A stretch of DNA of 64,000 bases, taken from the NCBI GenBank assembly GCA_946699065.1, contig CAMPDV010000715.1:124001-188000 (forward strand). Reading direction: 5' to 3'. Below the pieces are notes generated by a model. That model searched no databases. It was given only the letters and a program-made list of their open reading frames with translations, and was not told where the DNA came from. Position 1 is the stretch's first letter. Each line of letters starts with the position of its first letter. The position numbers were made by a program, and so were the translations under genes. Positions 1 through 64,000 of the stretch are shown here, in pieces. This stretch comes from Loxodes magnus. Lineage: Eukaryota > Ciliophora > Karyorelictea > Loxodida > Loxodidae.

Positions 1-1418
1 TCAAGGTTTTAATGCTTATTTACCATTAATTTTCGTTTTATAATTATTGTACAGTAAAAGTTAGAGAATCTAATGGTTAAATAAAGTCTAGAAGTGATAG
101 TTGCATTTTTTTTCCCCGCTTCTAGGGAGTATATTTCGATTAGAGAGTTTTATGGTTAGATTTGGTGTTAGTTTTTGGTAGATGATTTCTTAGGAGTAAT
201 TTTATATATATAAATGATATATTAGAATATCAAAGTTAGACTGTTATACTTGTTTGAAAAGTAAAATAAATGAAATAATTTAATCTTCTTTACGAATTTA
301 TTTAGGAATAGCAATAAGATATAGTATTTAAGAATATTAACTAAAATATTAGTTTTAAGCATAAAATGAAAATTAGTATAGCCAAGTATTAGGAAATAAA
401 GCATGATAAATAGGTAAGTTAAATAAATAAATCTATTGCATCAAAAAGATGATTTGGCAATAAAAGCATTTGTAATTTCTAAGAACTATACACATATTTT
501 AAATTAGTGTTATTGAATATTTGATTTATGCATCTAAAATTGAGTTAATTTATGGTATAATAGTAATTTAGTTTAAATAATATAATTAGAGCCAAGAAAA
601 TGAAAGTTTATAGTGAAATTGCAAGGATAGACTGAATAATATATGAAAGGCACTTATAATAATAAAATAATTAGTTTAGGTAAATAGTACATAAAGGAAA
701 TAATAATTGAATATCATAAGGTAAAGTGTTACAACGAATAGCTATTTATAGATTTGTTTTAATATCTATTAGTATATGCTAAATAAAGTTAAAATTATAA
801 AGTATTTACTTATAAATTTAAGAGTTACTAAAATAATAATATCAAGGTTAAGTCCCTTATGCTATCTAAGCATATAAATAAATATAAAATTCTTTAGTAA
901 ACTAGTTTTCATTAATAATTAATTTATCTAATATTAAATAAAAAGTAGACATACAGTTAGCTGTTTAAGGATTATTAAAACTTAAATTCAAAAAGCTTAA
1001 GAGAAATAAATGCTATATTAAATAGAATTAAGAGCATATACAAAATTAAAACTATTATACCATATAATAAAAATATTATTTCAGAATTCTCACTATCTAA
1101 ACATTTTTATATGACCAAGTGCAAAAATATTATTTACAACTTTTAGATGGTTAAAAGAAATATAATGAGCAATGTGTGTATTAAATAAAATTAAAATAAT
1201 AACTAAACTAATAATAAAACTTAACTAATTTTAGGGGTAAAATTCATTTTATTATAAGTGACTACTCTGGATGAAAATCTATTTAAATAACTATTTATTA
1301 TTATTTTAAAGTTAAAATTATTATGATCTAGTTAATATAGTATCTCTATTGAAGGATATAAGCAAGTCTTTAATGGTCATTAATTAACTTAAATTATTAT
1401 ATATTTCTTTAAAACCGC
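1..1418. other. AT-rich stretch without a recognised gene
   Basis: I see no conserved domain, tRNA or extended protein-like composition on either strand. A short inverted repeat (CTAGAAG...CTTCTAG, about 90-127) flanks a T-run. Under a code with TGA as the only stop, most frames stay open by chance, so openness here means nothing. Confidence 0.5.
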
Positions 1419-1936
1419 CATAGTTGTTCGAAGGTGAACAACAAGGTCATCTTCATCAGAGGTTGGGGAAGTTAAGTACCCATAATCGACTTTATGTCTT
1501 CCTCTGCTTTGGTTTGGCCTCGAGACATAAGATTCTTAGACCTTCGACGTTGGCTTGACTTGATTTCGTTTATTTTTAATACTGGAACGAAAAAGAAATA
1601 ATATTGCGAGCTTCATCAGAGGTGGGGAATTTAAGTACCCATAATTGACACATGTCGTCCTCTGCTTTGGTGATGCAATGAGACACAATCCTGCCATGTC
1701 CTTGGACCTCCAGCAAGTATTAAAGATTACGAGTATTCTGAAGTTATATCAGTATTGAACATTTTTATCAGTACTGAATAATTATACCAGTATTGAACAA
1801 GGTTTATCAGTATCTGATAATTTTATCAGTAACAAACATTCTTGTCAGTATGAAACATTTCTTTTAAAGAGCTGCGCACCAACGAGAGTGCTATGTGCTC
1901 TATAATCAAATTTATTTATTTATTTATTTTATTTAT
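1419..1936 (+). repeat. Dispersed repeat, copy A (probable 3' end of a retroelement)
   Basis: This roughly 500-bp unit is clearly GC-richer than its surroundings and matches 35786-36252 in the same orientation. It opens with a near-perfect hairpin (GTTGTTC...GAACAAC). It contains an internal duplication of a block that starts CTTCATCAGAGG and ends CCTCTGCTTTGG, then short TATCAGTA-type repeats, the GAGCTGCGCACCAA block, and a terminal (TTTA)n tail. Copy B lies directly after an ORF1 retroelement gene while copy A has none, so copy A may be a 5'-truncated insertion or an independent SINE. Copy A has one extra stretch of about 45 bp in the TATCAGTA region. Confidence 0.75.
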
Positions 1937-2379
1937 AAAATAAAGATAAATTAAAGAAAATAAATTAAATATCCTGGATATATAAGAGCAAGCAGTTATT
2001 AACTATAAGAGTAAAATAACAAATTTATTATAATTTAAGAGAAAATAAAGTTTATTAATGTTTCACTTTATTTGCTTAAATACTTCTTAAGCTTTACATT
2101 TTTCTCATTTTTTACTATTATCAAAATTGGAATTTAAGAGAGCCCGCTATTTGAATGCAATGAAATCTATGATTGGAAAAAATTGTTATCTAAATTAAAA
2201 AAATCTAAATATTTAAAAAGATTATAGAAGAGTGAACTAAATTTAGAATTAAGTGTTAAAATAATTTTATTAATACCTTAATCAATAAAACTAAATTATA
2301 GAAGCTAATAAAGCATAGCAAGTAGACTAGATTGTTAATCTAATTTAATAATTAATATAATTTAAATTGAAATCGAGAA

Positions 2380-3076
2380 ACTTAAAGAAAGACTATTAAA
2401 AAATAGTCTTAAAGTTTATATCAGTCTTTTATCTTAACCTTTTAGAGCTATATTAACAGTTCTAAAATTAGCAAAATTCCTTATGAAGTTGAATTTCTTC
2501 TTTTAAATAAAGGATAAAATCTTTCCTCTTTATTTTTAAAATTAAATCCACTGGCTTAAGTACCAGTACTTGAGGAAGGGATTTTTTGATAACTGAAAGT
2601 TAAGCAATTTTGATGTGATATTTAAAAATAAAATTATTTAATAACTCTATCCTAGAGATTTAATAGAAGGAGCTAAAGTAGATTAGCCACTAAATTGATA
2701 TCATGCTAATCTAAGAATATCAGAATTTTAACTATTATTTTATACTCTTTTTATACCTAAATTAGAGAAAAAGTCTATTAGTTAGGAAGAAAGAAGTGCT
2801 AAGCTTATAGATCAATTATTAAAAAGTAAATAGAAATTTTTATTAAGAAACTAAATTATATTGGCAGATATTGTTTTTGAGTGAAATTTTTATAAATAAA
2901 ATTACTATAATTTAAGTGACTAAAATTTATAATTTGGATTCTAAAAATAAACTTCAGATAGATTTAAAGAGTAAATGCTTGAATTTATGAAGACAAAAGA
3001 ATTATAAGAAAAGTCATTAAATTCTATAGTAACTTCTGGAAAAAAGAAAGATTAATTAGCTACAACCAAGTCATGA
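2380..3076 (+). pseudogene. Theta-class-like glutathione S-transferase, frame-broken
   Basis: Read with TAA/TAG as Gln and TGA as Trp, the stretch spells a GST in order. The N-terminal strand has LLSQPFRAILTVLK. Next comes IPYEVEFLLLNKGQNLS, then NPLAQVPVLEEG and TESQAILMWYLK, the conserved thioredoxin-fold Pro and Glu-Ser pair that bind glutathione. The helical domain begins LYPRDLIEGAKVDQPLNWYH, as in theta-class enzymes. It would be a cytosolic detoxification enzyme. The pieces sit in three or more frames, with shifts inside A- or T-runs near 2475, 2585 and 2640. The gene is therefore either decayed or carries homopolymer errors; none of the breaks looks like an intron. It closes at TGA 3074-3076. 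The exact start is not clear. Confidence 0.75.
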
Positions 3077-3727
3077 AGATTAAATATTTTCTTATGAATA
3101 TTCCTTTATTAAAAGTTAAATATCTGAATAGAATAACTAGTGCTTTTATAATAGAAAGTATAGAGTAGGTTTTATTATTGTATCGATATAAAAGCTTAAA
3201 TTTGATTTCTTTAAGTAAGTGTCTTAATTAAATTTACTAAAATGCTAAATATTATATTTCGAATATAGTTTAAAGAATTATTCTTTATATATAATAAATA
3301 TGCTTTATATCAATTTAACTATTTAAGTTTAATACTTATATTTTAAGTTTTAGTTTCTTAATAATTTATATTTAAGAAAGATAAATATCTTGAAAAAACT
3401 GGATTAAAATATTAGACTTTTATAAATCATGATACTTAGCCCTTAAATAAGCTAACGCTAGACTTTAATTAAAATTATTTTCTGAGACAATTGTTGAAAA
3501 GATTACGCTAAATTTAAATTAAAATTTTTACCTAATAAAAAGAATAGCTTTTAAATACAAAAATTTTGGTAAGTGTTATATAGATAAGTTTTACCAAACT
3601 AGATATAGTTAGCTATACCTTTTATAACTTGCAGTATTAAATCCTAAAATTAAAATATTTTATATAATTTAATATATTATACTATTCTATGAAGTCTTTA
3701 TTTAGTATAATTAGCACACTTTTAAAA

Positions 3728-3799
3728 GGGCTGTTCCGGGAATTGAACCCGGGACCTCTCGCACCCTAAGCGAGAATCATACCACTAGACCAAACAACC
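3728..3799 (-). tRNA. tRNA-Pro (anticodon AGG)
   Basis: The reverse strand folds into a full cloverleaf. The acceptor stem GGTTGTT pairs with AACAGCC. The anticodon arm is CTCGC-TTAGGGT-GCGAG, giving anticodon AGG, and the T arm contains GGTTCAATTCC. The sequence matches the usual eukaryotic tRNA-Pro. No intron is present. Confidence 0.95.
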
Positions 3800-3849
3800 T
3801 GTTAATTAAGATATAAAAAGTTCTTTAAATATGAATATTGTTTCTTTCT

Positions 3850-4425
3850 ACTAATATTTAAGTTTTTTATTTTAGAATGAAAGAAATTAAGAATCATTTT
3901 TATGATGATTCTTTAAAAGAAAAATAGTTTTTTCGGTTTATCAACTCAATCTTTATTCCTCTAATTTTACCTCTTATAAGAAGTTTTAAAGCTAATATTT
4001 TCCAGCTTTTTCGAGTTTTAGCACTAGCTAGTCTTTATTCTCTTCGTGTTTAAATCTGCTTATCAGGATTTATATTTTGCTATTTTTTCAGGTTTCAATA
4101 CGTCTAAAATTCTTTTTATCCTATATACTTCACCATTCTTCCTACATAAATCTAGTTCTTCACCTGATTCATTTTCTCTTTACCTGTTTTTGTAGTCTTT
4201 ATTCTTTAAATTTCTTGAAGGCAGGAAATTTTTTCCATAAGTGTCATTTAATTTTACAATAGTAGCATAATTTTCTAATCTTTGTACATTTTTCCCTTTT
4301 AATAGTAGCTTTTCAATTTCTGTATTATTTTTAAAGCTTACCTACATTATATTAGTTCTTTTAAGTACTTTTTCTATTTTATTTTCTTATTCTTGTAATT
4401 TCTTCTATAACGCTGCAGTCTATTA
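3850..4425 (-). mobile_element. Retroelement ORF1 fragment with zinc knuckle
   Basis: The reverse strand carries a lysine/glutamine-rich stretch followed by a CCHC-type knuckle at about 4226-4267 (Cys-Tyr-Tyr-Cys-Lys-Ile-Lys-TGA-His-Leu-Trp). The TGA sits exactly where the sister copy at 42185-42226 has TGG. The final Cys of the knuckle is replaced by Phe. It lies directly downstream of another ORF1 copy (4430-5345), so two related insertions sit head to tail. No reverse transcriptase follows. It is probably a truncated, old copy. Confidence 0.6.
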
Positions 4426-4429
4426 TAAA

Positions 4430-5345
4430 AATAATAATAATAAAATTAAGTTTGGCAATCTTTGAGGAGTTTCACCTCTTCCTGCCGATCGCCGGATTGC
4501 TCCGGGATTTAATAAAAATGTTTAAAAATTTGATCTCCTCTCTCTTGGTCATATTGTCTTCGGTTTCATCTTCCATTCTGTTCTGATTTCTTTCTTTAGA
4601 TCTTGCAGCTCCTTCATATAAAGTTTTTCTCTATTGTAGTTGATATTTTTTCCTTTATTGCGCTTGTATTTTCTTTGCTTTGCTCAGTATTAATTCTTGA
4701 AACTTAGGAACTTCCTACATCTTCTTCATAAATGTTCTCCCGAATTACAATAATAACATCTTTTCTGAATTCTTTTAGGTTTTCTTGTTTCTTCCTTTTC
4801 AATCACCATTTGATCACTTCTTTGCTTATTTTACTCTATTTTTCGTTGCAGTTACTCTTCTATTTTTTCAAGTCTATTATCCAGTTTGTCTGTTTCTGAC
4901 GCTAATTTTGTGATTAGCTACTCTGATCTTGTGATATGTTCCAAAAAGCGCTTAATTCTCTTTCCTAGGACATGAGTCTTGATTCTATTCCTTCTACTAG
5001 GTTAAACTATTGCATTAACTTCTCATTGTCCTTCTTTAGCTTCTTAATCTCTTCCTGGAGATTTAGTACCACTTTGATGAGCTATTCCATGTTCATCTGG
5101 CCAGAAGGATTAAATTCTGATACTTTCTGGTGCAAAGCAGACTTCGTTCTGGGTTTCTCCTGAGACGTTAGAGTGATTGCATGAGTGATTTTCTTAGATT
5201 ACTTCTGTTCTTCTTGGACCTATGTTCCGGATTATTAAGAAAAGGCTAGGGTTAAGTAAAAGAAGACTGGCTGAGAGTGTTTTCTGGTTTACTCTCCTTC
5301 TTGGAGGTGATGTAGAAAGCTTTTTTGAAGCCTTCGATTTTTTTT
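4430..5345 (-). mobile_element. ORF1-only LINE-like element with (TTA)n tail
   Basis: The reverse strand encodes a coiled-coil protein with the block FNPSGQMNMEQLIKVVLNLQ. The same block, with small changes, is in the element at 41885-42870. A zinc knuckle follows at 4717-4758 (Cys-Tyr-Tyr-Cys-x4-His-x4-Cys, with a TGA codon two residues after His). This is the layout of a LINE ORF1 RNA-binding protein. Straight after it come a GC-rich hairpin segment (around 4450-4510) and an (ATT)n-type tail at about 4425-4440, with no ORF2 between. The element looks like a half-LINE mobilised in trans. Confidence 0.7.
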
Positions 5346-6290
5346 AGTCTATTATAGTTATTTGAGAAGTTTGAGTATGGTTGTATTTCCCTTTAATAAT
5401 TGAATAATATTGATTTGAGTATAGATAAAGGTATATATAAATTTTGGTTATGTTATTGAATAGAAGAATGAATAATTATAGAACTAAGTTTACTTTTAAG
5501 GAACTAACTGTTTAATTATTGATATGATAAATGGTTTAGTTATTATAGCTATAAACTAATTTAAAAGAATACCTAAATTATAAAAATATGAACTAAAGCA
5601 GCAAAGGAATGTTGATATAGATTTGATTAATTTGATTAAATAGAGAGACATTAAATCCTTTAGTTGATATAGTTAAATGAATAATAGAAAGGAATAATAT
5701 ATATGTAATAATCTATATCTGTTAAGGATTAATTTATTTAAATATTAAGATAATTATAATTATTAAACTTACACTAAAGTAAAAAGTTTAAGAACATTCA
5801 TTAAAATAGGTACTTCAAAAGAGACTTATGGTTTGTGGGTAAATATAATGATAAAAATTAAAGTTAGTTAAATTAAAAAATATAGAAAAATAGAAATTTT
5901 AAGAATATAATATCTTAAAGCTAGCAGTTTAAAATTAAATAATCACAAAATTATAAGCTTAACACAAAAACTATTTGGATAAATGTATAGTAAAAATGAA
6001 AGATATAATTAAAGCTAAACTTGAGAATGGTAATTAAACTATCTTTAAATATTTAAAAATATAAAAGCTTTCTTAAAAATTATTTATTGTAATATGAAAA
6101 ATTTATAAATAAAACTAAAAAGAGAAAGAATATAAATATAGTAATTAGAATACAAATAAATATTACTATCACTAAAAAGGATTTATTATATAAAGTAGAT
6201 TAAAATTAAATAATGTAATTAATATCCTCAATTTATATCTATCTCAGTAATATTCATTTAATATTTACTAACATTCTAAAATACTTAATC
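5346..6290. other. AT-rich spacer, nothing recognised
   Basis: I see low-complexity A/T sequence with no domain, tRNA or clear repeat. It lies between the retroelement copies and the tRNA pair. Confidence 0.5.
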
Positions 6291-6363
6291 AAACGCCTAA
6301 GGGACTTCAACCCTTTACCACCAGCTTAAAAGGCTGGCGCTCTACCGACTGAGCTGGCTTATT
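6291..6363 (-). tRNA. tRNA-Lys-like (anticodon TTT), possibly a pseudogene
   Basis: The D arm (GCTC...GAGC), the anticodon arm CCAGC-CTTTTAA-GCTGG (anticodon TTT) and the T stem AAGGG...CCCTT are all intact. The acceptor stem is not: AATAAGC faces AGGCGTT and only the outer three pairs form. The B-box region also reads GGTTGAAGTCC instead of the consensus GGTTCGANNCC. It is either a decayed tRNA-Lys gene or one with unusual ends. Confidence 0.6.
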
Positions 6364-6419
6364 TAATATATCTTATATTTATTAAATATTATCATTATAA
6401 CAAATTAAAATAATCAAAA

Positions 6420-6492
6420 TGGAGAACACGGGTATCGATCCCGTTGCCTCTCGCATGCAAAGCGAGCGGTCTTGCATTTGAGCTAGTTCCCC
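6420..6492 (-). tRNA. tRNA-Ala (anticodon TGC)
   Basis: The acceptor stem GGGGAAC pairs with GTTCTCC through one G-T pair. The anticodon arm CTCGC-TTTGCAT-GCGAG gives TGC, the T arm GGGATCGATACCC has the B-box, and the discriminator base is A. The D stem has one mismatch. It lies about 60 bp from the tRNA-Lys-like sequence, on the same strand. Confidence 0.93.
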
Positions 6493-7785
6493 TTGATAAA
6501 TATAGATTTGGTTTTCTTAAATACATAAAAGAGGGATTATAATTAGTATTATAGATTAATAAAGGATTATAATTTATTTATTTAGCTATATTTTAATTAT
6601 TTATTATGAGTTTTAAAATAGTTTCATTATTTGCTTAATAGCTATATTGCTATGTAATTGTAAAATCTATATTATGATTGTGGTGCTCTAAGATAATATA
6701 ATGGTTTCATTATTTTTATTATTATACTTTTTATTATTTGAATGAACTGCAATGTTTATAATTAAATATTTAGCTTTTAATTAAGCTTTTATTTTATTTT
6801 TATTCAAATTCATTTAATCAATCTTTTCAATTTTTATAAGCATCAGCAATCATTTTTCCTTCATTATGTATTATTGAGTCATAAGTTCCAAAATATTTTT
6901 ATAATTAAGTTTTATATAAATTAATTCATTTGAGCATCTGCTTATAAATCATATTTTATAATTAACAAATTTAGAATCACTATTTAATCTCAAAAATACT
7001 ACAAAATATCTTCAAATTTTCTATGCACCTACCTCCATTCAAGTATAACTGCAACCAAATTATCACAGATATTCATTTTAATACAATTCTTTTCCATTTC
7101 GCATTATAAACTTTAACTTATTAATACAGTCTCTTATAAGTTGAGAACAACCTAACAACTTTACTTTTTAACCAAAATTCAGATTTATACTAAGTAAACT
7201 GTCAGTTCTGTTTAATTACATTTTTCACTATTTTAAATTAAAAGACTTAATTGCTAGAAAGTAACTGGATTGCCTTTTTTCTTAATATATATCTAATATG
7301 CTGATAAACCTTTTATATTTAAAATGTTTTAATGTTTGCTATTTAACACAAGTATTAGAATCTGATCTTGTTTAGCAATCTAGAATTGCCTGAAGGAACA
7401 TTTTTACTCTCTGCTGGAATTCCTTAGAAAATAAATCAATTAAGAAGGCATTAGTTCTTGAATGTAAAGTCTTAGTACTAGTTTACTCTACACTAATTTA
7501 TTGGCTTTTCCTATATTAAAATTGATAAAAATTAGAATAAACACTATATTCTACTATTCTGATCCTTGTCTTTCTAAAATAAAAGCTAAATAATGTTTCT
7601 AATAGTTGTTATGTTTCTGTATAGCTTACTTAGATAATGAATATGCAAATATAAAAAAGAAAAGGTAAATTTAAAAGTTTGATTATAAATAAATATGGAA
7701 ATGATAATAATAAGAAATAAAGATTTATAAGAATAATATTTTAAACCATGTAATAATGCTATCCTATTATTTTATTTAGTTATAT
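6493..7785. other. AT-rich spacer, nothing firm
   Basis: No domain or RNA gene is recognised. The C-terminal frame of the F-box/LRR gene stays open into this region until a TGA at 7436-7438, but the composition there is no longer protein-like. The true 3' end of that gene may lie inside this interval. Confidence 0.4.
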
Positions 7786-10080
7786 CATTTAATTATTAAA
7801 TATTAAGTCTATCAATTCTTTTTAAGTCTTCAACTAAAGTCTTCCTATTCTAAATCCATTTCTTCTATTTCGTTTAACTTACTAAAAAGCTATATTCAAT
7901 TACTATTTTTTTTAATTTTTGGCTTAACTTAACGATATATTCTTCTTCTAATTTAGAACAACCAGATAAATTTAATTTTTTTAAATTATTCCAAATTTAA
8001 TATTAAAATCCTTATTCATCTTATAAAGGAAACGCTTCTTAGTTTATTTCTCTATTATAACTTAAGTCTAAGTAATCAAGCTAGTTACAGTTTTTTATTA
8101 TTTAAATAACATCTTCGTTACTTAAATTGCAATAACTAAATTCTAATTTTTTTATAGTAGGTATTTTTACTATTTCACTAACTAAATTTTTCTGGTTTAT
8201 TTCACAAAATTAAAGTTTAATACTTTGTATTTATTAGCAATAAGTATTTAATATCTTGAAAGTATCTTTTTATAATCCTTGCATTTAATTTAGTTAAATT
8301 TCTTTTAATTTCTAGCAATTTTGTAATATAAAATTAATAGTTTAAGACTTAAGTTTCTTTAATTATAAATATTAAATGTTCTTATTATAAATTCCTATTT
8401 AATGAAATGTCTAATCTTAAATATTATCTTAATTTTCAAGTTTCAATTTCTTTAAATTAGGAGAGTGTATCAGGATTAGTTATAAAATGACATCTATTAA
8501 ATTATTACAACTCTAAATGCTAACATCCACAAGTTAAAGTAACTTTTTAATTTAAGAGCTTTAATCTTATTCTACTTCTTAAATTCACTAAGCTAAACTG
8601 GAATACTTTAAATGTTAATCATCTATAACAGTGATATTATCAATTATAATGATACTAAGAAGGGAGAGTTATATAGTACTAACTTGATAAATTGATTACT
8701 TATTTATACAGGTCCAGATAAGTATAATTACTATAACTTAAATTATTCCTAAATCTAGAAGTTAATATTACTCATTAGCTGCTATTCTTTTTCTTATATT
8801 TATACATTTTCTTATTCATTCTCTTAAATATTAAAATTGTCTAAGCTGAGATTTTTCAAATTTTTAGATCTACAAACTAAAAGAATAAACCAATAAGAAT
8901 TATAAAATTTTAGATTATTAATCCTAATAGTTTATAAACTGTTTTGCCAATAAAAGAATTCTTAAGTTTCTTACACTGAAGTATCTTTACATTCTATATC
9001 TAAATTTTATAGTTAAGAACCCCCAAATTTATTTAATCATTTGTTTAATATTTCAAGTTTTATAAATGGAATAGTAATTAGATTAGGACAAAATTCTATT
9101 ATACTTTATATATCAAAGGTATAGTAAATGCTAATATCTTGTAGATTTTATCCCTTTAATTATAGAAAACTCTTTATCTTTTCATATTCTAATTTATAAC
9201 TTATAAATTTAGACTTTTCAAATTCAAGTTTTAGCAATAATCTAGCAAGAATTATCCTGTTAATTATTCTGTGTTATATAAGTAAATTAATTCTAGCTTA
9301 GGTAATTATTGTAAAAACCATAAAGATTAATCATTTAAATCTCCGTCGATTCTTAGGTATCTTAGCTAGCTAAAATGAGAAATAATAAAGCATAAGTTAT
9401 TATTTAAGTTTATCTCTCTTAAATCCAAATCTTTAATTTATAGTTATTAATTGTTTCTTAAGCCTTTCAGTCTTTATTAGATACTAACTAGTAATATATC
9501 AGAAATCTAATTTTTCAATCTTTCAGGAAATTTATAAGTGTTTATTGTTAAAGTCTCTACATCAGATTTAGATATTTACTTTAATGTTCATTTAACTTAG
9601 CTTTTGGTAATTTACTTATCTTCTTAATAACTACCAATTACTAGAGAACTATAAAAGTACCTATATTAGTTGAAATATCTATTGACTTATTGCAGAATAG
9701 CAATGTCTTTATTTTCTAAGAACTAAATAATGCAATTTATAATATTTTGATTCATCCAAACTTTTTATATTTAGCTCTCTTTCACTTTTTAGTTTTATAC
9801 TTAAAGCTCTATTTTATTTATCCCAATAGTAACTTCTTAGTTACCCAGTGTATTTAGTTACTGATTGAAATCTTAGTTTATATCATGCTTCAATTCTGTT
9901 CTTTGATTTTCTGCTTTAAAACTATTTTGAAGCTTTGCTTCTTCGTTTCGTTCTAATTCTTTATCCTTCTAAGGTTGAGATGAAGACGTAGCCTAGTTTT
10001 ACTGATGTTCAGTTAGCTATATCTAGGATTATTCCTTCTAGCTAGTTAGGTTTTTTGTTATTAACACAAAAAGCTTCCAT
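7786..10080 (-). CDS. F-box / leucine-rich-repeat protein
   Basis: This is a probable substrate-recognition subunit of an SCF-type ubiquitin ligase. ATG is at 10080-10078. An N-terminal segment is followed by an F-box-like helix set (NIINCIIQFLENKDIAILQQ) and then leucine-rich repeats of the AMN1/FBXL kind, for example PNLKKLKLEN, IPTIKKLEFSYCNLSNEDV, LDYLDLSYN and NLKKLNLSGCSKLEEE. Nearly every Gln is TAA or TAG, and TGA is rare in frame. A 34-nt intron at 9969-10002 (starts GTAAAACTAG, ends CCTTAG) joins the N-terminal frame to the F-box frame exactly. One or two more frame changes, near 8950 and 8680, are not explained by an obvious intron. The C-terminus is uncertain: the frame stays open to a TGA at 7436. 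Confidence 0.75.
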
Positions 10081-10455
10081 TTTATATAGTAAAAGGTAGT
10101 GTGGTTGAAATAAGGTATTTACATTGTAATTAGATAATTCTAAAGAGAATTGTAGAGTAAATTCTAAAGTAAAGTATAGTTATAAAGACACTAATACTTT
10201 ATATTTAACTATTACTAAATCAGTTACTTCTATTCTTCTTAATTAACTACTATATACATCTCTACTTTATACTCTTACCTATATCTACTTACTATCTATT
10301 TCTCTACTTTAGATACTATTAAGTTACCCACCTACCTTTATTCTATTCCTATCTACCCTTTACTTCAAAATCCCTTACTAACTTATTCCCATCTAATTAC
10401 TACCTTTTACTGTCTCTTCGCTATCCTTCCTTAAGAGACCAATCTATCATATGAA
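10081..10455. promoter_or_regulatory. Divergent intergenic region
   Basis: This spacer separates the 5' end of the F-box/LRR gene (-) from a plus-strand coding stretch, so it should hold both promoters. The plus strand is pyrimidine-rich (many CTAC, CTATC and CCTTACT repeats). I see no specific promoter element. Confidence 0.35.
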
Positions 10456-11195
10456 ATGTTGCCTTAGAATAGAGTTACATGATAACAGCTTTTAGACTAA
10501 GAAATATAGTTAAGATTAGGAATAAAAATTAGCTTTATTTAGACCTTTTAGAAGAATAGACTGGATGTGATAAATGCTTCCTTTAAAGGCTCTAAGAGAA
10601 TTATGACAAACTCAATCTCTGAAAACAGGAAGATAGTTAAGCTTTTACTTTATCAGCTTAAAGTTTGCTATTTAGTCTTAAATAATCAATTCTAGTGCTG
10701 AAGCTAAACCAATTTAAAATTTTATCGATGATGCTAAGATTTTCGATTATATAAAAAGAGTGAATTAGAACATCAAAAGCAGAGAAGAAGTTCAAGTAAA
10801 TATAAAAAGTCAACTAAAATAAGCTGAAAGCAAATCTATAAAGTTAAACTTCTTTCTTATCCATAATAATGCTATATAATCATCATATATCAAGCTCAAA
10901 TTCAATGATATTGTGCCTATGCAAATTAGAACTCTTTAAATAGAAACTAAACAAGAGGCTAGAAAGAATGTTTAATCTTAGTAAAAACCTAATAATAAAG
11001 ACATTAAATGGTAAATTTATTATTTGATATATATAGATAAATAAAACTTGCTGATGAAATATTAGAGATATAACTTCGAAAAAAATGATCGCGATACAGA
11101 ATGTAAAGTATTATGTTAGCTATGTCTAAAACGAAGAAATTGAAGAGATATAGTAGTTTAATTAAGTGGCTATACCTAAGTTGGCTTACCACTTT
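10456..11195 (+). CDS. Unrecognised protein-coding stretch
   Basis: From ATG 10456 the frame reads as a plausible protein beginning MLPQNRVTWQQLLDQE. After a one-base frame change near 10690 it continues AEAKPIQNFIDDAKIFDYIK and LKFNDIVPMQIRTLQIE, with balanced Asp, Glu and Lys, unlike random AT-rich sequence. Gln is mostly TAA or TAG. I recognise no domain. The frame change could be a sequence error, decay or an unseen intron, and the end is uncertain. Confidence 0.4.
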
Positions 11196-11214
11196 ATTTA
11201 TTATTATTTAATTG

Positions 11215-12344
11215 AAAAAAACAACAATTAAGTCTACATACTCATTGGCTTCATCAGTTGAGGCAACTCGACATTGTCCAACCAAAGAGCTTGAATCGGT
11301 TCTCTTCTATTTATTATGTCCTTTCTCTTCTCATTATGTACCACACGAATTATTGATTCTCAAGTAGTCTTGTCCATTTTTAGCACCATAACTAACAAAA
11401 TTTACACCATGGTTAAGATGAGCATTATCCATTATAAAAGTCTTGAGAATAGAATGACCTATTTGAAATATGAACTGCAACTGAGACAATATGTCCATTT
11501 ACTGCGTTTTTCAAAGCAGCTTCATTAGAGATAACTTCTACAAAGTTTGTTATTCCGAAAATAGTCTTGGATGAGTCATATTTGCAGCTTCCAACTTAAT
11601 TGTTGTATGAAAATCTGATTCAGTTTCTTCACTATTCTATTGCCAATATTGGAAGGAAGAGTCCATCCATCCACCATTGCATCCTTGGTTGCAAAATGAA
11701 CCAGAGCAGTCAATTAGCTCTTATTCAGAGAAGGATACCAATTGTCTAGTCTTTTGGAAGTAAGCTCCTTCCCAACTCCTACAGCACTAAAAGCATAGCA
11801 GCTTTTGAATTGGTTTTAATCTTTGACAGATGTTAAAGCTCCCTTCAATTCCCAATCAAGAGAATCATCAGCATTTTATTCATATTCATATATTTAGTTC
11901 TATACCCTGTTTAAGTATCCTTGTATCCTAAGCAAGTCTTTCAGAATTCTTCGTTAGTCAAATCAGCGAAGTAATTAACTGCGAATCTTGTGATCATGTT
12001 TCTCTAGTTCTAGACTTTAATCCAGTAATAGCAATAATGGAAAATACTGTAGCTTTGCTATATCTCTTAGAAAGAACTATAAGTCTTGTTGGATTTCTTA
12101 TCGAAGGCTTGGAATTAAATCTATGATTCTTCAGCACTTTCTTGAAACTAAAATTTTCCCATCAAAGCTCTTCCGTTATTTTTTGCTGCAAGCATCACTA
12201 AAGCGACTAAACTGTTTAGGACAGGCAATAATTTACTAATTAGCTTGGTAGAAGGCATTGAATTTATTAAATTAGGTATTATTAATTGGCTAACTAGAAA
12301 GTAAAATAAAGTTAAGTTTAATAATCTAAGCATTAAATACACTT
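11215..12344 (-). pseudogene. Cathepsin L-like cysteine peptidase (papain family C1), decayed
   Basis: The reverse strand reads as a preproenzyme. A hydrophobic start from ATG 12342 (MYLMLRLLNLTLFYFLVSQ) is followed by an I29-type propeptide (KKSNKTYSSFQEIQQSYSIF, VNYFADLTNEEF). The mature part has GALTSVKDQ, the active-site Cys in SCYAFS, QLVSFSEQELIDC and NQGCNGGWMDSSFQYW. It also keeps the active-site His in LNHGVNFVSYG and the Asn in INNSCGT. Residues next to the Cys differ from the family (QCGSCW is replaced by QFKSCY). The Trp of the terminal Gly-Thr-x-Trp motif is TGA, at 11331-11333. Several frame changes, at about 11890, 11780 and 11400, interrupt it, so it is probably no longer functional unless the assembly has indel errors. 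Confidence 0.8.
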
Positions 12345-12599
12345 ATTTATGTCTAATACTTTACTAGTTTAAGGTTTTAATCCTTTTAGCTTGCTTATTA
12401 CTTCATTCATTTTTCATTCTTTGTTGATTACAGGGTAAAGGGTATAATCTTTTTAGTTAAAGGAAAAATTATATAGCTTTGGTATGGAAAAGAGTGTTAG
12501 ATTATTCTAGAATTGATAGTGTAAATAGCAATTAAGAGGTTAGGCTAAGATATTTTTCCAGTTCAGGTAATGTGTAAGAAAGAATTTAAATGGGAAAAT

Positions 12600-13560
12600 C
12601 CTTCTAATAGTCTGTTGTTGGTATACATCAGCATGACAATAAAGCTACAGTTATGAGATATAAGTGAATGCCTTACTCTTTTAATTTAAGCTTTTGATGG
12701 AGCAAGAAATGCGTGAATATCAAAAAGCTAAATAAAAACTTATCAATAAACACAGTCTAATTGATATAGCTACATCAGCTACTTAATTTCTTAGATTTAG
12801 CTAGAAATAATCAAGTTTCTGAACTAAGTTCAAAAGCAAAAACATTAGCAAATTCCTAAGAATGAACAGAAAGTGTTCAAATATTAGAGTATTAAAGAAG
12901 AAATGTCTAAGGTATAAAAGCTTAATAATTATAAGTTATGCTGAAAGGGAAAAAAGTCTGGAAACTGGTAGTTCAAGCAAGGAGTTAGTTAGTTCATGGA
13001 TGTAAAATAAAGCAGATCTGTTGAGAGTTAGTAATACTGAAGGTATTTTAGAAATTTTTGATATTTTACCAAATTAGGACTTGAGATTAAGAGGCTTAGT
13101 TGTAGAGTGAAGGAAGATATATTTAGTCTAAGTAAATCAATAAAATAAACCAAATGAAGAAGGGTAGAAATTGCAATAACTATACAAAAACTTATTTCAA
13201 TATCAAGTAAAAATTAATAGCTTCAAGAAGTGAAGGAGATAGAAGACTATAATAAATATTGACTTAGGCATTTCTAAAATGAGCTATCATTAGGTAAAAT
13301 ACTAAGTTTGTATAAATTTTCCTAATTTAAAATAAAGCAAGCAAATAACCATTTTTATTAATATATTTATTAGATAAAAAGGCTATTTAGTTAATTATTG
13401 CTAATACGGGTTTGAATTATATAGAAAGATTGTCAATCAAAATTACCAGAGAGAAGTAAGTTTTGTTAATGCAGATTATTGGTATTGTATTCTACCGAAA
13501 GTATCGTGTGCTAGCTAACTTGATAGTTATAGTAATGAAGAAGAATAATTAATAAATAAT
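12600..13560 (+). CDS. Unrecognised coding-like region
   Basis: With TAA/TAG as Gln, the plus strand gives protein-like segments such as LLMEQEMREYQKAKQKLI, LSSKAKTLANSQEW and EGILEIFDILPNQDLRLR. They sit in more than one frame, so small introns or frame breaks must be present. The character is helical, charged and Gln-rich. I recognise no family. It is transcribed away from the cathepsin-like gene. Confidence 0.35.
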
Positions 13561-13619
13561 AGGTAATTTTAGTAGAAGTAAGTGTAGAATCTATTTCATA
13601 TTTTTAATTTTTTAATCTT

Positions 13620-14457
13620 AAAATATAAAAGGCATTATACATTCTGGAAAGCAACCTTGCAAGGTAATGTCGAAACTTCACCTACTAGTTTACTGTTCTT
13701 AGCATAAAAAATATCGCTCTTCTTCTTTTATTTGTAGCTTTGTATCTCTTTAGTTTGCAAATTCTTATTATCGAGCTAGAAACAGATCTTGCTTGCTTAC
13801 TCTTGCTACCTCAGCGCTTATATTATGACTCAAAATTTTTTTGGAAATTGAAACCTTCCTAATCAAGCATAAATTTTACTTGAGGAAAGGAAGTTAAAAA
13901 ATTTCGAATAATCTATTCTATCTGCCAGTAATTTATCTGAAGTTCCCGAAGGTAGGAATCTTCCCAAATATTCTTGGAAAGGGTTAGTTTCTTTCTACTA
14001 TAGGAGGAGAAGGAAAATATTTATCTTGCTTCGTATTTACGCTACTATTATCTAACACTTGACGAAAATTAAGTCATGCTAGTCTTTATCCTTAATGCTA
14101 TTATCGTTACCTTCCATGCTTCTAGCCAAATTTTCTGTCGAGGAAGGAATTCTCTCGATTTTACCTCTTTACTAATTTAAGATCCACATTAAGGATAAAT
14201 TTCTCCCTATCAGCTGAATTAATTAAATTTTCATCATAAAAAGGCGAAATATTTTCCTACGGATAAATTAATTTGCTTTCAGCGATCCAGACTCTTGGAA
14301 TTTTTGGTTTATTATTACTAATTATTCTATTAAGTTTCTTTAGTCTCTCGAGTAAATCTACAGCCAGTAAGGATTTTATTAATATCAGGAAAATTATCCG
14401 AAGTACCTTGTTACAATTCTAACAGTGAGGTTTTTTTAGTGTGTTATTTAAAGGCAT
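13620..14457 (-). CDS. Unrecognised coding-like region with an N-terminal Cys-x2-Cys
   Basis: The reverse strand opens MPLNNTLKKPHCQNCNK from ATG 14457. It continues with RVWIAESKLIYPQENISPF, EYLGRFLPSGTSDKLLADR and KNSKLVGEVSTLPCKVAFQN. These are protein-like, but in different frames. The segment after HCQNCNK begins GTACTTCGG and could be an intron donor. No domain is recognised beyond the single Cys pair. Confidence 0.35.
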
Positions 14458-14939
14458 TTGATTGATTTTGCATTTTATAGATTTTAGGATTTGATTTGTT
14501 TAATAAAATAGAAATGTTTTGAATTTGAAGGAATTGAAAAGTAAATAGAGTATTGTAGGTATATATAAATATTTGACAGACCACTATAAGATTTCTAAGA
14601 AAATAATGTTCTAATTAAAATAACCATATAGCTGATAGATCTTTTTATATATTAATATTTTATTTTTTATTTATTTATTGCTTAAGATAATTAGAGCAAA
14701 TATTATAAATCTTAAATAAATGCATCAACCTTCATAAAACTTTAGAACTGCAGTCTATAAAGGATACACTGACTGTATTTGTATCTATTTTTAATCTCAC
14801 CTAAAATTACAGTGAAGATTTGTTTTAAATGAAGACTTTAAAGAGATCTCTAATATTTAAGCACATTTAATTATAATGTAGAGTTCTTCAATTAATTAAT
14901 ATCTTTTATACAATAACAAATTATTAAATTAAAATTATC

Positions 14940-16480
14940 AAATGGTAAGGAATTTTATATCTCTACTTTAGTTACATTTTAATTTTATTCACACTTGAGA
15001 TCAGATAGATAATTCTAAGTACTTTTATCTTAAATATTAGAGATATTAAATCAGTTAAATCTAGAAAATTATATGGATTTAGTTTTAAACCTTAATTGCA
15101 TAATTAATAAAAGCAATCATTTTATATATGATATCCCTTTTTATATTCTTTACCTTATTTATTTTTATTTACTAAGCTATAGAAATATTTAACTAGTTAT
15201 ATTGAAAGATTATAGCATCAAGTGCTTTAGCTAAATTGATAAACTTTTTATGTGCTTTTTACTTTGTAGCTTCTCCTAATAATTTTTACATTCCTTAATA
15301 AATTAAATCTTTCTTTAAGAATGCTAATGAACATGGAATCTTAGTTCCCTAGACAAATTTTAAGATAATAATAGGAAAGTTCTAATTCTGTTTCTTTAGT
15401 ATTTTATAACTAATTAGGGATTTCTTAATAGTAGCCTATTTATCATAATTTGATTATGAAGTTAATTTCATAAGTATTACTAGTAATGGAATATATTATA
15501 TCCTAATATTCTTATTTCAGTCCCAAATATTTTTCTAATTAACTCATACTTATTCATATCTCTAACAATCCTATAGTTCTAATTATTTCTACTTATTACC
15601 TTTAAATTACTTATATCTTCTAGCTACAAATGCAACTTTAGACTTTATTAATATCATTCAACCTTATTAGCTCAGTATTTCCTTTTAGCCTAAAAATTAC
15701 GAATTTCATTATTTACAAATAAATAGCATTAAAGCCTTTTTAGACTTGCTTAAGTTAGACTAAAAATAGAGAAGAGTATTAAAGAATGAAGCTCTAAGTT
15801 ACTCTTAGGCTAACAAGTTAGATAGACAATTTACATCTATTAATACTAATAAATAATCCTTTATTTTCCAATTTAATGAATAAGAAGCTATATTACTCCT
15901 GCATTTTATACTCTAAAGCATAAAAAGAAAGTTAGTCAGTATTATAAATAAAAGGATTATAGTTAACTATGAAGGGATTAGTGAATTAATAGCTTTAGTT
16001 ATTAAATAAGTTTGAGATTATATAACTATAACTAAAAGTATAAATAGATATGCTTTCTTTATTCATATCTCTATTTAATATTTGAAGCATATTTCAAACT
16101 ATTTAATCAGATAGTTATTAAAAAACCTATTAAGATTATTATTTTAGCACTAAAGAGAGACTTTAATTCAATCTCCTTAGTAATTATTTAAAATTAGAGT
16201 AGTCATTTCTAACTTAAATAGAGCCAGTATAACAAGGATAATTTGTATTGATAAGATGAGAAATATATGAGATTCCAGTCATTGTCCAAAGACTCAAATT
16301 TTATAAAGCAGAATTAAAATAATTATTAAACTGCTTATTTTATTATATCTATAACTAGAAGCTAAGACAAAAGTTTATCTAGTCTAATAATCTTATTTTA
16401 GTAATTTTTACAGCTGAAACAGATCTAAAAATGGTATACTTTAGTGATTTCTTTTTCGTTTAAATGATAAATGCAATGCT
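14940..16480 (+). CDS. Unrecognised coding-like region, hydrophobic N-terminal part
   Basis: The plus strand reads as a protein with hydrophobic stretches around 15120-15250, then NNFYIPQQIKSFFKNANEHG, NSIKAFLDLLKLDQKQRR and NYEGISELIALVIKQVWDYI. Gln is almost always TAA or TAG. Frames change once or twice. It could be a membrane-associated protein, but I recognise no family. Confidence 0.35.
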
Positions 16481-17031
16481 AAGTTAATTAGTTAATTCCT
16501 ATTTATCAATGACTTTCATTATATTAAGAGTATTGATATTTAACTAAGGCTTGTTGGATTTTTTTTGTCTTATCTATTGTTATTAATTGTGGTAATGAAA
16601 TGGAAATTTGAATAGAAAGCTTGTATTTTTAAATCCTAATTTGTACTCTTTTTTATGCTAAAAGGTATTTGCTTTTGTTCTTTTAAATTTGATAAATAAG
16701 TTCATTGGATTTTTCCATCAGTAGCCTAACTTGTCTAAAGCTACATTGGATATAAGCTTATATCCCATAAGTTTTTTCTTATCTAGTAAAGATAACTTTA
16801 TATACCCTAACTGATCCATGAGTTTAAACGATATCAAAAGACATTACAAAAATATATCTCAGAGGTAAGATTAGTAGGCTTTAATAATACTGGCCTTTCT
16901 CTTAATGATCTACCTAAAAGCTTTAAAGGGGAAAAATATTACTCATTAATAGAATCTCTAACTCATTAAAAAGACATCGAGTCAAATAATTTTAGACTTA
17001 ATATTTCAAGGTAAGAGACTGAAATAGGATT
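16481..17031. promoter_or_regulatory. Upstream region of the polycystin-like gene
   Basis: No coding signal is convincing here. By position it should include the promoter of the gene starting at 17032. I cannot point to a defined element. Confidence 0.3.
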
Positions 17032-20000
17032 ATGAAGGTCTAATTTGTAATTTTCTTATTTCAAATTTCTGGTAAAATGAAGATTTTAAATCTTCTTATG
17101 CTTGCTAGTTTAACTAAGACGATGAAGGTTTATATCTCTGGTGATGAGTATAGAGAGATGACTTAGTAAGATAACTGCACATTGAATACCATAGTGATTG
17201 ATAGTTTGAGTGAAGAATTGAGATATGAATGAAGTTGCTAAGTTTTAGACTAAAACTGAACTTCATATACTGAGGCAATCAAAAAAGAAGTAGAAGAAAA
17301 GTGTCATCTCTTTACATCTTCCATTACCTTAAAAGGATAGTAGTTTCCAGTATGAACATTCTTAGAACTTGATGTAAGTGTCTATTTCAACAACCGAAAA
17401 TAAGCCTCTGATAAAGTGTACTTAAATATAACCAGTAATAAGGTATCTCCAGTATCTATAGTGATACAGAATAATGAATATAACATAGTAAATCCAGCTA
17501 ATGTCTTTATACTGTATGGAGTTGCTTCTAATTCAAGTGTAGATATCTAGACAGTTTCTTGATACCAAAGTCCTGGTAGCATTTGATAATCTGCTACCTT
17601 CTTTGCCACTACATTGTTTATATAAATAAATGCTTAATAACTGGAGTAAGGGAACTACTATACATTCACTTTTGAAGTATAAGGAGTGACTAAGTATACT
17701 AGCCAAAAAGTAATCTATGTTAACAGAGCTCCTCAAGCTGAAAATTTTATAGTGAGCTCTCAAAAAGGAAAAGCGTGAGATAGCCTATTTACTCTAAAAT
17801 GTGATGATGCTACTGATTTAGATGAAGATTATCCCTTAAGATACCAGTTCTTTTACATAGGATCGTTCAATCAAGAGTTTCCTTTAAATTAGATAGAGGA
17901 ATATTACATCAAAAGCTTTAAGTTACCTTAAGTAGATTATAACAGTTCATTAGTAGTAGGAGTTACCATCTATGACTAGTTTAACGCATCTACTAAAATG
18001 TTTTCCACTATCTAAGTAGAAAGGACATTATAATCCATATCACAGGAAATCTAAACCCTATAAACTAGATAATTCGCCTCAGATGTAGAAGCTTAGAATT
18101 TTATGCATGACTTAGCTATTCAAATAAGTACCAGTGCTCCTAATCTTTCTCCTCTAGATATGAAACAGTTCTTATGATATCTATCCTAAAAAATAGAGAA
18201 GCAAGAATAGATAACAATACCAGTTTCAAGCTACTATGAAGTAAGACTAAACGTAACATCTGAAAACCTGCAGAACTATATAGACAGCATCTACCAATGT
18301 CTTAACTAGTAAACAAAGTACCAGATATCCTAAAATTAGATGTCTTAGCTTATGCAGATCATTAAACAGTTCTACTATATAAAGCTTAACATCGAACAAG
18401 AAGTATAAGCTAGTCTAATAACTAGAAGAAGTACCTTTAACTATACAAACGATCATACTTTAACCTATCAAACTTCTAAAGTCTAAATTTGATAAATCTT
18501 GCAAGTAATTCTTCTATCCTATACAAAGGAGAAGGAAATCCCTACTTAAGAAATAGAGCTATGAGACTAGAGTCTTTTCTTTTTTATGATCTAAACTGTT
18601 GAAACTCTAAAGGAGAAGTAATGATAGTATTGGAATTTCTCTGCCTAAGTACTAAGCTACTCTAATGATCTCTAAGGAAGCTTTGTTGTAATCTTTACTA
18701 TTTGAAGAAACAATCCATGTGAGATGGATGATTTGAGCTATATCAATTATTTAAGTCTTGAAGTATACTAAATATCTGAAAAGACGTAAGAAGGATTCTA
18801 TATCAAGAAGGAAGTCTGAAGAAAGTGAACATCTAAGTTGAGTATGTTCTGAACTATACCCAAACTTAGACATCTTCAAACGTAGTATGCCAAATGTGAG
18901 ATATCAACGAATATAAGTGAGATAATGGAACTTCATGCTATATTGAAAAAGCCCAACTAACTAACTATTACAGGTGTAAATGTAGCTAGTCAGGACTTAT
19001 TAGAATCGCTTCAATTGTATAAGAGGTAGAAGAATAAGAAAATGAGGAGCAAGAGGAACAATAGGAGGAAGAGAGTGGAGAAGAGCAAGATTAAGAGGAA
19101 TAAGCTTAGGAAGAAGAAAGTGAAGAAATGTAAAATGAAGAAGAATCAAACTTAGACCTTGATTTAGATGAAAAAAGAAAGCATGAAAATTAATCAAGCT
19201 ATAAGCATCCAGTTCCTGCTTACTTATTAGTAATCTTATGTTTCATATTTTTTCAACTTAGATGCTTATAATTCTGATTGTAGTGTCAAAAGACAAAAGA
19301 AAATTTAGATCAAGCTTTAGATTTTAGTTCTATAAATCTACCAAAACTATCCCAATGAACATCTTATGCTTCCATAATAAGCCCTTGAGTAAGGGTTCAA
19401 TCCCAAACTCTAAGAAAAACTTCATTTTTATATATAGACTTTACTATTACCATCTGATGCTTACTGATAAATCTTATAACTGCTACTTAATAGACAAGAT
19501 TAGGGTAATTTAAAGGTTAAGATTTTGGAGTTGCGGTTTTAGTAGGTTTAGGAATGTCTGTATGAAAGTAGATATGCATAAAGATCCTAATCTAGTGTTA
19601 GAAAATCTAGTAAGTCCTTATTTTCATCTACTGCGTTTCATGCTTAATTGCCATTTCTTGCGTTTGCGCTGCTTTTAACACAGCAGAAACTCTTCCTTGA
19701 ATACCTTGTCTCTTTATCAGCTACTTTTTCTACTATCTCCTATTTGATCCAATTCTGGTCTTTTTATTATGATATTATGCTCCAATAAGATGTTTAGATC
19801 TACAAGTGAATAAAGCAAATCCTAAGTGTCATAAGCAGTGCATCCATCTTAAGATGGTAAGTAGATGAATGAGGGTTAGAAGGAGAAAAAGAGTGACATA
19901 GCTAACCTGATAAGTAACTTCTAGATCGATGTTATGGTTGAAGATAACACTTCCTACTTGAATAAAGATACACTATAGCAAACATAAATTACTACCCAAC

Positions 20001-20302
20001 GTGAGGCTAATGAATCTTATTTGCATCAGAAAATTAAAGGTCAATATTTGGATAGTATTCATATCAATAATGGTGGACAGATAAAGGATAAAGCAGATAG
20101 AGGGACAGAATTTTTATTCCATAAGAACATTGAAAAGGAAAACCCGGAAACTAAACAGGAAATTTTAAATCAGTCTGAAGACGCATAAACCTGTATGCAA
20201 AACTAAGAAGAAGTAATCATTCCTTCTTACTCTAATTCTTCACCTAAAAATCCTCATTCTAAAAAGGAAGTTTATAACCTTCAAGATGAAGAAAAAAAAT
20301 GA
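17032..20302 (+). CDS. Polycystin-like REJ-GPS multi-pass membrane protein
   Basis: The start is ATG 17032, with an alternative in-frame ATG at 17077; both give a hydrophobic signal-like N-terminus. The ectodomain is REJ-like, with RYEWSCQ (Trp is TGA at 17230-17232) and the block SLFTLKCDDATDLDEDYPLR. A GPS motif follows: Cys-Gln-Met-Trp-x6-Trp-x5-Cys, then YYRCKCSQ. Both GPS Trp are TGA (18897-18899 and 18918-18920). An acidic linker and a first TM (VPAYLLVILCFIFFQL) come next, then further TMs ending in the polycystin-like LPWIPCLFISYFFYYLLFDP, and a polar tail. I see no PLAT domain. A 23-nt intron at 19857-19879 (GTAAGT...GGTTAG) restores the frame exactly. A second change near 18815 fits a 29-nt intron at 18786-18814 (GTAAG...GGAAG), less certain. 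The protein ends with TGA 20300-20302 next to TAA. It is likely a ciliary or surface mechanosensory-type protein. Confidence 0.85.
19857..19879 (+). other. 23-nt spliceosomal intron
   Basis: The donor is GTAAGT and the acceptor TTAG. Removing 23 nt joins codon ATG (19854-19856) to AAG (19880-19882). It moves the reading from the frame of the last TM segments to the frame of the cytoplasmic tail, which then runs to TGA 20300-20302. Confidence 0.75.
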
Positions 20303-20560
20303 TAAATATACTTTAATTTAGATCTATGGATGTAGAAGACTATAATGAAAGAATCAACTTAGACCCATTGAAAAATAGCCAATAGTGAAAATGAAATATA
20401 TACTTGAACTTTAATTATTGATTATCCTTATTTCTATAAGTCTATTTATCTTCAAGCTTTTAAAATTGGTTTAAGTATCTATTATCAGTATGTAAGAGCA
20501 ACCTAAATAACAGGTAGTAAGAGCTAACCTGTTAGCTTAAGTGAATTAAAGTGAATAATT

Positions 20561-21600
20561 ATGGCTTCAGTTTAAACTTTTAATAGACTTGGCCTAAACC
20601 ATCCTATGAGGAAAGCAGCAAGAATGAGACTTGATATCAGGAACTTTATTTTATGTCATACCGTTTCGTTCCAAATCCAGGTATTAAACACCAAACACTA
20701 TGCACTCACTTTAAAAAAGGCTTATCAGGCTTTGCTAAAAGCTGCTTAAATTGTTATTTCTTGTCTTTCTTCTTAGCTAACTTTTTTCAGGACTAGCAAG
20801 ACAATAAAGTAGAGTTAGGGGAGATAAGGAAAGGAGAGGGAAATAGATCCCAATAGGACTCTTTGAGCTAAGCTCATAATCCTAGGCTAAAAAACTAGGC
20901 AAGAAAATGGTTAAAGAGCTAAAGACAAAGGAATGCAAGATGCTTAGATTTGATGCTTAATGGTATGAAGATTTAGTAAGGAGATCAAGGATACTAAGCT
21001 AGTAAAAGGAACCAAAAGTAGGAGTTGCATTGGAAAAACTGGAGTAACTCTCATATCAAAATATCGATTTTAATGGAAGAGTAAGGAAGCTTATACGATC
21101 ATCTTAAAGGTTTAAGAGAGGTATAAAGAGACTGGGATAATATCTAGAAAAATATCCCAGGCAGTAGCTTTCATTGCTAGATATAAAAGCGAAAATATTG
21201 TAAAGCTAGAATTTTTACAAGCTACAATACAACAAAGCTTAAAGCTAAGTTCTAGTTTATATTCTAAACATTTAGGAGTAAATAAAAGAAGGATAGCTCA
21301 AGAGTCTTCTCTTTTAGCCCTTCTTAAAGCACATCATTCTTATTTAATAGTAAATCAGCTAATGGAGCTATAAGCTAAACCTTTTAAGGAGTATGAGCAT
21401 CAGCAAATCTCCAGAATGACTCTATCTTCATCTACTTCTCTTCAGTTAAAGCATAAAATCTCAGCTTTATACTTAAACCATTCAAACTTCTTCCACCTTA
21501 AGCTTAAATATATTAACCTTGATAAAATAAACCCCTAAGGTGAGGTAAAAAAGGACAAAGCACCTCTTAAAGAGAAAGCCAAACACCAGCTAAACTCCAC
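20561..21600 (+). CDS. Unrecognised basic protein
   Basis: From ATG 20561 the frame reads MASVQTFNRLGLNHPMRK with a strongly basic, helical character. Later stretches include MVKELKTKECKMLRFDAQ, RKISQAVAFIARYKSENIVK and GVNKRRIAQESSLLALLKAH. At least one frame change occurs between 20830 and 21060. It lies between two well-defined plus-strand genes. No domain is recognised. Confidence 0.4.
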
Positions 21601-21782
21601 ATACTTCATATACCATCTAAAGCTCCTTTAAGGGTATCAAACCATCTAACATCCAGCTTTCAAACCTTAAGACTAGAAAATTCCCAGATTTATATTGGAA
21701 TTCAATTGATTTCTGATCTAACAAGCTTAGTTTCTTTAATAAAGGTACACTATAAATTTGCCTTACTTTTATACCCTTAAAA

Positions 21783-22803
21783 ATGTAAACTAATTAAGCT
21801 TAAATTTAAGGAGTGTGCTGCTATTGTAGGAGTAAGACTGTATATGAAGCTTAGGTTTTGATATGTAAGCATGGGTATTGTAAGGACTGTTTCTTGGAGG
21901 TCTATGTGAAGAGTAGGTAGAGTTAGTAGAAACTCTAGGAGTTGGACTTTTTGTGTCAGGTTTGTGAGTAGAAATCAGAAATTACAGACTCAGAGTTGAT
22001 AAGTATACTCCTAGCCAGAGATAAAATACCTTTCTAAGGGAAAAGTGAATTTGTATCTACCTAAGGAGCTGAGTATAGATAAGCACCTATGATCTGCTAG
22101 CAATGCTAGAGAAAGGATTAGGAAATTGAATTCATAGAGACTAAGTTAGACAAGCAGACTTAGGATTACTAGGAGCTTTATAACCAGAACTAGTAGTATA
22201 TGGATTTAATAGAGCAGATGAATGAAAAAAAGGAGAATTAGCAAAACTACCAGCACGAACAGGAAAAGCTAATAGAGTGAATATGTAAGTTTAATTTAGC
22301 CTTGGTATATAGAAGTAAGACCACTAAACCTATAAAAATAACTATTAAAGCTTAATGCAAGAATATGCTTAATTCAGGAGCAGCAAGTCGAATATAAGGA
22401 GAAGAACTAGAGACTATAAAAAGAGTTAGATGAGGCTAACTAAAAAATTCTGGAGAGCAATTAGATGCTCCTAAACTATTACCATGATAGTGTTCTAAAA
22501 TCCTAAGAGCTTGAATCCTTTATTTAATAACTATAAGCAGAGTTAAATAAAAAGAAAGGGCTGATTATAGAATAAGAGAGCTAAATAAACCAGCTTAAAG
22601 AGGATAAAACCAAAGTGTTAATATCTGACTAGCAGTTTTAAGATTTGTAGTAGGAGAGTTAAAGCCTCATTGCTGAGATTTTGAAACTTAAGAATGAAAA
22701 AGAAAAATAATTGAAGCAACTTGAGTGTGCAAATCAAGGCTTGAAATTATAAGGGCTTAAGTATGCATTCCTAATATTAAAGAAAATAAGATTGAAAAAA
22801 TGA
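21783..22803 (+). CDS. RING-type zinc-finger coiled-coil protein (putative ubiquitin ligase)
   Basis: ATG 21783 opens MQTNQAQIQGVCCYC. The Cys/His pattern is Cys-x2-Cys, then ICKHGYCKDCF, then LCQVCEQ and MICQQCQ, as in RING or RBR-like fingers that recruit an E2 enzyme. A long coiled coil follows (KLDKQTQDYQELYNQ; later KELDEANQKILESNQ). A 28-nt intron at 22285-22312 (GTAAGTTTAA...GTATATAG) restores the frame precisely, giving 331 codons including the stop. In-frame TGA is read as Trp (Ile-Glu-Trp-Ile just before the intron), yet the gene ends at TGA 22801-22803, so TGA appears to have both meanings. No transmembrane segment is present. Confidence 0.8.
22285..22312 (+). other. 28-nt spliceosomal intron
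   Basis: Donor GTAAGT, acceptor ATAG. Its removal puts the RING half and the Gln/Glu-rich coiled-coil half in one frame. A 15-nt alternative ending at the first TTTAG would leave the frame change unexplained. Confidence 0.7.
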
Positions 22804-23050
22804 GTATTTAAAAGAAAATTGCAGTAATTTGGATTACAAATAAACGTTATAAGATAAGCAACAACTTATTTCAAGTAATTTTGAAATGATAAGATAAAGC
22901 AGGATCAGAATTTTAATTAGCGAAGCTTTATCTTAAATTTACTTATTTCTTTTGAGTTCTTGACTGTTATCTTAAAGAGTCATAATTGATTAAAAATTTA
23001 AGATATGCAGCTTTTTGTTCTTTAATTTTGTGATAAAAAATGAATCAGAT

Positions 23051-23560
23051 ATGTCCGAAGATAATTAGATTCATAGTTTAATCAAAATCCTACAAAGCTA
23101 ACAATTCTAAGGTCAGAAAAATAAAAAGAACGTAATCATCTAAACGAAAAAAGGTCATAGCTTATAGATTTTGACTAATCATTTAAAATGTCAGAAAGTG
23201 AGTTTTAGTTCGAAGAGAATAATTAATTCCCGCATGAAAAAGACTGAAAGTTGTTTAGTCTCAGTAGGTTTCTTCTGTACTCTCTTTGAGTAAAATAAAT
23301 TAAAAAATAACATTAAAACAAAACGAGTGTTTAAATTTCCAAGGATCTTGTAGAAAGCTTTGAGGTTAGACAGTTTATAAGTAAACTATCTTATTTTTTA
23401 AGTTCTTTAAAAGGAATGATAACTTTGCTTCTTTAAGATGAAATAGGAGAATAAATAAATATAAAGAAGATAATTATCCGAACAGACTCGATTCTATCCT
23501 TATCAGCAACTTTTTTTAGCAGTTAAGCAAGTGAAAATGACGTCATGATAATTTATTTTA
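23051..23560 (+). CDS. Possible small basic protein
   Basis: ATG 23051 opens MSEDNQIHSLIKILQSQQ and continues SLQILTNHLKCQKVSFSSK and ESCLVSVGFFCTLFEQNK. This is better balanced than random sequence but has no recognised domain. The end is not clear. The following 23560-24239 holds nothing I recognise. Confidence 0.3.
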
Positions 23561-24239
23561 TCCTATCTAATCTCTTAAATGATTTAAGAATGAAATCCAA
23601 AGATTAAGTAAGATAAAAAGTAAGAAGTAAACAGCTAAATCTCCTTCGCCATAACTAAGATATAAAAATAAAAAATAAGTTCAGAAAAAATTAAACGAAG
23701 AAAAATTTTAAGTAGAAGTGTGAAAGATAGAAAACAACTATAGCTTAAGTAATATGAGAAAGAAGAACAAAAAAGTCACAAGTCCCATATTCAAACATCT
23801 CTAGTATATTTTTTATTAATATATCATTATCGTAAAATATACTCACTTAGTAAGATAAGGTTTTATACTATTTTTAATAAGTCTAATTAAGTAACTATGA
23901 AAATAATAAAGAGTGAAATTTATTTATAGATGTTAACCTACTTACTTTTAGTCTAATGTTTTGTAAAGATATATAGCAATTAGCTGGTATAGCTTTAAGT
24001 ATTTGAACGATATGAGTACTTTAAAAGTATTAAAGAGATTTGAGTGAATGAAGATAGAGACAAAGTTAAATGATGAATGATAATGAGGATAATATGTAAA
24101 ATAATAAGAGCCAGGATCTATATAACTATGCCAGCAAGAAAAAGATTCGACTGATACAGATAGGATATCAAACATTCTAATCCACTTGATCATGATCACA
24201 TGATGTAATATAGCCAATTAAATTAAATTAAATAATGTT

Positions 24240-26770
24240 CGCCTTTCAGCTTAATAAAATAATTTTTATGATATCACTCTCATTCTGAAACTCTTAGGTC
24301 TTCATTATTGTTTTGATTTGATTTTTTTTAAGTTTAGTTTCTCTTCTTCTTGTATCTTTGTTCATTCTAAAAATAATTATTTTAAGTCTTCTTTATTCAA
24401 ATATTACTAATGGATTTATTTTTTCCTCAATCATTCTTAAAATCAAGTTATTTGTTAATGTTTTTGTTTTATGCTAGACCATGCTTTTTTAATCTTAAGA
24501 TCAATATCTTCTAGGATTTATTTATTCTTTTTTGTTTCTTAATTTATTAATATTTGATTATATTCTAGCATTTCTTTTAAATTTTTCTCTATTTTTTATT
24601 AGTTTCATTGTTTATTGTATATTTATTATTTCCTTCTTTTCAGATTTATGTTTATGTGTAAGTTTTATAATGTTTCTTGTATCTGAAGACTGTTTTCTTA
24701 TATAATTTATCTGTAATACTAGCAATCAAAGACGTGTTCAAATTTTTCTTATTGCTAACAAATGCATAGTATCTACTCTTAATCAATATGTCTTTCTGAG
24801 AGATCAGCTCTAAAAAATATTAATTGCGTTCTTAGTCTATAAATTAATTTTTATTCTTTTATTAATTCTTTGTTTGTTGTTATATAAGTAATTTTTTTAA
24901 ATTTAGTCTCATTTTTATATTGTCTATAAATTATTTCGGCTGTTTTCATATCTTATATTCTCTATATTGTTTCCTTGAAAAATTTTTTTTGTATTTTTTT
25001 TTAGATTTCTTTAGTATAATTGTTTATGTTAAGATCTTTTATTTATTCATTGTTTATTTCATAGTATTTTTCAATTTTTTTAATACTTTTTTTATATTTT
25101 GAGTTTTATTTTTAACTCTGTTTGAAAAGTTATTAGAATTTTGTATCTTATCTACTTTTTTCTTTTTCTTGATAATTTCTGAATTAATCTTATAACTTTT
25201 TGTAGAATTTTAAAAATCTTTATGCTGTTGAATCTTCAAATTTACATCAGTTGAAATCTATATACTATATTTCTTTAAATGATGCTTGTGGAATTTTCAA
25301 GTATTTTCTTAGGATTTATCTTTGTGCTATTTAGATTTTATTTTTTCATTTTGTTATTCCTAATTGAATACTATATGGGATTAATTCCGAGCAGTATTCT
25401 AATTTTGGCATTATAAATAATCTGAATAAGTTCTTAAAGTTAATTGGCTATGTTTTGTTATAGTTTTTAAAGAATTAGGATTAGAATATAAATATCGATT
25501 ATTAAAATTTCTTGAAGAGGTACTCAATCTGAACCTTTTCTTCATTAAGTTAGTTTATTTGATATCCTAGGTATTAAATTTGTTATTTCTATTAAATTTT
25601 TTTTCCTAATAGAAAAAGTTCAATCTCTTTGTTCGTTGTGTTTCTATTCTTGAGTATTTATATAAATTCGCATTTCTCCGTGTTAATATTAAGTCTTATT
25701 AATTTAAAAATGTTTTCAGTTTCGTTTAGTAAGATTTACATATTTTTTTGATTATTTGATATTAGTATTAAATCATCTGCTCAAGCAAGTTTAGCATGAT
25801 AAATTTTTTGAATTTTATGCCCTAGTTTTTCATATTTTTCTAAATACCTTAATACTATATCATAGTATATTATTGCTAATATTGGTCCACTTGAGCTGCC
25901 TTGTAAGACTCCATTTACTTACCGAATTTTTCTAGTTATTTCTTATCAAGATAGAAGTTAATTTATACTTTTTAATATGTATCTTTTATTATATTAATTA
26001 TATTTTACGAAATGTTTAATCTTTTCATCTGGTCAAATAAAAATCTGCGATTTATTGTGTCGAACATTTTTTCTACATCAATTAACGTGATTAATAAGTC
26101 TTCATTATAATTTTCTTTTTTCTTTTTATTTTTATAGTTTTCTATGATTTGTTTTAATTATCATATATTATTAGCAGTTTGCATCTTTTTTATAAATCCT
26201 TTTTAATCTTTGTTTAATATATCTTAATATTATATTTCTTAGTATAATTGGTTAGTTACTAATTTATCAAATATTTTTTAAATTACGTTTATGAGTGCTA
26301 TCGGTCTGTAATTTTTTCAATTTTATTTGTTTCCTTTTTTGTGAAGCATTATTACTTTAACTTTGTTCATATTTTTAGGTAGTTTTTATTGCTTCTAACA
26401 ATTTTAGAAAAATTTGCATAGTATTTATCATAGTTCGTGTGATGCGTTTTTTATTAGTTCATTTGATATTGAATCAAATCCTTGAGCCTTATTGTTAGGT
26501 AAAAATCTTATTACATCTCATACTTAGTAGTATAGAATATTTTCTCATTTTGTATTTATTTTTAATCTTTCTTTAATATTAGTTCCATAGATTTTGTAAA
26601 TTTCTTTATTAATTTAGTTATTTTAGTTTAGAGAAAGATTTTATTATTTATTAAATACATTTTTCTCCCAATTTTGAATGAAGTCTTCTTATTACATTTT
26701 CGTCAGGTTAATTTTTGTTCCTTTTTTTGGGTTTAAAATATTTTTGGGTTAATTGGGCATTTCTTGATTA
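24240..26770 (-). mobile_element. LINE (non-LTR retrotransposon) ORF2, reverse transcriptase part
   Basis: The reverse strand shows the reverse-transcriptase blocks in order: AQGFDSISNELIKNAS, NYRPIALINVI, QKGFIKKMQTAN, LITLIDVEKMFDTINRRF (26041-26100), GVLQGSSSGP and AWADDLILIS (Trp is TGA at 25781-25783), then YLGYQI and a C-terminal region. The Asp of the first catalytic motif and the Asp-Asp pair are present. One frame change lies near 25918, between the third and fourth blocks, so this copy is not intact. No endonuclease domain is seen on either side of the RT, so it is 5'-truncated or divergent. TAA and TAG are frequent at Gln sites. TGA also occurs at Trp-like sites before NYRPIAL and in HELW. 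Confidence 0.85.
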
Positions 26771-28099
26771 TTAGCATTTAGGAATATTGATTAATAATTA
26801 GTATTTTGCTGTTGTTGTTCTTTTTACATTTTGGTGTACTAGTTTTTTTCTTTTAAATATATCTTTTTGAGTTTTAATATGTAATCGTTATTTCTATTAT
26901 ATTAATTTATTTCTTACCTTATTTACTGATCTATAGCTACTAATACTTGACTATTAACTTAACTATCTAGCCAACTATTTTAACTCTCTCTATTTAACTC
27001 TCTCTATTCTTGAAAACATATTGGTTGAGATTATTTATTAGGTAAAAAATAAGATTTCCTTGCTACTTAAACAATAACGTCTATGCTGAAGGGATTTTAG
27101 TCTAATAAGCTTAAAATAAAGTAATGGTACTTTGTATCCCCTTTTGCTCTAAAGGTTTAAGTAATTATTCATCTTTCTGTAAATTAAAAGTATGTGTCTT
27201 ATGGATCAATTAGCAAGATTAGTCTAAACATTTGATGCTCAAATTTTTCTAGAAATAATAAGATGCGCAAGTGAGAGAAATATTGTGGTTACATGGAAGA
27301 AGCATGGGGACTTTGATCTATCGATATCTGGGTTGGAAGACATTTAAGGTAATTAGTTTGATGATGATTTTTAGAAAATGAATGGTTAGCTTAGATGAGT
27401 AGAATTAGCAGAATTAAAGAAAAAGAATAATAAAATATTAAAGTTACTATCTTATTTTATATATCTATTACTATATAATAATTATTAAAAAGAATTAATT
27501 TTTATATTAATCTTAAGCAATAAAAATATAATTAAAATATCATTTTATTAAAAAAGGGATTTTTGAAAACTTTAATTATCATAAATACTTTCTTTATCAA
27601 AAGATCTTTGCTAATATTTTTAATCATTTAACTATTAACTTTTAATATTCCAGAAAACTAATTCTCTTCCTACTCTTTTTTCTGCATGTATTTTTAATGG
27701 TCATTATATGTAAATTCTGCTAATTGCTGCAAACAGAGAATACATTAAGTAATAAATATAAATTAGAAAATTTTAATATATAACCATTACTAAAACCAGA
27801 TAATCTTCAACATTTACCCTTCAAAATCTTGGATCCAATCAGAGAACTCTCTTAGATTAGAAATATAATCACATTTAAAAATAGTTGTATCACAATTTTT
27901 TGATGATGGTAATTTTTGTAATTATGCCTTATATCTGATAATTAATAATTGGATCTTTCTGGTGTTCTACTTGTTGAGGTTTGTTGATTTCTAGTATTGA
28001 AAATGTTATTGATTTTAGCATGGTGTATATTTTGATTTATAGACAATAAATATTAAATTAATGATTTTACTAAATCAATTTAATTTTTTTACTAATATT
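26771..28099. other. Mostly non-coding; short protein-like remnant near 27190-27350
   Basis: One plus-strand stretch around 27195-27350 reads MCLMDQLARLVQTFDAQIF and then RNIVVTWKKHGDFDLSI, which is protein-like but isolated. The rest is AT-rich with no recognised feature. Confidence 0.35.
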
Positions 28100-28790
28100 A
28101 TTATTTTTCTTCTAATTTTAGTTCAAAAATCTAAATTTAAAATAAGTACCTTTCATTATGTTAATAGATTTAATCTAGTTCAAATTTATAAAAATTAAGG
28201 ATATTTAAAAAATTTAGTTTTATAAATTAAAAAGAGTAATTTATTAGTAACATTATAAAATATAATTATAATTAACAATTGTATCATTTAAAAAACTATT
28301 ATTCAAATTATGTCTTAATTATACATTTTTTAGCTCACATCATTGTGCACAAAGCATAAACTTCAAATTATATCAAACCTTTATATTTTTAAATCATAGA
28401 TATTCAATTACTATATTCACATTTAGAATTAATCAATATCCAAATTCTAAATTTATCTTCTATTCAAAAATTCCTTAAACAAATCAAAAAACTAACCAAG
28501 TCTTTATTAGTGGATCAACAGATATTCATAAGTTCTAACTTGAAACATTTTAACTTTTTTGCTAATTAATATGTTTTTTCACTCATCTATTTGTTAAATA
28601 TTTATATTCAATTTATTTAACAAAGAAAAATACATTTTTAGTTATAATTTTAGCAATTCTCAATTCATAAATATACATATCAAATCATTAATTGTCTTTT
28701 TATTACATTATCTTTACCTATATTAAATATATAACTAAATTCATCAATTCTTATTTTAAAAAAACTAAACATTCTATCAAATCACTAATA
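28100..28790 (+). repeat. Dispersed repeat, copy 1 (pairs with 38800-39480)
   Basis: A diverged copy of the sequence that lies immediately 5' of the ORF1 gene at 39494. The best shared blocks are TTAGTTGATCAACAGA-like (28510), the TAACTTGAAA block (28540), and ATTCATAAATATACAT (28665). The order of blocks and spacing are kept. Here no ORF1 follows, so it may be a solitary 5' part of the same element family or a separate repeat. Confidence 0.5.
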
Positions 28791-29883
28791 GGATCAATAT
28801 TTCAAATCCATTATTCAAATATATATCCAATATTTACTATTAAAACACTAACCTTTTCTTCATCTTTCTAAATTCTTACCAAAAACAATAAATTAATCTT
28901 ATAACTATTTTTAAATATTAAACATCCTCTAATACTTATTATCTACTAATTTTTAACTTTATCATTATTTTATTTTTATTATCATTTTTTGAGCCTAAAT
29001 AATTAAATTTAAAAAATTCAGTACAAAAATCTTTAGTATAAAATGCTGAACAAAAAGCGAAAATTATTTGTTTAGTTTAAAAATAACTAAAAGTGAATAT
29101 AAAAAACTTTCTTAGACATATTATATTCAGTTTTTAAAATTTTATTTTATTTTCACAAAATCTTTAAAATTTCTTTTGAATTAAAATGACATTTTGATTT
29201 TCAAGTTTTCTAACACATAACATTAAAAAAATTCGATTTTTAACTTTTCGATTTCTTAACTATAAAATAATTTTTATCCACTCTTTAATTTCCAAAAAAA
29301 TTAAGAATTTTTTAATTATTTTAAACCTTTTAAAAATTTAAATCAGCAATTCGAACATTATCTTTAAAACTTTTCGAATTCTATAATAAAAAGCATATCA
29401 ATTTATACTTATTATTGAAAAAAAATTTAACTCTAACATAAAACTAAAATTTTTCGCTTTTTTTGAAATTAAAAATCCTTAAAATATTATTCTCTTATTT
29501 GCATATAATATATAAAATTTTTATGTTTTAAATCTTTATTTCTCCTAAAAAAATTTCTAATATATTTCAACTATTTTTTCAAAACATTTTTAAAATTTTA
29601 ACTTCTTCATATATAGACCTAAAATAGCAGAAAATAAATCAATTAGAAAACTTTGTGTCATTACTTAAAATTTTAATTTAGAAAAATTATATAAATACTT
29701 AGCACTCTTTACATTTTTTAAATTTTATTATGACTTGCATCTCTTTATCCAGTTTTTACTTTATTATTCCGTTAAATAAAGATCGAACTTGTGCTAATCG
29801 ATAAGTTAAAAAAACAAAATAAAAATTTTCGTAAATGTTTTAAGCAAAATTTAATAAAAAACAAAAAAATATCATAACAAAAT
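28791..29883. other. AT-rich region with one diverged copy of a recurring core motif
   Basis: Around 29020-29070 the text resembles the AAATCTCTTGTAGTG / AAAACGCTGAGCG core that recurs four times at 40640-41830. Otherwise only A/T-rich filler is seen. Confidence 0.4.
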
Positions 29884-30612
29884 TGACCTAATTAACCAAA
29901 TTAACTGAATTGAACAAATTAACTAAAGTGACCAAATTAACCGAATTGATCAAATTAACCAAATTGACCAAATTAACCAAATTAACCAAATTAACCAAAT
30001 TAACCAAATTAACCGAATTAACTGAATTAACCAAATTAACCAAATTAACCAAATTAACCAAATTAACCAAATTAACCGAATTAACTGAATTAACCAAATT
30101 AACCAAATTGACCAAATTAACCAAATTAACCAAATTAACCGAATTAACTGAATTAACTGAATTAACCAAATTAACTAAATTAACCGAATAAACCGAAATG
30201 ACCAAATTAAGCGAATTGAACAAATTAACCTAAATTAACTAAATTAACCAAATTATACGAATTATACGAATTGACCAAATTATACGAATTAACTAAATTT
30301 ACCGAATTTACTTAATTAACCGAATCGAGCAAATTAACTAAATTAACTAAATTAACCAAATTAACCGAATTAACCAAATTAACCAAATTAACTGAATTAA
30401 CCGAATAAACCAAAATGACCAAATTAACCGAATTGAACAAATTAACTAAATTAACTAAAGTAACCGAATTATACGAATTATACGAATTAACCGATTTAAT
30501 CAAATTTTACGAATTAAAATTCAAATTAACTAAATTAATCGAATTGACCAAATTGAATTAAACCAAAATAAATTAATTAATAGAATTAACCAAATTAAAC
30601 GAATTAACTAAA
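29884..30612. repeat. 9-bp tandem repeat (satellite)
   Basis: About 80 units of AATTAACCA and its variants (ATTGACCAA, ATTAACCGA, ATTAACTGA, ATTATACGA) run for about 730 bp. The middle (29960-30190) is most regular and the edges are diverged. Because the unit is three codons long, it produces long open frames of Lys-Leu-Thr or Asn-Leu-Val repeats that are artefacts, not genes. The variants are arranged in blocks, which suggests higher-order duplication. Confidence 0.95.
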
Positions 30613-31479
30613 TAAAAAAAATGATTTAAAAGCATAAAATTTTCAAAAAGCGCTTTTATTTAAATATAATTGATTTAAAAATATAAAACTAATTAAAGAT
30701 AAAAATAATTTAAATAGCTTTATAAAATAGTATAATTAATTAAAATCATAATTGATTGTATTTTGTCTTTCAATTTTATAAAATAAGTAAACTTAGGCTT
30801 TATAAACTGGATATTTTTTCTATTAATAGTATTTAATAGTTTTAAGGTTTAAATTCTTACTTTTATAGCCATCTTTAGCAATAAAGAATCTACACACTGA
30901 TATTAGGAATTGGCGCTGTGCTTGAATAAAAATAGAGGATTGCGTTTAAGGTGATTTGTTAGGTTTAAAGTATAATAATTGATATATTAAATTTTGGTTA
31001 ATTAGGTGTATTTAAATGATATTTGGAAAGTTGTATAGTAGTGAGTTAAAAAAATATAGTTAGAGCATGAGGAAAATAAATGATAATTAAGGTTCTAGGT
31101 TGTCTACAATTATAAATGATAAAATTTATCAAGCATCATAAGTTAAATTAAATTTTATCAATAAATATATATATTTTATTATATTTGCTATTTTCATTAA
31201 ATATATAAAACAACATAAATAAACTACAATAAAAACACTTTCTAATGCTCACAAATAAAGCTAATAATTGTTTATTATATACTTATAACCAACCTTTGAA
31301 TACTCAAATAATCATTCTATCATTATATCTGATACTAATATAAACGTATAAAAAGAATAATTATTAATATTTTTTAAAGATTTAAATTAATAAGATTCAT
31401 AATTAAGTATATAGTTAGCCTCCTTATTTTATCACTAAAGTAAATCAACACCACCTTTATTTATATTAATCCACAAACT
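30613..31479. other. AT-rich spacer
   Basis: No gene, RNA or clear repeat is recognised between the 9-bp satellite and the degenerate gene copy. Confidence 0.4.
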
Positions 31480-32850
31480 TACCCCCTTATTTTTTTAGAT
31501 ATTAACTTGCATTCTATTATAATAAAAAATAAATATGTTACCACCTAAAATTAAAATAATCATAAACAAATTACAATCTATAAATGGAAGATATTCTATA
31601 AACTTTCTTACATCAAAATTAATTAAATTCCAATTACATTATATATTGGATTATTCAAATCAAATTACCTCTAATATTGTAAAAAGTACAATCACTTTTA
31701 CCAACTTTAAACATATGTCAAATTTTAAATTACTCACTTATTAGAATTTTAAATATTTACTTTATTGGTCCATACAATATTAAATGTCAACTTACATCCT
31801 ATGTGTAAAAAATCTTTAATGTCAACTTACTTCCTGTGTTTTAAGACAATATTTTTAAATAAACCTACCTATATTAAAAATAAACTTTAGAAATGTGTCC
31901 TACATCCATTAATAAGATTATTTATTTTAAACTTACCATCTACATATTATTATTATTTTTAAAACCATTTCCATTACAGCTATTACCCATCATATTATAA
32001 GATCGTCTAGTTTCATTCTAATTCATTATTATTCTTAGCCATGTTCAATCACCATGAGTATAACTTATTATATCATGCTCTTTAGTTACTCCATAGTACT
32101 ATCTTATTTAACTGTTAGAGTCATAGATTTATAATTTGGTGATATCGATATTTAGATTTCTTAATTTACGAACTTTGTCGATTAATATTAGGAAGCTTTC
32201 TCTTAGGTACTTTAAGAATTTTTAACTTAATATTTAAAGAAGTATTTATTGCTAGACTTACTACTAACTTTACTAAACTTATATTTACATACTTTGAAGC
32301 TCATTCAACTAACATGTATGCTATTTTCTTTCCTGCAATAAACTTTTGATCTATTTGGTAAATTAGATCTCTCCTATTATAAATTGATAATTTACTAACT
32401 TAACTCCCGATTGTATGAAAGATGATTATTGTTAAGCTTAGTAAGTAAATAAATTTGGCTTCTACGTATTAATCTAGTTTGTAGATGATTATGGTTTCTG
32501 TAAGTGTTATGTTTGTGTTTTTGATAGTAGTGTTTTTAGTGGTATAAAGATAAATTGCACTTATGGTTTTGTTTAAGAGTCTGTAACTGGTTGTAATGAA
32601 TATTATGGTTTTGATATAAATTTTGGAATTAAATCTCTTAGACTATTCCTTTAACTTATTTTTATAGTTTTATAATTTGAAGTTATTTTGTTACAAGATA
32701 GTATTTTACTGCTAGAACATTCTTTTACTCTATAATTCTATTACTTTCTAGTTGTGAGATATTTATATTCTTAAGTCATTCAACACCAAATCATCCAAAT
32801 CATACTCATTAGTAGCTTAAAGTAATGTTTAAATCTATTCTTTAATAAAA
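31480..32850 (-). pseudogene. Degenerate copy of the C-terminal half of the TRIM-like gene plus 3' flank
   Basis: This stretch aligns block by block with 45100-46680, which holds the 3' half and downstream flank of the TRIM-like gene. Shared parts on the reverse strand include NRELSQQIINLQQERSNL (intact gene: NREMGQQIESLRQERSNL), the CTTATTTTTATAGTTTTA block and the region around TTTGGTGATAT. The 5' RING and B-box parts are absent. Frames are broken and the ubiquitin-like end is only partly readable, so it is a truncated pseudogene. Its downstream flank also carries two copies (31780-31850) of the unit that forms the ~36-bp array behind the intact gene. Confidence 0.7.
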
Positions 32851-32853
32851 AAG

Positions 32854-34100
32854 ATGGACGAAATATAGAATTAACTAGTTTTTAATGTGACTCTTCTTTA
32901 ATTAATTTCAAAAAAGCTAGAAATTCATAGGGAAAGCACAAACAGATGCAATAAACCTCCAAAAGATCTGGAGTTGCTATAAATTAAATAAATAAACCTA
33001 ATAATTAATTTATTAAGGTAACTACTTAAAAATTGTAGTCAAAAACCGGAAAACTAATTCATACGCGTTCAATTTAAACTACTTAGAAACTCTCTTCAAC
33101 GTGGGCATTAATCGTAATTAAAAAGTAAGACTCTATTCAGGAACTTCAACCACATCCAAAGCATCAATAAAGGTAACGATTAAATCTTTTAAGACTTAAA
33201 ATGGAAGAAGCATGAAGAATTAATAGGCAATATAAAGATACTAAAGTTGATACTGGACAATGAGAAAAAGCATTAAGAATACGCAGTACATGAACAAACT
33301 TTAAGCAGTACTATAAATATATCAAAAGACTAGAAGAGTATTAGAAAAAGCATGCTGCAATCTAGACTTTTTATTAATTATAAATCTAATCTTCCAACTG
33401 TGTGCTTATAAGCCACCTTATTGGTGTCTCAAGTAATCTTACATAGTTCTTATTTAAAAACAGTCAGTGGTGTTTTAATGATTAGTTAAAGGAATTAAGC
33501 AATTAAATAGAAAAGCTCAAGGATAAAATTAAAACAAAAGCAGTAAATAAGTCATTTACTTTATGGATATATTAGCACATAGCATAGAAGCAGAATGAGC
33601 ATCTAAACTAGGCAGCGCTAGTCTTTCGTTAATAATTCATCCAATTAAACAAAGACAAATGCATGAATTTCTTAGTTTTATAGGTGATGAAATGCTAATA
33701 ATAAGCATTAAAAAAGGAGAAGGGCATAGAGTAACCTCTTTAGTTAATGACTAAGAAAATATAAGCAAAAGTACTGGCAAAAACTGGATAGAGCGTATTA
33801 TGAAAATGAAAGGAAGGTATAAAAAGATAAATGGCCTAAAATAGACAAAGGATTAGGAAATGTTTGTAAAAATAAGAAATAATGGTAGAAATTGAATTCT
33901 AAAGATATAGTTAAAATGGTAAATAAAGATATGCTTTGATGGTAGTAAAAAGAAGATAAAAGAGTAATTTTGGAATAATAGTAATGAATAATAGTATTAA
34001 ATGTAAAATAATGAAATTAGTGATAAAGCAATATTACTAATGCTGATAATAATATTATTTACCTTTAGCTTAAAATTAAACTGGTGACTTAAGAAATGTA
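32854..34100 (+). CDS. Unrecognised coding region, coiled-coil part
   Basis: ATG 32854 opens MDEIQNQLVFNVTLLQLISK and continues through RQLLKNCSQKPENQFIRVQ, weakly reminiscent of a PUB-type helical domain. A later frame reads DQLKELSNQIEKLKDKIK and IAQKQNEHLNQAALVFRQQ. TAA and TAG supply most Gln. At least one frame change lies near 33460. It starts only a few bases beyond the truncated TRIM-like copy. The family is not identified. Confidence 0.4.
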
Positions 34101-35289
34101 ATATAATGAATTAGTCTAATGAAAAGTGATTTACTTAATAAGATAATATGACTAATAGATAAGAAGCAATAATGAAATGCTAATTAATATAGCAAAATAT
34201 GAACGAGATATTTAAACTTTGATAAGTAACTAAGAAATATCAAAAGTATATTGTAAAACTTATATAAATAAAATGTATTAGAAATATAAACTATTATAGA
34301 ATTATTTTTAGTCACTCAAATCTGATATATATCACAAAAAACTACCAAAATAACTAGTTCATTACTTAAACTAACTTCTCCACTTATTACAGTAGCTAAA
34401 TCATGAAATAATTAGTATAGTTTAAGAAATGTAATAGCAAAACTATGAGAATTAAGTAAATTCAATAGATGAACTATAATCTAATTAAGAGATTTAAATT
34501 GAAGCCAATGCTAATTAAAGCTAAGCTTAAATGATAGCAGCAAATAATTCATAATGATAAAACTTTAATAAAATTGAAATTTTACTAAACAGATCACTTT
34601 CTAAATAAAACTAATAATAGAATACAACTAATACAACAAATTACCTAATAACTAATAATAACCTTAACTCATACTGTATCATTCTTAATATTCTATAAAA
34701 CTAAAATAACTTTATAGATACAAAGCTTAAATGCAAATCTTTTCATCTTTAATTACATTAGTAAACATTATCAATTATCAAATTAATATCACTTTTCTAA
34801 ATTCAATTCTATTCAAATCACCAAATTCAAATTATTAAACTATTATTTTCCAATCTAACATACAAAGGGAATTAGTAATTTTAGAAGAAGTAATATGTAA
34901 ATTCATAAACTTAAACATTATATGCAAATATTTAAACTAAAGATAGTATTATCTAAACAGATTATTTAAATCAATAATCAACAGTTCTTCTCTAAAATTT
35001 CTCAAACTAATATAATCAAACAAGTTAATTTCAACCATTAATACCAACCATTCAATCTATTATAACATAATATAATAACTAATACTCTCAAGATTAACAT
35101 TATACTATACCATTAATATCATTACTTATATTTACAATACCCAAAATATCTTTATATTCCAGATAAAAAACACCAGTTTTACAAATTTAATTCCAATTTC
35201 CAAATTATTTATTTAATTATCTACTATAACCTGAAAAAACCATTCATCAAACTAAACTTATTTTATTTACGCTATCTATTATTAAAAAA
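34101..35289. other. AT-rich spacer
   Basis: Only low-complexity A/T sequence with no recognised gene or RNA. Confidence 0.4.
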
Positions 35290-36252
35290 ATGCAACATTC
35301 CTTGTAAAAAGTCTCTTAGGATCCATCCCAATTCATTTATGATTAGTAAAAAATGCTCTAAGAACTCAAAGCTATGTAATAGGAGAATTTTAAACTTTAA
35401 AGAAACGTATAAGAGCTTGAAGGAAGAATCGCATACCTAATGTCTAACACATCAATACTAAAAAATTAAAATTTCTAACCAGTCAATCTGAGAATTGAAC
35501 AAATGGAAGTCAAATTCAATCAATTAGCAGAATTGACTGAAAGCTTATTTCTAAAAAATACAACAACAAATGATCCCATGGATATGGAACCGAATATCCA
35601 ACCAGCAAAATTCTGATAGTAAAGAATAGAAAGTAATGCTGGTATTGCAGGAAATATGGTCATATTTTAAGATATTGCTGAAAATTCTTATAAAATAAAA
35701 GTTTGAAAGCTATAAGTTATGAAAATCCATAAATAATTTATACTGCACTCCAGAAGGTTTATTATAGGATATATTTTTATTAATATAGTTTTTCGAAAGT
35801 GAGCAACAAGGTCATCTTCATCAGAGGTTGGGGAAGTTAAGTACCCATAATCGACTTTATGTCTTCCTCTGCTTTGGTTTGGTCTCGATACATAAGATTC
35901 TTAGATCTTTGGTACTGGCTTAGTTTAGATTTAATTCTGGAACGAAAAAGAAATAATATTGCGAGCTTCATCAGAGGTGGGGAATTTAAGTATCCATAAT
36001 TGACACATGTCGTCCTCTGCTGTGGTGATGTAATGAGACATAATCCTGCCATGTCCTTGGTTCTCCAACAAGTATTAAAGATTACGATTATTCTTAAATT
36101 ATATCAGTATTGAACAAGGTCTACGAGTATCTGATAATTTTATCAGTAACAAACATTCTTGTCAGTATGAAACATTTTTTTTAAAGAGCTGCGCACCAAT
36201 GAGAGTGCTACGCACTCTATAATCAAATTTATTTATTTATTATTTATTTATT
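35290..36252 (+). mobile_element. ORF1-only LINE-like element with long 3' UTR and (TTTA)n tail
   Basis: From ATG 35290 the frame gives a coiled-coil protein (MLQELKAMQQENFKLQRN). After one frame change near 35610 it reaches a complete zinc knuckle CWYCRKYGHILRYC at 35637-35678. The GC-richer repeat 35786-36252 follows and ends in a (TTTA)n run. The same repeat at 1419-1936 lacks the ORF. This suggests the repeat is the element's 3' UTR, recognised by a LINE reverse transcriptase in trans. No ORF2 is present. The alternative is that a SINE simply inserted behind an ORF1 remnant. Confidence 0.65.
35786..36252 (+). repeat. Dispersed repeat, copy B (3' part of the ORF1 element)
   Basis: It matches 1419-1936 over nearly its full length, with scattered substitutions and one deletion of about 45 bp relative to copy A. 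The internal duplication (CTTCATCAGAGG...CCTCTGC) and the GAGCTGCGCACCAA block are kept. It ends in a TTTA-type tail. Confidence 0.85.
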
Positions 36253-38799
36253 TATTTTTTATTTATACAGAAAAATATGTACATAGGAAATGAACTCTTG
36301 AAAAACATCGCATTTGCTCAATAAAGAAGAATATTGAATATATTTTGAATCGAACTCGATTGAAGCAAGAAATCTTTAATTAAAAAGGGTGAACAGAGGA
36401 GTACTGCAAGATATGTATCCTAAGAAGAATCAGAAGAAGATTTAAAATAGAATAATATTTAAGATAATTTTAAAAATTTAAACTTTTTGATTAGAGGCAA
36501 ACCAAATAAAGATGACGCCTCGTAAATAAATAATGTTATGTTAAGTTATATTATCAATATATTGTAATTAATGATAGTATATGTTAATATTAAATAAAAA
36601 TCTAAGCTGATTTATTAGGTTAATCTGGTAATGTCTATCTTAGTAAAGTATGTATTTAAATATAATGTTTATATAATTATTGATTAGTTTATAAATTTTA
36701 AGATATTTTAGTTGGAATCAATAATTATAAACATTTAAATATTTAACAACATTATTTCAAATTACTATCTAATTTTACTAACTACAGATATCAAAACTAT
36801 ACAACATTTTAAATCACTAATTTCATTAACTATATTCAACAACTAATATACCAAAATATCAATCTTCAAATTACCTATTTATTCTTATACTTTAAATACT
36901 TCCCACATAAATATACTAAATATATGTGTGCACCAAAATACATACACACATTTTCAATCATCTCTACTTTTTATACATTTCCTTATAATAATTTGTAAAG
37001 AATAGAAATATAAGACACAATCTACTTAAACTAACCATTTATTTTTAATCAAATATCAGAAATATATTTTCAATTATATTAAGATTTTAAAAAGAAAAAG
37101 AAATTAAATATTTTAAAATATCTATTAAAATTAAATAGAGTTAAAGGTATAATTAAAAGATAATTTTATAAGCGATGATAAAAAATCAAGAAGAACTTAA
37201 GAAACCAAATGAGTAAAGAACTTTGACATTTTTAAACATAAACTTAAATAAAGTGATGTTTCTGAATAAAAAAGAAGCTTCATTTAATTGCAATTTTATT
37301 AAAGTGAAATAATTATAAATTTTATAGTTTTAGGTATATTAAATTATAATTAAAGACTTATTTCTTAATTAATCTCACTATAAACTGAATTTGCTATGAA
37401 ATATAAACTTATTTTATTATTTCTTATGATTTAATTAAATATCTTGTACTTACTTTAAATAAATATAAAATATTTATTCATCTTTATATAGAATACTAAT
37501 TAAAGATCTATATTTTATTCTTAAACTAATTTATTGCTAATTTCTTTAATTATTCGTTAAGTTAAAAAATTATTTCATTTTTGTTCTTCTAAAATTACTC
37601 AATGAATATCTTAAAAAAATTGAAATTTGAAATTTTATTTTTTATAATACGACAAAATAAAATTTCTAATAAATAAGAATCAACAAAATAGTAAAATTTT
37701 GACATAAAACGTTAGACTAAGATTTATTTCTTTTATTGATGTCTGAGTTTTTATAATTTATGATATTATATCAAAGTTATAGCTTTTTTATATTCAATTT
37801 TTATTAATTTATTAAAAACTATTTTTTTTATTTTTTTTTCTTATCATTATTTTTTATTTCTCTTTTTTAAATTTTTTATTATATATAATTAAAGCTTTTA
37901 TAAAGATGCTTTTATATATAAATTGTTCATTTATTTCTCTTTTTATTATAATCTCTTATTTTGGTGCTTTTGTTTTACTTTAATATATTATGTGAGCCAA
38001 TTCTTTAATGATTAAGCCTCTAATATTATTTACTATGTGTTTTAATCAGTTTAAATAATACAATTTAGTCTTTTTATTTTTTCTTTTATTTGTTATATTT
38101 ACAGCTACCTCATTCTGTAGTTTTACATCAAGCTTTCTTTTTTTGTTCTTAACTAGTATATTTATATTATAAAATGACTTATTCATATGTGAAATAAACA
38201 TATATTATTATTTATAAAGATTAGTTTTAATAATGACATTATTTAAATTTGTTTAGCAAGAATAATTAATTTAAATATACACTTACAAATATAAATATTT
38301 CACAGGATTCTAAATTCAAAAAGCTTTTAATTGTTGGAAACGGAGAAAACTTAAAAGTAAGAAGTAAAAGGTGAAAATAAAATAAGATTTATTAATAAAT
38401 GATGAGATTTAAGGCATAATAAAAAAAATGAAGTAAGTAAAATTTTAATAATGACACTATTTAATCTTAGAGAGTTCGCCGGTGTATTCCAAGATTTTGA
38501 AGAAAGTTTGTTTGAAAATTATCTGGCTTTATAAGGGTTAGAAGTTATGATTTTCGAATTTATATTCATTACTCAATGTATACTCTGTTTGCAAAAACTG
38601 ATTAGAAGTATATCTGTTATAACTATTTAAAATTTCATTCAGAAAAAGAAACATGATGAGAACTACTTTTCACAAACATTAAAAATTAATACTTCATTGA
38701 TTAAAAAAATTTACAAACATCTTTTGGCAAATAAAGTATTTATAATAATAAATATTTTAAAAACTCTTTTAGTTTAAAAATTTTAATTTAAAATTATTA
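36253..38799. other. AT-rich region without a recognised gene
   Basis: Just after the element tail a short plus-strand stretch (36300-36540) is mildly protein-like but unrecognised. The remaining roughly 2.2 kb shows only A/T-rich sequence. Confidence 0.4.
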
Positions 38800-39493
38800 A
38801 GTAACTTTTATTATGCTATGAGATTAAATCTAAACAGAATTAATTCTAACTTAAAAAATCAACGTTATTTAAAATTTTGTCTTATAGATAAAAAAAGTAA
38901 TCTTTTTTAGTAAAATTATAGAATAATTATTTTAATATTAACATTTAAAATTTATGGCTTGTAAAATTATTCAGATTATCTTTGTTTTAGATATAAATTT
39001 AGAGCTAGAATTATCATGCACTAAGTATAAATTTAAAATTATTTAAATGAAAACTTTAAATTTTTTAATAAGTAGATATTAAATTATTATATTAGGATTT
39101 TGTTTAGAATTAATGAATATCAAAATAAATAATTTTAATATCTTCAATTAAAAAATTAAATTGTTTTCTCAAATTAAAAAGTAAACCTTTTAAATTTTTA
39201 TTAGTTGATCAACAGACATTCAAAAGATCTAACTTGAAAGATTTAAATTTCTTTACTATTTAATATATTATTTTCTCTCATCTCTTTGCTAATAATTTAT
39301 AATTAATTTATTTTATGATGAAAAATAAATTTTTAATCATAATTTGCTATTTAGCAATTCTAAATTCATAAATATACATGAAAAAATTAAATATTTTCTA
39401 ACTGTCTTTTTATTAAATTTATCATCCTTACCTATAATAAATATCAAAAATAGCAAAGTCAATAAATTCTTATATTAAAAAAGTAAAGAAAAA
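38800..39493 (+). repeat. Dispersed repeat, copy 2; probable 5' UTR of the ORF1 element
   Basis: It is homologous in order and spacing to 28100-28790, and runs directly into the ATG of the ORF1 at 39494. It may contain the element's promoter. The homology is diverged and was judged by eye. Confidence 0.5.
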
Positions 39494-40335
39494 ATGGAAT
39501 AATCTATTCGCCTTTCCAAAAACCAAATTAAGAACGCAAAAAGGAAAGCTGCGAAACAAATGCAGAGACAACAACAAGAAGAAGATAAATCAAGTTCCTC
39601 CTCTGAAGGAAAAATCATAATCGGAACAATAGAATCGAATCCAGTAAAGGTATAAAAATAATCCGAAATATAAATATAGCTTGACCAAATGAAAACAATA
39701 ATACAAAATTATTAGGAAACAATTTACAACCAAGGGGAAAAAATAAGAGAACTAATGAATACTATCGAAGATTAAAATAATGAGCTTCTAATAATTAGAC
39801 GATAATTGATTTAGAATAATCTAGTCACGGAATAGTAACTATATGAATAATCTCAATCGAATTTTAAGCAAGAACAAAATATGATTATCGAAAATGTTTC
39901 TACATAAGCAAACGTTTAAGAAAAATAGAATGACTAAAAGATTAATATAGATTTAATCAAAAGAATCGATTAACTTGAAAAAAAAGTATTTCTGAAAAGA
40001 TTCAAGAAAAAACAAGGCAAACAATGCTATTATTGCAAATCAAAGTGACACTTATTACAAAATTGCGATTAGTGAAGATAAATTTAGATAAAAGAACAAT
40101 AAAGAACGTTAAGCATACTCAGCAGACTCTGAATAACCTAAACAGGGATTTACAAGAGAAAACTATTCACATAAAAGACAGAAGATCCTCTGCGGTTCCA
40201 TCCACATAAAAAAATGGCGTGGTATCCATCCACGCTAAAAAATGGTAGCAAAAACCTGGTTGAAAATCCAGGGAATGCTAAACTTTAATTACTTTTAGTT
40301 TACTATTATTATTATTATTAAAAAAGTAAAAAATG
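39494..40335 (+). mobile_element. ORF1-only LINE-like element
   Basis: From ATG 39494 the frame reads MEQSIRLSKNQIKNAKRK and then a serine/Glu patch. A long Gln-rich coiled coil follows (ELMNTIEDQNNELLIIRRQL). It ends in a zinc knuckle at 40025-40066: Cys-Tyr-Tyr-Cys-Lys-Ser-Lys-TGA-His-x4-Cys. The sister copy at 42185-42226 has TGG at that codon. After the knuckle come two GC-rich hairpins, CGTGG...CCACG near 40220 and CCTGG...CCAGG near 40258, and a (TTA)n tail at about 40305-40325. There is no ORF2. The layout equals a half-LINE with a structured 3' end. Confidence 0.75.
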
Positions 40336-40639
40336 TATAAAATAAATCTAGACTATAAATATTTTTATTTTAAATTTAGAGAGATGTAATTAAAAAATTT
40401 ATGTAGAATAAAAATGATTTAAATTATTAAACTATATCTAAATATATTTATTCTTTTTGATATAAATCTCTTAAAAATTTTGTCCATCTTTAAAATTTCC
40501 TGAAGTGAAAAAAGCAAAAATAAATTTTAAAATATTTAAAATATTACTAATTTCTCTAATACTTTTTATCTAAAATTTTTATACTTATAATGATTTTATC
40601 TTTAAAAAAATTTCAAGCCTTAGTATTAAACTTTACAAA

Positions 40640-41830
40640 TTTTTATTCCGTCCGAAAAATCTCTTGTAGTGTAAAACGCTGAGCGAAAAAAAACATTTAC
40701 ATTTTAATTCGATGTCTTAGTTAAAAAATAACTGATAGAGATTAATAATTGATTTTCTTGATATTTTATATTCAAATTATTTTAATTTTTTAACCCATAA
40801 TCTTACAAAATATTAATTTTATAAATATTTGATTATTTAAATTAAAAAAATTCGATCTCTTTAAATCAAAAATTATTTTTTATTCCATCCGAAAAATCTC
40901 ATGTACTATAAAAATTGAGCAAAAAACAAAAATAAAATTTTTGTGTTTTTTAACTGTAAAAACTATTTTACTTGTTCAATTATTATTTTAAAAATCATCT
41001 TAAAATTTTTTGTCTTATTGCAGTTCTAAAATAAATTAAAAAAAATTTTTTTTTAATCCAACTTTTTTAATCACTTCAATAATTTTTCCTTCCCAACATT
41101 AAAAAAAAATTCACTAATTCCATTTTTTCTTTTAAAAACAATCTATTCTCCTTCATATCCTTAACTTAAAAATTCTCACTCTTTAATAATTCCATCACCA
41201 CTCCCATCCCTTATCCTTTTTTACCCTTTTTTAGTTCCATTTCAATTTTTTTTGTTCAAACTTTAACACTTTTGTTCTGTCGCCACTTTTCCCTATAGTG
41301 CAAAACGTAGAGCAAAAAAAAAATATTTTATTTTCATTATTTTTATACTATATAAAAACCCTTTTTATTTAATCAGTTACTATTTTCAACCTTGATCTAT
41401 AAAATTTTTTGCATACTTTAATCAAAAAAAAACTTTACATTAAAAAAAAATTACGCTACTTAATTCAAAAAAATTTTTCTTTTTCCACTCTCTGAAATCC
41501 AAAATTCTTAAACACTTTTTTTCTTATTTGTAACTCAAAATATTTTTTCATATACAAATTTTTTATCTTCTCTAAACTTTTTAGAAAATTTTAAATTCTC
41601 AATTAAATCAACTTTTCTTTAAAAATAAATTCTTCTTTGGTTCCTTAAACTAAAAATTCTCACTCTTTAATAATTCCATCAACACTACCATCCTTTTTTA
41701 CCCTTTTTACACTTTTATATTCCACTGAAAAATTTTTTATCTTAACTTTCACACTTTTATTCCAAACGAAAAATCTCTTATAGTGCAAAACACTGAGCTA
41801 AAAAATTTTTATTTTCACAATCTTCATACA
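40640..41830 (+). repeat. Core motif repeated four times at irregular spacing
   Basis: A core of about 45 bp, with blocks CGAAAAATCTCTTGTAGTG and AAAACGCTGAGC followed by an A-run, recurs near 40645, 40890, 41275 and 41755. Diverged AT-rich sequence lies between copies. A fifth, weaker copy lies near 29020. The spacing (about 245, 385 and 480 bp) is not constant, so it is not a simple satellite. The function is unknown; it could be a repeated protein-binding or promoter-like site, or the remains of nested short elements. Confidence 0.7.
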
Positions 41831-41884
41831 TTAAAATATAAACTATTACACATCATTAAATTATTAAAAATTAAATAATTTTAT

Positions 41885-42870
41885 AATTTTATAATTTTAT
41901 TTAAATTGTTTTGTGGCGCCATTTAGTCACCACTAAAAAGAAGTTTTAAAGTTATCTTTATCTTGCTTGTTTCTAGTTCTAGGATTCTTGAGTCTTGCTC
42001 CTCTGATCTTTCATCTCCCACTATATTTTATTTTAACTCTATCTCCAAATTCTTCCAGTTCAAGGTTACTTTTCAATCTGTAGACTTCTCCATCTGTTCT
42101 ACATCAGATCTGGTTCTTGCTCTTTCTTATTCTTTGCTAGACTTGTTTTTTCCATGTAATTTCTTTTACTTTACGAAACTCACCGCAGTTCTTCCATTTG
42201 TGCCATTTACTTTTACAATAGTAGCACAGTTTCACAATCCGAGGTTTTTGATTAGTTTTCATCTTAACTTAAGGATTCTTCTCGATCTCCATCTTATCAG
42301 ATAGAATTTACTCCAATGGAATTTGCTAACTTTGGAAGCTTTTCTGACATTGTAAGATATTTTCGATCTGCTAGCTCTAGTCTTGAATCTTTTGCACTTA
42401 GGAGTTCGTCTAACTGAATTACTCTCGTTAGTAATTCCAAAGAGCGTCGAGTTCCCTCTCATAATTGGCCATTCTAAGATCAAGTGTATCTTAAATTCCA
42501 TGAGAGATCAGCTCCGTCAACTTCGTGTTTTCCTTGCGAAGCTTTTTAACCTCTACCTGGAGGTTTAGTACTACTTTTATGAGCTATTCCATGCTCATCT
42601 GGCCAGAAGGATTAAATTAAGAGACCTCCTGGTGGAGAGCAGACTTCATCTGCTTCTTCAGTTTTTCACTTGAGGTTAGGGTTTCCATATGGGCTGTCTT
42701 TAAGGTTATCTTTTGTTAATCTTGATAAATTTCAGGTTTTTATTAAGAAGAAGATTAAGGTTATTATTAAGAAGACAGAGAAGAGATAATTTCCTGCTTC
42801 CTCTCTTCCTTTTTGGCTTAGGAAGAGGTGGTATAGAAGCCTTTCCGAAACTTTATTCCATTTTCCTTTT
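41885..42870 (-). mobile_element. ORF1-only LINE-like element with 3' hairpin
   Basis: The reverse strand opens METLTSSEKLKKQMK at 42688 and has the block FNPSGQMSMEQLIKVVLNLQ, shared with the element at 4430-5345. A coiled coil follows, then the intact knuckle CYYCKSKWHKWKNC at 42185-42226 with TGG for both Trp. The 3' end has a strong hairpin, GTGGTGAC...GGCGCCAC, near 41925, and an A/T-rich repeated tail (41860-41895). Frame changes occur in the middle. No ORF2 is present. Confidence 0.72.
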
Positions 42871-43340
42871 TTATTTTAATATTAAAAATTAAATTAAATT
42901 AATAAAATTCTTTACTTATAAATAATTAGAATTACCTTTCTATCCTTTATCCAAAACATTTACTTTATCTATTTTAAAAACAATTTACTCACTAAAAAAA
43001 TTAATAAAGAACATTAACACTCTTTATACTCTTTATACTCTTATCACTCTTTTAACTATTTATACTGCCTTAACTCTAAATACTCTCATCACTCTTATCA
43101 CACTTTATACTCCCTACACTCTAAATACTCCCTGAACTCTTAAACATTCTAAATACCCTTATCACTCTAAATACTCTTATCACTCTTTATAACCAACTTT
43201 TATTAACTAATCATCCACAAACTCATATACGCTCTCTTATATAAACATATTAACTCATAAACATATTAGCATATTAACAAATATATAAATTTAAATTTAT
43301 TCATATAGAAGAAGAAATCACTTTAATAAAAATTTTAATG
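42871..43340. other. AT-rich spacer with short irregular repeats
   Basis: A run of related blocks (ACTCTTATCACTCTTTATA and variants, about 43015-43190) forms a loose tandem array just before the 8-bp satellite. No gene is seen. Confidence 0.6.
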
Positions 43341-44990
43341 AAAACATATATAAACATATAAACATATAAACATATAAACATATAAACATATAAACATATA
43401 AACATATAAACATATAAACATATAAACATATAAACATATAAACATATAAACATATAAACATATAAACATATAAACATATAAACATATAAACATATAAACA
43501 TATAAACATATAAACATATAAACATATAAACATATAAACATATAAACATATAAACATATAAACATATAAACATATAAACATATAAACATATAAACATATA
43601 AACATATAAACATATAAACATATAAACATATAAACATATAAACATATAAACATATAAACATATAAACATATAAACATATAAACATATAAACATATAAACA
43701 TATAAACATATAAACATATAAACATATAAACATATAAACATATAAACATATAAACATATAAACATATAAACATATAAACATATAAACATATAAACATATA
43801 AACATATAAACATATAAACATATAAACATATAAACATATAAACATATAAACATATAAACATATAAACATATAAACATATAAACATATAAACATATAAACA
43901 TATAAACATATAAACATATAAACATATAAACATATAAACATATAAACATATAAACATATAAACATATAAACATATAAACATATAAACATATAAACATATA
44001 AACATATAAACATATAAACATATAAACATATAAACATATAAACATATAAACATATAAACATATAAACATATAAACATATAAACATATAAACATATAAACA
44101 TATAAACATATAAACATATAAACATATAAACATATAAACATATAAACATATAAACATATAAACATATAAACATATAAACATATAAACATATAAACATATA
44201 AACATATAAACATATAAACATATAAACATATAAACATATAAACATATAAACATATAAACATATAAACATATAAACATATAAACATATAAACATATAAACA
44301 TATAAACATATAAACATATAAACATATAAACATATAAACATATAAACATATAAACATATAAACATATAAACATATAAACATATAAACATATAAACATATA
44401 AACATATAAACATATAAACATATAAACATATAAACATATAAACATATAAACATATAAACATATAAACATATAAACATATAAACATATAAACATATAAACA
44501 TATAAACATATAAACATATAAACATATAAACATATAAACATATAAACATATAAACATATAAACATATAAACATATAAACATATAAACATATAAACATATA
44601 AACATATAAACATATAAACATATAAACATATAAACATATAAACATATAAACATATAAACATATAAACATATAAACATATAAACATATAAACATATAAACA
44701 TATAAACATATAAACATATAAACATATAAACATATAAACATATAAACATATAAACATATAAACATATAAACATATAAACATATAAACATATAAACATATA
44801 AACATATAAACATATAAACATATAAACATATAAACATATAAACATATAAACATATAAACATATAAACATATAAACATATAAACATATAAACATATAAACA
44901 TATAAACATATAAACATATAAACATATAAACATATAAACATATAAACATATAAACATTTAAACATATAAACATATAAACATATAAACATT
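43341..44990. repeat. 8-bp satellite AAACATAT, about 205 units
   Basis: The unit AAACATAT repeats for about 1.65 kb almost without change. The only internal variant I see is at about 44957 (CATTTAAA), with slight irregularity at the left edge. As 8 is not a multiple of 3, all three reverse frames give the same MFICLYVY octapeptide repeat, so apparent proteins of about 550 residues are artefacts. The near-perfect homogeneity implies recent expansion or an assembly consensus. Confidence 0.97.
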
Positions 44991-45354
44991 ATTTAATTAA
45001 TAAGAGTTATTATTAAGTATTTTAGTTGTTCACTCTCACTTTTTGAAATCAGACTCCTTCATCACTACAACCTGAAATTCATACAACCTGAATTCACATT
45101 AACAAGCAAACTCACCCCCTTATTTCACAAAACATACACTCTATAACATTATCTTTAAACTCATTTGTACTAACTTATATAAATTAAAACTTAAATTACT
45201 ATCTATTTAATTAAACTGTAAAGACAAATTTACATGCTAATATTTACTCCAATTATTACATTCTAATTAAATCATCAAAACTTAAAATACCTTTAACTAA
45301 TATTGCTGAAATATATTACTATCCGAAACTTTATAAACATATGTCAAATTGTAT

Positions 45355-45735
45355 ATTACCCCCTGATCAGTTAATACTTACATTCTATGCAGTTAAGAAT
45401 ATTAAAATGCTTACATGCTATAAGTTAAGAAATATTAAAATGTTTACCTAAGTAAAGAAATATTAAAATGACTTACATCCTATAAGTTAAGAATATTAAA
45501 TTCTTACTTTCTATAAGTTAAGAATATTAAAATGCTTACCTCCTATAAGTTAAGAATATTAAATGCTTACCTAAGTTAAGAATATTAAAATGCTTACACC
45601 CTATAAGTTAAGAATATTAAAATGATTACCTCCTACAAGTTAAGAATATTAAATGCTTACCAACTATAAGTTAAGAAATATTAAAATGCTTACTCTCTAT
45701 AAGTTAAGAATATTAAATACTTACCTATTTTAAAA
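45355..45735. repeat. ~36-bp tandem array
   Basis: About ten imperfect units of AAGTTAAGAATATTAAAATG followed by CTTACCTCCTAT and variants, with units of roughly 28-38 bp. The array lies just past the stop of the TRIM-like gene. Two related units occur at the matching place beside the degenerate copy (31780-31850), so the array expanded after the two copies separated. Confidence 0.85.
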
Positions 45736-45763
45736 GTTTAGAAATTTAACGTACGTCCTTTAA

Positions 45764-47587
45764 TCAGATTATTTACCATCTGCATATATTATAAAATTAA
45801 CTCCATCTCATTTATAACTATTCCCCATCCATTATATTATAAGATTGTATAGTCTAGTTGTTCTCTAACTTCTAGCCATTCTTATAGATGTCAAATGACC
45901 ATCGGTATAAATTTTTTTATTATTCTATCATGAGATGTAGTTATCAGATAGCAGTGTCTTGCTTAACCACAAGCTTCACAGATTTATTATTTGGTGATAT
46001 TATCGATATTATGGTTTCATATTTCATTATCCTTGTTCGTAACCCATTCAGCTAAATCGTTAATTATTTCCTTTCTTCCAATAAACTTTATATCTAGTTC
46101 TCCAAATTAGATCTCTCCTATCGCAAACTCTCTATCTACTAACCCATCTCACGATTTAATGAAATATTATTATTATTAACCTCAACAAGCTCACTCAAAT
46201 CACTCTCTCTCTAACTATTTTACTCACTCAATCTATTGATTTAAACCCTTAAATTATCATTGTCCTTTCTCTAACCGTCAAGCTAGCTCTACAACTTTCT
46301 TAATTTTTGCTCTTTCTATAAATCTTGCTTTTCATACTACTACTATTAAGATATATTCCTCTTATCCTTCTCTTAAACAACCTACAACAACTCACTTATT
46401 CGCTACTTATATTAAACACCCTCACTCGATAAACTTTTTATTTACTCATTCAAACTCTTAGACTAATTTTCTAACTTATTTTTATAGTTTTAAAATTTGA
46501 AATCTTTTTACTATAAGATAGTATTCTACTACTAGATCGAACTCTTTTTTTATAATTATTGATCCTCTATTACTTTCTATTTACGAGATATTTATTCCCT
46601 CAAGTCAGTCAACACCATATCCTTATCTCTTATAACCTAAAGCAACTTTTAAATTTATTCTTTACTTTCCTTTTTTACACTCTCATATTATTTAGCCTAC
46701 AACTATAACTCCTTTCATAAATGTTATATAGTTCTCTAAAAAGATTATTTCTTTTCTCTAACTCGCAACTCTTATTCTTAACTAAATTGAACTTCCTTCA
46801 TAATTCTCTCAAAGACCTAAACTTCCATATTCTTTAAACTAAGAATAGCCTTATACTAAGAATATTTTTACTTATCCTTTATTCACTTCTCTTACAACTA
46901 TACCTCCAATTTCTCTATCTCCACTTTCTTTATCTCACATTACTATATAGTAACCTATTACATTGACCCGATACTCTTTAGTCTTTCAAATAGATTATTT
47001 TAACCCATTTCCTACCTACACTATTCACCTTAGTCCTATACTCTTATCACCACCTCCTCACATGCTTACTCTAAACTTCTCTTGATTTTATCATAGATCT
47101 ATACTATATATTTTATATTTATCGCATAATCCTCAGCCAACTACTTTTATCATTGACCCAAAACAGAAGAGTATTACTTCAACCTCTCCTTTATAGCACT
47201 CAAAGTCATTTACATATGAACTTACATAATAGGAACGATCTCCTCTTGTCTAATACATTGATGATTCTTATGAGATTCTTATTGACATTTTTCACATATT
47301 AAGGCACTGTCACTCAGACAATACAATGATAGAATCTCATTATGCTACTAACATTTACTAAGCAAGTTTTATTTGGACTCCTCTTAAAGATGTAAATCTA
47401 GTATTTCCAATTCTTCAATTGGTCTACCAGTGATAATTTTGTGATTGTTGCATATGAACTTCTATATGATTTTGTAGAAACTCTTCAAGCATTTTTCACA
47501 GATAATACATCCACAATCACATCTTCTAGGCTTTTTAAGCTCTTAGTTGAATTATTCTCCACAAGCTTTACATTAAGATGCTTGCAT
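45764..47587 (-). CDS. TRIM-like protein: RING, B-box, coiled coil, ubiquitin-like domain
   Basis: One uninterrupted frame of 608 codons runs from ATG 47587 to TGA 45766-45764. Residues about 6-50 form a RING-type finger (MQASQCKACGE; RRCDCGCIICEKCLKSF). Residues about 78-112 form a B-box (CQQHNEILSLYCLSDSALIC). A long Gln/Glu/Lys-rich coiled coil follows to about residue 520. Residues about 528-592 resemble ubiquitin (SVKLVVKQDT; FDIYKNGQKLENNQTIQSYN), matching the strand with Ile44-type spacing and the Leu-Glu-Asp-like turn. In-frame TGA gives Trp in several places (GQWQKQLAED, EKWIKDKQ, LWKELQLQ). A RING ligase with its own ubiquitin-like end is an unusual order. It is probably a cytosolic E3 ligase or scaffold. 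A broken copy lies at 31480-32850. Confidence 0.88.
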
Positions 47588-47722
47588 TTTATTTTTGAAT
47601 AAACTAAAAATTAAAAGAAACTAAATTATGGCTTAAGAGATACTTAGATATTAATAGTATTATTTTATTAACTTAATACTTAATAAATAGAAGAATAATT
47701 ACTATTAAAATTAAATTATAAA
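47588..47722. promoter_or_regulatory. Short divergent promoter region
   Basis: The starts of the TRIM-like gene (-) and the long unknown gene (+) are about 135 bp apart, so both promoters should lie here. It is extremely A/T-rich, and no element can be named. Confidence 0.4.
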
Positions 47723-50404
47723 ATGGAAGAATTTTCCCTCTAAAATGTTATATATATAATATTTTGTTACATAGCCAAGGGATACGATGAATTTTAGGAA
47801 AATATCGCAAAATTAGTAAGTTAAATAAAAATTTAGTATAATAGCTAGATGATAACTATACTAGACTCTAGTAGATAACTAAATTAATACGCGTGAAAGA
47901 ATATCAAAGAAAAATAACAAATTTTTCTAATCATTACAGAATCTTAACTTAAGTTATAATCACATCCAAGACTTCTCGCTTATCAACTACAAATAACTAG
48001 GAAAGCTAATAGTTAGCCTTAACTAAGTTTAACAAATTTTCTGAAATGCTGATATCTTAGAGTTGACAGAAAGATGATATTTTTGAAACAAGTTGAAAAA
48101 CTTAAAAGGAATGGAGAACTACATTTAGTGCTTAATGCTTGCTTTAATGAAATAGAGTCATAAAAAGAAACGCAAGATATCATATAAATTTTGGCTTATC
48201 TTTAAAAAATAGACTTGAAATAGAACTTCTTTAATCGTAAGTATTATCCATATTTAGAATAGAAATTAAAACTTTAAGAATAGATTAAGAGCCACTAACA
48301 TTAGAAAAGTATGAGTAGCAGAATAAAAAACAAAAACTTTTAAATCAACTAGCAAAAGGAATAAGTGTAAAGGGATTATTTTATAGTAGCATGTAAGGAT
48401 AGAAACTTATGATTTTATTAATTTTAATGAATATATGAAAAATTAAAGCTTAAGTTAGCATGCTGAATAAAGTGCAGATCTCTTAAGTGAGAAAAATAAA
48501 ATCACAAGTTATTAAAAAGCTCGTATGAAGAAATTCAAACACCTTTAAAAATGATTATAGTTAGTTATTAAAAATGCTATTACTCTTAATGTAGAATACC
48601 AGGTTAATTTCCAGAGAAGTGCAAAATTCTTCTTAATTTCTTACTTATTAGCTAAAATCCATTTCAACTATGAAAATCTGCTCATCACCTCGTATTTATT
48701 AAGAATAATAAAATTATTATAATCTTTATAGTTCCGTATGTGAAAAAACTTTATCATTAATCTAGCTGAGAAAGAAAAAAGAACAAAACTTAATAATAGC
48801 AAGAAATAACAGCTCCAAAGTAAGAAGAAGTGCTCAATGGAGTAAAGGTAATCCATTCGTCATTTCTGAAATGATTCAAAGAATTAAAGATTTTCAGATT
48901 AGTCTAAATCTTAATCTCAGGGAGTAATTTAAAGTACTAATAACCAATAAAGTAAAAGTAAGCTTTATTAATCAAGGAATCTAAATTGAATAATTTTTTT
49001 TCATAGCTACTTAAGATGAAAAATAGTACTCAAGAGGCAGAATTTTAAACAGATTATTTTTAAAAAACTTAAAATAGATTTGCTGCTTCTTTTATCTTCA
49101 GGTGAATATTTAAATCGTAGAAAAGAAATACTTCTGATAAACTTTCAGAGAAGAGAAATTTAAATGTACTCAACAGTTTTCCAATAATGAAAACTAAACT
49201 AAGATACAGTAAATAAGTAAAAATAACTGAAAATTACTAAGGTAAAATAACTTGAAATAAGGCAATTAAACCTTGCTATCCTTGGAGAAATAGCTAAATG
49301 AATGCCTTAAAGTTTGCTTGAAATTAACGAGTCATAAAAGGAATTGATTTTATAAGGGTAATAATAGAGAGGTGACCAAACTGCCGTAAGCAAGTAGATC
49401 ATCTTGAAGATAAATGTTTATCTCATTTCAATTTCCCCCACTTTCTATCTTAAGATCTGCTTAAAGACACTAATTAAAGTAAAGTGATAAATTTAGTCAA
49501 AAAGGTAAGAATGATTAAGATACGTACGACAGACAAAACAGAAATCGGAGTAAAAGCGAAAAATAGTAAAAGTAAATTAGACAAAGGATATAAAACCAGG
49601 TTACTCAAAAATTTCTAATTAAAATAACTTACAAATCCAGTTCAATTTAGAAAACTATTAAAACTCTAATTTGCAAAGATTATAAGTAGGCAGAAAAACT
49701 TATTTAAGTTTTAGAAAACCTACTATGATGCTAAAATAAAAAGGAATTAAAGTAACGCCAAATGAATATAAGAGCTTAGGGAATAAATCAGTTTTTCTAT
49801 TAACTTGAGGTAAGTATCCTAGAAATTAGGACTACATAGAAAGAAGATAAGTGACTTAGATTAAAAAATGATAACAAAAAAAGAAATAAATAGTAGGATT
49901 GGCTAAAGAATACAAAATCAAATAAGAAAAGCCTAAATATTAAATTTCTCGTTTATCTATATAAGATAATACCCAAAAAAATAAAGCAATAAGGAATTGA
50001 CAAAGCACTTTGAAAGAAACTTTAGTATCTAGAAAAATATTCATAGCATATTAACTAAACTACAATAGTAAATACTTGTATAGAAAGTACTAAAAAAAGT
50101 AAAAAAAATTGAAGAAAAAGATTAAAGAGCAGTTTATTAAGCAAATGAAATTGAGATAATTTTTCGAACAAAACAGGAAATAAAGTGAAAAGAGCAGTCA
50201 AGCTCGAAGAGTAATATGTAGGAGAGTTTAAAATAATCTATTAGTAACTCTGAAATTAGTATTTAAAGATGTTTTAGAACTTTTGAGATAGAAATAAAAT
50301 GACGATTATTATAATCATTTTTGAAAGTTCGAAAAAGGAGAATAAATCAGTTCGCTCAGCAAAAAAAGAGCAAAAGAAGCCTTTAAACTCAGAGATAGTC
50401 TTGA
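47723..50404 (+). CDS. Long unrecognised protein, about 890 residues
   Basis: From ATG 47723 (MEEFSLQNVIYIIFCYIAKG) one phase stays open to TGA 50402-50404. The text is protein-like in many places: NGELHLVLNACFNEIESQ, QTPLKMIIVSYQKC, VDHLEDKCLSHFNFPHF, GLHRKKISDLDQKM and RCFRTFEIEIKW. It is rich in Gln, Lys and Ile. Open length alone is weak evidence under this code, and around 49000-49350 a second frame is equally plausible, so introns or breaks may exist. It is transcribed divergently from the TRIM-like gene, with only about 135 bp between the two starts. No family is recognised. Confidence 0.5.
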
Positions 50405-52229
50405 ATAAAGATTTTAATAATTAGATTGAAAGGTGAAGTAGTTTCAATAAGTATGATCAGCTAATAAATTACTCATCAAACTCATAGAACATAATAAGAC
50501 CTATTTCATGAACCAAAACGTGTTTAGACTAGTAGATAATTTTCTCAATTAAAAGCTTAGAAATGAGTTAACCTAATCTTAATAACTATTTTCTAACCGG
50601 CAAAGACTTCAGACATATTTCTCTTCAGTTACTTCTTCAATCAAGCTGTTTACGTCTTTCATGAATCTCTCATTTTTTGTATATATAGCGAAATTCTTCC
50701 CTTTTTATGTTGGGTAAAGGAATAATAAAATCGATGATCTCTTAAGCAGCAATTCTGCTAGGACCTAATTTTAAGCAATAGCAAGACAAAATTTTATTTT
50801 TTAACCTGAATTAACAAAGTTTTGGATGAAATTCTATATGTTAAGTGATAATCTATGAAATTAAGCTGAGCAGGATTATAAAAGCTAACACCTATAAACT
50901 ACTTAGATTGATTAATAATAATGCCGGTTGAATTTGCTTCTGTTTAGTGAAAATCCCTGTATATTTGGATAAATAATAAACTCCTGCTAAAATTTAAAAC
51001 TGAAAGAAGTCTTTTGTGTAAAATAATTATGAGCAATAATAAAAGCAAGATATAAATTGACTAAAATAAACATGGCTAGCATTTCTTAGTATATCGACAT
51101 AGAAAATTCTACAATTTGAGAGCTTTAGCCAAATAATTACTCCTAAAATATGAAAAAATGAACTAATATGCTACGTATCTTGTTAGGTCTAGCATTAGTT
51201 AATCTTCAATGAGAAGAACTTATTTCGGTTCTTCTATATCTACTTCATTTGATAATATAGAGAACAAACTCAGCTTTCTTCTCTTATGACTGCAAATCTT
51301 GACAAATTCTAACTAAAATAGACATTCTTCTTATATGTAGTTCATATATAATATTAATTTTAACAATAGGTTTGAGGTAACTTAGCATCTTGTATTTCTT
51401 TAGTTTAGTAATTTAGGATATAGGTTTGTTTGTTGCTATCTTGATATATGTGATTTAAAAAGAAATGAATTATAATTAGTTGTAGTTAATATGTAATAAA
51501 GGGTAATAAAGAGGAGCAATGTTAAAGGTAGAAAGCAGTATTTAAAGTGATATATTAGTTTTATTATAATACTAGTGGGTATATTGGTAGTAATATTGGA
51601 AGTAATTAGAATGTTGTTAGGTTCTGTTGATTAGTTAGTATTAGTAAAGGTTTGATATAGTTAAAAGGAGGTATTAGTTTGGTTTAAGTGTAGATAGTTT
51701 GGATTAATTTTAGATAGTATTGAATTATAGGAAGTAATGAAGGTAATAATTGGTATCCCACTTATAATAACTATAATAGCTTTATAAGATTAACTAAAAT
51801 ATGGTTTAGACCTATGATTTGATATGGTATTAAATGTTATAACTAATATAGTAATAAGACTCCTAACTGATTGGTATAATATACTCTGTATTATAGTATT
51901 AAAATACTTAGAACATTATTTAGATAAATAGTAATAATTATTAATAAAAATAGCTTATTAACTACTTAATTATAACTAAACTAATTAACTACTTTATATA
52001 CTAAGTATACCCAAGATATCAATCATATTTAATAATACCTATTATTATTACCTATCTAATAGATATCATATCTATGTCATACTTAATTCATCATTATTAA
52101 TCTCTCTATATTCATTTTATTACTATTTTAACTCTAACTCCTAAAACTAATTCATTCTTATTACTTATATTTTCATATCATCCTTTTATCATATCTCCAA
52201 CTACTATGCTACCTATCCATTCATTTTGT
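50405..52229. other. Intergenic, nothing firm
   Basis: The first 700 bp still shows scattered protein-like text in changing frames; the rest (51350-52229) is A/T-rich with many TAATA and GTAATA blocks. No domain or RNA gene is recognised. Confidence 0.4.
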
Positions 52230-55200
52230 AAACAGTACAATTTTTAATCCAACTAAAAATAGTTTAAATAATGAAGATAAAAATGGGTAAAAGCATCATT
52301 AGGATTAATTTTCTATAAAACACTTAACAAGTTTGCTCTTAAGATTTAGACTACATAAAGCAATCAAAACTGAAAAGTGATGAACTCGCATTTCCTGTTT
52401 GTTTCTTTATACTGAATAGCGATATAACTGAATCAGGTAAATTAAACTTAAACGAAGCTGTTTACACTGATATCTACAAGTAATTCATTAAAATTTTGAA
52501 ATATATCGAATATAATTATTCAGGTCTCTTAGTAGTACTTACAGTGCTTTTTATTATAACAAAAAGAGTTACAATATGATTACTACAATCATGAATATTC
52601 TTATTATATTAGTTTAAGAGTCAGGACAAGTCCAAATTTATTTTTTCCTACTCTTTCGTAATTTATTAGGCAGGAGTTGCATAAATTACCTGTATAGCCT
52701 GCAGCACATTCTCTTTTTCAGTTAATAGCACTTCGATAGTTTTAATCTGGTAATAAATAAGAATTAGGAACGTCTGCTCCTAGGCAACTACTAGCTCTAG
52801 GACATTTTATAACATTATTACTTCAGTATCCTGATTATGGAAAAATATAAACTCCTTCTGTGCAGTCAACTCCGTCTGGACATGATTCACAATCAATGGC
52901 ATTTAGCTCTAAAGAATATTTTGCTTAATCACAAACGTAACATATTCCAGAAGACTGATAAATTTCACCTTCTATACAATATCTTAAATTTATGTTAATA
53001 TTTAAGAAGTTCGATTTTTGAATTAAAATGGATCATTTTATTAATCAAACTCTTCATTAATTTCTCTAACAACTGCTTCTATTCCAGTATAAGAACCTTA
53101 AGCTCCTTGCATTATCTGACCCCTTACATTAAATAGATCTTAGTTAGAGTAAAATTAGTTTTGTCCAAAAAGAGTAGCTTAGTCTTTAAATTGCTCTTGA
53201 ATTTAGAATAAAAGTTTAGTGTGTTGGGATGTATAAACTTGCTGACCAAATGAATCTATTAATATAAAATGATAGACTTCCTTTTTTACCTGTCTAGGAA
53301 CGTAAACTTCTACGTAATTGTTTTAAGTATTTTATTCGCTTTAAAGCAATCTACCATTAGAACACTTAGGAATCATATTGTAAATATTTTCTAATTAGCT
53401 AGAAATATATCCAAAAAAAGTAGCATAAGAGTCTATTTAATTTCCATATTTTGCTTAATTGCTCAAATAATATTAGCAGAATAGTTCTTATTCTGTAACT
53501 TCTGGATATAAAATTGGAATTTTATTTGCCCAACTGATAGCATCACCTTCACCTTTATAAGGCATAATTATTCTAAAAAGTGTTATAAGATAAATTAAAT
53601 TAGCAAAGATAGCCAAACCACACTAATCGGATAGCTCCTCCCTTGGGCTTATCAGTTTGATCATTTTTTCCGACTGAGTTTTAATAAAAAGTATTTTTAG
53701 CTATACTTACATTCGCCTGCAGCACTAAGATAGCACCTCCATCTTAATAAGCACTTCAATAACTAAAGTTAGAGTTAAAGATTTTTATAAAGTTAAAGTT
53801 TTCATTATTAGCGTTAGTAATGAATAAGCATCTACCAGAAGCTTCTGTAATATTGTAGAATATAGAATCTTAAATTGTAATGTTTTTACTTTCTTCTAGA
53901 TAAATAGCTCCTCCTTATTTATATCCTCCTCCATCTCTAAATGTAGTTCTAGTTATAAGCGACAGTGCTAGAGAAATTAAATAAACATATTTTAAACTAA
54001 AATTTTGGAAGAAATTTTCTTCCAATATAACTTAGCAGTTATTACAGTAAATACTTCCATAAGTATCATTGCTCTCGTACTTATTTCCCCAGTAACTTAA
54101 TTGATATCATTTACAAAAATGACTTCTCCATATTTCCCCTCAGTGGTAAAATAGGTAATATATAGAGAATGTTTTAGAGGCTGGTAGTTAAGAATATGGT
54201 TAAAGAAATAAAGAATTGGAAATAGTTAGGTATCAGTTAGTAATAAAGGATGGTTAGTTTGGTATTTAATTATGAAAGGTTTACTGAAATGATAGGTAGT
54301 ACTGGTGCAAAACAGTTATTTACTTTATTTTGAGAGGTTGATTATAAATTTTGGATTTGAGCATATAAATAGTAGCTAGGCTTGCTATATTACTAGTAAG
54401 AACTGAATTTTAAATCTTATTGCTTGAAAGGGAAGATATTATAGATATAGCTGATCCTTCAGGAGTTTCAAGATATATTCGAATCTTTAATCTACATCTA
54501 TGATTCTGACTCAGCATATACGAAGCCTCCTTGCTTATCAGCTGAGTTATTAAACGCCGTGCACTTAGATAAAATTAGCTAGGCGTTTGAAGTTAAGTAA
54601 ATAGCGCCTCCTAAAGAAGCATTATTTGCAAGAAACATTCTCAAAATTTGGCTAAGTGACTTTTGCGCTTACTAAGAGCCTGCATATAGGTATGGTTGGT
54701 TTTGATTAAAAAGGGAATTTTTTACTTAGAATAGAGGAGAATGAATGATATAGAGCAGCATATTGATAAGCATAGTTACTAGTAAAAGATGAGTTTTATA
54801 TATTCATTCTAACATTAACTAGCTAAATTTATCCTTTTTTATAGGCAGTGTTCCCAACTAATCTTACATTTATAAATTAAGCTTCTACGTCTTCAAAGCA
54901 AAGTAAAACATCTTGCGATGTATTTTCTATCATTTTAATTCTTTCAAAAGATATCAAATTAAGAAATCCAAAGCTTCTAAAATATCCCAAACAAGTCTAA
55001 TAGTAATAGTTTTGCTCAAAGATTCAGTCTCTATCATCATAATTCACATCTTGGAAACCAAAAATCAAACCAATATTCTTGAAGAAAGTACAGTTTTCCT
55101 TTCTTATTATTATTGGATATCCTCCATCCCACTTTGTCTAGATTAAGTATGCAAAATTAAGATGATTGCCTGTATCTATGTTATAGCTGAATTCACACTA

Positions 55201-57350
55201 CTTTAAGTATATTTCTCAAACTTAATTCAGAGAGTTTTATCCCATTAATAAAGCTGGAATTTTGGTTTATTAGAGTATTGTACTTAAACTTTACTAATAT
55301 GAACTATAAATAATTCCAATTTTACAAAGCAATCAAATATTTTGTAGAGGTTTAGTTAGAAAATTCAGAATTTCTAATTTTGCTATCAATCCTTAATAAC
55401 ATTCTATCCAAAATTTAGAAACTACAAATTTATTTTCCGCTGCTTCCCTAAAATTTACTGTTTATTATTTACAAATTTACTATATTATGCATCCTGGCTA
55501 GTTTCAAATCTGCAGCTGCCATTTAACCTATATTTTCCATTAAAAAAGTGTTCTCAATTTTAAAGGAGGCAGTTTAAGTTTTTCCATTTACATTAAGCAT
55601 TCTAGTTTATCTAATTATTAGATAGCTAGTCTTTATTATTTAAACTGCTAGTTTAGGAAAATGTGCAATTAGTTATCAGCACTTATTACCAGAACTTAAT
55701 TTCCATTCAAGGCTATAAATTACAATTCTTGCGCCTTATCATTCCTTATGCAGTCCTATACTCAGTTTACTATCATTCCTCCACCTCTTTCATTATAGTT
55801 ATCAGAAAATATATTAAAATGGATATGCAGAGTTAACTATAATTCAACAACTAATATAGCCAAAATCTGTTTCAACTCAATTTTGAGTCAATCAGTTATT
55901 CATTCAGATTTAGTTATAGCAAAAGCTACAATTAGTCATCTTAATATCTTCTACCATTCTTATTTACTCAAATATTACATCTTCAACTATTCCAAAATTG
56001 TCATCTTATAGACACAAGCCACAGAAAAAACTCTAATTATGGCTCAATATATTGCTGCTCAGTATCACTTAAAGTTAACTTCTCAAATTATTGATGTAAC
56101 TAAGTTATAGCTAAATACCCATTTTACTAACCATTTTAGCCTTCTATTGCTGCTCTTTATTAGGTGCCATTCAAATCACTCTCATACCAAGTATCTTAGT
56201 TTTAAATATCTTAATAATAGTCATTCAAATCTCCTGCTAAATAACTTACAGTTCTGAATCAAAAGGATAGCTTCAATTTCACTGTATAAATAGTTTTATA
56301 AGTATGATCAAATTAAGCTTTAGTGAAGGTAACTTCGTTTATTTAGATTAGTTGAGTCTGGTTAGATTTTAAAAACCCAGGAGACACAATTCCTGCATAG
56401 TTTTAATCTCCACTTTTTTAATCCAAATTATGGAAATCATTTATTTCACTCCCTCTATTAAATTTTAGACTTCCACAAACAAATTATTCGTGCTCTAATA
56501 CTCAATACATGCTAACGAATACATTCATGAATCAAGAAACTAAAAATTTGTGTCATTAAATTCTAAATTACAAGATTACCATTCAATGTAATTACAATGA
56601 TACTTAAAAAATTGATGAAACCAAACATTATTTAAACTCGATTTTCCTTGAATGATCATTATCAGAGATTATGTATTTTTCAGACATTCAGTTCCAAAAA
56701 AATAAGGTTATTTAAAATATCTGTTGCTAAACTTCATGAATAACCATATTTATCAAGTAAAGAAAAAGGATCATCTCTCGAAAAGGAAGTTCCTGCATAT
56801 ATATTACAGGATCACTTATCATTTTTGTAGAAATACACATTTGGGAGATTCATATTTAATGCAAATGTGTGAATTTCTAATATTAGGTTCTCAAATTTTA
56901 AGTGGCTTTAAAAGAAAAAAAATTGAATATCTGTTCACATGAAAAGAATTTTAGTTCTTTCTTTAGGATCAAAAGTACATTTAACTAAGTCTGAAATTTA
57001 GTTTTTTGGATACTGAAAGCAATAAAGGGTTTAAATAGTTAATTGCTTAAATTACTTGTATAAGCTTTTAGTCTATAGTTTACTTTAGGAGTAAAAAGTA
57101 GCTAGTAAAACTGTCAGGAGCCATTGAAATTTTTCCTTATTATAGTTCGTCTAAATAATGAGTTCCATTTGTTAAAAGAATCTTAAGATAATTCTTTTAA
57201 ACTCCTTCTGCCAAAGCTTCAGCTAATGAAAGATAAGGTCGATCAAAAGTTCCTAGTCCTTTGCATACAATGCAGCCAGGCTGATATTCTCCTGGTTTAA
57301 ATTTTGAGTTTTCATTTGGTTATTCGCTAGATGCCCCTACGAAATAGAGG
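52230..57350 (-). CDS. Large surface protein: parallel beta-helix repeats, Cys-rich region, C-terminal membrane part
   Basis: The reverse strand starts near 57350 with GCIVCKGLGTFDRPYLSL and LTNGTHYLDEL, the usual lead-in of polymorphic-membrane-protein-type beta helices. Repeated rungs follow, for example DGGGYKQGGAIYLEESKNI, AYQDGGAILVLQANVSIAKN and KPKGGAIRLVWFG. Then comes a Cys-rich segment (DCESCPDGVDCTEGV; SGYWSNNVIKCPRASSC, with Trp as TGA at 52823-52825; CAAGYTGNLCNSC). The C-terminus has YFKILMNYLQIS and a hydrophobic LILMMLLPIFIFIIQTIF. This layout is common in ciliate surface membrane proteins. A few frame changes (for example near 53555) may be small introns or breaks. The exact start and end are not fixed. 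Confidence 0.72.
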
Positions 57351-57837
57351 GTTGTGGTAAGTGGAATAAAATTTTTGATATTTTCCCTCGAAAATCAGTC
57401 AGCTGCCAGTTATCGAGAAATTTTCTATTATTATAGCACGCAATAGAGAAAAATTCAGAGTAATATTGAATATAACGATGTTATGCCCCTCTCCCTCGCG
57501 AATTCGGACCAAAAGCGATAGTTTTTGAGTACTGGAACTAATAAAAAGGGAAAGATTTGAAGAAAGCGAAGCTTCCTGAGAAAGTAACAACGCAGGAGAC
57601 CTTTTATTCAAGCAATCTAAGTTTTGATGTTTCCATCAGTACCATTCTCACAATTAATAAGCTAATTTCAACAGGTACAGAGATACCTTCATTTCCTAAG
57701 AATATTAAAATTGCGCTACTTGAACAAAATATAATTTCGCTTATGAATCCGATTAAACTAAAAGTTTTCTATTCCTAGTAACTATAATAGATGAAAACGT
57801 GAGATATTTAAACTAGTTTTGTTTAGATAACAGTAAA
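57351..57837. other. Boundary zone between ciliate gene and archaeal-like block
   Basis: Base composition rises around 57480-57600 (CCCCTCTCCCTCGCG). Open frames on both strands here show no recognisable family. It may hold further decayed foreign sequence. Confidence 0.35.
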
Positions 57838-58620
57838 ATGGATATTTTTAAATTAATATGAAAGTAGACGCTCAGAAGAGGATTAAGTATCCGAGCAATC
57901 ATAACCTATCTTAATTGTATACAAAGATTATTTATACAATATCCAAAGGATCCTATTGAAATTTATATGATAGCTATAAAGGATTTTTCTTGATAGATTA
58001 GTTGGCAGAAATTTCCCGGGAAATACATTAAATGTGCATATGAGCAGCCTTAAATTCTCAATATCAAGAAATTGCATAAAAGTCTCTTGCTCAGGATATG
58101 TTATTAGAAATACCAAAAATGCTACCTAATTTTTTAATAAAGGTCTTGCTTAATACTATTGATAATCCAAAGCACAAACTTATTGTAAAACTTATCTATT
58201 CAGCAGGATTTAAAGTAAATAAGATTATCTAGTTAAAAATGGTTAATCTTGACCTCAAGAAAGGATTTAGATGAGAATGTAAAGGCAAATATAGCAAGGA
58301 TATATTGTTTGCCATTGCAGACAGCCTTGAGGATAAAATAAAGGAGTATAAGAGGAATAATAATAGCTCATTGCTTTTCTCGAGAAGAAATGGGCATCCT
58401 ATGTTCGGAATGTGCAGCAAATTTATCGAGCAGCTGTCTTAAGTGCTGTTATTGAAAAGTATGTACATCCTCATACCTTAAAGCATACCTTTGCAGCTTA
58501 TCTTACTAAGAATGGCTATGAAGCTCAACTCAATTCTTACTAGGATATTCTAGCATCCAGGCAACCTCGATGTACTAAGGCTTCGCCCAAAATGATCTGT
58601 TCATTGTCACTTAGACAATT
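57838..58620 (+). pseudogene. xerA: XerA-type (archaeal-like) tyrosine recombinase, decayed
   Basis: The family cuts and rejoins DNA, as in chromosome dimer resolution. From ATG 57838 (MDIFKLI) the text follows the archaeal XerA layout. The N-terminal core-binding part has LSIRAIITYLNC and YPKDPIEI. The catalytic part has NPKHKLIVKLIYSAGFKV, where the first catalytic Arg is not seen. Later come KEYKRNNNSSLLFSRRNGHP and VHPHTLKHTFAAYLTKNGYE (the His-x-x-Arg box with Lys instead of Arg). A final block in another frame reads SIQATSMYQGFAQNDLF, with the catalytic Tyr in SMY. The gene is clearly broken by several frame changes. Its closest look is to archaeal proteins rather than eukaryotic ones, judged by motif memory only. 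It lies in the same strand and order as two more archaeal-looking genes. Confidence 0.8.
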
Positions 58621-58652
58621 TACCATAATAATAAACAATTATTTTTTCTAAA

Positions 58653-59355
58653 AATGGATAAATACTGTTTCCGCATATCAAACTGAGATGATTTTATTGC
58701 AAGAGACAAGGTAAAGGGATTGTCAAATACCCGTAAAAGTTAATATGACAGAAAGTTTTTGGAAGCAAAAAAATCTCAATATTCTAAACTCAGACTAACT
58801 TGCTGACAAGCTTCATATGGCTAAAACATGGAGATTGAATGAATTCTATAGGAATAGGTTTGCTTTCCTTGGCATAGAAGCAACAGACGTTCTTAAGTAT
58901 GATGAGCTTACTGACATTGACTTGCTTGATGGGATTGATACAAAGACAATGTTAAAGGCATTAATCTCAATCTTTTTGCATTAAATAAGAAATTGAGCAA
59001 ATATAGCCTTATTATTACCTTTAATGGAGAATCTATTGGAATACCTTTCCTAAAAAAGAAAGATCCTGACATACTGCCTAAATCCCACTTTTTGTTGTAA
59101 AGGCAACAAGTAGGAGAGTAGGGTAATTAGGCGGCCTTAAAGTGATTGAAAGTAACTAGGTATACAATGAAAAAAGATAATTAAATTTTTATGGCGGTGA
59201 TCCTGTGTGCTTATAGAGAACGTATCAGGCAACAGGCAGATGAGTATTATTTAAAGCTTCTCTTTAAATACAATGAAGAAGATGTTGTTAATCTCAAGAT
59301 AATTGCTGACTTTACAATAGATAGGCTACAAGAAACAGTGAATCATCCCTAAAAA
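58653..59355 (+). pseudogene. RNase H-like exonuclease (YprB/COG2251-type), decayed
   Basis: Blocks recognised in order are WDDFIARDKVKGLSNTRK, NRFAFLGIEATDVLKYDELT (the Asp-x-Glu site reads Gly-Ile-Glu), LSKYSLIITFNGESIGIPF (family: NG-x-x-FD-x-P), GLKVIE, FYGGDPVCL, TYQATG, and YNEEDVVNLKIIADFTIDRL, which holds the last acidic site. This is the layout of the predicted 3'-5' exonucleases found widely in archaea and bacteria. It is broken into several frames and probably lost a stretch near 59095-59130. It sits between the recombinase and the helicase, as in a compact prokaryotic gene cluster. Confidence 0.8.
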
Positions 59356-59384
59356 TTAGTTTATAATATCCAATATATATTTCT

Positions 59385-60160
59385 GCTTATGAAGCATGAG
59401 TAGATTAAGAAAATGATTCCAAAAAAACTTAATGAAGTACATGAAAAAGAAAAGATTCAGAAGCTAAGGCCAACACAAATGGAGGTAATAAAAGCAGAAT
59501 TATCGAAAAAAAAAGCATATCCTTGTGTAAACGCCAACTGCATCTAAAAAAAACTGATCACAGAAATTAAATTACTTACATCTCTGATTTAAGGAAAAGG
59601 AAAGAAGCTTTGTATTGTCCCATTAGAGGCATTTGCATCTAAAAAATATAAGTAATTTAAGATAAAATTTGAATATTTTGCCAAATTTGCTCCTTTTATT
59701 GGTTACATTGAGATATCTGAGCCCTATCTTGCAAAATATAACTTGATCATAACCACAAGCGAAAAGCTAGACTCATTGCTTAGGCTTCATGCGCCCTGGA
59801 TTCTAAACATTTAAGTAATATTCATTGATGAAATCCATCTTTTCAAAAATCCGGGAATTGAATTGATGAATAGGTTTTTCATACTAAGAAATTCTGCTTT
59901 TAGAAAGGTTATGATTTGTAGATGTCAAAAATGTTTTATATCAATTTTTGACAAGGACTTAAGAGAAATATTATCTTCCAAGCTCGTCTCTGGCTGCTTA
60001 TACTCATAAGATTCTATTAATTCCTGGCATGTGTATTTTTTCACTGGCTTTTTTTAAATGAGGGGAAATATTAGTGGAATACTTGCAGCACAGATTAGCT
60101 GAGACTTGTATTTTGGATATATTAACCAAACCAAATGCCCTCAAATATAATAAGAGAGAA
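59385..60160 (+). pseudogene. Hel308-type superfamily 2 helicase, N-terminal part, decayed
   Basis: Recognisable pieces are KIQKLRPTQMEVIKAEL (Q-motif region with LRPTQ), the Walker A region in a shifted frame (VTPTAS followed by Lys), KLCIVPLEAFASKKYKQFK (motif Ia; family: VPLKALAxEK), YNLIITTSEKLDSLLRLHAP and VIFIDEIHLF (Walker B). The order and wording are those of archaeal Hel308, a replication-repair helicase. The RecA2 domain and C-terminal domains are absent or unreadable beyond about 60160, so the copy is truncated as well as frame-broken. It is the third gene of the archaeal-like block. Confidence 0.82.
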
Positions 60161-60451
60161 TTTTTAAGATTTCTTTGTAATAGCCGTCTATTGCTTTTTT
60201 GTAACAGGTATAATTAAAATCCTGTATAATCTTTGGTTTTACACGACTTTTTCCCAAAATAATATAATTCCTTTAAATACAGGAATAATTACAAGAAATT
60301 GAGATTCATCTAACCCTTTTTGTAGAGTTCTATCTTTTTCGGAAAAAACACGACCCGAATAACATCATAGATCCGTTTGCAAGCTTAGCGGGCTATAAAA
60401 ATGCTTTGCTGCCTTGTTTGCAACATTTATATGTTATGAAAATCTAATTAA
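60161..60451. other. Spacer between archaeal-like block and duplication
   Basis: Nothing is recognised. Composition is intermediate between the archaeal-like block and host AT-rich sequence. Confidence 0.35.
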
Positions 60452-61500
60452 ATCTTGTTAGAGCAAATGTATAATTCCTAATTACATAAATCAATTTCTG
60501 AGTTAGGCTTATTACAAATTTATAGATTTAGTAGAATTTGATGAAGAAGATAAAAAAAAAAGTTTAATATTAAGCTGATTGTTAAAAAAGAGCCTGTTGT
60601 TACCCTCTTGATATTTTATCCGAGAAAGAATTACAAAAAAACAAGAAAGTTAGATTACTTTAAAAAGATGTGAAACTAAGCAGAATTGAAGAAGATGAGA
60701 AAGAGAGAAGGTTCGAAGAAGAGTGTAAAGCAAAAGAAAGACGAGGATTCAGACTATATATGTCAGAGTAGCTGACCGTATATAGAGAACTTGATGTAAT
60801 TCCATCTTTGAGTGATCCGAAAATACCTCAAGTGACAAAGGCACATGATCTCCTAAATCTGTGTGAAGGTAAATTGGTGTTAAGAGATGTTTCTGGGAAC
60901 CAAAGATTTTGAAACAAGCAAAAAGCTGATGGCAGAAGAAGAACTTATTGGTAGCATAAAAGTAAAAAAATAATTTTGAAATTCAACATAATAACTAAAT
61001 AAAATTAACTATTACCATAAATATAACCAATCTAATCAATCTTGATCATAATATAAAATAATTTATTATAAAATAACATTAAAATATGCAAATAAATATG
61101 GAACCTGAACTGAGAAGAGAAACAGAAATTAACACAAATGGGAGAACTTACCATTATCATTGTATTTTAAAGGGCGAACAATTTACGGTTCGTCTGGTCA
61201 AATTTTCTACAATTACATTCGAAAAGAAGTTTGACAAAACTTTTTTGTTGGATAAAGATCCAAGTTGGATGGCCATAAAAGAACTGAGCACAGTGTATGA
61301 CTTTCTTAGTCTCAATATTAATCAAACAAGTTTTAACCTTGTCGAAAACGAAGAAAGCATTACATTGGTAATAAGCTGGACACTGAATGAATATATTACA
61401 TTACATTTCAATGCAACTCTATCAAAAGAAACAGTAAAGCCTAATATTGTCATTGAAGAATTAGGCATGAAATTTTTAAATTTATAACGCAAAGTTCAGA
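60452..61500 (+). repeat. Direct repeat, left copy
   Basis: It matches 62970-64000 with an offset of about 2.52 kb and only a few percent differences, mostly single-base changes and one- to three-base indels. It contains an upstream protein-like stretch (60690-60900) and the start of the gene at 61086. Confidence 0.95.
60530..60980 (+). pseudogene. Unrecognised coding remnant upstream of the 61086 gene
   Basis: Protein-like text occurs in shifting frames: KLIVKKEPVVTLLIFYPR, RRFEEECKAKERRGFRLY, LTVYRELDVIPSLSDP and HDLLNLCEGKLVLRDVSG. The same text, with a few indels, is in the right-hand copy (63040-63500). Because the frames differ between copies, it is probably not a working gene now. No family is recognised. 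Confidence 0.4.
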
Positions 61501-62465
61501 AAATTGAGAAATATTTTACATTTTATAGTCAGAATATGTTTTGCAGGAAAAATTGTAAAATTTACCAGGACGTTTTTACAGCAGGGGATGAGTCTGTATT
61601 GAGAAGAATTGGAGGAGGGGCATATGACGCAACTTCTTATGGGACCAAAAATAAATGGAACTATACTACTATGATTAATTTTGGGGGAAATGAGAGTGAT
61701 GGTAATGGAGCTGAGGTGAGTATACCTGAGGGATTTGACTTGCTTTGGATTAGAGTGTTGAATGACAGATTTACTGATGTCTCAATTTACTTTTTAGATG
61801 GAGTTAAAGAAAAAATCGGCAGGTTTTACGCTGGGAATAGACATTTAAATGGAATATCCCCAAAAGGAACATCAGCAGATGGAGGATATGCCACTCATTT
61901 ATGGATGCCAATCCCAGTCAAAAGAAATGGAAAAGTTGCGATGATCTCAAAAGTAAATACTACCTCAGGATTTTGGATATCAGGGATTGCCTTTGGATTG
62001 AACATTTGGAAGATTGCCTACAATCCTGCAGGTGCATACTCATTGAACTTAAATGGTGGAAGTGGAGTGATAGCACATAATCTTTGGAACTAAGATCAAT
62101 TAGCATATGTTGCTGTAAACACAGTTGGGGTGTTATATGTTCCGGTAATCCCTTCTAAAAATAATAAGATGCTTTATTGGGTGAGCTATAATAACAGTTG
62201 GAATGATAATTGTTGTACCCAGGTGAGGGTAAACGACGTTGAAGTGGATGGTTTTTACGATGGATATGATAATCCAATTGCGAGACATCATAATGGAAAA
62301 ATATATTCAAGGTATTTTGCAACAATTATACCAAAAGAAATAATTCCAAATGATGCAACTTTCATCAAAGTTGAAATAGATATGTCTAAGCAGGTAACTA
62401 ATGGATTTTATTTCAGAGAGTTTGGAACACATGATGAGCTAACTTTTGATTGTATCGAAATTTAA
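61086..62465 (+). CDS. Unrecognised two-part protein, about 460 residues, atypical codon use
   Basis: Three open segments (61086, 61536 and 62130) lie in one frame, separated only by TAA codons at 61485-61487 and 62091-62093. Read with TAA as Gln, they form one protein. Residues 1-150 start MQINMEPELRRETEINTNG and end in a short helical linker. The rest is beta-rich, Gly- and Trp-rich, with GGAYDATSYG, EGFDLLWIRVLNDR, THLWMPIPVKRNGK and YYNSW-like patterns, reminiscent of a carbohydrate-binding or tail-tip fold, but I cannot name a family. All ten Trp are TGG and nine of eleven Gln are CAA or CAG. Neighbouring genes use mostly TAA, TAG and TGA. This suggests a recently acquired gene being drawn into the host code. 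The stop is either TAA at 62463-62465 or the first TGA at 62583-62585. Confidence 0.7.
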
Positions 62466-62585
62466 AAACTATCAACTTAAATAATTATATCTAAACTATT
62501 TTAGTAATGGGGCCCATAAATAATAGTGACATATACTTTAGCATTTATATTTTATATTACGTAATTCTTTGTTTTATGTAGTTGA

Positions 62586-62969
62586 TGATAATTAAAATGA
62601 TATGTAAAAAAATAAAGTTGAACTCTGGAAAATATCTTTCCGTTCAAATTTTTAATTAAAACATATTTATGACCCAAATGCTTTAGAATAATTCATGCAT
62701 ATGATGGATATTATCATTTTAATACGAAAATCATTTAGAAAAGTGTGGAACATATCAAATTAAATAATTATAACCTAATAAAATCTACTGTCAGGTGATA
62801 CATAATTTATTAACGTGGCCTTATTTGGTTTACCACATATTAATAATGTTTAAAAAATTTATATCAACAGTCTTGGAAATCTACTAATCTTGTACTACTA
62901 TTCTTCCTCTAATTGTTCGATTTCTTCTATGATAATCTCGCTTGAGAAATTAGGAATTAGAATACATTT
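62586..62969. other. Spacer between the two repeat copies
   Basis: No gene is recognised. A palindromic sequence at about 62951-62997 (AGGAATTAGAATACATTT paired with AAATGTATAATTCCT) spans the left edge of the second repeat copy. Confidence 0.5.
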
Positions 62970-64000
62970 ATCTTGTTAGAGCAAATGTATAATTCCTAAT
63001 TACATAAATCAATTTCTGAGTAAGGCTCATTACAAATTTATAGATTTAGTAGAATTTGATGAAGAAGATAAAAAAAAAGTTTAATATTAAGCTGATTGTT
63101 AAAAAAGAGCCTGTTGTTACCCTCTTGATATTTTATCCGAGAAAGAATTCCAAAAAAACAAGAAAGTTAGATTACTTTAAAAGATGTGAAACTAAGCAGA
63201 ATTGAAGAAGATGAGAAAGAGAGAAGGTTCGAAGAAGAGTGTAAAGCAAAAGAAAGATGAGGATTCAGACTATATATGTCAGAGTAGCTGACCGTATATA
63301 GAGAACTTGATGTAATTCCATCTTTGGAAGAGTGATCCGAAAATACCTCAAGTGACAAAGGCACATGATCTCCTAAATCTGTGTGAAGGTAAATTGGTGT
63401 TAAGAGATGTTTCTGGGAACCAAAGATTTTGAAACAAGCAAAAAGCTGATGGCAGAAGAAGAACTTATTGGTAACATAAAAGTAAAAAAATAATTTGGAA
63501 ATTCAACATAATAACTAAATAAAATTAACTATTACCATAAATATAACCAATCTAATCAATCTTGATCATAATATAAAATAATTTATTATAAAATAACATT
63601 AAAATATGCAAATAAATATGGAACCTGAACTGAGAAGAGAAACAGAAATTACACAAAATGGGAGAACTTACCATTATCATTGTATTTTAAAGGGTGAAGA
63701 ATTTACGGTTCGTCTGGTCAAATTTTTTACAATTACATTCGAAAAGAAGTTTGACAAAACTTTTTTGTTGGATAAAGATCCAAGTTGGATGGCCATAAAA
63801 GAACTGAGCACAGTGTATGACTTTCTTAGTCTCAATATTAATCAAACAAGCTTTAACCTTGTCGAAAACGAAGAAAGCATTACATTGGCAATAAGCTGGA
63901 CACTGAATGAATATATTACATTGCATTTCAATGCAACTCTATCAAAAGGAAACAGTAAAGCCTAATATTGTCATTGAAGAATTAGGCATGAAATTTTTAA
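62970..64000 (+). repeat. Direct repeat, right copy (runs off the window)
   Basis: Same content and orientation as 60452-61500. Small indels distinguish it, so the duplication is recent but not brand new. The right end is not seen. Confidence 0.95.
63606..64000 (+). pseudogene. Second copy of the 61086 gene, partial
   Basis: The first 110 or so residues match the left copy nearly perfectly (MQINMEPELRRETEITQNG). The frame then breaks at an extra G in an A/G run near 63948, and the window ends soon after. It may be a pseudogene, or the indel may be a sequence error. Differences from the left copy include both silent and amino-acid changes. Confidence 0.7.

Follow-up and report, generated by a model that had tools for sequence, protein, structure and literature searches.

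A broken block of three archaeal-type genes in a contig of the ciliate Loxodes magnus, probably a decayed piece of a woesearchaeal chromosome

From which organism were three broken, archaeal-looking genes in a contig of the ciliate Loxodes magnus derived, and how did they come to lie there side by side? The genes are found in a stretch of 64,000 nucleotides (positions 124,001 to 188,000 of contig CAMPDV010000715.1), which is called the window here and whose own positions are used throughout. A preliminary description had taken the block for a fragment of an archaeal chromosome, perhaps that of an endosymbiont, which was inserted into the nuclear genome and then decayed.

The block spans 57835 to about 60050 (~2.2 kb). 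It contains, head to tail on the + strand and nearly touching, the remains of an archaeal XerA-type tyrosine recombinase, of a PF13482-type (YprB-like) RNase H domain and of the N-terminal part of a Hel308 helicase; all three genes are broken. Profile searches, tblastn and a frameshift-aware alignment recovered these remains on one strand and in the order first described, the matched start at 57835 being 3 bases left of the one given before. The XerA pseudogene (57835-58625) is near full length. The RNase H pseudogene covers approximately 58603-59373, of which 58675-59337 was matched and the outer ends were extrapolated from the profile. The helicase pseudogene, which would have the split form known from its relatives, extends from 59389 to about 60050 and is matched firmly to 59868 and weakly to ~60050-60072. 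According to the matched ends, XerA and RNase H abut or slightly overlap, and a gap of about 15 bases separates the end of RNase H from the first Met of the helicase at 59389. From these ends, which support the compact prokaryote-like layout proposed earlier, we infer a prokaryotic gene spacing.

When the whole window was compared in six frames with 236 archaeal loci, 57832-60072 formed one cluster of archaeal matches, and the stretches on its left (57395-57831) and on its right (60073-60451) had no match to these loci. Further left, on the - strand, one or more open frames in genetic code 6 follow (56935-57394), which had been labelled a surface-protein gene. On the right lies a tandem duplication, which had been noticed before and is real: its unit on the + strand (60452-62969) carries a frame of 551 aa in code 6 (60930-62585), the second copy starts at 62970, and 60452-61479 and 62970-64000 are 98% identical over 1034 bp. 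The flanking frames gave no Pfam match (the left-hand frame at E 0.01), and for the duplicated gene no match was obtained in the PDB and no relative in viral_contigs.

The frameshift-aware alignment was run with ten shuffles per stretch as control. It yielded scores of 425 for XerA, 449 for RNase H and 339 for Hel308 (shuffled maxima 33.0, 37.9 and 35.6), and the majority residue of the woesearchaeal relatives was found at 121 of 259, 115 of 218 and 85 of 153 codons, respectively. For the recombinase, the NCBIfam model recomb_XerA_Arch (NF040815) ranks ahead of the XerD and XerC models, with E-values of 3.7e-13 for 58101-58430 and 2e-6 for 58331-58996, in different frames. Because the gene is broken, its score stays far below the full-length cut-off of 220 bits of this model; no intact open reading frame is present, hence XerA is a pseudogene. 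The alignment nevertheless covers profile columns 12-285 of 288, and tblastn matched 58113-58436 to locus L072 (E 4e-10). For the RNase H, a single scanned piece, from the tail, matched PF13482, and weakly so (E 0.013; 15.9 bits vs. a cut-off of 22). By tblastn, 58675-59346 matched the intact woesearchaeal locus L083, itself a PF13482 member (E 2e-18), and the C-terminal half matched locus L192 (E 1.5e-24). These matches and the frameshift-aware score, with columns 25-248 of 255 covered, establish homology to PF13482 members. The N-terminal Hel308 domain was recognized by NF002654 (E 1.4e-26) and NF040935 (E 2.5e-22), and 59389-59868 matched the N-terminal helicase gene of locus L003 (tblastn, E 7e-36). 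Seven PDB matches were obtained at E up to 1, namely the archaeal chains 2va8, 2zj2, 9b15 and 2p6r (E ~1e-16), followed by 7ujb (2.5e-8), 9if7 (0.0047) and the Ski2 entry 4buj (0.49).

The claim that all three genes are broken and decaying was confirmed by the lesions and by the residues retained. A total of 15 frameshifts and 15 in-frame stops was counted: 7 frameshifts and 5 stops in XerA, 6 and 6 in RNase H, and 2 and 4 in Hel308. Of the columns invariant in the relatives, 70/102 (69%) are kept in XerA, 64/99 (65%) in RNase H and 57/93 (61%) in Hel308N; at variable columns, a residue known from the relatives is present in 94/158, 80/119 and 41/60 cases, respectively (loci L252 and L250 for XerA and L196 for RNase H were left out of this count). 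The three genes have, thus, decayed to a similar degree, constrained columns about as much as free ones, and no constraint is visible. Such similar decay across genes and columns suggests one insertion, followed by neutral loss of constraint, and the pattern fits a donor not far removed from the clade that was sampled. Assuming neutral decay and a donor inside that clade, approximately 0.17-0.21 changes per site have occurred.

The 15 in-frame stops are mainly located at columns of W, Y, S, L, C, D and R or of mixed letters. Gln occurs in one stop column (E/G/Q), and the other 14 are without Gln (first helicase run). When alternative frames are used, a TAG at 58541 falls on a conserved Gln (6/6 homologues) and a TGA at 58684 on a Trp (38/38 homologues). 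Recoding of the three genes for use by the ciliate was considered as well; it was rejected on the 14 of 15 stops at columns without Gln, and no sign of an adaptation to the code of the host was seen.

Judged from these sequence comparisons, the source of the block is archaeal, as had been proposed: woesearchaeal relatives outscore the other archaea compared for all three genes. The helicase piece was scanned against a genome collection described as comprising 84,980 species, and the best 80 of 128 confirmed loci were used. The first 20 of these 80 are all DPANN (37-47% identity); 18 carry the title Woesearchaeota or Nanoarchaeota, and the remaining two, L001 and L006, whose title is just 'archaeon', belong to the same order as the relatives so titled. 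Below the first 20, the best 80 comprise Hadesarchaea, methanogens, Bathyarchaeota, haloarchaea and a few bins labelled as bacterial, together with two further loci titled Woesearchaeota or Nanoarchaeota (L023 and L072). Fifteen of the first 20 loci could be tied to genomes, and all 15 fall in one order of 352 genomes, that of genome G001, which is called the woesearchaeal order here on account of the record titles. Within this order, the helicase piece matches 313 of the 352 genomes with a best identity of 51% (G462), and many of the best rows come from one family of 36 genomes, that of G462. The RNase H is present in 218 of the 352 genomes. As a control, 35 genomes of other archaea were picked from the non-woesearchaeal loci of the helicase scan; 26 of them matched PF13482 and 22 XerA.

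Summed tblastn bits were compared over 354 loci, whereby L001-L020, L023, L072 and all loci from their genomes, class, order or family were counted as woesearchaeal; this side was the more densely sampled one. The best woesearchaeal locus reached 168.0 bits for XerA (best other archaeon 95.9; 35 woesearchaeal loci above the latter), 181.0 for RNase H (115.1; 54 above) and 140.0 for Hel308 (95.1; 80 above); for RNase H and XerA this is a comparison among archaeal genomes, in which bacteria are represented by profile names and by the standard control genomes of the search tools. The best XerA scores come partly from other families than the best helicase scores, and for this reason the donor, which would belong to the woesearchaeal side of DPANN, is proposed at the level of the order and not of the family.

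A tree of the helicase was computed from 40 rows (39 relatives and the window) with residues 38-56 masked, a twice-shifted stretch that was picked after frame changes had been noticed there. The window grouped with Woesearchaeota/Nanoarchaeota at 98/90. In the AU test on this tree, neither a placement among other archaea (p = 0.21) nor one inside one family (p = 0.135) was rejected. In an unmasked quick tree of 89 rows, the window was placed next to the family of G462, a grouping that lacked support (58); here, the placement among other archaea was not rejected either (p = 0.82) and the tree so constrained scored higher. The score gaps of the three genes and the helicase tree together point to the woesearchaeal placement, the support from the tree being moderate.

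The form of the helicase was compared with that of its relatives. In the family of G462, Hel308 consists of two genes, an N-terminal one, whose open frames measure 197-258 aa and end close to profile position 214, and a C-terminal one with frames of ~485-544 aa starting at 226-237; the cut-off for a full-length Hel308 was exceeded in none of the 36 genomes. Both pieces were found in at least 23 of the 36, on different contigs in all 23. In L003, L157 and others of the family, the two parts measure ~225 aa and ~520 aa, and N-terminal frames of similar length dominate the matches listed for the entire 352-genome order. The helicase of the block begins at the first Met of the relatives and its match ends by 60072, with the C-terminal part (~230-704) being absent in a comparison against loci not chosen for C-terminal parts. 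This absence would fit a split gene or, equally well, a truncated insert.

The order XerA-RNase H-Hel308N, for which a search of archaeal genomes had been suggested, was not found among the archaeal matches listed, nor was RNase H seen there beside XerA or Hel308N; loci were compared by script (before the last loci were added) and the contig numbers of the listed matches by eye. The nearest pair on one contig among these matches is ~12-14 kb apart (G154, G178). Closest to the order in the block is L072, where XerA precedes a split Hel308N by 380 bp and a frame of 102 aa lies between the two (L072:4747-6654, a bin titled 'Nanoarchaeota').

XerA-like recombinases can be carried by elements. The block might accordingly have arrived as, or together with, an archaeal plasmid, a virus or an integrative element with a XerA-like integrase, and one XerA relative, L236, indeed adjoins a frame resembling ParA, which we take to be ParA-like. 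This origin is unlikely, considering that Hel308N and RNase H are distributed over 313 and 218 of the 352 genomes of the order, that a search of 50,697 phage records with the DNA of the block gave no match, and that the helicase piece matched one plasmid record, from a methanogen, at 33%. A scan of viral_contigs with the helicase piece gave no relatives, and a DNA pattern search, the pattern of which had been checked on the window, gave no match.

The genetic code used elsewhere on the contig points to a ciliate. Over the 211 examined codons of a reverse transcriptase located at 24-26 kb (match to RVT_1, E 1.9e-13), 16 TAA/TAG and 3 TGA were counted; the frame of 551 aa in the duplication contains 14 TAA/TAG and no TGA. 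These in-frame TAA/TAG indicate a ciliate-type code, which supports the nuclear setting assumed earlier. The reverse transcriptase (24160-26200, - strand), in which the TGA codons are in frame, is weakly R2-like (E 0.01, R2 protein in the PDB) and suggests transposon-bearing, perhaps germline-type DNA. Elsewhere in the window, a papain-family peptidase with TGA codons (PF00112, E 2.6e-22) extends over two frames at 10000-11999 on the - strand; this host-side sequence may also decay, or it holds introns. At 43001-45000, inside an open frame of 1278 aa in code 6, the GC skew is -0.94 and the + strand is very poor in G. Short internal repeat arrays are present at 29875-30616 and 45373-45749, and a dispersed repeat pair is found at 1420-1936 and 35785-36251 (89-93%).

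A piece of a co-sequenced archaeon, for instance a decaying symbiont, could also have been misjoined into the ciliate contig during assembly, and DPANN archaea do occur with ciliates (PMC11127453). Such a chimera would need two false joins within ~2.6 kb and a donor with three adjacent and about equally dead genes, while in the relatives listed these genes are mostly open frames. In addition, the composition of the block matches that of the neighbouring sequence: its GC content of 31-33% is within the range of the neighbouring stretches (28-33%), and the loci of the donor group have 31-41% (n = 15), 13 of the 15 being above 33%. An assembly error is, consequently, given a small chance. The decay of old eukaryotic genes, i.e., a HELQ/Ski2-like helicase (eukaryotes have Hel308 relatives) and others, is very improbable, given that the four best of the seven PDB matches are Hel308 or archaeal Ski2-type helicases, that XerA_Arch is the best recombinase family and that three genes of prokaryotic type nearly overlap.

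The block is most probably a piece of a woesearchaeal (DPANN) chromosome that was inserted into the nuclear genome of the ciliate and decayed afterwards. A chromosome fragment of at least 2.2 kb with an operon-like XerA, RNase H and split N-terminal Hel308 would have entered this genome from an archaeon that was either eaten or resident, and it would have been joined in at a DNA break, probably by end joining. From then on, substitutions, stops and frameshifts would have accumulated in the insert free of constraint, as happens in NUMTs. The three genes are present and broken, their source is archaeal by the comparisons above, and each has decayed to a similar extent and apparently unconstrained; nothing in the block indicates that it ever served the ciliate as a functional set of genes. 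Physical insertion and the kind of contact between the two organisms are what we infer from this.

Among known systems, the block is most likely the archaeal counterpart of a NUMT. Like NUMTs and NUPTs, it would be a contiguous foreign piece of a small genome that decays in the nucleus without function; in contrast to them, its source would be a DPANN archaeon instead of an organelle, and it is one block, which is strongly decayed. With horizontal gene transfer in Euplotes, as PMC13071891 presents it, the block would share prokaryotic genes in a ciliate nucleus whose donors are possibly symbionts or food. The genes described there have bacterial donors and are in use, whereas those in the block are archaeal, belong to a multi-gene piece and are all dead. 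In sequence, in gene length and in the start of the split helicase, the block resembles the woesearchaeal genes for XerA, for the RNase H of PF13482 and for split Hel308; its copies, however, are broken and lie next to each other in an order that was not encountered among the archaea sampled. A literature search on ciliates, DPANN/Woesearchaeota, horizontal gene transfer and endosymbiotic transfer did not find woesearchaeal DNA in a ciliate nucleus in the titles and abstract openings of the matches listed.

Whether the donor was prey or a resident partner bears on the last part of the preliminary description. Its archaeal source, layout, decay and nuclear setting are supported, and the donor can probably be narrowed to the woesearchaeal DPANN; an endosymbiotic origin is possible, yet it is not favoured, because only one block is known and DNA from eaten prey explains it equally well. 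The hosts of Woesearchaeota have, to our knowledge, yet to be settled. For the archaea that live with protists, PMC13080271 describes a narrow taxonomic range and a tie to anaerobic hosts, methanogens being the classic case, and of the seven archaeal genomes from ciliates reported in PMC11127453, one is DPANN. It is conceivable, though rather doubtful, that the ciliate lineage once had a lasting intracellular woesearchaeal partner, unlike the usual methanogen symbionts, and that the chromosome of this partner left a datable nuclear, perhaps germline-limited, fossil. If true, a nuclear woesearchaeal fossil would be physical evidence of contact between a DPANN lineage and a eukaryote, and the block makes it testable whether DPANN archaea live in protists or are eaten by them.
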